Positions 1-64,000 of a DNA stretch of 64,000 nt are shown piece after piece. Both the position numbers and the translations under genes were made by a program. Each line of letters opens with the position of its first letter. Position 1 is the stretch's first letter. Source of the DNA: Owenia fusiformis (taxonomy: Eukaryota > Annelida > Polychaeta > Sabellida > Oweniidae); the NCBI GenBank assembly GCA_903813345.2, contig CAIIXF020000009.1, positions 15,215,759 to 15,279,758 on the forward strand. The letters are read 5' to 3'. Below the pieces are notes generated by a model. The model was not told where the DNA came from, ran no database searches, and worked only from the letters and a program-made list of their open reading frames with translations.

Positions 1-3000
1 ATCCGACTTCCGATTCGGAAGTTATGGCGTTTTGAAAGCTCAAAAATCGCTAAATTTGGTGCCTATGTTAAGTCAATGGGAAAAAAGACTTTTTCGAAGT
101 GTAAAATACAGGATATAGACTGAGTACAGCTTAACATAATGAATGCTTATAAAAGAAGGGGACCTCAAAAGCTATCTAGTTTCAAAATTTTGTCACCAAA
201 ATGCCTAGGTCAAATTCTAGGTCAAATTCATAGTGTTTCCTTATTTTTACGATTCTGACACTACACTTTAATAATTTACTTCCAAATTTTGTATACAGGT
301 AGCAAAGAGTAAGCTTATAGTGTTACCCTTTTGCCGTCAGAAAGTATTTTGACCCACTTTTGAGATATGGTGTCCGAAAAGTAGGTCAAAATAAAAAGTT
401 CTCCAGATCCAACATATGAGTTATGAATTAAGGGTAGAATTTTCTCAGGAATCCGAATCTGCAAACCAAATTTCGATCCGACTTCCGGTTCGGAAGTTAT
501 GGCGTGTCCAAAAAGTAGGTCAAAATAAAAAAATTCCAAATTTAACGTATGAGTTATGAATTAGGGGTAGAATTTTGTCAGGAATCCGAATCTGCAAACC
601 AAATTTCGATCCGACTTCCGGTTTGAAAGTTATTGCGTTTTGAAAGCTCAAAAATCGCTAAATTTGGTGCCCCATGTTATGTCAATGAGAAAAAGGATTT
701 TTTGAAGTGTAAAATACCAGATATAGACTGGGTACAGCTTAATATTCTGAAAGCCTATAAAAGGAGGGGACCTCAAAGGCTATCTAGCTTTAAAATTTGG
801 ACGCAAAAATGCCTTGGTCAAAATCTAGGTCAAATTCATAGTTCTTCCTTATTTTTGCGATTCTGACATTACACTTTAAGGATTTGCTTCAAAATTTTGT
901 ATACAGGTAGCAAAGAGTGTGCTTATAGTGTTAGCCTTCTGCCGTCAGAAAGTTTTTTGACCCACTTTTGAGATATGGTGTCCGAAATGTAGGTCAAAAT
1001 AAAAAATTCTCCAAATTTAACGTATGAGTTATGAATTAAGGGTAAAATTTTCTCAGGAATCAGAATCTTTAAACCAAATTTCGATCTAACTTCTGGTTAG
1101 ATAGTTATAGCGGTTTGAAGTCTCGAAAAGTCGATATGATGATATCCCCATGTTAAGCTAATAGCGTCGAAGATAGCCTTCTTAAAAGTTGTCTAAATGT
1201 CTATATTCTAGCTGACTCAGCTTATTCTCAATGTCTCAGCTTACAAGTTCTGGATGACTCAGCTTAAAAAAATGTGGAATCTGGAGTCTTAAATTGAACT
1301 TGTTCAATTTACATGTCTAGTTATTATTATTTTTCTTCCTCCTCACCAAATTTCTCGTCAACTATAACAGCTTACTTAATCCAACTTACATGGTTAACTA
1401 AAGACTGAAACCGGCTTTCTGGGAAATTAGGTCAAATTTTTATCTAGGTCAAAGGTCAAGAACTAGGTCAAATCCGGTACTTTGTCACTTTTTCCCATTA
1501 TCTCGGTCGTCCTTCAATATTTTCGATCCTGATTTTTTTCATTGTGTTCCTCATAAAAAAGTAGAAAACCTTGAGTCGATTTAGTTTTTTGGTATCTCAA
1601 ACCGATTTCGAGATATCAGTGTCCGAAAACGAGGTCCAAAAAAAATTTCTCCGAATCCAATGTCCAGGATATCAGTCTTATAGAAAATTTTCTCAGGATT
1701 CCGAATCTGAAAACCAAATTTCGATCTGACTTCCGGTTCAGAAGTTATGGCGTTTTGAAAATTCAAAATCGCTAAATTTGGTGCCCCGTGTTAATTCAAT
1801 GGGAAAAAATATTTTTTTGAAGTGTAAAATACGAGATATAGACTTAGCACAGCTAAACATAATGGAAGCCCATAAAAGAAAGGGACCACAAGACCTTCTT
1901 TTCATAAAAATTTGGACACCAAAATGCCTAGGTCAAAATCTAGGTCAAATTCAAAGTTTTTTCTTATTTTTGCGATTCTGACACTACAGATTAATTATAT
2001 TCTTCGAAATTTTGTATACATGTAGCCAAGAGTGTGCTAATAGTGTTAGCATTTTGCCGTCAGAAAGTATTTTGACCCACTTTTCAGATATGGTGTCCGA
2101 AAAGTAGGTCAAACTAAAAAGTTCTCCAAATTTAACGTATGAGTTATGAATTAAGGGTAGAATTTTCTCAGGAATCCAAATCTGCAAACCAAATTTCATT
2201 CGACTTTAGGTTTGGAAGTTATGTCGTTTTGAAAGCTCAAAAATCGCTAAATTTGGTGCCTCATGTTATGGCAATGGGAAAAAAGATTTTTTTGAAGTGT
2301 AAAATACGAGATAAAGACTGAGTACAGCTTCACATAATGAAAGCCTATAAAAGAAAGGGACCTCAAAAGCTAGCTAGCTTCACAATTTCGTCACCAAAAT
2401 GCCTGGGTCAAAATCTAGGTCAAATTTATAGTTTTAACTTATTTTTGCGATTCTGACACTACACTTTAATTATTTGCTTCAAAATTTTGTATACAGGTAG
2501 CAAAGAGTGTGCTAATAGTGTTAGCCTTTTGTCGTCAGAAAGTATTTTGACCCACTTTTGAGATATAGTGTCCGAAAAGTAGGTCAACATGAAAGTTTCT
2601 CCAAATTTAACGTATGAGTTATGAATTAAGGGGAGAATTTTCTCAGGAATCCGAATCTGCAAATCAAATTTCAATCCGACACCTGGTTTGGAAGTAATGG
2701 CGTTTTGAAAAATTAAAAAATTGGTATTTTGATATCCCATGTTATGTCAATTATCTTTGTCACTATTCGTCGTTATTCCTTTATCTTTTTTTCAGCATGT
2801 AGCTCAAAGACAGTCCTTTCATTATTGTAACTGTCTTTTTTGATTACTCTTACCGATTTTGAGGAATGGCGTCCGGAAAGTAGGTCAACATAAAAAGTTC
2901 TCAAAATTTAATGTATGAGTTATGACACAAACATAGAATTTTCTCAGAAATTCGAATCTGCAAACCAAATTTCGACCCAAATTCTGGTTAGATAGTTATA

Positions 3001-4275
3001 GCTGTTTGAAGTCTCGAAAAGTCGATATTATGATATCCCCATGTTAAGCCAATGTAGACGAAGATAAGCTACTTAAGAGTTGTCTAAATGTCTGTATTCT
3101 AGATGACTCAGCTTATTCTGAATGGCTCAGCTTACAGTATTTTGGATGACTCAGCTTAAAAAAAGTTTTAAATCTGGAGTCTTAAATTGAACTTGTTCAA
3201 TTTACATGTCTAGTTATTCTTATTTTTCTTTTTGAGTTTTTTCAATAACTATAAGGTATCCAGTAAAATGCATTATACAGTTCATTTAGGTTCAGTATCT
3301 AGTTGGTGGGAAATTGGGTCAAATTTTTATCTAGGTCAAAGGTCAAGAACTAGGTCAAATCTTACATTTTCAACCTTCTGTCTATTATCTTTGTCGTTAT
3401 TTCTCGAAACATCTTCATCTTTTTTTCATCCTGTAGCTTACAAACAGCCCTTTCATAAGTGCCATCTGTTTTTTGATTACTCTTACCGATTTTGAAATAT
3501 GGCGTCCGGAAAGTAGGTCACACCAAAACGTGCTCCAAATTCAATGTATGAGTTATGAATTAGGAGTAGAATTTTATCAGGAATCCGAATCTGCAAACCA
3601 AATTTCGATCCGATTTCCGGTTCGGAAGTTATGGCGTTTTTGGTGCCCATGTTAAGTCAATGTGAAAAAAGATTTTTTTGAAGTGAAAAATTTGAAATAT
3701 AGACTGAGTTCAGCTTAATTTAATGAAAGCCTTCAAAAGAAGGGGACCTCAAAAGCCATCTAGCTTCAAAATTTGGACACCAAAATGCCTAGGCCAAAAT
3801 CTAGGTCAAATTCAAAGGTTTTCCTTATTTTTGCGATCCTGACACTACACTTCAATTATATTCTTCGAAATTGTGTATACATGTAACCAAGAGTGTGCTA
3901 ATAGTGTTAGCCTTTTGCCGTCAGAAAGTATTTTGACCCACTTTTGAGATATGGTAACCGAAAAGTAGGTCAAGATAAAAAGTTCTCCAAATTTAACGTA
4001 TGAGTTATGAATTAATAATAGAATTTTCTCAGAAATCCGAATCTGCAAACCAAATTTCGATCCAACTTCCGGTTCCGAAGTTATGGCGTGTCCAAAAAGT
4101 AGGTCAAAATAAAGATTCGCCAAATTTAGCGTATGAGTTATGGGTAGAATTTTGTCAGGAATCCGAATCTTTAAATCAAATTTTGATCCGACTTCCGGTT
4201 AGGAAGTTATGGCGTTTTGAAATTTCGGAAAATCGATCTGATGGTATCCTGATAGAAAGTCAAGAGTAGAGAAGA
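1..4275. repeat. Long-period tandem/dispersed repeat block
   Basis: Several diverged copies of a unit of about 470-600 bp fill this stretch. A landmark stretch beginning TTTTGTATACAGGTAGCAAA recurs near 288, 893, 2011, 2485 and 3865. Another, ATGAGTTATGAATTA, recurs near 417, 547, 1024, 2140, 2618, 3549 and 4000. A second module with 'GATGACTCAGCTTA' phrases and a Y-rich tail occurs at 1085-1335, 2980-3225 and, shorter, 4500-4620. Short ORFs on both strands are side products of the repeat and are not conserved as proteins. The block probably lies in an upstream intron or 5' flank of the gene that begins at 5566. Confidence 0.8.
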
Positions 4276-4284
4276 AAATATTGA

Positions 4285-4510
4285 AAAATTCATCCATCCT
4301 TCCTATCTGATCCTATCCTATCCTTTCTATCTATCCTTCCTTCGTATCCTTTCCTTCCTATCCTTCCTATCCTCTCCTATCATATCCTTTCTTCCTATTC
4401 TGTTCTATCCTGTCCTTCTTTCTTATTCTATCCTTCTTTCTTATTTTATCCTATTGTTCCTTCCCATTCTATCCTATCCTACCTTCCTATTTTATCCATC
4501 CATCTTATTC
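4285..4510. repeat. Pyrimidine-rich low-complexity tract
   Basis: Almost pure C/T on the + strand, built from variants of TCCTATCC and TCCTTCC. It is a degenerate microsatellite lying between the long-period repeat block and a tRNA-derived fragment. Confidence 0.85.
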
Positions 4511-4639
4511 TGGATGACTCAGCTTATTCTGGATGACTCTGCTTATTTTAGATGACTGGGCTTAAAAAAGTCTAGATCTGGAGTCTGAAATTGAACTTCG
4601 TTCAATTTCCAAAGTCTAGTTAAATCTTAGTTTATGATG

Positions 4640-4900
4640 AATTATAGATGCATTTGTAAGGACCCTTGATAGTAAGTTGCTTCTACAGGCCAGCTGGGTT
4701 CGATTCCCACTCGGGGCATTGAATTTAGCACATTTTCTTTCAATTTCTTTATCTGGCTTGTTGGACCTATGCTCGCGGTCAATAGTTAGTTATTCCCCTT
4801 GGGCGCCCTTGGGTCATTACACATTACAATGCACCCATATGCCTTTATTTATGGATCTGTCATCCGTCTAGACATAAAATAAAGCCGGAATTGTAGAAAT
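4640..4900 (+). mobile_element. tRNA-derived SINE-like fragment
   Basis: GGTTCGATTCC near 4687 is a perfect pol III B box, and it sits in a tRNA 3'-half-like context. A tRNA-unrelated body follows and ends in an AATAAA-containing A-rich tail around 4875-4885. The 5' half with an A box is missing or diverged. A degraded SINE is the likeliest reading. Confidence 0.5.
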
Positions 4901-5337
4901 GTTAATAATTAGAGATATTTTGAGATTTAAAAATCTTTAAAATTGAACCCTTCAATTACTGTATCATGTTCCACGTAGGTGGGTAGGTGGGTATGACGTT
5001 TTTTATACAAAGCCTTTTGGCACTTCCATAAATTTTCTGTCAGTGTGTCAATGTTTATATCAAACCTGCTAGTTATGACCAGTTTGGTATGGGCTTTCCA
5101 ATAGTATGAAGAATATAACTTTTAGAAAATGATATCCTAGGCTTAGGGGAAATGTATTTCACTGTATAATAATGTATTGTAAGTTGTGAGTTTATGAGAC
5201 AACGTATTAAACCATTGCTAACTTTTTTGAATTCTCATCTAATTTTTTGAAATTTCCACTAGTTATTCACAGTATTTACGCCATGTGCCTCCAAGAGTTT
5301 AGTAATATCATACAATATTGATGTGAAAGAGTCAGTC
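4901..5337. other. AT-rich stretch with no recognised feature
   Basis: No exon, RNA or clear repeat was recognised on either strand. It probably belongs to the intron before the exon at 5566. Confidence 0.5.
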
Positions 5338-5410
5338 AGCTCCGTGGCTTAATTGGTAGAGCAGCTGACATGTAATTAGGAGGTTGTGGGTTCGATTCCC
5401 ACCAGGGTGG
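5338..5410 (+). pseudogene. tRNA-Thr(UGU)-like pseudogene or SINE head
   Basis: A perfect A box (TGGCTTAATTGG) and B box (GGTTCGATTCC) are present. The D arm and T arm (GTGGG/CCCAC) pair. The anticodon loop CATGTAA reads anticodon TGT but has A where U33 is invariant. The acceptor stem pairs poorly (AGCTCCG against CAGGGTG), and the first anticodon-stem pair is a mismatch. It is therefore probably a relic or SINE head and not a working tRNA. It lies on the gene-1 sense strand, just before an exon. Confidence 0.6.
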
Positions 5411-5565
5411 AATGTCTTTTCCACATCAGCCCTTAGCATAGGATTTGATCCTATGTTTTCAGATTAAAATTTTGGAAATGTTATGACTGATAAAGGACCA
5501 TGCACCTTTTTTCTTTACAAAGGGTATGTGTTTTAATCCACTTCATTTCTCTCGTTTCTTTGTAG

Positions 5566-8500
5566 GCTTCTGGAAGCAACTCACCATTCTCAGAGGAGGA
5601 TATTGAGATGATTGGTCACCTTGTAACAGCCATGACATCCGATGAAATCAAAGATCAATTACCAGCTGGGGAAGTCGCCAAGAAAGCACTCAAATTTTTA
5701 GGAAAACGTTGTTTGAAAAAAGATGTTTCAACAATTGTTGTTGACAAAATCAAAGATTCAGATGCTTATGGGTAAGAAATATGTAACACTTCATTTGTGT
5801 ATAGTATGCAAGTATATTTTTCACAATATTTTTTTACATTTTATTGATTTAAACTTTAAATTTAGGAATAAAAATTAAGATACAGTACTTCATCTATAGT
5901 CATTTTTAGCATGAAATTTCAAGATGAAGAATAATTTAAGAAAATATGATTTGTTAAATGGTATTTGAGGGATTTGCTTATTTGTAAAGTACAGTACTTA
6001 CTTTTTCTTGGTAAACATGTATTGAACAACTGTCTGTAGTTTGATTCCATGAATATTATTGGTTTTAACACTCAGGAGTAAATGATATGAAACGTTTCTG
6101 AACAAAGATATGGGCAATTGTTGAGTGCAATTTTCCAAAGCCACCAAATAGCACAGAATTTCTTATGAATTTTCATTGCAGATTTCACAAATAAAGGTTA
6201 TTTCATGTTTTATTTAGTCCACTAAGTGAGATGACAGAAGCAGATGTTGAAGAGTTGGAGGATGTCGTCGCAAATTTGCCAAAGTCTGATCTTGACGAAA
6301 TCCCTGATGTAAGTAAATATTTACTATAAGGCATCAAGGTAAAGTGTATGGAGATTGACCAGTTGTAATTGTAATACTACAGGACAAGCTGGCTAGACTG
6401 TATGGATGATTGATTGACCATGTAATACAGGACAAGCTGGCTAGACTGTATGAACGATTGATTGACCATGTAATACAGGACAAGCTGGCTAGACTGTATG
6501 AACGATTGATTGACCATGTAATACAGGATAAGCTGGTTAGACTGTTTGGACCATTGATTGACCATGTAATACAGGATAAGCTGGCTAGACTGTATGAACG
6601 ATTGATTGACCATGTAATACAGGATAAGCTGGCTAGACTGTATGAACGATTGATTGACCATGTAATACAGGATAAGCTGGCTAGACTGTATGGACGATTG
6701 ATTGACCATGTAATACAGGACAAGCTGGCTAGACTGTATGGATGATTGATTGACCATGTAATACAGGATAAGCTGGCTAGACTGTATGAACGATTGATTG
6801 ACCATGTAATACAGGACAAGCTGGCTAGACTGTATGGATGATTGATTGACCATGTAATACAGGATAAGCTGGCTAGACTGTATGGACGATTGATTGACCA
6901 TGTAATACAGGACAAGCTGGCTAGACTGTATGGACGATTGACCATGTAATACAGGACAAGCTGGCTAGACTGTATGGACGATTGATTGACCATGCAATAC
7001 AGGACAAGCTGGCTAGACTGTATGGACCATTGATTGACCATGTAATACAGGATAAGCGGATAGACTGTATGGACGATTGATTGACCATGTAATACAGGAC
7101 AAGCTGGCTAGACTGTATGGACGATTGATTGACCATGTAATACAGGACAAGCTGGCTAGACTGTATGAACGATTGATTGACCATGTAATACAGAACAAGC
7201 TGGCTAGACTGGACAATTGATTGACCATGTAATACAGGACAAGCTGGCTAGACTGTATGAACGATTGATTGACCATGTAATACAGGACAAGCTGGCTAGA
7301 CTGTATGGATGATTGATTGACCATGTAATACAGGACAAGCTGGCTAGACTGTATGGACGATTGATTGACCATGTAATACAGGACAAGCTGGCTAGACTGT
7401 ATGGACGATTGATTGACCATGTAATACAGGACAAGCCGGCTAGACTGTATGGACGATTGATTGACCATGTAATACAGGACAAGCTGGCTAGACTGTATGG
7501 ATGATTGATTGACCATGTAATACAGGACAAGCTGGCTAGACTGTATGGACGATTGATTGACCATGTAATACAGGACAAGCTGGCTAGACTGTATGGACGA
7601 TTGATTGACCATGTAATACAGGACAAGCCGGCTAGACTGTATGGACGATTGATTGACCATGTAATACAGGACAAGCTGGCTAGACTGTATGGATGATTGA
7701 TTGACCATGTAATACAAGACAAGCTGGCTAGACTGTATGGATGATTGATTGACCATGTAATACAGGACAAGCTGGCTAGACTGTATGGATGATTGATTGA
7801 CCATGTAATACAGGACAAGCTGGCTAGACTGTATGGATGATTGATTGACCATGTAATACAGGACAAGCTGGCTAGACTGTATGGACGATTGATTGACCAT
7901 GTAATACAGGACAAGCTGGCTAGACTGTATGGACGATTGATTGACCATGTAATACAGGACAAGCCGGCTAGACTGTATGGACGATTGATTGACCATGTAA
8001 TACAGGACAAGCTGGCTAGACTGTATGGATGATTGATTGACCATGTAATACAGGACAAGCTGGCTAGACTGTATGGACGATTGATTGACCATGTAATACA
8101 GGACAAGCCGGCTAGACTGTATGGACGATTGATTGACCATGTAATACAGGACAAGCTGGCTAGACTGTATGGATGATTGATTGACCATGTAATACAGGAC
8201 AAGCCGGCTAGACTGTATGGATGATTGATTGACCATGTAATACATGACAAGCTGGCTAGACTGTATGGACGATTGACCATGTAATACAGGATAAGCTGGC
8301 TAGACTGTATGGACGATTGATTGACCATGTAATACATGACAAGCTGGCTAGACTGTATGGATGATTGATTGACCATGTAATACAGGACAAGCTGGCTAGA
8401 CTGTATGGACGATTGATTGACCATGTCATACATGACAAGCTGGCTAGACTGTATGGATGATTGATTGACCATGTAATACAGGATAAGCTGGCTAGACTGT

Positions 8501-11500
8501 ATGGACGATTGATTGACCATGTAATACAGGACAAGCTGGCTAGACTATGGACGATTGATTGACCATGTAATACAGGACAAGCCGGCTAGACTGTATGAAC
8601 GATTGATTGACCATGTAATACAGGATAAGCTGGCTAGACTGTATGGATGATTGACCATGTAATACATGACAAGCTGGCTAGACTGTATGGATGATTGATT
8701 GACCATGTAATACAGGACAAGCTGGCTAGACTGTATGAACGATTGATTGACCATGTAATACAGGATAAGCTGGCTAGACTGTATGGACGATTGACCATGT
8801 AATACATGACAAGCTGGCTAGACTGTATGGATGATTGATTGACCATGTAATACAGGATAAGCTGGCTAGACTGTATGGACGATTGACCATGTAATACATG
8901 ACAAGCTGGCTAGACTGTATGGATGATTGATTGACCATGTAATACAGGACAAGCTGGCTAGACTGTATGGATGATTGATTGACCATGTAATACAGGACAA
9001 GCTGGCTAGACTGTATGAACGATTGATTGACCATGTAATACAGGATAAGCTGGCTAGACTGTATGGACGATTGACCATGTAATACATGACAAGCTGGCTA
9101 GACTGTATGGATGATTGATTGACCATGTAATACAGGATAAGCTGGCTAGACTGTATGGACGATTGACCATGTAATACATGACAAGCTGGCTAGACTGTAT
9201 GGATGATTGATTGACCATGTAATACAGGACAAGCTGGCTAGACTGTATGAACGATTGATTGACCATGTAATACAGGACAAGCTGGCTAGACTGTATGGAT
9301 GATTGATTGACCATGTAATACAGGATAAGCTGGCTAGACTGTATGGACGATTGATTGACCATGTAATACAGGACAAGCTGGCTAGACTGTATGGACGATT
9401 GACCATGTAATACATGACAAGCTGGCTAGACTGTATGGATGATTGATTGACCATGTAATACAGGATAAGCTGGCTAGACTGTATGGACGATTGATTGACC
9501 ATGTAATACAGGACAAGCTGGCTAGACTGTATGGACGATTGACCATGTAATACATGACAAGCTGGCTAGACTGTATGGATGATTGATTGACCATGTAATA
9601 CAGGATAAGCTGGCTAGACTGTATGGACGATTCATTGACCATGTAATACAGGACAAGCTGGCTAGACTGTATGGATGATTTATTGACCATGTAATACAGG
9701 ATAAGCTGGCTAGACTGTATGGACGATTGATTGACCATGTAATACAGGACAAGCTGGCTAGACTGTATGGACGATTGACCATGTAATACATGACAAGCTG
9801 GCTAGACTGTATGGATGATTGATTGACCATGTAATACAGGATAAGCTGGCTAGACTGTATGGACGATTGATTGACCATGTAATACAGGACAAGCTGGCTA
9901 GACTGTATGGACGATTGACCATGTAATACATGACAAGCTGGCTAGACTGTATGGATGATTGATTGACCATGTAATACAGGATAAGCTGGCTAGACTGTAT
10001 GGACGATTCATTGACCATGTAATACAGGACAAGCTGGCTAGACTGTATGGATGATTGATTGACCATGTTATACAGGATAAGCTGGCTAGACTGAATGGAC
10101 GATTGATTGACCATGTAATACAGGACAAGCTGGCTAGACTGTATGGACGATTGACCATGTAATACATGACAAGCTGGCTAGACTGTATGGATGATTGATT
10201 GACCATGTAATACAGGATAAGCTGGCTAGACTGTATGGACGATTCATTGACCATGTAATACAGGACAAGCTGGCTAGACTGTATGGATGATTGATTGACC
10301 ATGTAATACAGGATAAGCTGGCTAGACTGTATGGATGATTGATTGACCATGTAATACAGGACAAGCTGGCTAGACTGTATGGACGATTGACCATGTAATA
10401 CAGGACAAGCTGGCTAGACTGTATGGACGATTGATTGACCATGCAATACAGGACAAGCTGGCTAGACTGTATGGACCATTGATTGACCATGTAATACAGG
10501 ATAAGCGGATAGACTGTATGGACGATTGATTGACCATGTAATACAGGATAAGCGGATAGACTGTATGGACGATTGATTGGCCATGTAATACAGGACAAGC
10601 TGGCTAGACTGTATGGACGATTGATTGACCATGTAATACAGGATAAGCAGATAGACTGTATGGACGATTGATTGGCCATGTAATACAGGACAAGCTGGCT
10701 AGACTGTATGGATGATTGATTGACCATGTAATACAGGATAAGCTGGCTAGACTGTATGGACGATTGATTGACCATGTAATACAGGATAAGCTGGCTAGAC
10801 TGTATGGACGATTGACCATGTAATACAGGACAAGCTGGCTAGACTGTATGGACCATTGATTGACCATGTAATACAGGATAAGCGGATAGACTGTATGGAC
10901 GATTGATTGACCATGTAATACAGGATAAGCGGATAGACTGTATGGACGATTGATTGGCCATGTAATACAGGACAAGCCGGCTAGACTGTATGGATGATTG
11001 ATTGACCATGTAATACAGGATAAGCTGATAGACTGTATGAACGATTGATTGACCATGTAATACAGGACAAGCTGGCTAGACTGTATGGATGATTGATTGA
11101 CCATGTAATACAGGATAAGCTGGCTAGACTGTATGGACGATTGATTGACCATGTAATACAGGACAAGCTGGCTAGACTGTATGGACGATTGACCATGTAA
11201 TACATGACAAGCTGGCTAGACTGTATGGACGATTGACCATGTAATACATGACAAGCTGGCTAGACTGTATGGATGATTGATTGACCATGTAATACAGGAT
11301 AAGCTGGCTAGACTGTATGGACGATTCATTGACCATGTAATACAGGACAAGCTGGCTAGACTGTATGAACGATTGATTGACCATGTAATACAGGACAAGC
11401 TGGCTAGACTGTATGGACGATTGATTGACCATGTAATACAGGACAAGCTGGCTAGACTGTATGGACGATTGATTGACCATGTAATACAGGATAAGCAGAT

Positions 11501-14500
11501 AGAATGTATGGACGATTGATTGACCATGTAATACAGGAAGCGGATAGACTGTATGGACGATTGATTGACCATGTAATACAGGAATAGCTGGCTAGACTGT
11601 ATGGACGATTGATTGACCATGTAATACAGGACAAGCTGGCTAGACTGTATGGATGATTGATTGACCATGTAATACAGGACAAGCTGGCTAGACTGTATGG
11701 ACGATTGATTGACCATGTAATACAGGACAACCTGGCTAGACTGTATGGACGATTGATTGACCATGTAATACAGGACAAGCTGGCTAGACTGTATGAACGA
11801 TTGATTGACCATGTAATACAGGACAAGCTGGCTAGACTGTATGGATGATTGATTGACCATGTAATACAGGATAAGCAGATAGAATGTATGGACGATTGAT
11901 TGACCATGTAATACAGGATAAGCAGATAGAATGTATGGACGATTGATTGACCATGTAATACAGGACAAGCTGGCTAGACTGTATGGATGATTGATTGACC
12001 ATGTAATACAGGACAAGCTGGCTAGACTGTATGGATGATTCATTGACCATGTAATACAAGATAAGCTGGCTAGACTGTATGGATGATTGATTGACCATGT
12101 AATACAGGACAAGCTGGCTAGACTGTGTGAACGATTGATTGACCATGTAATACAGGACAAGCTGGCTAGACTGTATGGACGATTGATTGACCATGTAATA
12201 CAAGACAAGCTGGCTAGACTGTATGGATGATTGATTGACCATGCAATACAGGACAAGCTGGCTAGACTGCATGGACGATTGATTGACCATGTAATACAGG
12301 ATAAGCAGATAGAATGTATGGACATTGATTGACCATGTAATACAGGATAAGCTGGCTAGACTGTATGGACGATTCATTGACCATGTAATACAGGATAAGC
12401 TGGCTAGACTGTATGGACGATTCATTGACCATGTAATACATGACAAGCTGGCTAGACTGTATGGATCATTGATTGACCATGTAATACAGGATAAGCTGGC
12501 TAGACTGTATGGACGATTCATTGACCATGTAATACAGGATAAGCGGATAGAATGTGTGGTAGGGCTGGAACGGAATCTGAACAGATTTTGGAACTTTAGC
12601 CTTCAGACTTTGAACCAACTTAAACAAGTGAACTTTTCAATATTTCTATATTAATTAAATTATTAATTTCGTATCATTCCAGTTCTCTATTGTGAGTTGT
12701 CAAGTGTTCTTTAAAGAAATTGATTAATTCCAAAAATATCGGAACTTGAGAAGGCAGTTTAAGACTCCATTTTCAAAGGTAGAATTGGGTGATTTGGACA
12801 ATAATTTCCTTCCGTGCCAGCCGTACTGTATAGGAGATACATGGACCAACTATAATTGTCACAGTATGTTAGCTGGCTAGAATGTGTGGGGGATACATTG
12901 ACCAGCTATAATTGTTATGTAACAGGACAAACTGGCTAGACTGTGTGGGGGATACATTGACCAGCTAGAGCCTAGTGATTCTGAAGAGGCTGAGGCTCGT
13001 GTCTTAAAGGAACGTGACATCTCAGATGAGGACCGCAATTCCTGTAAGGACCGGGTGAAGGCATTTAAGCAAAGGTGCCAGGAGGCAATTGTTGGAACAA
13101 TCTCTGTTGATCCATCACGTAGACGACGCAGAGGTAAAAAGATTATTTCATCCCCCTCTGTCAACCTGTATATGTTCATTCACAGAATATTTCATAAACA
13201 CCAGCACCCAAATTCTATTATAGTATGTAGTTGACATTTTTATTATTTTTATAAAATATACACAAATAAAAAAAGAGAAACTAACTAATCAATTTTTACC
13301 AAGGCTCCCATGAATTGGGCAGTGCCCTTGGGCTTGGACCATTCATGCGACCTCAGTCCCGCCTTCATTAACTTATATGACAAATCATCCAGGCAACTGC
13401 CAAGTTGTCAAATGATGTGATTGTGATTGCTATCTATGACATCAGTCACATATTACTATAAACAAACAAATAATCACTACATCACAAATCTCTGTTGATT
13501 CTATATTAATATGTGATGTCATTAACATGTTACTTAACCAACAAGAAAACAAGCATTTAGTTTGTTTATTATGGTTCTCCATGATCTTTTCATAAGAAGT
13601 GGATCAATTTTCTGTATAGCATATGTCTCCGCATATTAGCCTTCATATTTTTCTAGTGAAATTACATTTATTATTTGAATACCACATTTGGTCAAAAAGT
13701 ATGTTACAAGGGGCGATCAACAAATAACGCAAATAGAGCCCTATCTCAGAAACTAATTGGAGTTAGAACACCAAATTTGATACGTAGTATCACCAAATAT
13801 TCATTATTCTTGCAACAAAATCTGAGGCACAAATATTACTTTATGTCAGAGTTACGGTTGCCATAGAAACCTGTAGTATGGGCACCTGAAGCAGGCCGTG
13901 AATCAAAACAATAAGGTATTGAACGTCTGTCCAAATGACTTTGAAAGACACTGTTAAGTCATACAAATTTGATGTTATTTGGGTGTAAATCATTTCTGAA
14001 AAGTTTCTGTTAATTGATGTGATCTACTTTTAATTGTTATTTCATAATGCCTACCCAACAATAGCTTTGTCATTAGGCTATACATGTCAATACCCAACGA
14101 TAAGATGACAGAAACCACAGGCAGTAGGGAAATCAAAGTCAAGTCAGCCATACTGAAAAATGGTAGAATTGAAAACTTCAGGTCATCAGGCTTCCATAGA
14201 AGACAGAGAGAACTGATATAATGCTGTATTTTGAATGAAATATCACTGCAAAAAACTTTATGAGATGCTGAATAAGTCTTGGGTAATGAAAATGGACTAA
14301 GCAATGTCTACAGATGGTACAGAACGATTTCTGAAAAACCAAGAAGATCTGCTGAGGATGCTTCTCGTACAGGTGCTCTAAAAACAACACACACATAGCA
14401 GAGATGATTAAAGAAGTAGAGCAGCTGGTTATGGTTGATAGGACTGTCACTACTTAACATGAACTGGGCAAGAGTTCAGTCTAAAAATGATTGTTAAAAA

Positions 14501-17500
14501 ACTGTGACATCATATATTTGAGGTGTTTCAGGTGCCCACGACTTGGGTTACTGTATGCTAAATCCTTATTGTTACTTAATATCCAAGACCTACTTCAGGT
14601 ACCCATACCATGGGTTACTATCATAACTGTTACTTTGGCATATATCAATGTTTGTGCCCTAAACTTTCTGGAAATATGAATGAATGTTTGGTGATACTAT
14701 GTATCAAGTTTAGTGTACTAACTCCAATTAGTTTCTGAGATAGGGCTCTATTTGCGTTATTTGTTGATCACCCCTTGTACTTGAATTAATTGAAATAATT
14801 TTGGTTGCCTTTGTTCCATTGCCCCATCCTTGCCTATGGTAACTCTCTCTTGGCCTTTGACCTCTTTATTATTTGCTTTTTTTGAAAATCATCCTGTTAT
14901 TGGTGCTGATATTAAGAAAGGGCATAATTCAATAACCAGAAAAAATAGCATGCTATAAAGGTCCTTATACATACATGTATTATCAGAAAAGAAAATCCAG
15001 TGATTATTAATGGAAAGATTGTCATAGCAAGACACTTTATTATTACCCCCACACTCCAATGCATGCATACTATTCCTTTATAGATTATTATCCCATCGAA
15101 CAAAGTTCAGAGGGATAATAGGGAATGCCTCCGTCCATCTGTCTGTCCATACGTACGTCCGGGCAATAACTCAAATACCATTGGCCCGATTTTGTTCGTA
15201 TTTTGTATACATATACCGTAGAAGTTCTGTTTGAAAGGCGATTTTCAAAATGGCTGCTTATTTAAAAATGGTGGCCATTTTTAGTGCCGATTTTACAGTA
15301 ATTTAGGTGCAATATGTAAAACTTTAATAGCAATATGTTTTAAATGTAAAAAAATTATATAGGACATTAATAAAGCTAGAAATGTAGATATAAAAGAAGC
15401 ACATGGCAGCCATCTTGAAAAATGGCGGCCTTTACTCGTTATTTTACGATTTTTGCTGTAACTCGAAAAGTAGTGGAGCAATTTTTCATATTTGGTATGT
15501 GAATACTTAAAGCATGGCACACTGTCTATTGACACTTTTGGTAGAAGACGGCCATTTTGAAAAATGGCCACCATTTTAACGTATTTACTATAACTCGAAA
15601 AGTAGTGGAGCGATTTTGTTCATATTTTGTATGTGAATACTATAAGCATGGCACACTGTCTAATGACACTTTTGGTAGAAAGTAGCCATTTTGAAAAATG
15701 GCTGCCACTTTTGCTATATACTTTGTTTGTAAAAATACCAGCCACGGCTGTTCGATGGGATTTGCTACGCTTTGGCGTTGTTGTTCTCTAGTTAACATTC
15801 TATTGTATACTACATGTATGTAATTTGTAAATTCTACATTGAGAGACACCGTTAATGTTTAAACAAATTAATGGCATAAAATCTATTGGTAAAAACTTTA
15901 TTCTTGCTGTTTGTAGATGCAAGTACCTGGACATGTCCTGATATCAAACAGATGGGGGAGGGTATAACAGAATCATCTGATGAGGAGCTTAAAGATATCT
16001 TAACTGCTGTATTGGAAGAGTGTCTGCCTGACCTAGGTTCTATAAATGGATGGTCCGAGGCACAGAGATCACTGCTCCTTGAAAAGATTGAAGCAGTAAG
16101 TGTACAAGTTAAACATATGAATATCAGAAAGCACAATATTTATCATAAGATGAATGAAGAAAAAACTCTGCTTATAAAGAAATTGAAACCCACGAGATTA
16201 TGATTAATTGGAAACATTTATGGGATCTCAGGTCCATCCATTTTATTCTCTATCAAGCTCAAGGTTCACTCTATTTTCTACCTTATCTCAAACTCCATAC
16301 TCCAATCTGTTCAACACCTTAGCTCAAAGTCCACTCTATTTAGCACCTGAACTCAAATTCAACTCTACTCAGCATGTTAACTCAAAGTTCACTCTATCAA
16401 GCACCTTAGCCCAAAGTCCACTCTACTCAGCATCCTAGCTTAATGTCCACTCTATCAGGCACCTTAGCCCAAAGTCCACTTTATCAAGCACCTTAGCCCA
16501 AAGTCCACTCTACTCAGCATCCTAGCTCAATGTCCACTCTATCAAGCACCTTAGCCAAAAGTCCACTTTATCAAGCACCTTAGCCCAAAGTCAACTCTAC
16601 TCGGCATCCTAGCTCAAAAGTCCACTCTATCAAGCACCTTAGCCCAAAGTCAACTCTACTCAGCATCCTAGCTCAAAGTCCACTCTATCAAGCACCTTAG
16701 CCCAAAGTCAACTCTACTCAGCATCCTAGCTCAATGTCCACTCTATCAAACACCTTAGCCCAGAGTCCACTCTATCAGGGACCTTAGCCCAAGTCAACTT
16801 TTTCAGCACCATAGCTCAAAGTCCACATTAACTAACACTGTAGCTCAAAGGTCACTATCCAGCATCTTAGCTCAAAGTTCACTCTCTACAGCACCTTAGT
16901 TTCAAGTCAACTTTTTCAGCACTTAAGCTCCAAGTCCACTCTTTCCAACACCTCACTGCACCTTTGATATGAACTTTGTTCCAATTAATATTTTCAGGAT
17001 CTAGCTAGTGACGACATCTGTGGTTTAGGTGAGTTACAACTTCTATCACTGAACCAACTATCCTTGGCCTTAACGACTGACCATATTGCATGCCTGGACT
17101 TGACAAGTGATGATGTTGCAAGTCGACTTGGTGGCCTCTCGGGTTGGAGCACTGATCAAGTGAGTGTTATTGGGTTCCGTTTTTGTGAGAGTAATAGCAC
17201 ATTTAATGTGAATCTATAGAATATAAGTCGCATAAAGATAGTTGTATACTGCTAGAGGTGTCAAGTATTAACCGGTTAACCGCCGATAATGCCTTGACCG
17301 GTCTGCGTTTTTATGGGTGGTTAGTTGACCGTGTATAATTCTGTTATTTCCCGCGCTTATATTGCATGTTAATCTGTTTGGTTTTAAAGTGTCAGTTTCA
17401 CGTAAGCTACTCATACATGTCATAAGTCCATTAACTCCTTACAAACATCCAATCAGCAACTTTAATCCCTGCCACATTGCTTTCCCACACTTACTTTGCA

Positions 17501-20500
17501 TGTTAAGTTTTGCATGCATGCATGTTTGTTTTTCAAGCATCAGTTTCATGTGAGCTACTCATACATGTGATAGGTCCGATAACTCCTTACAAACATCCAA
17601 TCAGCAACTTTAACCCCTTACTTTGCATGTTAATCTGATTGTTTTTCAAGTGTCAGCCATGTGTAATCAACTCATAGGCCAGATAATTCCTTTAATTTTA
17701 CAAAATTTTTGCAAAACAATTTCATAAATAAATTATATGCATTTTTTAATTCGTCAGTTTTGTTATTGTTGTCTATCAATGTCGCCAAAATGTCAAAGGT
17801 CAAAGCCTAGCTTTGGTAGTGAGCAAATTAAAATAAACACTAATCAGCTGCAATTCTCGTTGTTTCTGTTGTCAGGTAGTGTATGAATAGAGTAAAGCTT
17901 GACGAATGTAAAAAATAAACGCCGATATATCATTTTTCCAATTTTTTTCAACTTTCAAGATCGAAGATGAAGATTTCATTTGGAATTATCAGTTCAAATT
18001 TCCCGCCAGTTAACCGACTTTAACCGGTAAAAACACCCGGTTAACCGGTTAATGCTCAATCAGTTAATTGAAACCACTATATACTGCCAATAGGTGGCTC
18101 CATGCTTTCGCAAAGGAGCAATGATTCGATGAGTATCTTAATTTTGTCCAGGAGAACCATTTGATGAATTTATTTCAAATTTTCAAAGCTCTTTGTATGA
18201 AAATCTCAAACTGCTTTGGTTTTGAGTCTTTTTTATACATTTCCAATGCAAACCATTTCATGGGTTGATTTTAAAGTTTCAGGGATATTTCTTTCCATCG
18301 AACTGATTAGGTTTTGGTCATCCTGTAGTGCACATGTCTTGTTGAAACTAGTGACAAATGTACTTTATCACTGTTAGAAGGAATTGTTAAGATACTATTT
18401 TTCATTATATTTTTTTATTCAGTTGAATGCCTTGGCAAATAGATTCAAGTCTCAACGTTCAATTAGTAGTGGAAGTGACATCACAAAGGACCATCTAAGC
18501 ATAATGCAACACTTTGTGTGCGGTTTGAGTGCAGCTGAGATTGAGGCTATACCCACTGCAGAATTCAAGTAAGCTAGCTTGCAAATTTTACAGCTACATT
18601 GTGTTTGAATTTTATGACTGATCATCTTGATTTTCTGAATATTTTTCTAACCTCTGCTAATGTTGATGAATAACAAACTCAATCATTTTGTTATCTATAT
18701 CCACCAAGAAGAGATCTATAGAATAGCATTTGCAAATATAATACAAATGCTCTATCATTTAACACCAGATGTAAGATACTTGATATTCTAGGTCTTCTAC
18801 TGCTGTACTGGGGAGTTTGAAGACATGTCCTTTGGCTCATCTGAAGGCTATGAAACGTCGTATAATCCATACTGACATAAATGGCCCTGTGTCTGGCTGG
18901 GACGTTTCTGTACTTGCTGATGCTGGCATTATTGCAGGTTTACTTATTTATTTGTTATTCACTTTTAAAACAGTGGCACAATGGTAAACATTCCAGTGCA
19001 GCCATCTAACAGATTACATGATTGACCTAAAATACAATGTATATAAAGTAAACTACAGTGTACATGTAATATGTGAAATTATGCATATATTATGAATTAA
19101 ACATCATTATTAAAGCCCCACTTTGCATATTTTCAATGTTTTTGGGCAAAATGAAGACTTACATTCGAATTCTATAGAATGTCTAATGTATTGATAAGAA
19201 CCTTATCTTTCATTTGACACCAACAACAGCACAAACGGAACACATCAAAGCTTACAATAATTAATCAAAAAATGTTTTCGATCTGTCAGGCTTTATATAT
19301 CAATTTTTTATCAGTGTCATTGAAAGATGGCGATGTTGTTTGTATTACAAATCTGATGACTCACTAACTTAAACAGGCAATGCGCCTATTTTTGAAGGAA
19401 AAAGGACAAAATATCATTTGAGATATGTCACTCACACAGTCAATCAAATATGATAAAAACTTTAATTTGGATCAATACTGAAGTGAAAAAAATTACTTGC
19501 ATAGAAAACAGCATTTTCAGTTCAGAGATCAAAAGAAGTGAATTACCACTTTTTACAAAGTGTATGTTTTTAAATAACTCTTGGAATAAAAGATGGCGCA
19601 TGGTTGAAAATCCTATCAAAAATGAATGGATAATTAATGCAAACAACAATGCCATCTTTCTATGGCATTGCTAAAAACTTGACATATATAAATTGATAGA
19701 TCAAAGTATTTTTTCATGATCTAGTGTCAACTCTGATGTGGTCTGTTTGAGCTGTTTTTGGTGTCAAATGAAAGATCAGGTACTTCTTAATCCATTGGAA
19801 ATACTATGAAGATCAAAAGTGAGACTTCATTTACGCACTTTGTCCCTTTAATATCTTATAATGGATGTATATAGAGGTCACTTTGTCAGGCTCAGTAGAG
19901 ATTGAATGTTTTCTCTTAAATTGTAGCTGGTATTGATGATTGCGAGGTAAAGGCTCTGTCCAATGAAACACTGAATGGTCTCCAGTCGTCAGCTCTGAAG
20001 CACATGCCCAAGGAAGTACTACAGGTAATTGTCAGTCTAAGTAGGGTTGGGATATAGCTACAGTATAATAGCAAACCCTTCCATCTATAATAAACCAGTC
20101 CATTCATTAGCACAATTTAAATGCATTATTAAACCTCATAAATCAGACATATTGTAAAAATAATGAAACAAATACTTTCGTCTCTCCACTTTGCCTTTGT
20201 TGCTTGTGTTTGCAAAATTAAAGGCCATAATAAATATACATTTTCCATATGTGTTTGACAGAGGTTGAAATAGTCAAAATGGATGAACTATGCCTTATTG
20301 TGTACATTCATGACTGATGTTTTCTAATGATATTGCTATTTTTCAGGCAATGTCTGCTAGCCAGCTGGAGTCCCTAGATGAGGTGCAGGTTAATGCTGTA
20401 TCCAGCACTGAGGGCTTAAGTGTTGCCCAGCGTAATGCTCTCCTGATAGCTGAGTATGGGGTCAATGCAGAGCTTATAAAAGAGAATGAGGGCACATGTA

Positions 20501-20796
20501 AGAGGCTTTCTATTTAAGTATGATATTAGAGATTGTGACACCAATAATAAAAAAGCGATCATTATACATGTATATTCCATTATAGGCAATTTTCATTTAA
20601 CATCCATGTAGTTACAATGGTGCATATGACTTGATGAATTAATTAGTAAAGACATCTCATTTTTCTAGCATCAGTATGTTCATTTTCTTTCTGTGTTTTA
20701 CTTAAATTTGAAAATTTTATATTTTCAGCGGGTGTGCCCGAAGTAATAGCAAGCTTTTCTCTTGTGTTTGTATTGCTGATTGCACAATTTGCATAA
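5566..20796 (+). CDS. Mesothelin/stereocilin-like protein, 3' ten exons
   Basis: Exons: 5566-5771, 6218-6308, 12926-13133, 15917-16095, 16998-17159, 18423-18568, 18792-18937, 19927-20024, 20347-20497 and 20729-20796 (TAA). All are flanked by AG/GT and keep phase, giving 1455 nt and 484 residues. The protein is alpha-helical. Repeated modules have a 'G(L/W)S..Q...L' core (INGWSEAQRSLLLEKIEA, GLSGWSTDQLNALANRF, GPVSGWDVSVLADAG, GLSVAQRNALLIAEYG) and spaced Cys, as in the mesothelin/stereocilin/otoancorin superhelical family. The last exon ends in ASFSLVFVLLIAQFA with nothing after it, which fits a GPI-attachment signal and an extracellular surface protein. The N-terminus and signal peptide lie upstream of the window. 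The family call rests on motif style and is moderate; the exon chain is stronger. The intron before exon 12926 is mostly a minisatellite derived from that exon's own start. Confidence 0.7.
6350..6382 (+). repeat. Relic founder half-unit at left edge of array
   Basis: Just before the first full unit, the sequence reads like the intron end at 12895-12925: GATTGACCAG, then a TATAATTG-type stretch, then ACAG. It keeps about 11 bases that regular units have lost. It marks the left duplication edge and resembles the ancestral 3' splice region. Confidence 0.55.
7313..8180 (+). repeat. Higher-order repeat, 192-bp period, inside the minisatellite
   Basis: Four-unit blocks (4x48 bp), each carrying one AAGCCGGC variant followed by a GGATGA unit, recur from 7313, 7505 and 7841, with partial repeats up to 8180. 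It is a second amplification block, distinct from the 376-bp one. Confidence 0.75.
9146..10350 (+). repeat. Higher-order repeat, 376-bp period, inside the minisatellite
   Basis: Unit-length order repeats as (4x48+44)+(2x48+44) = 236+140 = 376 bp. ORF-ending 44-bp variants fall at 9146, 9382, 9522, 9758, 9898 and 10134, alternating 236 and 140. CATGACAAG and GATTCATTG variants recur in the same order. This points to recent block duplication rather than single-unit slippage. Confidence 0.8.
12561..12829 (+). other. Unique AT-rich intron spacer
   Basis: Non-repetitive sequence between the end of the array and the relic units beside the exon. No gene was recognised. Confidence 0.5.
12830..12960 (+). 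repeat. Diverged ancestral repeat copies spanning the real splice acceptor
   Basis: About 2.3 longer, diverged units occur here: GGCTAGAATGTGTGG near 12873, GGCTAGACTGTGTGG near 12934, each followed by GGATACATTGACCAGCTA. The last copy runs across the acceptor at 12925 into coding sequence. They keep the TATAATTGTTATGTAACAG stretch that regular 48-bp units have shortened, so they look like the founder sequence. Confidence 0.75.
13134..13706 (+). other. Intron sequence, no feature recognised
   Basis: AT-rich intron after the array-linked exon. A GC-richer patch at 13305-13375 (CTCCCATGAATTGGGCAG...) may be an old repeat, but nothing supports a firm call. Confidence 0.4.
13707..14777 (+). mobile_element. 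Degenerate mariner transposon with ~90-bp inverted ends
   Basis: CAAGGGGCGATCAACAAATA at the left matches inverted TATTTGTTGATC.CCCCTTG-type sequence at 14750-14777. The inverted similarity runs about 90 bp, through the 'ACTAATTGGAGTTAG' region. TA flanks both ends (13705-13706, 14778-14779). The interior (14230-14480) translates in broken frames into mariner transposase N-terminal style: an HTH-like SNVYRWYRTISEKPRRS, then SRTGAL and an IKEVEQLVMVDRTVTT segment. Stops, frameshifts and a missing catalytic region make it non-autonomous. Confidence 0.75.
15088..15775 (+). repeat. Repeat with inverted ends and ~130-bp internal tandem units
   Basis: ATCCCATCGAAC near 15091 and GTTCGATGGGAT near 15749 are inverted. 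Between them, units of about 130 bp repeat: AACTCGAAAAGTAGTGGAGC, then a CATGGCACACTGTCTA phrase, then a GGCCATTTTGAAAAATGG palindrome. A reversed relative lies at 52615-52985. Short ORFs here are not coding. Confidence 0.7.
16225..16965 (+). repeat. ~29-30-bp intronic tandem repeat
   Basis: Alternating variants of about 29-30 bp carry CCACTCTATCAAGCACCTTA and CTCTACTCAGCATCCTAGCT phrases, giving a ~60-bp dimer in the middle and degenerate edges. It sits in the intron between exons 15917-16095 and 16998-17159. Confidence 0.85.
17253..18079 (+). mobile_element. hAT-type MITE with perfect 8-bp TSD
   Basis: The ends are TAGAGGTGTCAAG and, inverted, TAGTGGTTTCAA, followed inside by ATTAACCGGTTAACCG on both sides. 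The target duplication TATACTGC is exact on each side (17245-17252, 18080-18087). The 827-bp body lacks a transposase and contains a diverged internal direct duplication around CTCCTTACAAACATCCAATC (17434 and 17583). TIR style and 8-bp TSD fit the hAT superfamily. It is inserted in a gene-1 intron. Confidence 0.85.
19114..19847 (+). mobile_element. TTAA-flanked foldback MITE
   Basis: TTAA lies on both sides (19110-19113, 19848-19851). The ends are AGCCCCACTTTGC and, inverted, AGGGACAAAGTGC. A subterminal inverted match, CTTTCATTTGACACCAA at 19209 against TTGGTGTCAAATGAAAG at 19758, shows long imperfect arms. Target choice fits a piggyBac-type element. No transposase is present. Confidence 0.7.
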
Positions 20797-22880
20797 ATCT
20801 GGACACACATGGATGGAGGGAAATAGTAAGAATAGGAAAACACTATCACCATTTGCAAGATGAACATGGTGAAAAAAAGTTTAGAAAACATGTAACAATT
20901 AGGAAAAGTCAATGCATGGATATAAATGAATGATATAATGTGACATTTGTATCCATTCATATTCTTAATAATCCTGTTTGAAACAAAAGCATATTTGTCC
21001 TAGAACTTTTATGTATGAGGTGCTAGGAATCCTTAGTTTATACTATCAATGTGCAGTGAAGTGAAGTGGCCATACAAATGTTCAAGTGAATATTTACTAT
21101 GTACTTTAATATAGTGAATTAGAAGGAAGTGGAAAGAAGGCATGGGGATCTGACAACTACTTTTATTACATATATGATTTAGATTACATAATCTCTAACA
21201 ACTTATTGTACATCTATCATTTACTTTACATATGATTATTAACTACATGTAATTGCACATGTTAGATTGTACCCTTATGTTAATCAACTCATTGTCATGT
21301 ATGATTGTACCATGATCTTGACCAACCTATTGTATATGTATGATTGTACCATGATCTTGACCAACCTATTGTATATGTATGATTGTATATTTTGATTCCT
21401 TAACAAGGTAACTGTTTCTAAAAAATAATGTGACTAACTAGCTGTGAAATTCAATTCTCTTTTATAAAACATAGATTAGTATAGAAATTGAAAATTAGAA
21501 ATATTGATCTTTTCCATTTTTGGTGACTATAGACTGAATAATGTATATCTTATCAATGATAAATGTATGTTTTGATGCAAATGTATTTTGCTCATATACT
21601 GTATATATGTATATATACTGTCTTTATGTATTACTTTACTGTTTACATTCCCAAATTATATGATCTTAGAAAAGATAATCATTGTTATAGAGATGTATTT
21701 TTTACTTATAGAACTTTTACTGTTATATTTTAAAACACAATAAGGAATCTGCTTTTCTATAGTATAGTTTTATAGATATTTTACAAAATATACAACACAT
21801 ATCATTAAACAGAGAAGAGGTGACTTTTCTTTATAATATACAAATATATATATATGTATCAGGCCCATCAAATGGAGAATGAGGTTAAAAATATTTTTTG
21901 TAAACCCTAAGTTTGTAAAAATGTATTGCCCTTTATGTTATATGCGATACATGTATACAATGTATTAACTTAATCAACTGGAAAAGATTGATATTTACAA
22001 ACAAACAAACCCTGTTTATCAACGGATGTCAGGCTACCACATTGACGCCACCAATCTAATGTCAGGCTACCACATTGACACCAGCAATCTAAAACATACC
22101 TTTGGAACTTACAGGAATGTGACATATAACAAAAGTTTGAATCTTTCCTATGGTTGGTACAGATTAAATAAAATATACTGGATCATACAAAACACTGTAG
22201 TCCCTTCCCCATGGTTGGTACTTCAGTGGGGTATGCATGAAAGTATTGGCCATTGTCTGAAACCATGATAACAATAGATATATGAGATATACGAGTTCAA
22301 ACCCCTGATTGAGTGATCCAAAAGAAATGTCAAAGAGGCTGCCATTTCACTACTACTGGTCCAATCTTCTTGAAACTTGAAGCACATGTTCCTCAAACAG
22401 TTGTATTGAAAAGACAACATCTTTGATGCTACTTCTGGATCACCCTGTAGGTTGGCAGTGTTACCATATATGCTTCATTACTAGATAGCACTCACTTACA
22501 TAATTCTTACTTACTTAATTCTTACATAGCTTTTTCGGATGGATGGAACATCAGGCTACTGGTTGACATTGCAACTACCTACAGGCCCAGCAAGAATATA
22601 GATGAACCACTATAGTCTAAAGATCAACTTCTAGAGCATGAACAGCAGTGATAACTGAGTGGTTATGTTATATAATTTGTCATCTGAAGTTATTTTGTCT
22701 GACATGAATTTGATCATGAATCAGAAGTATTGTCTCTAGTGTTGCTATACATAATCAGTCTATTGACAAAATGAGTGCTGCCTGTTCCTCTATGGTATTA
22801 GGGTATTAGTATATCATATATGCAGTTTATGAAGATTTATGTAATACCGCACTGTCTCAATAAATATCTATTCTCTACGT
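20797..22880 (+). other. Probable long 3' UTR of the mesothelin-like gene
   Basis: AT-rich sequence without exons follows the TAA at 20794. It holds a 39-bp direct repeat (21305-21380) and a 33-bp duplication (22026-22091). AATAAA at 22859-22864 is a reasonable end, but other A-rich signals occur earlier, so the true 3' end is uncertain. Confidence 0.4.
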
Positions 22881-23037
22881 AGTTGAATTTAATGTTTTGT
22901 TATTCCTAAGATATTTTTTAGTGATTTCTAATTTTGATATTGCTGACCTCTCTGATTTTTCAATATAACTTAACAACCCAATTTCATTAAACCTGAAGCA
23001 GAATCATTCATTTTTTGTCTCACTTGCTATCTCGGCT

Positions 23038-23331
23038 TATGGACAACTCCTCCCATAGACAACTCATCCCTGGACATCTCATCATCTGGACAACTCATCA
23101 CCTGGACAACTCCTCTCCTAGACAACTCATCCCCTAGACAACTCATCCCCAAGATAACTCATCCCCTAGACAACTCATCCCTGGACATCTCATCATCTGG
23201 ACAACTCATCACCTGGACAACTCCTCTCCTAGACAACTCATCCCCTAGACAACTCATCCCCAAGATAACTCATCCCCTAGACAACTCATCCCTGGACATC
23301 TCATCCCCTAGACAACTCATCCCCTGGACAT
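23038..23331. repeat. 16-bp minisatellite with a higher-order repeat
   Basis: Units near GACAACTCATCCCCTA repeat about 18 times. A block of about seven or eight units (around 110-125 bp) is itself duplicated, recognisable by the CTCATCATCTG and CCCCAAGATAAC variants. Confidence 0.9.
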
Positions 23332-25310
23332 GTTAATTTATCAATCTTCAAAAGACCCCCTGCATAACAGTTCTAGAGCAATAAAGCCCATATTCCAAGT
23401 ATGTTACAAAAACATGATTATCCTTAAAATCAGAAGGGTTAAATTTTTTCTTTTACCTAGTTCAAAATATATTGGCGTTTGAATTTTGGAAAATCCCCAT
23501 TGGCTGCCATTATAAACCGCTATCAATGTGGCTTTACTTAGTACCCTTTTCTAAAAAAGTCCACCATGGAATTTTCAAATATTGTAGATTTTGATAGTTA
23601 ATATATTGATTTAAAGAAAATAAAACAGATACATTTCTGAAAATTTCTTATTTTTGATATATCCTGCGAACAGTTCAAAAGTGATGAAGCCCATATCCCT
23701 AGGATGTTACAATCGCATGATCATCTTCAAAATAACACCCTATGCAGACAGAGCCTGTGGGAAATATTGGGTGCGGAGCAAATGAGCGGAGGGTGCCCGT
23801 ACGGAGCTAACTGTCATTTTTGAATTTAAATTTGGGATATTTCTGAAACTAAGCCGTTTTGGGACTTCAAATATATCAATATATGTGTATTTGACACCAA
23901 ATATCAATACAATTGTGAAAATAGTAGCGCAATTCATTCGATAGCGACGCAGTGTGCCTTAAACCTTTCCCAGACCTATATATTTTGAAATTATCCTTTT
24001 AAGGATGTTCCCTGGACGAAGTTGAAAACGATGAACACCAACCCCTAATTTTTCTTTTCAAAATGTGAAGTACATAGCATAACTAAGTGTTTCTGTGAGT
24101 TTAAGAAAAAGTTAAATATTCAAAAGTGTGTTTTGGGGTGAAAACCTGATTTTTAACATGGGTTTCAATGAGAAAGTGCCACGCCCACTTTTGTCAAATA
24201 TTGACACTTTAGAGGCCTCTTGCTCAGAAAAAAGCACACTAACATATGGTTTTTAAAGTTTTAATATTCTTTGTTGCCCGTGAGAATCCCAGAAAACCAT
24301 TTTTGAGAAAAAGTTAAATACTATTGAATATTTTCCTATCTGACCAGGGAACATCCTTAATACTGAGTCCCCAGCATTCATAAAAAATGGTGTTCAAGGT
24401 ACACTATCTATACAAATTATTTTTGCATCTGTGTGATTTTATAAAAATTCGGAAATGTTTTTCAGATATGAACCCCCTCTAAATATTGGGTGCGGAGGAG
24501 CTCCATAATTTCCAATATTGTAGATTTCTATTGTTAATATATTGATTTTAAGAAAATCAAACAGACTCATTTCTGAAAATTTCTTATTTTTAATATATCT
24601 AGCTGCTAAAAAAATGTAAAAAACTATATTGAGCCCCATGTTAATTTATCAATCTTCAACTTGGCTCAATATATTAAAAATAAGATACTTTCACAAATGT
24701 AACTGTTTTGATTCTTTTGAATCAATATATTAACTATATAAATCTATAATATTAGAAAACTTTATAACTGCACTTTTTCAGAAAGAACACTTAAATTAAG
24801 CCATATTGATAGCAAAAAATGTAACCCTTCTTATTTGTAAGATAATCATGTTATTGTAACATCTTAGGAATATGGGCTTTATCACCTTTGAACTGTTCTG
24901 CAGGGGGTCTTCTGAAGATTGATAAATTAACATGGCGCTCAATATATATATTTTTTATAGTTTTTAACGGCTAGATATATCAAAAATAAGAAATTTTCAG
25001 AAATGTGTCTGTTTGATTTTCTTTAAACTAATACATTAGCTATCAAAATCTACAATATTAGTAAATTCCATAGTGGACTTTTTGAGAAAATGACACTTTA
25101 GTAAAGCCATGTTGGTAGCAGTTTATAATGACAGCCAATGGGGATTTTCCAAAATTCAAACGCCAGTATCTTTTGAACTAGATAAAAGAAAAGATTTAAC
25201 CCTTCTTATTTTGAATATAATCATGTTATTATAACATAGTAGGGATATGGGCATTATTACTCTAGAACTGTTCTGCAGGGGGACTTGAAAATTGATTTAT
25301 CATGGAGCTC
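23330..25310. repeat. Large imperfect inverted repeat, ~400-480-bp arms
   Basis: The left arm (about 23330-23745) reappears inverted at about 24830-25310. Both carry AACAGTTCTAGAG, CCCCATTGGCTG (inverted CAGCCAATGGGG) and TTCTTATTTTTGATATAT phrases. Smaller inverted copies of the same pieces lie at 24500-24830. No transposase was seen. It may be a foldback transposon or pile-up of one palindromic family. Confidence 0.75.
24003..24356 (+). mobile_element. Small TTAA-flanked MITE with perfect 13-bp TIRs
   Basis: TTAA at 23999-24002 and 24357-24360 brackets GGATGTTCCCTGG and its exact inverse CCAGGGAACATCC. It is 354 bp with no coding capacity. TTAA target and size suggest a piggyBac-derived MITE. 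It is inserted in the spacer of the larger inverted repeat. Confidence 0.75.
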
Positions 25311-25547
25311 AATGTAAATGTGCACAGTTTTCGATGCCTGCTATCATCAACTTGGGCCACTTTTCAACACCACTTCGTTAGATATCAAAAATATATGTAT
25401 TAAAGATTCTCGCAATCTTTATCCAATCAGCGTTTGCGAGTGTGTCGGCTCACGTATAAAAGGCGAATCCAACTCAAATCCATGCAGGGGTGTATGAGGT
25501 ACTCGAATATGGTTGGCCTATTAGTATAAAGAATACATGCGTTGTTT

Positions 25548-25645
25548 ACGGGTGTGTAGGCGTTAATTACGCCCGTGTAGGCGTTAATTACGCCTGTGTA
25601 GGCGTTAATTACGCCCGTCAAAGCGTTAATTACGCCCGTTAAGAA
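25548..25645. repeat. 21-bp tandem units, each a perfect small palindrome
   Basis: About four units of the form TGTAGGCGTTAATTACGCCC occur. GGCGT-TAATT-ACGCC can form a hairpin in each. Related GGCGT/ACGCC words continue at lower order to 25780. The minus-strand ORF here (TGVINAY heptads) only reflects the repeat. Confidence 0.8.
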
Positions 25646-25799
25646 GTGAATTCTATACGCGTTAAAACAAATACAGGCGTAAACTAACGGCGTCAAAATG
25701 TTCAATAGCGGGCGTCAAGACAGTATCTAACACCCGTTGAAAAACATCTATACGCCCGTCGAGTTCATTTTAGCGCCGTGAATTATGAACCAATCAGCA

Positions 25800-28107
25800 T
25801 CTTGCTTACATGATGACACGATGCATTATAGCTAAAAGTACAACTCCAAGATCCTTGTGCAAGTTAATAACATACTCATGATTGTGCCAGGAACAACTGT
25901 TGCAATTGGAGGCATATGAAATATTATTTCTTTTCTGGGTATCTCGGTGCACTATTTGTGCAAATGTGAAAGATGTACATCGTATATTAAATGAGTTATG
26001 TATTCCTGGAAATAACATGTGACATATAAAGACGGCTGCTTTAAAAGATTCCAAAAAGTACACATCTCCCTAACACCAAATTTGAACATATGTTGGCTAG
26101 GTATACTAGGTATATAGGCTCATTTGACATTTTCAGTACATTTTCAAAAAATGCCACATCTGCAGGATATAGTCTAGAGTCAATTTGCAGTTGATCAGAT
26201 ACTATAATTCTAGTATCTGGACACATCCTTTAGAGGGATACACTAGCGATCTGACTGTATAATGAGACTGTAAGCTGCAATGCATGTGAGCTTAATAAGT
26301 CCCTACCTAGCCTACCTCTGAAGCCGACGCCTAGATTGGAGAATTATCCAAAAATCATCGTATTTAGAAACCAAACATGTATACCTTCTCAAAATATTCT
26401 GCAATTTTGTCGTTTCTACAATGGGTGTTGATAACTGCCAACACAGTACACGTCTCTTCAATTTGCCTTTTAATATGATATACTAAAAAATCTCTTTGGT
26501 TAAATCTAGTTCAATCTTGAACGAATATTTAAGGACCTCAATGCAACACACTAAAATGTAAGCAGGCTTCTGATTGTTGTTTACAAGTGCAAGTATCTCG
26601 GAGTTGCTAAAGAGCTCGTGAAATCTGAATTTATATGCACATGGTCAATGTTTACACATGTTTGGAGTCATTGAAGAAAATGTGATATGGGTGTTGTTCC
26701 GAATTCGAAGTCATTGCTGGAAAATATGATTTTAATACGTGAAATTATATCTATAAATACAGCACTAAAAATAACAGTACACATGAAGTACATGTATGAT
26801 TGTGTTCAGAAATGTTTGAAACCCTTACGGAAAATTCTGTCTGCATTTTGTCACCATTGCTCTTTCTTCCCGCATTCTAGTGCTGTTTGAATGAATATAT
26901 TAATTAATGTATTTCTAACTAAAATGTATCACATTTTTTTTATAAACCACAAACATTTAGATCATAAAAAAATTATTCAATACTTGAGTGAGCACGATAT
27001 GCAAGGGTTACTAAGTTGACACAGTAAATGACCACTGATATTGTGTTAGTCCATGCACACAGCGTACACCCCTCACTTTCATAGTGAAGTGACTAATTGG
27101 TTTATGTTTACGTTTTAATGTGTTTTGGGTTCCTTGTTACAGCAAGGGGGCCAGTAAAGAAGACTAACATGTTTGCATCGAATATGTGAGACACTTTAAA
27201 TATACTTATCTCAAAAAATGGTGCCATGTATATAGTAAGTGCAATTCAAGGGTTTTAATGTCATAACTGACTCCACTAGAAATGAGTCTCACTTTTAAAT
27301 GATATAGAACGGGACTATTTCAGTCAAAACACTTTTTAACGTATAACGATCACTGAACTAAGTTCTAAGTTCTACGTTCTTTGGGTTTATTTCTAAGTAG
27401 ATCGTACTTCCACGCCCGGTGATCGTACAAAATGGATGGAGGGGGAGTAGGCGATTTCTGCAAGAAAAGTCAACACATTTGGGAGATTTATTTTTTCAAG
27501 AGAAAATTTACAACTGAATTACTAAATGAATAGGCCCAGTGCATGGCAAAATATGTTAGGTCTTCTAGTATTGTTTTAAACTGATTCGCTTCTAAGATAT
27601 GAGATCTATTAAAAAAGGCGCATCATCACCAACGTGCAAAAGTCAATGTTTTTGCTATAAATCAGGCAACAATGGTCTACACGACCTGTAATAAATAGGT
27701 ATAAGGGACGTTATTAGCACAACACTAATGACATTGCTGACTTTTTAAAGTTAGTTTCCATGCGTCATACCAAAAATAATATAAATAAATTAATATTGGA
27801 CGGAGGGGGAGTGGATGGAGGGGGAGGGGAGTTATATGTCTTTACGATGGAACAAATTCACAAGAACTCGTGTATTTGAAAAAACTAAACTCAGTACTCC
27901 AGTAAGAAACTGGATGTTATTATTATATCTCTGGAGAATGAAAAATGGGAAAATTTGTAGTTATAAGAATAAATTCAAGTAGCTTGTCTTATCATGTCTT
28001 ATATACACCCCTCCATCCAATATTTATTTACGATGGTCTCAGATTCGGGTGAGAGAGCAGTGAACTGAATGGACGCTCTCACACATTTGGATGAGAGCGT
28101 GTTCAAC
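25800..28107. other. Intergenic sequence, no gene recognised
   Basis: AT-rich, no convincing exon. A GGATGGAGGGGGAG word occurs at 27434, twice near 27800-27825, and inverted (CCCCTCCATCC) at 28008, so 27430-28030 may be an old element without definable ends. Confidence 0.45.
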
Positions 28108-28109
28108 TA

Positions 28110-28500
28110 CAGGGTGAGCCAAAACGCCAATTTTCTTAAATATCCTGTAACCCGGATTTATGATCCAAAATTGTAAAATTATAATTTGCATACCAAATGA
28201 ATTGTACACTTATACTGGAATAAAATATGTCACCAGCGTCTCATTCAAAAATGTGGTGCACCATGACTGACGATAGTCTAATAGTCCTGATGCAAACCCC
28301 AGTGATTATGGGGAGGTTTCTAGGAGATGGTATCTCAATCTCGAACAAGTGCCCAACTAAAGCTGGTAGGTTGAAGGACCTTTTCCATTATTTTATTACT
28401 CTGGACCTCTGGCACTATATAACCGCAACATTTGATTATTTAGGTTTGGAAATAAAGTATAGTGTTTTAAAAAAGGTGGCGTTTATTTTGGCCCACCCTG
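28110..28500 (+). mobile_element. Mariner-type MITE
   Basis: TA on each side (28108-28109, 28501-28502) and ends CAGGGTGAGCCAAAACGCCA and, inverted, CAGGGTGGGCCAAAATAAAC define a 391-bp element. The CAGGGTG.GCC end and TA target fit Tc1/mariner. Its internal ORF has no recognised domain. Confidence 0.8.
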
Positions 28501-28502
28501 TA

Positions 28503-29820
28503 CTCCTTTAATGATGTATGACAATATGTGACAATCAAAAATATTTCAAACTTCAAATACTTTTTCCTTGGAGTGTGGAAAGCGGATTAGTGATTTAGCT
28601 CCTGGACGTTTTTTATTTTCTTTGAAATAAAAGTATCGTGAGGGAAGGACGGTTGCGCCTTTCTATTTCAGTAAAGTTCCAATATTCCACCGTATATGTT
28701 TAAATTATTTCATCGAAATCCAATCAACAAATACTAATACCGATTGGCATTAGACTAAACAAACGGGATCAATGTGATTTCTCATTTCCTTCATCCCCAT
28801 GGGCGTTTATTTCGAGCGAAAATATACATTCAAGTTGACCTTGGCCAAGAGTGTCATTACGTAAAACTCCTTCACGCCTAGATTGACACATTTGACACTA
28901 GATAACAATGGCACGGTTATATTTGCGATTTATTTGCGGCAGGGTAGCAGTTATCGTGACTTTTTTGCCAGTTGCGATTGTGTTGCGCTGAGTGGATGAT
29001 GAGGTATCTTGTGCAGCAACCTTATGATGTTGGGGACCGATGGGTGGGGGGCACGGGGGGAAGGGGTGGGGGAGCCCCATCTTGATATGAGCTGTATATA
29101 AATGTATTTTAGACACATTCTAACACCAATTTCAAATACAATCGAATCTTAAAACATAAATAGTAGGCTAGTGATATTTGAATTTGATGCCTTGTTGAAA
29201 CACAATCATAGAACAACCATTTAGACGCAATCAAAGAATACAATTCTAGACTATCCGTTTGTTCTGAATATAATCTCATCTCAAACATGAACTTTAAACA
29301 TAGTCTTAAAAGATCTTGAATTTTGAACACAATCTTAGATTATTAATTTAAACACGGTTAGAGCATCAGTTCGCCGGGCTAAACACAATCTCGGAACATC
29401 CGGCGGCGTTCTAAACACCAATGATCCATTCTAACATACTGCTGTGACATGATTACATCTTACAAGATCCTCACTTTTTAATTTTAAACACACAATTTTA
29501 TGACATCAACTGTGAACACATCAATCACACGTTTTAAACACATTTGTAACTTAGTGTAAAACGGGGCCCAACCGAGTCGGGACAACAGGCTATGCACTAT
29601 CTATAGAGCCACTATGCAGGGCTATGCTTCAACTGTCATGTCCCATGATTGTGTTTATTCTCGGCATTTATCAAGAATTGTTCAAGAAAGGAAATAGTGA
29701 TATTGTATTTAGAATGTTCAAGGTTTGTGTTTCGAAAGATGTCAAAGCATTGAATTTGGAATAAAGAAGTGCTTTGATTCAATATTTTTATAAGGTTTTA
29801 TGCTACTCAAGGTAAGCCCC
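28503..29820. other. RPL18 upstream region with weak AAACACAATC repeats
   Basis: 28503-29100 shows nothing recognisable. 29110-29530 has irregular repeats of an AAACACAATCTTAGA-like phrase. No exon was recognised. Confidence 0.4.
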
Positions 29821-29833
29821 ATAATGCATTGCT

Positions 29834-29863
29834 ACTTCCTTTTTCCGGCCATCTTCGAAGATG
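29834..29863 (+). promoter_or_regulatory. RPL18: RPL18 start region with TOP-like tract
   Basis: CTTCCTTTTTCCGGCC lies just before ATCTTCGAAGATG. A pyrimidine tract beginning with C and a very short leader are typical of ribosomal-protein mRNAs (5' TOP). A TATAA at 29789-29793 lies about 45 bp upstream and may or may not be used. Confidence 0.6.
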
Positions 29864-32800
29864 GTGAGGAATTTTACGTTTTGTTGTCAAAAATCCAACA
29901 ATATCTCGATAATCAAATGTTCATTTGTCTTTATATTTATGTTATATCAATGATGAAACATTATTTTTCATTCGATGTTTGATTTTTATTGTAGGGTATC
30001 GACATCTGCCACAAAAAAGACCGAAAGGTCCACAGGACGGAACCCAAAAGTCAGGATATTTATCTTCGGCTTCTGGTCAAGGTAATTTTGCACTTTCCTG
30101 TTTGCTACATTACTCTGTTGAAACTAATCTAAATGTCGCTAATATCAGATGTGTAGTAGTCTTATGTTGTGCAATGAAGTTGTGGTCTCGTGATTTTAGT
30201 TTCCGATAGCCTAGTTAGTGCTCTACATCATGTAAAAGATGTAAATAACACATGTGCAGTGAACAGTTATGAACAAAACTTAAACTCAAACTCCTTATGC
30301 TGATATTTCTTATATTTCATGATTTTTGAAATAGATCTATTTTTGATAAAATAATGAATGGGGAATGTAAAAATATGTTATATGCAGTGGCTATTCCTTA
30401 TCCCGTTCCCGGACTATAGTCCTGCACTGAGCGCATTCATTTGCCTGTACGATTACAACTTGGGAGAATTATCTACGCCCCTTACACCTAAGATACCTAC
30501 CTCAATGCATTATAGAACTCAAGATGTAACTTCTAATATATTGGAACCGCCGATTGTCTGGGTATATCGGCAGAACGGGAACATTTTCTCTTTTTCATCG
30601 AGAGAGATTCCATCACTTTTCAAAATGGCGGTTAGATTTAAAAGGGGAATCCCCCGTTTGGCTGTCCCGGATGTAGCCCGGAAGTACCAATATGGAGGAA
30701 TTTGACGGTTGAAATAAGTTAAATGTTACACGCAAATATTGCGATCAAAAACGAAAATGTCTTCGTTCTGCCGATAAACCCAGACAATTGTGGATTCAAC
30801 TACACGAAAAGAATGCTAAATTACCAAGGAATCTATTGAAGTAGGTATCTGAAGTGTAAGATCAGTAAAAAATTCTCCCATGTTGTAATCGCACAGGCAA
30901 AAGATTGAGATGTTCACAGGACCATAGTCCGGGAACGGGATAAGCTATTCCGAGACACATTGGGATGGGAATTGGAATAATGTAAGTTATTAACGCAACA
31001 GTTATTTTACAATATTGCTTCATTTTTTCCAGTTATACCGTTTCTTGGCTCGTCGTACAAATGCCAAGTTCAACAAAATTGTGTTGAGAAGATTGTTCAT
31101 GAGCAAGAGCAATCGCCCTCCCCTGTCTCTTGCAAGACTGGTAAGTGTTCTTCAAACTGTTTTCTAATAAAACTTGGTGATGAGGAGGTCATTGGGTGTC
31201 ATGTCAGTACAGTGTTCCGAATTGTTTTTCTGATGACTTTGATCTTTGAAAAATAAGACTTACAGTGCTCACCATAAATAAATGGTATCACCATTCCCAG
31301 ACCATGGTGATTTTAGACTTCATACTTTCCAATAATGTCTAGATACACATTAGAGCTCGGAACGGCATTGGAAAATGGTGCCGGGTATTACTGCATCTTG
31401 AAACTGTACCTTTACCGATTAATCACTGGCGTACAGGCCTCGAAATTAGCGTTGCGAAGGTAGCGATTCGCTACCTGTTTTCCCAGAACACTACTTGTCA
31501 TTTCCTCCAATTAGCTAACTTCGCTTGTTCCAGACAGCCAGACCCGAAGATTCGGTAAGAAAAAAGATTGAACTTCTGAGAAATTTAGTGAGCGATAATA
31601 GAGTACTCACACTAAACTGTAAAACGTGATAAAAATGACACATGCTGTAATTCGATGCATCCTCCTGATAAATATGTATCAGTGGGTCCTTTTCACACAA
31701 TTCTAAACTAATATTATCTCAAAATAGGCTGAAATGAATGAAAGAAATGTTCAAATTTAGAGTTGTTACCTCATTCAACCAAGTAGTCTTTCGCGCAGCT
31801 TTTTTGCGCATGTCAACATGACGGTCAAGGTCATGAACTTTAGTTTGACGTTTCCTCTTTCTTTCTAACATTTCTTGTTATTCTTACGACTTTAACATGG
31901 AAAATGAAGATCTATCATTAAACAAATATCTTTCAGTATGATATTAGATCGATATCGAACGGTCTCTAGCGGAAATAATAAAGATAATCGGGGAGAACAT
32001 ATCATTCAATTCGCGGGGCTCCACTAGGGAATTTTGCAATATTGTTTACTGGTTTTATTTGTTTATTGATTCTTGGTTCATTTAGCGATCTTTACCGTAA
32101 ACTCTCCAATAACAATCCATTCCATTATTATACTCCGTTCTGATGTTGCAAATTAGTCATATTTTAGCAAGAAAACTTTGCCATACATGAAATTCCCGGG
32201 GATTTTTTACTTCTTCCATATATCTAATAGAGTGCAGTGTTCTCCCCAGGATTTTATCTCAAGTGGGTGCAAAATTCTTATTTCACAATTTAGACCAAAT
32301 TTGGAAAAATATGCCTATTTAGTATTTTTCATGTTTGTCTCATTTTCAAGTGGGTGCAAATTGATTCTCAGGTGGGTGCATGCCTATTACCAAAATCTCA
32401 AGTGGGTGCAGCGCAATTGCTGCTGGGGAGATCACTACAGTGTAATATCTTATTATTGCGCTGGTAAGTCATAAGAATAAAGATCGAAATCTTCACTATC
32501 TGGTTCTCTCAAATAGCTACCTGGAAAATTCACTAAGGCCAAAGGACTTGGATTATTGGTTTTGCGTCCTTTTAAAATTGAATATCATCATGCAAGCAAG
32601 GTGAAAAAAACAAACACAAAAATAAAACAAAATTGAAAAATTTACAGTTTTCACTAATTTTCCTTTTAAATCTTTTGATCGGCGGGCCTGTAGTACAATC
32701 TATAGTCGACTGTCTAGAGGAAATGACCATTCCTTCAAATATTGTACTACCAGTGGTCTTCCCACCCAATTCCATGGCAAAATAGTCAATTATTCCATTG

Positions 32801-35800
32801 ATTTTCACACAAACCAAATGTGACATGGAGGCTGCCATCTTGGTTTTAGTACTGTACTGAACGAAATGTTGTATTTATGGGAATTTCCCAGGGAATTTTA
32901 GATGTTTTAGGGTAAAAATGTTTGTGTTTGCTTTTTTTACTTTTGGTCAAACTGTACACGCACGCGGACGCAAAACCAATAATCCAAGTCCTTTGGCCTA
33001 AGTAGTGAAACAACTACCTGTTAAAAAAAGTTAAGCGCGAGGCCTGGTGTAGAAAAATAATCAAAAATATTCTGAAAAAATTTTTTAATTTTTTACAAAC
33101 ATTTTGCTTCTTACCTCTTTAATATCCCAGATGCGAGTAGAAATAATCTTGATTTACGTCATTAAAAATTCACAATTCAGTCAAACTGATGTCATATTTG
33201 GAATCTACATGTAAAATTACATTTGGATATGTGGTTTTGAAAAGAGTTTATCAACTTTGAAAATTTAATTTTCTTTGAAAATGTGACTTCTAGGTCGGGG
33301 AGATTCCCCATAGACCCCATGTTGTAAAACCACAAAGAGTGAAATATCCTTTCTAGTGTTGGGCAGATAATATTTTCTTTTACTGGACATATTTTTTTAA
33401 TTTGTATGACTATCAGATACATTAGGGTAATATGAAAAGTGAAGCACTAAAATTGATGCATATTCAAGTTTAAGGGAATTTTGTAATACCCTGCCATGTT
33501 AATTCCCCCAAATCAGCCACCTGGTGGCGAAACTGGTAACTACCTACTCGCATCTAAGTAATTCCGCCTCTTACCTTACGTTTGAACCCCAAAAATCTTT
33601 ATACTTTTAATTGCCATTCTTAGGGGGCCATAACTGCATGATTAGAACATGTAGAGTTCTTATCTGTTATTTTGAGAATCATAGGTCCTCTAGAATTCAT
33701 CCTATCAATGCCTGAATCTTGCGAAAAAAAAACTGGCAGGTTAGCATTACTGAAAAGTGGTAGGGGAGGTCTAAACCCCAACAGATTTCGCTAAAAGATT
33801 TTTTGCAAAACTCCATCTTGATCCGGAAAAAAAGTTGAAAAGTGAAACACCCTGCTGTATTGTTTCCTCTCTCTCTGGATCAGTAACTAACATGACTGTG
33901 TTGATCTTATTTCCAGGTCCGCCACATGAAATCATCTGGCCGTGGAGACAAAGTCGCTGTCTGTATTGGAACTGTTACTGATGATATCAGAATTCTAGAG
34001 ATCCCAAAACTAAAGGTATTATACTATATCAATAACAGGCCTTCCCAGATCTCTTCTTTCTAGTTACAGTGATGTGAAGACAAACATAGAATTAATATTA
34101 GTTCTCTAAAAATTTATATGAAAAGGCACACAATAACATCAAGGTGATTCAAAATTTAAGTGGTGGGTTGATTTTACTTTGAGCATGTGCCTAGTAGCTA
34201 TTCTACTCATTGCAAAAGAAAAATGCGCTGGCTTTCACGAGATGCTTGAATATTGTCAAGCACATTGCTGTCAAGAAAGCTAAAATGACTGCAGTATAAA
34301 GGCTTTAAATTATCTATAAGTTAGTATAACCAGCATAATGTATACAAAATGTTGAAATATTTATTTTTTTACAAGAATTGTTAGATATTGTAGTGCTGGA
34401 CGCAAAAGAAAGAATTTGATTCTATGATGAGAAGGAATTACCGTTTGAGGTTAACTATGAAACCAAATGCGGCACTTTCTGAGAATCCTTGTTTTCACAT
34501 TGCCACTGAAATGTTGAGTTACATTTGAGGGGTAGTTTTAGGTACCGTTTAGTCAGTCTATCGTTACCCTTTCCAGTAGTTGAATTTTAAAAGTCTCAGT
34601 TAGTTCAATTACTGTATTTGTATTTAATTTGGCGCTACTTAATTTGGTGATGTTTTGCTTTTGAGCCTATTAATTGGCGTCTATTTAATTTGGCAGTTTT
34701 TCAAGTGTCCCAGACATCCTCCTGTCTTACCTAATTCGAGTCAGTGTTGTTGATGAACAATTTTTTCAGTATTTCCTGTTGTTTATACACTTCTTCAATA
34801 GTTCTTAATTCTTTCAATTTAAATGGCCTGGCCATCTTGGTATATATATTTCTTTTATTGACAATTGTATCAAAACATGACACATTAGTCTATGTACAAA
34901 CTAAACTGTCTTGACTCAAGACAATACTACACTATTAACTAAATGCTAGACTACATTTATAATTTCACTATGTACATGTAATTTAAAATCATTTGCATGA
35001 GTTTACAGGCTCTTTATAAAAACTTGATGCATAAAAGATGATAAAAAATGTATTAGCAGTGTAGCACAATTATTGCAGTTTATTCTAAATTTTGAAAAGA
35101 CTTGTAAATATATTTGCCAATATGCCTTTGAACAGTAATATTTTGCGAAGACAATAGCATTTTAAAATTTGTTTCATTGATTAGAAAATTGGGTCCAAAT
35201 ATTTCTTTCATTTTTTCAAAGAGGACTCTCCTTTGTGCATCATGTTTTTTATAGGGCTGCCATCGAACTCAAATGTCAGTGTCGACAGTCGAACTCTGCT
35301 GTCGAAAATATTGTCGACAATCGAACTTTCCAGGGAGAAAAAATCATCGGGAAGTAATTGCCTAATATTGTTACTAAATGCCAAGTTAATAGAATATTAT
35401 AGACGAAAATGGGACAAATACCTGCAATGTTTCGACCGGGATTTATTTCGACTGCTCGGGCGAAATCTCGTACAACGTCTCGCAAGAGAGAAGAGAAGTC
35501 ATGAAGGGAACTTCCGGGTGAATTTATTTTTTGAAAATGAAATGAATGTGAACAATATTTCCGCAGAATACGCGCACATAACACGTTGAAATGTGTATTG
35601 AAATGTATTGGGGCCATTTGGATATTTTCAAGTAAGTATTGATATCGTTTGCTGTCGACATGACGGGAATTTTTGTCGACTTCGTTGTCGAACTTGCATT
35701 TTGACTGACAAGTCGACGTTCCGACTAATGATGGCAGCCCTAGTTTTTTACAATCAATAAAAAAATGTTTTTCATCTTCAACAGATGTACAAGTTAAGCA

Positions 35801-38800
35801 AAGTCTATCATTTGTTGGAATTGGTTTAGGTTTAGAATACCGGCCTGTTTCAATTCGAAGTTTGTGTGAGCTTAGTCGAAACCTGGCTATTGATTGTCTA
35901 TATTTTCTATTATCAAGTTTTGTATAAGTTTCTATGCAAAAGTCATTCTTAAAAGTGTTATATGTACGAAGTATAGGAAAGTTATAATTCATATCTGTTC
36001 TCCATATATCAACAAAGTTACTTTTCAAGGTTTTTTCAACAATAAGTGGTACTATTTCTATATTATCTAAATTATCTTGATCCTCCCAGTATTTTGACAT
36101 ATTAACTTTGTGTAAAATATCATTAACTCTTGAAGCCCAAGTTTGAAAACCAAGTTCATGCATTTCTTTTTCATAGGAGTATGCTTTATGTAGTATGTTT
36201 GTTGGGGGGAGTTTGAGAATTCTTGTCCAGTATTTTATTAATGTAGTCTCAAATTTTATTGAGAGAGGATAACGCCCCAAGTCTCCATAAATTGCAGGGC
36301 TGGCAGTTTGTCTTTTCACACCAAGAATTGATTTCATGAATCTTAAATGCACCAGTTCAAGATTATCTATATGTTTTTTTGTTTGCCATATCTCACACCC
36401 ATATGTTAGAATAGGTGTTACTAGAGTGTCAAAGAGATGTAAAGCAATATTGACTGGGACATCACCAAATTTCTTATACTGGCTTTTTATTTTGAAAATT
36501 GCCTTTCTTGATTTGTCAATTAAATATTTTGTATTTTTGTCAGATTGATTATCAGTAGTTTGGATACACCCAAGATATTTATATTCAGTAACACATTCTA
36601 TTTTTTGACCATTGAAGTTAAAGTATACATCTGTTTTCTTTGTATTATATAAGAGAACTTTTGTTTTTATTGTATTAACTATCATTCTGTAACTTTTGCA
36701 GAAATTAAATAGAGCATCGAGTTGTTTTTGAAGGCCTTCAGCAGAAGTTGATAAGTTTTAAATCATCTGCCCATAAAAAATGGTTAATCATCTCATCCTG
36801 AATCTGTACACCAGTCACTAGGTAGAAAATCAGTCAGGTCATCTAAGAAGTGATTAAATAAATAGGTGCTGAGCACACTACCTTGCATAATTCCTACCTC
36901 TGTATTAAATTTTGATGTTATACCAGATCTTAGTTTGAGACAAGCCTTTGATTTTGAATACATGCTCTTTATTATAGTAAAAATTTTACTAGAGGGGTGT
37001 ATTCCAGATTTGCATAATTTGAAAAGTAAGACGTCACGATCGATATAGTCAAACGCTTTTTTAAAGTCAATTACACATGTATAAAGAATTTTCTTTTGTC
37101 TTTTGAATTTACTTTTTATTGTTTGAAAAATAAAAATATTGTCTGTGGTTCTACTGTTTTTCTTATAGGCACCTTGGAATGGGTCTTGTAAATTAATTGT
37201 CTCAGCATTAAAGACTAATCTGTTATGGATCACTGAGTCAAAAACATTGCCTATGCAAGCTAACACATTAATGCCTCTATAATTATCTGGATTAAATTGA
37301 CTACCTTGTTTATAAATAGTGCTTAACATACCAATACTCCAGTTTTCAGGATAATCACCCTTATTAAAAATATAGTTAAAAAGTGTAGTCATTGGTACTA
37401 CCAAAGACTCACAGTTTTTTATTATGTCTGAGGGGTATCCATCAATTCCTGCTGATCGATTAGAGTTTATCTTTTTTAGGGCATTCATGACTTCTATAAT
37501 TTCTATGTTTTTATTTAGGATAGAATCTGATATGTTAAAATCCTTGTTTTCAGTTTGAGTATTATTTACGTAATCGTTTGTATATGAAATCATGTATTTC
37601 TGAATTTCATTATCAAAATACTCTATGTTTGGGGGTAGAGATAATTTTTTAAAATATTCAAGAAGTTGTTCTGGGGGGATTGGGATGTCATTAAATGTCT
37701 TACCCGGAGTGCTATTAATTAAGTTCCAGTATTTTGTAGGGTTATTTGATTTATATTCTAGAAGTGATTTACAAAGATTGCTTGAGTATTTCCTTTTTTC
37801 ACATTGTTTTACTCTATGGTATTCTTTAGTTAATAATTCTATATCATCGCTCTTTGGGTTTTCCTTAGTTATTTTATGAACTTTAGCCTTTAAATGTTTA
37901 CATCTGTCACTGAACCATAGATAAACAGGAAACTTACTTGTACGAGATTTAGTGGTTTTTGTTTCAAAAATTCCTGTTGATGCATAACCCACCACTTCTA
38001 GTAATTTTGAAGTTAGGTCATCAGATGTAAGATTTGCTATATCAGAAAAGAAGTCATCAAGTAAAATTTCGCTATTTGTATCTTCAAGTTTTGATTTGAA
38101 TTTAAACTTTTTATTTTTATCCCATTTAAAATATGTAAAGGGGTTAAGAATCTCATTTGTTTTGACTGATACTTCTTTTTGATTATTTAGTATGTCAAGT
38201 GAGAAATATAATGGTGCATGATCTGATTCTACCCTCAAGCTCATTATTTCAAAATCACTAAACAATGGAAATATGGAGGGTTGGGCTACAACATAGTCAA
38301 TAACTGTTTTACCGTTTTTATTACTTTCATCACTGTTTGATGAGTTTGTTTTTCTAGATTTTCCGTGGTATGTGAATTGACCAATTCCTTTGTCTTTGAA
38401 CATACGGCCATTGAGTATTCTCATGTCAGATGATTTACATAGCTCAAGGAAATCTCTACCGTGAGTCTGAGTGACTCCCCTCAGATTTTTGTCATTTGAT
38501 ACTCTTGGGATCTGTTTTATATATTAGTCATGTTGATTTGTACTATTTTGGTTGGTAAAAGGTAATTCACCATCTGAGCCTTCAATTTCATCATTAAAAT
38601 CGGCTAATTCAGCGGTACGCGAGTTCATGTCACCACACAAAATGACTTTTCCAATAGTTTGGTAATAAGCTATAGATTCTTCTAAGACATCAATATTGTT
38701 AGAACCAGCGAGACCATCGTATACTGATCCCTTGAAGGGTATGTATGCAAAACATATGAATATATGGCTTTCTGTCTTATAGAATTCTGATCTAATTTTT

Positions 38801-41800
38801 ATCCATATAAAAAAATCATGAGTTTGGGGCATTAATTCTACACCTCTTTTAAAAATATCATTTTTTACAAGAATAGCAAGTCCTCCTGAATAAACATTTA
38901 CATGGTTAGTGTTACAACGCGTTTTACGAGCTAAATTTATACATTCAAAACCTGCTAAAGTAAAAGTGTCATCAGGAGAAAGCCAGGTTTCACTAAGTAA
39001 ACAAATTGAATACTTGTTCATCAAATCAAAAAGATCACTACCATCATGTAATTTACCTGAAAGTCTATTTATGTTCCACACTAGAACTGAAAAAGTGTCA
39101 TGTGGATTTGTACACACTTTGTTTTCAAAAGATGGTTCATACTGGACGTTATTATTTGAATTGCACAGATTGTCATTGCTTAATGTATTTACATCATTCT
39201 GGTATCTTATAAATGGTGTAGAACAGTCTTCCTGTACTATTGTACTACACTGCTTTTTGTCTAAAATCTGGTCATTTTTAGACCCCTGTGAGGGTGGTTA
39301 TTCACTGATCTATTCCTGACAGTCTCAGCATAGCTTACAGGTATGTTGACTATTGACAGCATTGCATCAACAAGGCGGTTACGTCCAATGTTGTTGAAGT
39401 GTAGTCTGTCACTAAATAGCACATCCATGTTAGGTTCTTGCACTGTCGATTTGTTGAGATCATTTATGTTGATGAATCTGAAGCCTCTGTTCTGCGCAAA
39501 AATTTCCATATAGCTGGTCTCTTAGGGGCTCTGCTTTTGTGCAGGTGGGTTTACTGGGTGGTGTCATTGACTGTGGGAGAGAATTATTAAAGATGTCACA
39601 TCCCATATTTTGTAGCTTCTGTACTAGGACAGTGTTTTTTCTATGTTGTGTACTCAGATCTGCTTTCAGGCCTTGTATTGTAGTAATATGATGTTTCTCA
39701 TTTTGTTCGTAAAGTTCGAGTTTTGTTGATATGTCTCTTATCTCTTCATTATGAAGAAGTTTATTGGCAGTGGTATCATCCTCACGTTGCTTATCTGATG
39801 CATTTAGTCGAGACTGTAAGTCATTTAGTCTCGCATTCAGGTCAGAAAAGTGTTGGGTATATTTGGCATTGACTTCTTCTAGTTGTTTCTCCAGTGAAAT
39901 AACCCTTGAACGTAGCTTTTTGTTTTGGTTCTGTATCTCTAGATTGGGAGATGGGTTGGCAATGTTAGATGTTTTAGGGGGTTCTGATTTCTCTGATGTG
40001 GGAGGGGGATTGGCTTGGGTAGGTGTGATAGCACTAAGTAACAGTTCTCCTTCCTCTGGTTGAGAAGTAATTTGCTCATGTTGCTGAGGCTGTATTAGTT
40101 CGGGGTCCTGTTGTGTTTCTGGGATAGTTGTTGGTTGCAGAATTGACTGTGATATCCCTGGTTGTTCAACATCTGTTTGAGTGTTCTGTACAATGGTATG
40201 TGTATCCCTATTGAGGAAGAAAATTATGCTGTCTTCTCCAATATCAATGTCATTGGCTATATCAGTTGAGTTGGGTGTGTCTAACTCACTAAACATATCA
40301 TTTTGTGTTGAAGTTTCATAACCATTCGGTGTAGATGAAGATGTAGGGGCATTAAGGTGGTTAGGTGTTCCCAGTGATGCAATTGTACCTTTAATAAGGT
40401 AAAAATCATTTTCCCGCCAATCTTCAAGTTCTTCTCCACTGATTGTGATTACTCCAGAGTCACTAACATCCATGGATATGTAATCTTGTATTGATATCCG
40501 AGTACTATGTTCCAGACGTTTTGAGGTTGAGGTCATTCCTTTGTTCTTGTAGAATTGGGTGAATGCCTCAATCCATAGTAAGATTCTCTCAGTATAGAAC
40601 CCAAGGTTCTGGTAGTCATCATCAAGTTCTAATGTACCTGAGTTTTTGAGATCACGGTACTCTAAGTTCTCATGTAGGATTTCAGGATTTTTCTTTAGAG
40701 TCCTTATATTCTGTTTTCTTAGATTTCTCTTTTCCTTCCCTTTTATATCAGGGGATGAGAATGTCTTTGCACATGTGTGTTTAGGTCTTTCTATAATGCC
40801 ATTAGCCATAATTAAGATCAGCCTTAATATTTAGAGTACATTGTTAGTAGTTGTTAATCCTATAATCCTATAAGTGGCTATATACAACAACATGTATATT
40901 GTTGATAAACAAAGGTTTGTTTTGGCTGTTCCATTTGGTATATCTTTCTTATAACCGAAAATGCACCAAACGAAACACATGTCAAATTCTCTGGATTTTT
41001 GCGACTATTTGATTGAGCGATTTTTTTTTTAATTTGCCAGCTTGTTTCGTTATTAAAAATATATATTCATAGTAGTATTGGTAATAGTAGTTCACTCTTG
41101 CAATGTTATTGCAGGTATGCGCACTTCATGTGACTGAGAGAGCACGTGCTAGAATCCTTAAGAATGGAGGAGAACTGATCACTTTGGACCAGTTGGCACT
41201 GAAGGCACCCAAGGGACAAAACACAGTTCTTTTACAAGGTAATTCATTATCAATACTTGAGACAATACTTAAAACCTGGCATGGTTAAGAAAACATTGGT
41301 AGACCGTCCATTTTAAATGTTGCTTAATTTTGAATCTGTTTAAAGATGTCATTTTAAAAGCAAAAAAGGCTCCAAAACGTAATAAAATATGTAGTTTGGA
41401 TGTTCATTTATGTCTGTGGATTATATTTTATACCACAAACACTTATAAATACCTGAAATTTGCAATAAAAGTGCCCAAAAATTGTTGTTTCGAAATTCCC
41501 CATTTTTCCTGTATAGCGCTAGTCACGTGACCCTTACGCGTAGCAGTAGTATTACAGATATTACAGTACATATTTCAACATGTTCAATATGGCAAACATC
41601 AGCGATTCTGACTCCCGGGTTCTGGGAAATGGCTATATTTAAATCGGCGAGAGGGTGTTATTAAGGAGGACAATTTAAGGAGGGGAAATATGTCCAAGTA
41701 TGCCAGTAAAAGAGCAGAAATGGACTTTAGACAAGTACTATGACGGAGAATCAACTAAAAAAATGTGCGTTCTGGAATGAAGACCCGTTGCCATTGACTG

Positions 41801-43502
41801 AGAATCCCAGCGATCCTATAATCCTACTCAGTTTGAATTTAGACGCGGAAAACAGGTTATGAAAACGGGCTCTCTGCAAAGTTATCAAATTTAGAAAATA
41901 TGGATCTTGTTTTTGAGTGGCTTAACAAGCATTCGGATACAAGACTTGGCGGTATCTCTTGTCAAATACACGCAGACTTGCAGTAAATTGGCCATTGCAT
42001 ATTGCAAAATCAGATCGTCAAATTAATCGCTTCGTTTTTAAACGTATGCTTCATATCTTCATCCAAAACTTTAGGATTCGATAGAGAAAAGTTAAAACTT
42101 GTACAGGAAGAAATGGGAGATCCTACCTTAATTTAGAATCGCTGATTTCTCTGGACAAATTCCGAGAAGAAATTGTTCAACATCGCGATCAGCTCAGACT
42201 AAACTTACATGTCGTGCATGTCACTCTGAACTCACGTGATAAAATACGGCATTTTGATTGGTTACTACTCGTGTTGTCATGACGCGAAAAACAATAGTAA
42301 ACACTGAATATGTTAATGAACTGTCATATATGGAGCAATTGTCTTTCTGATTGGTTAACTTTACACGCCTCCTAAATGAATATAGTAGTCGTAGTAAATG
42401 ATTCATTGATAACTCTGAAAGTGGGCGTGACCAGCTTTATTAATGGCCTCGCAAGAAGAGGTTGAAATATCGGCAGTTTGATACTGATATGGTCTACGAT
42501 AGACCAAAATTGACTGCCCCGCGTCATATGTCACGTGAGTCTATATTTGTTGAAAAATGAAAGAGATAGTGACACTTTTTAATCTTAAGTTAATACCAAT
42601 ATTACAAACACATATCTATTTTTTTCATTAAATATTTATTTCTTCATTATACATACATTTGTTTTACACTGCATTGATTTATTTTTGCAAAACCTTTGCT
42701 ATTAGATCTTTAATGTTCAAATCCTCTTGTCAATGGCATGACCAATCTGTGTAGTGATTGATTGTGAATAAAACTGAGGTATATCAATGGTGGATTTCGT
42801 CTTCGGTGCCAAGTTAATAACATAACTTGGGTCTATCCTTACAATCCACAACACAAAAAAGGTTTCGGTTGATTTAAGGATTTAAGCCCTGGACTCTTGT
42901 GCAATGTGGAATGACTTTGCACAAGATGCAGAGCATGGAGTGTTAATTTTAGGAAACAACACCCTGAAAGTAATGGTCATTACACAATGCATTGATTCTT
43001 GGGCTTAAATTCTTTTCACACATTGCAAAATATTTCCTACAAAATCATTTAAAATTTTTAATGAAGCTTTTTGCAAGAGTCAAGCTGGCAAAATATCAAT
43101 TCAATCTGTAGAGTCCAGTCATCACCATGACAACCGTTTAACTAGTGACTATGAGATATGTAATGGAATGCAGTTTCGTGAAATAACATTTTTTGATTGA
43201 CTGTAATTGGACACACCTTGCCTTTATGTGTAAATCTGTAGTTATTACCAAGCAAGCAATTTGTATCTCTGCATTAGTCCATAAACTATGTGTTTAAAAT
43301 ATTAAATTCTGTGTAATTTTAATTATAAAAAATGTATTTGTGTTTGATGGTTCCAGGTCCCCGTAAGGCCCGTAGCGCATACAGTCACTTTGGCAAGGCC
43401 CCTGGATTGCCCCACAGCCACACCAAACCATTTGTACGAAGCAAAGGCAGGAAATTTGAGCGTGCTCGTGGTCGTCGTAGCAGCAGAGGATACAAGAAAT
43501 AA
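29861..43502 (+). CDS. RPL18: 60S ribosomal protein L18 (eL18), complete
   Basis: Exons: 29861-29863 (the ATG alone), 29995-30081, 31033-31140, 33917-34015, 41115-41238 and 43357-43502. They total 567 nt and 188 residues, the same length as human RPL18. Every join is AG/GT and in phase. Diagnostic stretches are [78 protein letters not shown], then [20 protein letters not shown] and SSRGYKK. It is a component of the large cytosolic ribosomal subunit. The exon-1 layout (ATG followed at once by a GTGAGG donor) is common in ribosomal-protein genes. AATAAA lies at 43566-43571. The 7.1-kb intron 4 holds an antisense LINE. Nothing suggests a pseudogene. Confidence 0.97.
30398..30943 (+). mobile_element. 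Near-full-length palindromic foldback element, 8-bp TSD
   Basis: Ends TTATCCCGTTCCCGGACTA are perfectly inverted, and target duplication GCTATTCC is exact (30390-30397, 30944-30951). Similarity between arms continues through TTTGCCTGT.CGATTACAAC and an inner pair TTGTCTGGGT.TATCGGCAGA, so most of the 546 bp can fold back on itself. It lies in RPL18 intron 2. The 115-codon ORF inside is not a gene. Confidence 0.85.
32235..32437 (+). mobile_element. Small TIR element with AAGTGGGTGCA repeats
   Basis: CAGTGTTCTCCCCAG and inverted TAGTGATCTCCCCAG bound about 200 bp holding four copies of a GTGGGTGCA word. TIR style is hAT-like; a target duplication was not found. Confidence 0.5.
32537..32998 (+). 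mobile_element. PIF/Harbinger-type MITE, 33-bp perfect TIRs
   Basis: TAA flanks both sides (32534-32536, 32999-33001). The ends GGCCAAAGGACTTGGATTAT... are perfectly inverted for 33 bp, up to GCGTCC. A 3-bp TWA target and GGCC-starting ends fit PIF/Harbinger. The 88-codon minus ORF inside has no known domain. Confidence 0.8.
33129..33555 (+). mobile_element. MITE family member, AGATGCGAGTAG ends
   Basis: AGATGCGAGTAG and inverted CTACTCGCATCT bound about 427 bp. Internal phrases (TTTTCTTTGAAAATGTGACTT, GATTCCCCAT, AGCCACCTGGTGGCGA) recur at 61315-62575 in an SNX8 intron, showing a dispersed family. No clear TSD. Confidence 0.7.
34016..34839 (+). other. RPL18 intron 4, left part, nothing recognised
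   Basis: Unique-looking AT-rich intron between exon 4 and the 3' end of the antisense LINE. Confidence 0.5.
35252..35742 (+). mobile_element. hAT MITE nested in the LINE, perfect 8-bp TSD
   Basis: TAGGGCTGCCATC at the left and its inverse GATGGCAGCCCTA at the right bound 491 bp. The duplication GTTTTTTA is exact on both sides (35244-35251, 35743-35750). The interior has repeated GTCGA words and no transposase. It is younger than the LINE it interrupts. Confidence 0.9.
35743..36786 (-). pseudogene. LINE ORF2 C-terminal part (RT catalytic end onwards)
   Basis: At about 36755-36785 the minus strand reads [10 protein letters not shown], the RT catalytic Y/F-A-D-D block with W in the first place. 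Downstream come [18 protein letters not shown] and [11 protein letters not shown], standard RT thumb-side motifs. Near the end [17 protein letters not shown] is a CCHC-like metal-binding motif. It is out of frame with the preceding RT block, and its reading frame runs on artificially into the nested MITE. Confidence 0.8.
36793..38424 (-). pseudogene. LINE ORF2 middle part: endonuclease end and RT fingers/palm
   Basis: 543 codons. [11 protein letters not shown] is the last catalytic block of an AP-type endonuclease. RT blocks follow in order: [19 protein letters not shown], then [17 protein letters not shown] (motif A with catalytic Asp), then [14 protein letters not shown] (motif B) and FLDDL. 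The frame is lost just before the ADD block at about 36790. Confidence 0.85.
38524..39260 (-). pseudogene. LINE ORF2 start: AP-endonuclease domain
   Basis: [12 protein letters not shown] (N block), CLLSETWL (E block), GGLAILVKN and [11 protein letters not shown] (D-N block) appear in the correct order, as in APE-type LINEs. The stop at 38524 separates it from the rest of the endonuclease. The frame can be read open from about 39260, before the first ATG at 39117. Confidence 0.85.
39261..40809 (-). pseudogene. LINE ORF1: coiled coil plus remnant SGNH/GDSL end
   Basis: 40809-39460 encodes 449 aa: a basic N-terminus, a Pro/Thr/Gln-rich middle, and a coiled coil at about residues 290-405 (heptads around [20 protein letters not shown]). 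An overlapping frame (39509-39261) continues with [10 protein letters not shown] and [14 protein letters not shown], which looks like the D..H block of SGNH hydrolases found in CR1/L2-type ORF1 proteins. The nucleophile GDS and central blocks are not present, so the esterase is truncated and frameshifted. Confidence 0.6.
41239..43356 (+). other. RPL18 intron 5
   Basis: No exon or clear RNA. CACGTGA words near 41525 and 42533 flank a GC-richer, possibly transposon-derived stretch with fragmented ORFs that I could not place in a family. 42550-43350 is plain AT-rich intron. Confidence 0.4.
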
Positions 43503-43565
43503 ACTATTTAACATGGACTGTTGTACTGACTTATCTTGTATGCTGAGCCTTTGTCCTTGTAATGG

Positions 43566-43571
43566 AATAAA
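43566..43571 (+). other. RPL18: RPL18 polyadenylation signal
   Basis: AATAAA 64 nt after the RPL18 stop codon; the sequence downstream soon becomes unrelated. Confidence 0.8.
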
Positions 43572-43789
43572 ATGCTCATTAAGTGGAATCTGTAGTCACG
43601 TTTTTTGAGTGAAGTGTCTAAGCATGCTTCTGTTGAGTCATTCGTTTGTCAGCCTGAGGATTCCAAGATTATATTAATTTAAAGGTCTCTGTACACTGTG
43701 TACAGTTTCTCTGTATATTGATGTTGGATCACCAATTTTGAAGCAGTTTAATGTTAATACCAAATAGTTATTATTCAATCAAACATAGT

Positions 43790-44985
43790 TTGAGATGGAT
43801 AAAGGGATGCCGTTCCTTTTTCTGTCTGGGTAAAAACTCAAATACCAGATGACCGATTGGATTCCAAATTTTATAGGCTGGTGCCTTAGGATAAGACCTC
43901 TGTTTGAAAAGGAATTTCGAAGGTGTCATTTTACGTAAATAATGTAATCTTAAATAATGGTAACTCGGATACCAGTCAACGGATTTGGTTCAAATTTTAT
44001 AGGGTGATGTCCTTAGGATATAGGACTTTATACAATAAGATTGAAACATCCTCCAAAACATTGCTTACTTTGAATAGTATTTCTTGCTTTTCTCGTAACA
44101 GCAAAAATTGTGAAAAGTGTGTAATGGCCACCATTTTTATCTAAAAGTTACTCTCTCTTTAAGATTCACTGAAAGCCACCTCATAACTATATCCCCCATG
44201 TAAAAAATTAAAATTAGTTCCGTAGGTACTTGGCTCATATGGTGTACCTGTACCTGTACAATTTGAAGCAAATTGATGGAATACTTGTGCAGTTATAACC
44301 AAAAAACTGAAAACCTAATTTGCATAGAATATAATTTGTGGCCATTTTGAATCTTTACGACATATTTTGTTGAAATGTGTAGACATTATTGATATAAACC
44401 TAGAAATAAACGTACCTGAACAATTTCAAGCAAATTGATGGAATACTTGTGGAGTAATAATGAAAAAATAGTTGAAAACTTGATTTTTCTCCAATTGAAG
44501 TGGCGGCCATTTTGAATCTTTGCAACATAGTTTACCAAACTTGTAGACATCTAGGAATAAAGGTACCTGTATGATTTCAAGCAAATTGAGGGAACACCTG
44601 TGGAGTTATGACCAAATATGAAGCTGAAAACCTGATTTTTCCCAATAAAAGTGGTCGCCATTTTGTGACACTTGTTTTGCCGAAACTTGAAGGCAATATT
44701 GATAATGTATAAATTAAGGTACCTGTACTATTTGAAGCAAATAGGTGAAAAACTTGTGGAGTTATAACGAAAACAAAGCTGAAAACCTGCTTTTTGCCCA
44801 ATAAAAATGGCCGCCATTTTGAAACAAAATGAGCTTTTGAAACACCACAATTGACGACCTTATTTAGACACATTTTAAAAGTGAACTCGTTCCAATTGGA
44901 GCTACCAATGTTTTTACAGACAGACGAATGGACAGACAAGTGAGTGATAACAATAGCTCACCCATGTGAGCTCATAAAAATGACT
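43790..44985. repeat. Degenerate ~130-190-bp repeats with GGCCGCCATTTT words
   Basis: Phrases such as ATTTGAAGCAAATTGATGGA, TGTGGAGTTATAACGAAAA and GGCCGCCATTTTGAA recur five or six times, ending in AATAGCTCACCCATGTGAGC, a small palindrome. It resembles the style of the 15088-15775 repeat. The 120-codon minus ORF is not credible. Confidence 0.65.
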
Positions 44986-46010
44986 AGGTTATATTTCAGT
45001 CTCATCACCATTTTTACACCAATTCATAGCCTACATCCTCATCTATTTTGTGTTGAAAAAATCAAGATTGGTTGAAAAATAAGAGAAATTGAGGTGCAGT
45101 GGTACTTAACATTAAATGACAAAACAGGAAGTGACAAAAATTGGGAATTTTTCGACATTTTTTGAACAAAGAACAGAGTTCTGTTTGACCTCCAGTCAAT
45201 TCAAATAATTACACATATCATTTACTGGACCAGGATCAAAACGTCCATGGTAAGAATGACACTAAACATGATGAAATAACTTTTTCAGGCCGCTGAAAAT
45301 GTGATGGATACGCCCCATCAAGTCTATGACTACAAACGTGAAGTTTCATTCTAAACGCCATTCGAATTGTTTAGAATCAATCAATTATTTAGTCTTTACT
45401 GGGATATGAATCGGCTCAGGGGCGTGGGAAGGTGTAAATTCAACACTACGCCAAAAAATGAAACATATTTTGTCAAATCTACATCAAAACGCCTATTTTA
45501 TGTAAAACGTCATTTTATGGCAATACCTTTCTAATGTGCTTAAAATGTTCGAATGTTTTCATCCATATAAAATCACCAAGGAAAATCGATCTTTTAAATC
45601 TCGACACAACTCATTCTCACGTTTCTGAGTAAATGCTATTTTTCTGGAACGATATAGACGAATTTCCAGATAACAATCAATGAGAGATTTTAACCATTTC
45701 TGAATAATTGAATTTAGATACATATTATTGGCCTATAATTCCATTGTGTATCGTGCAATACGACAATACAGATTAGAGAAACTAGTATGATCAATCGATT
45801 TAAAGAAACATTCGTGATCAATGATACAATTAACCCAAATGTCTGCAATATTTTTAAAACACTAATTCGCAAGACCAAATACCCTCTCCCCCTCAAATCG
45901 AGGTCAATGTGACTTGGGGGTGCCAAAAATGCTATATTTCCTAAAATAATAATCTTGGAACATGCACAAAAATTGCAAAGATAATAAGTAAGTAGAAAAA
46001 ACAGTTTTTC
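44986..46010. other. Intergenic, nothing recognised
   Basis: AT-rich, with only short unsupported ORFs. Confidence 0.45.
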
Positions 46011-47348
46011 TCTCAAATTCGTAAACTGGTAAAGAGAACGCGATTTACGAATACATGTATTTGGCGAAATTGTAGTTTACTTTTAAAATTCAAAAGATAG
46101 TCAATTAGTGGCTCGATTTTTATGAAATAAAGCATGTTGGAAATGGAATTCAATCTCTCAAAGATTATTTACCAAACAGAGCAATAATGAATACTTTTCA
46201 CAATTTATGCACAATGAGAAAATATGACTAAAGAACGGGAAAGAAAGGAAAGTTAATCAGCCTTCTTTAATCCCACTTGTCAACACTACGCGCTGGCGTT
46301 TTGGCGAGATGAAGTCGAACGAATGCAAAGGTAGTGGACGCCACAGTTCAACGATATCTTCCACCGCTTATTGGGGGAACAGTCATGAAACCGAAATCCC
46401 CGTAACCTTTCCTTAAGCGGTGGAAAATATCGTTGAAGCGTGATACCATGGGCTTTCTGAAATTCGTAAACTGGTAAAGAGAACGCGATTTACGAATACA
46501 TGTATTTGGCGAAATTGTAGTTTACTTTTAAAATTCAAAAGATAGTCAATTAGTGGCTCGATTTTTATGAAATAAAGCATGTTGGAAATGGAATTCAATC
46601 TCTCAAAGATTATTTACCAAACAGAGCAATAATGAATACTTTTCACAATTTATGCACAATGAGAAAATATGACTAAAGAACGGGAAAGAAAGGAAAGTTA
46701 ATCAGCCTTCTTTAATCCCACTTGTCAACACTACGCGCTGGCGTTTTGGCGAGATGAAGTCGAACGAATGCAAAGGTAGTGGACGCCACAGTTCAACGAT
46801 ATCTTCCACCGCTTATTGTGGGAACGGTCATGAAACCGATATCCCCGTAACCTTTCCTTAAGCGGTGGAAAATATCGTTGAAGCGTGATACCATGGGCTT
46901 TCTGAAATTCGTAAACTGGTAAAGAGAACGCGATTTACGAATACATGTATTTGGCGAAATTGTAGTTTACTTTTAAAATTCAAAAGATAGTCAATTAGTG
47001 GCTCGATTTTTATGAAATAAAGCATGTTGGAAATGGAATTCAATCTCTCAAAGATTATTTACCAAACAGAGCAATAATGAATACTTTTCACAATTTATGC
47101 ACAATGAGAAAATATGACTAAAGAACGGGAAAGAAAGGAAAGTTAATCAGCCTTCTTTAATCCCACTTGTCAACACTACGCGCTGGCGTTTTGGCGAGAT
47201 GAAGTCGAACGAATGCAAAGGTAGTGGACGCCACAGTTCAACGATATCTTCCACCGCTTATTGTGGGAACGGTCATGAAACCGATATCCCCGTAACCTTT
47301 CCCTAAGCGGTGGAAAATATCGTTGAAGCGTGATACCATGGGCTTTCT
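46011..47348. repeat. Three tandem copies of a 445-bp unit with an internal stem-loop
   Basis: Units start near 46013, 46458 and 46903 (AAATTCGTAAACTGGTAAAG) and are almost identical. Each ends with an inverted pair, TTCAACGATATCTTCCACCG...TTA and TAA...CGGTGGAAAATATCGTTGAA, that can form a stem of about 22 bp around a 50-bp loop. Very few changes separate copies, so the duplication is recent. Confidence 0.95.
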
Positions 47349-47734
47349 GGTTATACTGATCAGTGTAGATGCCATGATTTTAAAAAACAGTAAAACACCG
47401 AATTGTGACGTTTTTCAATCGGAAACATGGAATATACTTTTTAAGGTGTTGATGATCAATGTTATCTAATTTTATTTTCAAGTAGCAAGTCTACACAATA
47501 TTGGAGCAAGACTTCTTCCTTAATAATTAATGTTAAACGAACCGAAAAGATCCACTGACAGGTATAAACTTCTTTCAGATGATGTCATAAATTGATAGGC
47601 AAGTCACGAAACGAGTAAAACATATAATAATGTAAAGAAAAGAAAATGTTACTCTTGACTCAATTTGTCACTTGTCTTGCCGCCTCTTGGAATTATTTCT
47701 ACATCATTTGAATAAAACCGATCATTGTCATGCA

Positions 47735-48165
47735 TAGAAACGACGGGGCGCGAACTCCCGTGCAGTGATATATCACTGCGGCGGGCAGATATCTCACCGT
47801 AAGCATGGTAACTTCGAAATAAACAACTGACGTGATTGGTTCTAGTCCCATGCTCAGGTCGCGTGATTGTTGAATTGCGCGTATTAACTAATAAACAACA
47901 CGTGCGGTAAACTATTATCAACACAACTTTTACGCAGATTTCCTTCCGCGGTGATTTCTTCTCATGTTTCAATAATTTTGAAATATTTTGATAAAATAAT
48001 GTTTGGGGAACATTCATAAATACATATTTCATAAGTTGTGTGAAGATTGACCACATATATGATGAAAAGGGGAACTATTTTCCCCAAATTTTGGGGATTT
48101 TCTTCATCTGCCCGCCGCAGTGTCTATACCGAGACACTGCATGGGAGTTCGGACGGGGCGCAGTG
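47735..48165. repeat. Inverted pair of GC-rich hairpin modules
   Basis: The left module holds GCAGTGATATATCACTGC, a perfect 18-bp palindrome, between ACTCCCGT and GGCGGGCAGAT. The right module at 48105-48160 is the reverse arrangement: ATCTGCCCGCCGCAGTG, CACTGCATGGGAGTTCG. Together they look like the ends of a 430-bp TIR element. ORFs of 135 and 85 codons across it are probably fortuitous. Confidence 0.65.
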
Positions 48166-49325
48166 GAAGAGGACGAATCGTATTGATCAATTTTTAATAG
48201 ACGTGAGATTGTTTTCAAACCTGCTCCGTTTAATGCCAAAATATTTTGAAGCAGTGATGGAGGGTTGTAATGGGCATCCATTCGGAAAGTATGGGCGAAA
48301 ATAAGGAAGGAACTGGGGAGATAACTAGACTTCTAGTTGAAATCTATGAAAATTCGTGTGATCTCACATCTGGGGACCCCCATGCAGGTGGGGACCCTAA
48401 CGCCGCTAAAACGAGAGACTCTGTAGAATAATGCAATACACCAACAGAAAGGCATTTTTCTTTTGCTTTGTATGGAACAAGTTTGAAGAAAAATGGTGCA
48501 GTGTGAGACTCACAATCTTTGGTTTCATACACCTGGTAGATTTAAAATTCAAATTAAACTGTTTTTGCGGGACCGTCCCGAGTAGTTGGACCCCCGTGTA
48601 ACTATAATATTGAGAGGTCCAAGAAAATGTTGCATATGCTATTTTGTTCCAACAAGGTTCGGAAAGATATTTTATTTCATTCTCAAGAATTGGTAGAAAG
48701 GAACAAAAAACAATTGCACAAAAAATCAAAAAATATTAACAAAAACAGTTATAAAAAAACATGTAAATAATTTTCGGATTTAATTGTTGTCGATCAACAA
48801 AAAAGAACCGTGTTTTTTACAGAATGAAACACAATGTTGAATTCAGTTCGCCATATTGATACCAATCCTTTTCAAAGCTGATAAACACTTTTTAAAACCG
48901 CATTTCTAGATGTAACATTTATAGATATCAAATATGATATCACTTAGACTGAATTTTGAATATTTAATGATGTAAATCAAGATTTTTTCTACTCACACCT
49001 CGTCTGTTTGGGTTGTGACCAAGGAGGATTGGCTCCCAGAGTGCAACATCGATATTCTGCCCCATATATGGGCATGTCGTGCTACAAAATTTGAATTCCA
49101 ACGACCGCCATTTTGTTCACTTCAACATTTGAATCGTGAATTTTGGTCTTATTTCCTAACGAAAAATTCCAAAACTCACAAGAAATGATCGAGATATTGG
49201 TTCGAATATTTTGAACTGTTTATTTTGAATTTATAATCGGTTTTAATTTCAGAAAATAACGACATTTCGGCGTTTTCATTGTTGGAAAATATCGACTTCG
49301 ATTCTGGGAGCCAATCCTCCTTGGG
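48166..49325. other. Intergenic; one inverted 20-bp pair
   Basis: AAGGAGGATTGGCTCCCAGA at 49020 and its inverse TCTGGGAGCCAATCCTCCTT at 49303 are perfectly inverted, marking a probable ~300-bp TIR element. Nothing else was recognised. Confidence 0.55.
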
Positions 49326-50120
49326 TTGTGACATTGATAAAACTTAAACAAGGCATTAACATGACAGATTGTCACCACCTAGTTGCTCACAATATCAATC
49401 ACAAGTTCAACCTTAAGTCAGATTTGAATTTCTGGGAACTTGTAGATGATTTCGCCAATAAATTGGTCAATTTGAAGCAAGATGAAAAAACCTTTTTGAC
49501 CTTGAGAAGGTCATGGAAGGGCAAATCTTTTTTGAACATAATGTCATTGAAGGTGAAATCTCAAATCTCAAGTCAGGATTGAACTTCTGAGAACTTGTAG
49601 ATAATTTTGAAAAAATTGGTCAATTTGAAGCAAGATGAAAAATACCTTTTTGACCTTGAAAAGGTCATTGAAGGTCAAATCCTTTTTGACCTTGAGAATG
49701 TCATTTAAGGTCAAATCTAGTCAGATACGAACTTTTGAGAACTTGTAGATAATTTTGAAAAAATTAGTCACTTTGAAGCAACAAGATGAAAAAAGACATT
49801 TTTGACCTTGAGAAGTTCATTGAAGGTCAAATCTTTTTGACCTTGAGAATGTCACTGAAGGTCAAATCTAATCAGATACGAGCTTTTGAGAACTTGTAGA
49901 TGCTTTTGAAAAACAAAATTGGTCAATTTGAAGCAAGATGAAAACGACCTTTTTTTACCTTGAGAAGGTGATTGAAGGTCACATCTTTTTTTACCTTGAG
50001 AATGTCAAACCTTTGAGAACTTATAGATGATTTTGAAAAAAAATTGGTCAATTTGAAGCAAGTTGAAAAAATACCTTTTTGACCTTGAGAAGGTCATTGA
50101 AATTCAAATCACAAATCTAA
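49326..50120. repeat. ~115-170-bp tandem repeat, about five copies
   Basis: Copies share TTGGTCAATTTGAAGCAAGA, TTTTTGACCTTGAGAAGGTC and GAGAACTTGTAGAT phrases. Unit length varies through small deletions. Confidence 0.85.
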
Positions 50121-50359
50121 AGTCAGATTTGAACATCAGTTAATTGGAGTCAGTCTAAACGGTATTTGTTAAGATATTGGAAGTTGTAAGAATTTGTTAC
50201 AGACCTGATCGCCAACCACCAACCGCCGTAAAAAAAATGTAACATACCATAACAATATGTCACCACTTTTTGGAGGTGACATGAAAAAACAATCAAAAGA
50301 CCCCAAGTGCAATTATGTGGAAAATGCATTCATATTTTACATGCATAACATTTGTTTAT

Positions 50360-50720
50360 TTCAGACTGTTTATCTCAGTTTGGAGAACGAAGTTCATCAG
50401 TTTACTACACGTAACGCCTGCTTTGGACTATTCTGATATTTTTACATATTGTAGATGTAAATGTCCTCTTTTGAATACCCACAATTGAATTTGGGTGTTA
50501 TTATGTTTTTCATTAAAAAATTATTAGCGCCGGGACTGATGAACTTTGTTCTCAAAACCAAGACTTTTTTTAATTGAATCGGTCTACTGCACATTACGCC
50601 TGCTTCGGACAATTTTGATATTTTAACATATTGTAGATTTAAATGTCCTCTTTTGAATATTCATAATTATTTAATTTGAGTGTTATTTCTATATTTTTCA
50701 TAAAAAAATTATTAGCCCAG
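50360..50720. repeat. ~187-bp direct repeat, two copies
   Basis: ACGCCTGCTT.GGAC, ACATATTGTAGAT and AAATGTCCTCTTTTGAATA recur in the same order in 50395-50535 and 50582-50715. Confidence 0.7.
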
Positions 50721-50734
50721 TAGACTGTTCTCCA

Positions 50735-50920
50735 AACCTAGACTTGTCTTTTTTTATGTGGAATAAACATATGGCCTCATGTAATTGAGTTTCAGCCATG
50801 TTAATGTTTTCAAAAATAACATGGCAGAGAAGCATCAAAATATAAGAGGCCAAACATTTTGGCAACCAAACCACAAGCAATCAAAAATATTCAAACATTT
50901 TAAATGTAAAATAAGAATGT
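50735..50920. repeat. Dispersed repeat with AACATG.CAGAGAAGCATCAA core
   Basis: A phrase covering AGTTTCAGCC, AAAATAACATGGCAGAGAAG and CATCAAAATATAAGAGGCC is shared with 58715-58815; part of it also occurs at 53400-53510. Three copies of one unnamed family lie in this window. Confidence 0.65.
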
Positions 50921-51180
50921 ATTTATCCATATAATATTGTACTGTGGTATTTCAATTACTTATCTTTTGGGTTAAGAAAATTTTCAAAGAGAGAATTTTT
51001 CAAAAAATGTCAAACGTAACATATAGCTGTTATTCTTAAGTAAACATCTGCAATGGGTATTTTGAGGCTGTGCTGTGTGGATGTTCAATGCACACACTTA
51101 TTCATGCAACAAATATTTTGTAAGAACACACATACAGTGTATTAACATTTTCAATCTTTTTATATCTTCATTTCATTTTT

Positions 51181-51186
51181 TTTATT
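51181..51186 (-). other. MRPS28: Candidate MRPS28 polyadenylation signal
   Basis: Minus-strand AATAAA about 140 nt after the MRPS28 stop, followed by an A-rich run. Confidence 0.5.
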
Positions 51187-51324
51187 TTACATTTGTGAGA
51201 TATTCGCTAATGTGGGTTAGCAATTAACCACATCTCCATAAACATACAATGAAAAAATGAGACAATATATATATTGGACACATTGTTGCAAACACATCTG
51301 ATTCAAGTCATTTAGTTTTAAAGG

Positions 51325-51849
51325 TCACTCTTTATAAACTGGTGGGAAGTAAAGACCAATGAGTACAGCATCAGCTTCCAGTAGAGTTACATCCTTGGTG
51401 GCACCTAGGAACTTTGAGGATAACTCTAAATCTAGTAATTTCAACCGGACCTTTCTGCCTAAAGTGTACTCGTTGCTACGAACAGCAGGGACTTTGCACA
51501 CACATGGAAACTTGCCACCAAAATCAATGTATAAATCATCATCTATGAGGTTTATTATTGTTCCAATCAGCATACGTGATTCAGGGTTGCCTAATTGCAT
51601 TAGCTTAGAGTGACGTAACATTGTGGCAAAACTTTCTTTCTCCTCAACATCATTATCAGGCAGATTCGCTTCATTCATCTGCTGGCCTAAAAGCTGAAAT
51701 GTTTTTGATTTTGTGAACCCCGAGGGTTTTGCTTGGTTTCCAGAGGCATCTTGTACTGACGATGAAGTGTAACCATGGCTACAAGAAAAGATTGCAGTAC
51801 GAATGTTTGCTGAATAGGCAATTCTCCATATTTTTAGTAAATTTGCCAT
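51325..51849 (-). CDS. MRPS28: Mitochondrial ribosomal protein S28 (bS1m), intronless
   Basis: One 174-residue ORF. ATG at 51849 (AGAATGG context) is preferred; an in-frame GTG at 51873 is not a credible start. The first ~30 residues (MANLLKIWRIAYSANIRTA...) are basic and amphipathic, as in a mitochondrial presequence. The core SFATMLRHSKLMQLGNPESR, DDLYIDFGGKFPCVCKVPAV and VRLKLLDLELSSKFLGATKD match MRPS28 closely. It is part of the small mitoribosomal subunit. The human gene has introns; this copy has none, yet the frame is intact. It begins 79 nt after the GTF2H5 stop on the same strand. Confidence 0.93.
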   Translation of the reverse strand: MANLLKIWRIAYSANIRTAIFSCSHGYTSSSVQDASGNQAKPSGFTKSKTFQLLGQQMNEANLPDNDVEEKESFATMLRHSKLMQLGNPESRMLIGTIINLIDDDLYIDFGGKFPCVCKVPAVRSNEYTLGRKVRLKLLDLELSSKFLGATKDVTLLEADAVLIGLYFPPVYKE

Positions 51850-51884
51850 TCTTATTTTTCCAGAATATAACACTACAGTTTATA

Positions 51885-51890
51885 TTTATT
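51885..51890 (-). other. GTF2H5: Candidate GTF2H5 polyadenylation signal
   Basis: Minus-strand AATAAA 39 nt after the GTF2H5 stop. Cleavage 15-25 nt later would fall almost at the MRPS28 start codon. Confidence 0.5.
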
Positions 51891-51928
51891 TTCCCAATAA
51901 ATCTACACCCTAGTTTAAATGTCTTCAG

Positions 51929-54900
51929 TTACTGAGGCTTGTCACCTATGGGAAAGTTCAGTTTGTCCATGAGGTCGTCAATTTTCTCTTGAAGTAAATC
52001 AATGCTATCAGCTGATAGGAACAGATGCGTTTCATCCAGGTCTTGAATCACAAACTTTCTCCCGAGAGCGTTGGTTTCATCCAAATGAAGTAGAAACTGT
52101 TTCATAGCAGGATCACTGGAAAACATATGCATAGTCTACGATGAATAAGGGTATATAAAACACATCAAATTATTTGATACAATGACACAGGGATTGGAAA
52201 GTTCAGAATCAATGACATTATTTTGTTTAATGTGTCTTAAAATAAAATTAAGAGAAACAACTGAACAAAGAAATGATTATTGTATAATAAAATTTTTATT
52301 TTTTGACTCAGTCTATCTTTCACAGACTGGCTAGAATCCTGTTTGATAACATACCATGCTTTCTCATGGATATAATATCAGTGAAATTCTGTAAATAAAA
52401 TTATTTCAATTAATCCTTTGCTTACAAAAAAGATATACAGGGTGAGCAATAAAGGTAACCAAAAGAAATATTAATTATTCAAGTATGGTTCAAGAGGCTG
52501 GTATTTTGAGCATGTTTCATAAAACATTATGTAAAATGGCCATAAAGTCATGATCATTGGCTTAATAATTAATTGTGCTAAATATGACTTTAAACTCATG
52601 CTGAACTAGACAACAGCAATGCCAAAGCGTAGCAAATCCCATTGAACAGCCATGGCTGGCATTTTTACAAACAAAGTATAAAGCAAAAATCGTAAAATAA
52701 CACACAAAAAAGGCCACCATTTTCAAAATGGTTGCTCACTAGCCAAATTGTCATCAGAAATATGCTTATGCTTTATGCTTCTAAGTAAGGCACATATACA
52801 ATTTCAACAAAACTGCACACACATACATGCAAATGGCGGCCATTTTTCAAAATGGCCACCTACTTGCCAAATTGTCATAAGACAGTGTACCATGCTTATG
52901 AGTATTCACATATTAAATATGAACAAAATCACTCTACAACTTTTCGAGTTACAAATGTAGAGTAAAAAATGTAAAATAACACAAGGTATGAGGTTCCATA
53001 TCCATCCGCCAAAAGGTATGACCCCTGTGTGGTTTTGTTCTAAATAATGCCATAGTTGGCTTCTAAGGTACCTAGTATGCCACTATTTGGTATCAAAATA
53101 AAGAGGAGGAGTTCAACTTTCATTTGAATTACGAAAATAGCGATGTAGGTCAAAATAGTTCCGACGTGATCAGGTTTACTACGCGTTTGCCCGTCATCTC
53201 AGAATTGAGGAGATGGTAGCAAACGCGAGTAACAATAAATGGACGCTGATATCTCAAAAAGTAACCTGACTGGCTGACTCCCTATAATTTGATGTAGATC
53301 AATCGAACCCCTATATGAACAGGTACATTTTGATATATAACACTATGGGGGGTAAGCGTTTTATAGTTGATCACGAGCGCAATATGTTTCAGATAGTAAT
53401 GTATAATGCAGCAAAGCTGTGGCCTTTTGTAATTTAGGAAGTTTCAGCCATGTTAATATGGTCATTTGATTGCTTATTTTTTAAATTCAAAGTAGTCACA
53501 AACATTTCTGTTTTGACTGTATGTGCAAATATAGTAAGTATGGCCCAGGAGTATGGCTCTCTCAGTGCTGCGCATGCGCAGAGTTAAATTTGAAATCGTG
53601 GGAATGACGTTAACAGCAGTTCAACATCATCATTTCAAACCTACGGTAATACTATTGAAGTTACTCGATCCATACTTGTAGAGAATACTCATAAAACTAC
53701 AGTGAACATTTGGAGATTCATTTCAACCACGGACCTCTGCCAGATAAGCTCCTCTGTGTCTAGGCTCAATATATATACTCAAGGACAAGACACGCGATTT
53801 TCGGAAAATTTATTTTTCCTTGATTTTGGAGTCAGTTTATCAATAAATATCACATGTCATACTTCAAACGATGCGTACTGTTGTTAGCTTCAACTCCAAT
53901 CACTAAAGCCACACATCCAAGAAAGCGTCTGTTGATAAAAGCATAAAATAAGCGAGCGTATATTTAATGGAGCACTTGGGCTATCTCCGTTGTTCAAATG
54001 ATTATTCCTGAAGTGAAATGCCTTTTCTGAGAATGTGACGCCACTCCGGATGACGTCATATCAGAGATTACCGAGAAGTCCCATGATGTTTCTTTAAACT
54101 CCCCGGAAACAATAACAACGGTTTGTTTAGGCTACGCGATTCTTTACTTTCATTGGCTGTTTGTTGCGATGTGACGTAATTTGAGAGACGAACAACATCG
54201 GACACTGCCAGAAATTACCGAAGCACTCCATTATCTTTACGCTCTGAAAATTTGAAATAAATGTCCCGGGAAAAGTTGAATTACAGCGTCAATAATAGAT
54301 ATCAATTGCAACCATTCAAACTAATACATAAAGAAGAGATTACAGGGTAAATATTGATCAATCAATGTCTGACAGATGGAAAAAATAAAGGTCAGTACGA
54401 GGGTCATATTTTCGGATGGTCATTTTTTTGAAGTAGCATTTTTGGCTCGTGTCTCATCTTCCCATTTATCCTTTGAGCCTACTACCAATAGGGGCTAGAT
54501 CTGGCTCCGGATCTGTGATTTCAACGGCAAATTGAGGCCTGTTTATAAAATTTGTTTTCGAACATGCTAATATGAAAGGGAAATCTACCCATACAATAAC
54601 TATATTTCTGCGTTCCCCTATACATGACCTTCATCTTGACCATATATTTAACATAGGGTTTGCGTCTTGATTTTTAAATATCACTACGCCAACACAGGGA
54701 CTCGTTTTTAGGTAAAATCCCTGCTTCACCGATGAAAATTAACGAATAAAGTAGTTCAAGTTTACGGGACTATATTCTTGCGATTTTTTTCTAAAAATGG
54801 CACATTTAGAAAGTAATTGGCCTCAGCTTTACATACATACCTCAAATGGCCACATTGCATACACTTAAACCTACTATACACACCATTGAAGTTTCATGGC

Positions 54901-57209
54901 TTCGTTTTCAAAGTATTAAAAAACACTACCCGGAAGTGGTATTTACCGTAGTAACACCTTAATATCCAAAAATCGGAAAATTTTACTATTATAATTTTTG
55001 CTCATTCAGCATTTTTTCAAACAATTGAGTTATGTCATGCTCAAAACAGCTGCATTTTCAAACTTTTAACACATTTTCTACAAAATCTAGTCATATTTGG
55101 GGAAATAGGTGAGGACTGAGTCTCTAAAAACTGGCCAAAAAGACCTAAAATTGGGTTATCAACTTCAGAGATCTTATGCAAAAAATTTAGACGCCAAATT
55201 CCTGAGATTATTTCATTTTGAAATCATACTCAGAATGTACTGAAATGTATGTTGTTAAATGCAAATATTTTGAGTCAAATGTGGTCCCCATGTGCAAAAT
55301 TTGCCCTTTTTCTCCCCCTTTACGCCAGTTAGGCCCCAGTGTACTGTGACATCATACTCATACCATTGCTACAATGTAGCAATTTACAAATTAATCATGA
55401 TTACTCTTCCTGTGATACACCTGTGGTAGTTGAACACTGTTTATTCCCCAGTGTGTTGATTGATTACACGCCAGCTTACTTAGTTACTTACTAAGTACGC
55501 AATAACCAACATCAAAGACCTGCCGGCACCTATTTATTTTCGGATTGGTAATGGAATTTTTCAAGGGCAATACGAGAAGAATTCAATTTTTCATTATTTA
55601 ATGATAATTGCGGTAGATTTTACGGTAGTTTGAACAAGAATACTGTTAATTCAAGCAGAAATATGGTAGATTTTCAAATATTTACGGTATATTTTACGGC
55701 CGTTCTTATAGAAAAAATCGAATTATAATAAAATGTTTTATGGTAGATTTTGGTAAAATTACAGTAGATTTTTTCAGTTTTTTTACAAGAAAAAACAGTA
55801 ATTTTTTACGGTATTTATATTATTTTTTATGGTAGATGCCGGTAAAAATACGGTAGGTTGGCAGGTATGAGTTACCATTGCAACCGTGGAAATGGGTACC
55901 AGCCCCCCCCTCCTAATCCGCCAGTGGAAGGTTTATCACTTCAATTATTTTCAAGCCTTGGTCAAAGTAAAACTACGAAAAAAGCACTCATTTTCACTTT
56001 AGAATCACCTATTATCGCCCTATTGGCTATATGTTGTCAAGGTCGCCATGTTAAAAGTAGAATTAGAATGCTCTTCAGACAATGTTTGATAGCTTTCCTT
56101 TATCACGGAACAAAGATCTTTGCACTGGTATGCCCATTTCCATGAGATAATGCACGTGAAAGAGGAACAGTGTCTTTAAATGTCATCAAAACTTTTTCGC
56201 ACTACTTTTGGTGTAATAATACCATCTGATTGATTGTTGGTGTAAACAGCGAGTCGGGTTAATCTGCACGAGGTTCGGTTTTTCATTAAGGGAAGTACTT
56301 TATTCCCATGATTCAAAGTGCTTTTCTGCCATTGGTTCGGTTAAAGTTTGTACAACAAACGTCCACGAATCCAGGGCAGGTTGACATTATATCATTACAT
56401 TTGTTTTGGGTGTATAGTTTTTGTTTTGACAATAAACAAAAGAATCCTGCAATATATGGTGCATCATGGGTAGGACACGCTGTGAAATATGAACGTAAGT
56501 GACATCTATGTCAAATTAAATGTTCCTACAAAGTTATTGATCGCGCATGCGTCATGATAACTTAAACCAATCAGATTACTGGGTTTAATGCGCACGCGCT
56601 ATAAACCGAATACTTTCCCGGGATTCGGGCTTTAGGATACGATTTTACACTGACCGATTGCAAACGAGGTTTAGGGAGATGACGCGGTTGTGAAACATTT
56701 GGTGAAGAATGAGCACATTTGAACTGATTTCTACGATCTCAACGTAATTTGAGGTATGGACTTTCATTTTTAATAACACCTTGGTGTCTTATGGACCTCC
56801 GTCACTAAAAATAATAGGGAAACACTTGTGTAGAAACGTCGAATTCTTAGTCTGAAAAGTAGGGTGTCTGTAATTTTATAGAAAAATTGCCAAAAGCTTA
56901 TGAACTTTTAGCTCTTACTAAGAAAGGCAGAGTATATCATACCATAGGTGCATCCATGCACCCTCTGGGTCTCTGAGGATCGTGTTTGCAATGCAAGTCC
57001 TTTCGACAATCCAACGCATTAGAGGCGGTGTTCACCGTCTAATCATACCATTGATAGTGCTGACTTTGGATAAATCACCCATTTTATTTTCCTCAATTTT
57101 TCATATAGAAGTATATTAGGCCTATATGTGCTCACTCTAGTTCTCTGAGATCTCTATCATAATGTTCTACCTACCATTCAACAAGAACACCTTTCATAAG
57201 GTTCACCAT
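51929..57209 (-). CDS. GTF2H5: General transcription factor IIH subunit 5 (TTDA/TFB5)
   Basis: Two exons on the minus strand. Exon 1 is 57209-57175 ([11 protein letters not shown] plus TG, donor GTAGGT). Exon 2 is 52115-51929 (acceptor TTTTCCAG; T completes TGT Cys, then [20 protein letters not shown] and [11 protein letters not shown]). Joined length is 73 residues; the human protein has 71. It is the smallest TFIIH core subunit, needed for complex stability and nucleotide-excision repair. The 5.06-kb intron is repeat-rich. The exon-1 match is short, but phase, donor and the MVN.+KGV start agree with the family. It is divergent from SNX8. Confidence 0.93.
52116..57174 (-). other. GTF2H5 intron contents
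   Basis: 52437-52460 resembles a lone mariner end (ACAGGGTGAGCAATAAAGG). 52615-52985 is the reversed relative of the 15.1-15.8 kb repeat. 53180-53245 holds the hairpin pair ACGCGTTTGCCCGTCATCTC and GAGATGGTAGCAAACGCG. 53400-53510 is a copy of the 50.7/58.7-kb family. 53566-53582 contains TGCGCATGCGCA. 55600-55860 has ACGGTAGATTTT-like degenerate repeats. The remainder shows nothing recognised. Confidence 0.55.
52615..52985 (-). repeat. Reversed copy of the 15.1-15.8-kb repeat
   Basis: GCCAAAGCGTAGCAAATCCC and CCATGGCTGGCATTTTTAC are the reverse of the 15735-15775 end, followed by reversed TGGCCACC/CATGCTTATG-type units with AAATTGTCAT phrases. Confidence 0.75.
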
Positions 57210-57490
57210 CGTAGTATGTTGACATACATTACGCTGAGTCTGACAAACCAGTCTGACCAACATGAAACCGGAAATCTGATGATAGCTAATGTGTGAACAA
57301 ATAGTAGACGCCGCTGTAAAAAGCAGTAAACAAAAAACTAAGATCATTTGATATTCGTTTAGTATCAAATATAAATATTTTCAACATATGTCAGGAACAT
57401 TAGATCTAGTGTTTATAAATATTCTCTGGCAGATTTCCAAACAGTGTGTTACCTCGCCAAAATGTCCGGTCACATGATCAATGTTTCAAG
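57210..57490. promoter_or_regulatory. Bidirectional promoter of GTF2H5 and SNX8
   Basis: Only 281 bp separate the two divergent start codons, so both core promoters must lie here or overlap the first exons. No TATA box is obvious. TTTCAAGATGGC at the SNX8 start resembles a YY1-type (AAGATGGC) element common at housekeeping starts. Confidence 0.75.
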
Positions 57491-60400
57491 ATGGCTACTG
57501 ACCTGATTGGAGGTATGTCTCGTATATTATTAATTTGAACCCTTCTCAATGGATTAATTGCTACGATTTATGATTGGCATTCTTTCTTAAATATATATAT
57601 AACGATCGGTTACCATTTTTTAATTCTAGGCTCCGTTCCGCCTCTGTATAGAGAGGTTTACGAAATAGTGAGTCCCAATCAAGAAAATGTTGATCACGAA
57701 ACATTTGTAAAAATATTGAAGAAGTCTGGCCTCCCACAAGCTACTCTAGCTCAGGTATATATAGATTACAAAACACATAGTTATTAAGATTATTGTATCA
57801 TATAATTCATAATGCTCAATGTTCTCTTCACAGAGATTTTTCAAATCAAAAATTTGTTTATTTTTTGGTGGGCGTTTCCTTCAGGTTGTGTTTTGATTTG
57901 TTGATCATTTGTATCTCAACGATTCAGTTAATCCATTGATTATTACATCGCAGGATCTTGTCAGATAATGGTCAGCAAATCTGATTGATAGTAGCAATCA
58001 GTCACTTAGATACTGGTGTAGATTATATCCTTTTAGTCTCATTTACAGTAAAAATTTAAATGTTTGGAACTACAGATGTACATGTACTTTGAATTTAAAA
58101 AAATAAGCAATCAAATGATTATTCTCTAAAAAACTTCCTGTCTGACAGTCAAAAAATCAATTTTTAGAAAAAGTTTAAATGCCTCAATTGAATTATTTGG
58201 TCTACTTACTCATATGTACTTGCTTTATTTTTTGAAGTCAATTGCGTTTCCATTCCATAGTCAGTAATAGTGATACTCAAAATTGGATCCAAATGCTGGA
58301 AGAAACTCAGACATCAGAGTTCATAGAAGTTCAAATTCTTGACAAAATTCATGGAATCTCCTCCCATTTTGGGGAAACCATTCTGTTCTAAATGACGTCA
58401 TTTTCTTAGAATCTCTTCCATGTCAGAATTTGAGACGAATGGGAGGGAGAAATGATTTGTGTGATATGAGAAAAGGGGATTTCTATTCAATTTCCTTTGA
58501 TGAACCGACAAAAGGTAGGTGGCGCTAGATAAGGCATCTGTCAAACTTGTTATATATGGAGGGAAAACTTAAGAATAAGGCCAAATGAGAGAATCAATGG
58601 ATTTTTGATCGTCGGACACCAAGGTTTTTAGAGTATATATTGCAACAGTGTATGAAAAAATGGAAACATATGTACAAGTCCTAACTTTTGTCTATTTCAG
58701 ATAGTTATGTAAAATGTGCAGCAAAGCTGTGGCCTTTGTAATTTAGGGAGTTTCAGCCCTGTTCATTTTTTAGAAAATAACATGACAGAGAAGCATCAAA
58801 ATATAAGAGGCCACAGATATGATACCTAAACTATGAAACAAACTAAAATATACAAAAGTTAGGACATGTATAAATGTTTCTATTTTTACATATTCTGTTT
58901 CAATATGGTCGTTTAATTGCTTATTTTTTAGATTCAAAGTAGTTCCAAACATTTAAAATTTAAACGTGGTCTAAATTTTTTTTGAAATTTTGAATGAAAA
59001 TATTCAGACTATAGCCCACATATGTTAAAATTTGGGATTGAAAAATATTTGTTTACATAGAAAGTGCCATTCAAAATGGCCGATGGAATAAATTAATTAG
59101 CATATTTGTTACTTTCCCTTAATAAAGCTTAGCTTTATTTCCATTTGACAATATGCTGTGTTACTTTCTATAGCATTTAATCACATGCTATCTTTTGCAA
59201 TACTTATGCCTGGCACAACCATCACCATGTTATTAAGTGTTTTTAAGTTTCGCAAGGATCCTGATTCCTGCCATGACCGTGGTAGTGTTATCATGAAAGC
59301 CTGGTATAACCGTGACAATGCTATATTATATTGCAAGGCCTGTCATGACCATGGTAATGTTAAAGCCTGATATGACAGTGAGAATGGTTGCAAGGCCTGT
59401 CATGACCGTGGTAATGTTAAAGCACGATATAACCGTGTGAATGGTTATATTAAATGAAGTAGCATGAGAATACCGCAATGAAAAATTTCATCGTTTAACT
59501 ACCTTAAATATGTAAATCTAGACTACATGTACATGGTACTCATATACGTTGATACATAAATTTTAGATTTTTAACTCATAATTCATTTCCACAAACTAGA
59601 ATTCTAATCTCATTCAATAACGTTTGATACGATAAAACATTCTCTCTATGACGATCAATAACCAAGGTTAATCCATAAAAATACACTAATAATAGCAAGG
59701 GGCGAAAAACAAAATAAGTCTTAAATGTCATATAGAGGCTACGGATACGCCAGGCTTTCACGATAACACTATCACAGTCATGGCAGGATCCTTGCGCAAC
59801 TTAAAAACACTTAATAACAAGGTGACAGTCGTGCCAGGCATGTCTTGCAGGTCTCCATTTAATTGTACCTTACTACTTATGTACAGATATGGGATGCAGT
59901 TGGTAGTAAACAAGGGGGCTTGACCAGAACTGGTCTATACAAAGCTCTGGCACTCACAGCTCTTGCACAACAAGGCAAACCTGTCAATGACAAGATTTTG
60001 GAAACCTTCTCAGACCAAGGTACAGTAAACCTGAAGTTATGTACTTTGAAAAATATGACAAGTACTCCAGATGGCATATACCCTGCATGCAGAGTCTAGT
60101 TAAACTACACTCTGCCTAGTAGAGACCATATTACAGTTTAATAGCCCCGCCCCCACGACGGGTACCGGTGACAGTTTTGTAATAAATCACTTTTGACCTA
60201 CGCGCTGACCTTTCTTCCACCAATCAGCGAGCTTGAAGAAACATACGCCAAATGCATTCTAATTAAATATGCGCATGTCATTGGTCAATTCGGGCTCAAC
60301 GATGACGTCAGAAGGAATGACCATATATAGAACGTCGGTCAAATTTGGCCGACGAACACTGATTGGCGCGGTGAGTTCACAGGTTTATTTTAGTTTGAAA

Positions 60401-63033
60401 GAGTGAAGACGAAGCTCTCTTTTAAGAAGTGAAGTCAAACGAATGCAAAGGGTAAATGGCATAAAAAGTGTCTTGAAAATAATTGCATATGGAATATACA
60501 TGTACACGTCAAAGTTGCGACCCTCAAATTATGGAGTTACTTTCTTGAAGTTATAGTGGGAAGCTCTTGGATTTTCTTGTATAGATATAGTGTTCAATGG
60601 AGTAAACATTACCATACTTAATATCATATCTAGCCTAATCTGTGACTTTGAGATTTAATGAAGTAAATTATAGTGGTCAACAGTGAATATTGTGAGTCCC
60701 TAAGTACACATCTTGTAGTGGCAGCAAGGGAGACTTCACAAAATACTTACTAGTAATCAAAATTGTACTTTTTCCATAAGTTCCAAATATATTGTTTGCG
60801 TACAGTTACAGTGGAATATTACAAATATTTCATTCTATAGAAGTAAATACCTGTATGTTTTCCACATGTAATGTTCCACAAAGCCTAAAGGCAATAGTTA
60901 AAATGATAAATGATATTTAAAGATTTTGATGATTGATTCTGAAATGTGCAAGTGAAGGATGACAAATTAAAATACTGCTATCTTATCATTTCAGAATTGC
61001 CCAAGCCATCACTTGGTGAAATATCAGACTTAAAAAGTCTCAGCATACAAGTAAGACGAGAAAAAATGCCAGACTTACTTGGTTACTCATTTACAGAACT
61101 ACAAAATTTGGACAATATAAAAGTAGAACTTGTTCCAGAGAAAAAAGGATTAATATTAAAACACATTGAATATGAAGTTACAAGTTCAGTAAGTACTATA
61201 TTTTAAAGGATGATTAGGTGGTTTTAAAATATCTTCCATTTGACACACACTTGTATATTTGAATGATCATATTGTCCATCCATGTATGAATAACGTAATC
61301 ATGTGTCAATAAACTAGATGCAAGTTGAAATGATTTTGATTCTCATCATTGAATATCGAAATTCAGTCAAAGTGATATCATATTTGAAATTTAAATACAG
61401 AATTACACAGAGAATATTGTATAAAAATTTTAATTTTCTTTGAAAATGTGACTTAGATCGGGTAGATTCCCCATTGAGCCCATTTTTTAAAATCATGAAA
61501 AGTGGAATATCTTTTCTTTTTTAAAAAGATCATATTTTCTTTCACTTGACATGTTGTATACAGTAAAACCTGCGAACAGGGAATGCTCTTGGGACTGAAG
61601 GAAATTTTCCTTGTTCAGAGGTTTTCCCTATAGTGAGGGGCCGCACTTTCAGCAAACTCAAACTTGCCGAATAAGCATATTTGTATATATATTGATTAAT
61701 TGTACAAATGCCGGCTCCATACTTGGTTACGTTCTCCCCATGTTGATTTTAGCTGCTGCTAGCGTCTGATGATGTCTAGTTGATGTAATTATTGATATGA
61801 TGTGTAGAGATATAGTGCTAAGAACTGAATTTGAAGTTTCATCAACCCCATTTTATATCATTGATAATCTAGAAGTTGGACCAGTAAAAGATTTAAAGAG
61901 ATTTGGCTCAACATGACCATGTACTTACTATCTGTTATCTCCATAAAACAATTGTGTCAGTCTCTAGATTATCACAACTGATTTGATACGGTTTATGAAG
62001 GTTTTTTGAAGGGAAGAATTAGTGTCATGATAATGAGTAACAAACAGATTAGTACTAGTTTTAAAATAAATCAGGGTAATTAACAGTGGGTGGGATGCTA
62101 CATCATGTAAACAATTGGCTTATCTTAATCTCAATCATATTAATCCAAGCTTTCTATATTCAGATATTGGCTTAAAACTTTCACACCTCTGAAAAATAAT
62201 GGAATATACAGTGTCACCAATATTCCATATTCCTTGTTCACAGGTGAATTTTCATAATTTGCCCCAAAATAGTGTTCCTTGTTCCCTGTTCACAGGTTTT
62301 CCCTACAGAGAGGGTCCGTTAACATGTAAGTCAATGAAAAAATATTCGGTTCTTTTGAAAATCATTCCTTGTTCATAGGTTTTCCCTACAGAGAGGTATT
62401 CCATCGGACAGGTTTTACTGTAATTGTTAAACTTGATGATAATTGTTTCAATTAATATGATGAATAAGTTTGTAGGAACATTTTTCTGTATCTACCATGT
62501 TATTTGACCCGAATTAGCCACTTGGTGGTGATACTGGTAACTTACTACTGGCATCTTGGTAATTAGTTTAAAATAATTGATTTCAATTTGGAGATTCATT
62601 GACTAATTATATATTTTACAGAAATTCCGCTCCACAGTTTTACGTAGATACAGCGACTTTGTAGCCTATCAAGAACTGCTTCTTTTACGATTTCCTTATA
62701 GACTGATACCAAAATTACCACCAAAAAAAGTTGGCCGTGAGTACATTTTTAAATCTAGTTTTTCATAATGTAATATCACATTTAAAAGATTTTATGTTCT
62801 ACTAAATTATGTTCCCATTTTATACGCAATATTTAGATAGCATATTATTGTCATCCTTGAATTATAATGTAAATAACTAATTATATGATTAATCATCATT
62901 ATACTTTGCAGCTGATCGGGAGTTCATTGAAGCAAGAAAAAAGTCCTTACGAAGATTTCTTAGTTTGATAGCCAGGCATCCAGTTATATCAGAGGACAAA
63001 TTGCACAGATTTTTCCTCACATTTACAGGCTCA
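57491..63033 (+). CDS. SNX8: Sorting nexin-8, first six exons (3' part outside window)
   Basis: Exons: 57491-57512, 57630-57754, 59887-60019, 60995-61188, 62622-62736 and 62912-63033. All are in phase and give 237 residues. Residues ~10-93 form an EH/EF-hand-like region (SGLPQATLAQIWDAVGSKQG, LTRTGLYKALALTALAQQGK). A PX domain begins near residue 134: VELVPEKKGLILKHIEYEV, then RRYSDF (166-171; phosphoinositide-binding Arg), the Pro-rich PKLPPKK loop, and DREFIEARKKSLRRFLSLIA. This matches the SNX8/Mvp1 family, an endosomal PX-BAR protein in endosome-to-Golgi transport. The BAR domain is expected beyond 64000. Introns carry MITEs but all visible splice sites are intact. Confidence 0.95.
57755..59195 (+). 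other. SNX8 intron 2, left part
   Basis: 58700-58980 is a copy of the 50.7-kb dispersed family (AACATGACAGAGAAGCATC). The rest is AT-rich without recognised features. Confidence 0.5.
59196..59860 (+). mobile_element. Foldback element with ~100-bp inverted ends
   Basis: ATGCCTGGCACAACCATCAC followed by GTTATTAAGTGTTTTTAAG at the left reappears inverted at 59750-59845. Between them lie ~57-bp subrepeats with GGCCTGTCATGACC.TGGTAA. Target duplication is unclear. It sits directly before exon 3 (59887), ending about 30 bp from its acceptor. Confidence 0.75.
60100..60460 (+). promoter_or_regulatory. Promoter-like insertion: CRE and TATA in SNX8 intron 3
   Basis: GATGACGTCAG at about 60302 contains a full CRE. 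CATATATAGAA follows about 20 bp later, then a near-palindrome GTCGGTCAAATTTGGCCGAC. This GC-richer block stands out from its AT-rich intron and could be a retroelement promoter/LTR remnant. GAAGTCAAACGAATGCAAAGG at 60429 nearly matches part of the 445-bp triplicated unit (46311). No ORF follows. Confidence 0.4.
61315..62575 (+). mobile_element. Second member of the AGATGCGAGTAG MITE family, split by an insertion
   Basis: 61315-61560 matches 33129-33410 and 62421-62575 matches 33420-33555 (AGCCACTTGGTGGTGATACT against AGCCACCTGGTGGCGAAACT). The two halves are separated by a pogo-type element, giving a clear nested order. Confidence 0.75.
61561..62420 (+). mobile_element. Pogo/Tigger-like MITE
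   Basis: CAGTAAAACCTG and its inverse CAGGTTTTACTG with TA on both sides (61559-61560, 62421-62422) bound 860 bp. Internal GTTCACAGGTTTTCCCTACA phrases repeat near both ends. No transposase. Confidence 0.85.
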
Positions 63034-64000
63034 GTAAGTGAACAAACTTACCCTAATATATAATTTTTTGTGAGAAAATTTTGTAATAATATATGAATAT
63101 GGACTATGGACACCCTTGGTATACAGGACTCGCAATAATGGACAAAAATGGTGCAGGCCAGACTGTTATGGTGTGATAATTATTGTTAATGTATTAAACC
63201 ACCCATATTATTTGCTTAATATGACTTCAAAATGAGTATTTGGAAGGTCCTTCAAATTTTCAGGGATAACTTATGAGTGCCTATGTGGATGAAAAAAATT
63301 TAACTCGAAACCTACTTCCTGTCGGCCATTTTGAAGTCAAATGCTAAAATCCTTCTCTGCAAACTTTAAGAAAAACTGTTTCACAGTTGCTTTTAAAACT
63401 TTAACATCTTGTTCAGCTCACTTCATTCTAGATCTGATTAGGTTTTGGACCTGCTAGCTCAGTCATGTCAGCCATTTTTAATGTCTTAAGAAGTTAGCGC
63501 GCGATAATACTTTGTATCATATTGAATGGTGTTTTTGAGTTTTCATACTTTAACTATTTAGTAGCTTTATAAATAATTTCAGATGTACTTTGTTGTAAAA
63601 GCCTACTTTATTGTTAACAGTAGTTATATGTGATAATTTTGTAAAAAGAAATCAGCAAAAACTCATAAGGACTTTTTTATTGTCGTCCATTTTGGATTTT
63701 TCAGTCTTAAAATCTTGTCTGTGAAGTCTTGTCTGCGCGTTTTCAGGTGAACCGTTTGGTGGATCAATTTCAAATTTTCAGGGATGATTCTTAGTATAAA
63801 AATCTAGATCTCAATAGTTTTTTGGCATTCTGGGTAAATGTCAAGGCAGCCATTTTGGATTTTCCATCCTAAAATCTTGTCTGTAAAGTCTTGTCTACTC
63901 GTTTTCAGGTGAACTGTTTGGTAGATCAATTTCAAATTTTCAGGAATGATTCTTAGTATGAAAATCTAGAACTGATTAGTTTTTTTGCATTCTGGGTAAA
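63034..64000 (+). other. SNX8 intron 6, with a ~160-bp tandem repeat at its right
   Basis: 63685-64000 contains two copies, offset by about 162 bp, of a unit with AAAATCTTGTCTGT, TTTTCAGGTGAAC and GATTCTTAGTAT phrases; it continues past the window. The left part shows CCATTTTGAAGTC-style repeats only. No further SNX8 exon is seen. Confidence 0.65.

Follow-up and report, generated by a model that had tools for sequence, protein, structure and literature searches.

A minisatellite that probably arose from the start of its own downstream exon in an intron of the annelid Owenia fusiformis

One intron of a gene of the annelid Owenia fusiformis is occupied, for most of its length, by a tandem array whose units resemble the start of the exon that follows, raising the question of whether intron-exon boundary sequence was amplified there, or random intronic DNA, and whether the copies could serve in splicing or coding. 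The window, meaning the whole analysed stretch of 64,000 nucleotides (contig C9 15215759-15279758, inside a 498-Mb genome), carries the host gene on the forward strand, where splice dinucleotides, phases and open frames mark out five exons whose joined sequence stays open for 282 codons. Positions below are those of the window unless the contig is named.

5566-5771, forward strand: upstream coding exon, open frame, acceptor TTTGTAG, donor GTAAGA
6218-6308, forward strand: coding exon preceding the array intron, 91 nt, phase 0 at its end, donor GTAAGT
6309-12925, forward strand: array-bearing intron, 6617 nt, the array making up most of its length
12926-13133, forward strand: exon bounding the array intron downstream, 208 nt, open frame, donor GTAAAA at 13134
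15917-16095, forward strand: next coding exon of the host gene, acceptor TTTGTAG, donor GTAAGT
16998-17159, forward strand: coding exon after 15917-16095, acceptor TTTTCAG, donor GTGAGT

Splicing into the exon at 12926 is predicted from the sequence. As for the array itself, the preliminary description had given about 130 copies in some 6.2 kb, which agrees with the 130.6 copies of a 48-bp unit reported by TRF at 6378-12559 and with a parse into 131 units, of which 100 are 48 bp long, 17 are 44 bp, 10 are 47 bp, two are 46 bp and one is 45 bp, the final unit being partial with 22 nt. These counts exclude one spurious anchor at 7212, which lies within an irregular 44-nt unit.

6383-12559, forward strand: main array, 131 units, 48-bp consensus with 44- and 47-bp variants and multi-unit block repeats

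The units of exactly 48 bp (100) share a mean pairwise identity of 96%, only 44 distinct sequences occur among all 131, and blocks of up to seven units recur, such as those of seven units at 9324 and 9700. The peptide DKLARLYGRLIDHVIQ, formerly presented as the general reading of the unit, is found in only 22 of the 131, while 35 units read DKLARLYG*LIDHVIQ.

The similarity of the array consensus to the exon boundary, on which the preliminary description had built its account, holds on alignment. The unit matches 12895-12967 with a local score of 33.5, the maximum of 2000 dinucleotide shuffles being 20.5; elsewhere in the 64-kb stretch, none of 5722 windows of 73 nt scores above 18.5. When the two sides of the junction are aligned separately, the exonic 42 nt score 26.0 against the unit (null maximum 18.5 in 2000 shuffles), whereas the score of the intronic 22 nt, 7.0, is not significant, being reached by 27% of 2000 shuffles; the similarity therefore rests on the exonic part and on the common CAG junction.

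12926-12967, forward strand: unit-homologous part of the real exon (DKLARLCGGYIDQL), score 26 against a null maximum of 18.5

Genome-wide, the boundary copy 12865-12967 gave at least 82 matches (nine first-look candidates, all match counts being lower bounds), and all those listed lie inside the locus, spanning C9 15222112-15228725. The exact 13-mer at the junction occurs 66 times within the array and 13 times elsewhere, the reversed control pattern giving 11 hits. Provided that 12926 is the acceptor, as predicted, the tract is confirmed as tandem copies of the start of the host exon, splice site included.

The array had been placed directly before this boundary, but it ends at 12559, leaving 366 nt before the exon at 12926, and this interval is occupied by a dispersed repeat and by older copies of 38 and 61 nt. 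Another partial older copy is found at the opposite edge.

6337-6382, forward strand: left edge, partial older copy of the long type (GACCAGTTGTAATTGTAATACTACAG), assigned by the best array match to the boundary copy and by its alignment to the 59-mer
12560-12826, forward strand: dispersed repeat resembling a non-autonomous transposon, inside a long-type copy, 267 nt, with matches across the genome
12827-12864, forward strand: right-hand piece of the older copy split by the dispersed repeat, 38 nt, ending in CACAG
12865-12925, forward strand: 61-nt older copy, almost identical to the true boundary, ending in GTAACAG, which is the true acceptor

After itself, the boundary copy finds its best listed genome match at 6354-6420, the left edge of the array (82%, E 1.7e-10), and 6309-6383 aligns to the 59-mer with a score of 21.5, the null maximum being 18.5 of 1000. 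On the right, a search with 12556-12840 returned 40 scored matches, itself included, from 51 candidates on many contigs, and the inverted ends of the repeat pair at 15 of 17 positions, with a score of 13 that does not exceed the shuffle maximum of 14 (1000 shuffles). Rejoining the flanks of the insertion, after removal of 7 nt taken as the target duplication, restores a version of the 59-bp boundary unit that is 53 nt long and scores 27.0, where 2000 shuffles reach at most 11.5. Older copies of the long type thus flank the array, with a partial one at its left edge and, at its right edge, an intact one and one interrupted by the dispersed repeat; it is therefore probable that the tract formerly extended to the exon without a break. 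The 48-bp unit aligns to the 59-mer with gaps of 8 and 3 nt; the long form is probably the older one, and a shortened copy probably expanded between the two old edges.

The direction of copying can also be read in reverse, with an intronic minisatellite coming first and reaching the exon, so that the splice site either moved into the last copy, adding 13 codons, or actually sits at 12965. An acceptor at 12965 would leave the repeat wholly intronic. A CAG/CTAGAG site exists there, with the CAG at 12962-12964 in phase 0 and the alternative exon open, and dropping the 13 residues leaves protein alignments equal or better in all five comparisons: without and with them, the within-gene exon alignments score 38 and 38, and 46 and 35, under a second scheme 34.5 and 31.5, and 48 and 36, and the alignment to the exon of a distant paralog scores 15 versus 12. 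Protein alignments nevertheless fail to decide the start of the exon. The site at 12965 is purine-rich, with a pyrimidine content of 0.35 versus 0.53 at 12926, and the remaining points against the reverse order come from that same paralog.

The paralog lies at C9:31532175-31533607 and was matched, at E 0.275, by a search with the two downstream exons that also returned two self-matches; the search with the three array-side exons gave self-matches only (3/3), and the paralog used as query found only itself (2/2), serving to place its upstream exons. One of its exons has exactly 91 nt, with phases as in 6218-6308, and the following one has 202 nt versus 208 nt in the host gene, with equal phases, and is therefore far from the 169 nt of an exon starting at 12965. 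When both exons are aligned jointly as protein, the score is 31, the maximum of 1000 shuffles being 22, while the scores of the single exons are reached by 5 and 25 of 1000 shuffles. The matching intron of the paralog has 220 nt and no array, and, taken together with the exon start, does not resemble the unit, the score of 11.5 being attained by 334 of 500 shuffles. As the exon layout is shared and the intron is free of the array, the exon is favoured as the source and 12926 as the exon start; the array-free intron supports the derivation of the array from the exon, and exon length, phase and pyrimidine content are the sole points that favour 12926. The paralog also carries a 23-bp array whose degenerate copies approach its likely acceptor to within 3 nt, on the intron side only, which speaks for the reverse order; the score of this array near the acceptor, 18.5, is reached by 3 of 500 shuffles, and there is no likeness to the preceding exon, for which 182 of 500 shuffles do as well. 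Taken together, we consider this alternative unlikely, though not negligible. The earlier claim that the amplified sequence came from the intron-exon boundary and not from random intronic DNA is supported by the unit-exon homology, the restriction of the listed matches to the locus and the comparison with the paralog.

Regarding the protein, the paralog gave a sub-threshold match to Stereocilin (PF21058, E 0.0089, 15.6 bits against a cut-off of 26.6), and the host gene has no Pfam match above the gathering score. Searches with a mesothelin model and the GFP family found no match, the control searches being equally silent, and COX1 gave no match. The genome does have three matches above the cut-off to PF16915, a linker family of annelid erythrocruorin that is not known outside annelids. 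A mesothelin/stereocilin-like identity of the host gene would be a guess, and its previous labelling as a surface protein is unproven.

The preferred reading, which we hold to be probable, is that of a mirage-type minisatellite in which a boundary segment was tandemly duplicated, shortened and expanded, the array now being a passenger. About 59 bp across the 3' splice site, some 17 nt of them intronic and 42 nt exonic, would have undergone tandem duplication on the intron side of the exon, after which one copy would have lost a net 11 nt, mainly from its intronic half, giving the 48-bp unit. This unit would then have multiplied to 131 copies that were kept alike by homogenisation, multi-unit blocks being duplicated together, and a dispersed repeat would later have inserted near the right end of the tract. 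Slippage or unequal exchange may have driven the process, whose steps are given in the order that we infer. The array is probably removed passively along with the intron, the site at 12926 probably being chosen since it is the only one that has a genuine donor close downstream and gives access to an open exon.

Whether the copies do anything in splicing depends first on their junctions. It had been stated that each unit keeps a junction like that of the true acceptor, which overstates the case: the junction is preceded by AG in 112 of the 131 units, by AT in 16 and by AA in three. Among the 48-mers, the G of this AG varies in 7 of 100, making it tied as the fifth most variable of the 48 sites; the junction AG has no visible protection, and the array is without sign of constraint. 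The pyrimidine content upstream of the junction is 0.47 in 119 units and 0.53 in 12, the latter being the value at 12926, while the other four acceptors of the gene have 0.88, 0.76, 0.76 and 0.65. The earlier picture of an intron flooded with about 130 decoy 3' splice sites has the AG at those 112 junctions in its favour and the low pyrimidine content of the 119 against it.

A stronger form of that picture, compatible with an origin from the boundary, would let the array serve as a decoy bank whose 3' splice sites lower or tune correct splicing, the length of the array setting the level of expression. The retained AG speaks for it, as do the 12 junctions that equal the true site in pyrimidine content, and so does the motif TTGAC, which stands before 127 of the 131 junctions with 13 nt following its A and which we take to be branch-point-like. 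The unprotected AG and the low pyrimidine content elsewhere argue against such a bank. So does the outcome of any decoy use, as reading from the array acceptors to the donor of the exon meets a stop in all 131 cases, the real exon being open. Furthermore, the amphioxus report describes comparable repeats there, called mirages, as seemingly harmless to regular splicing (PMC3087553). We regard a tuning role as quite improbable.

The possibility that the array feeds frame-neutral coding repeats into the protein, also put forward before, is not supported: translation from the first base runs into a stop within 70 of the 131 units, 31 differ from 48 bp in length, and none stays open to the donor. 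Units might still be spliced, singly or serially, as 39-nt micro-exons (CAG/...CAT/GTAATA), adding a variable number of 13-residue helices, and 56 of the 131 do have an AG and a GTAAT donor-like site while also being free of stops and a multiple of three in length. The other 75 lack at least one of these four features, selection is not visible, and the donor-like CAT/GTAATA is weak, lacking both the G at +5 that is present in four of the five donors of the gene and the G at -1 present in two of the five. Were it true, the intron would house a tunable generator of protein repeats derived from its own exon, but we judge this to be extremely improbable. The copies are likely passive passengers of the intron and not usable coding pieces, in line with the preferred origin by duplication of the boundary.

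Two other arrays were considered as boundary-derived and rejected. For the 29-bp array at 16301-16953, the score against the next exon is reached by 21% of 500 shuffles and that against the previous exon by 97%; for a 13-bp array in L010, 28% of shuffles reach the score.

Concerning known systems, a minisatellite in a human interferon-induced transcript was reportedly described by Turri et al. in 1995, with a donor that, by the title, is said to be in actual use; we take its gene to be IFI6 and its unit to be 12 bp. Unlike that minisatellite, it is the acceptor that is copied here, not the donor. The ABCA7 VNTR, an intronic tandem repeat like the present one, affects splicing according to the title of its report (PMC5954066).

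The kind of repeat proposed here is already known from amphioxus. Mirage minisatellites are reported in Adh3 and in the globin genes BflGb6 and BflGb9 (PMC3087553), with PGBD5 and troponin C as further cases (PMC3902484), all of which were overlooked in the former statement that minisatellites usually lack a copied splice acceptor. Amphioxus mirages seem not to disturb regular splicing, vary in length and are suggested as a route to new introns (PMC3087553). A search for boundary-spanning minisatellites, with subscription papers mostly outside its reach, found the amphioxus cases only (globin, PGBD5), so the taxon may be new for mirages.

The likenesses to the amphioxus mirages are several. 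Given the acceptor at 12926, the tandem units span an intron-exon boundary of the host gene, and, as in BflGb6, the repeated stretch joins the 3' end of an intron to the 5' portion of the exon that follows (PMC3087553). Moreover, splice signals are present in many units, not all (here AG in 112 of 131), and a homogenised centre (96%) is flanked by edge copies that escape homogenisation, here long-type copies that have diverged from the unit. The unit of 48 bp compares with 10-72 bp in the Adh3 mirage, whereas the two BflGb6 haplotypes hold 3 and 6 units, each of 150-160 bp, versus 131 units in 6.2 kb here. Unlike in amphioxus, a cephalochordate, the host is an annelid and the tract is split by a repeat insertion; splicing and length variation have been studied in amphioxus mirages, while the present case is known from the sequence of one assembly. 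The array would offer a natural experiment on how about 110 AG sites resembling the true acceptor are passed over by the spliceosome, as well as on the proposed path from boundary duplications to new introns. That such a minisatellite occurs in an annelid, and with many more units than in the amphioxus globin genes, suggests that the process may be general in animals.

Tandem arrays other than the 48-bp minisatellite also lie near exons of the host gene, in its distant relative (paralog) and in another stretch of the Owenia genome (L010):

Window 16301-16953: 29-bp array of 22.7 copies, in the intron directly 5' of exon 16998
L032 (paralog stretch) 989-1498: paralog intron with a 23-bp array of 18.9 copies at 989-1419
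L010 6401-6739: 13-bp array of 26.1 copies, with 98% matches

Regarding the 29-bp array, both neighbouring exons were compared with it, and neither is its source. The 13-bp array was likewise checked for derivation from an exon and is not exon-derived; an open frame, which may be an upstream exon, begins about 50 nt past its end and is followed by a long run of N.

Read on the minus strand, the main array holds long open stretches, such as one of 446 aa at window 7207-8544, apparently because the reverse unit has no stops. By appearance only, LINE-like open frames were called at window 35279-40830 (minus strand), comprising an endonuclease/reverse-transcriptase-like frame and an upstream frame, as were Ty3/gypsy-like long open frames some 12-19 kb 5' of where the window begins, at 1394-7551 of the stretch L011. 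Moreover, a 445-bp unit occurs in three copies (99% matches) at window 46011-47349. Elsewhere in the whole genome, the linker family of annelid erythrocruorin is matched three times in a cluster at C6:27033687-27048438.

In the paralog, degenerate copies of the 23-bp array continue towards the next exon and stop no more than 3 nt short of its likely acceptor. This array is a half-mirage, that is, a one-sided counterpart of minisatellites whose units span an exon-intron boundary, restricted here to the intron side.
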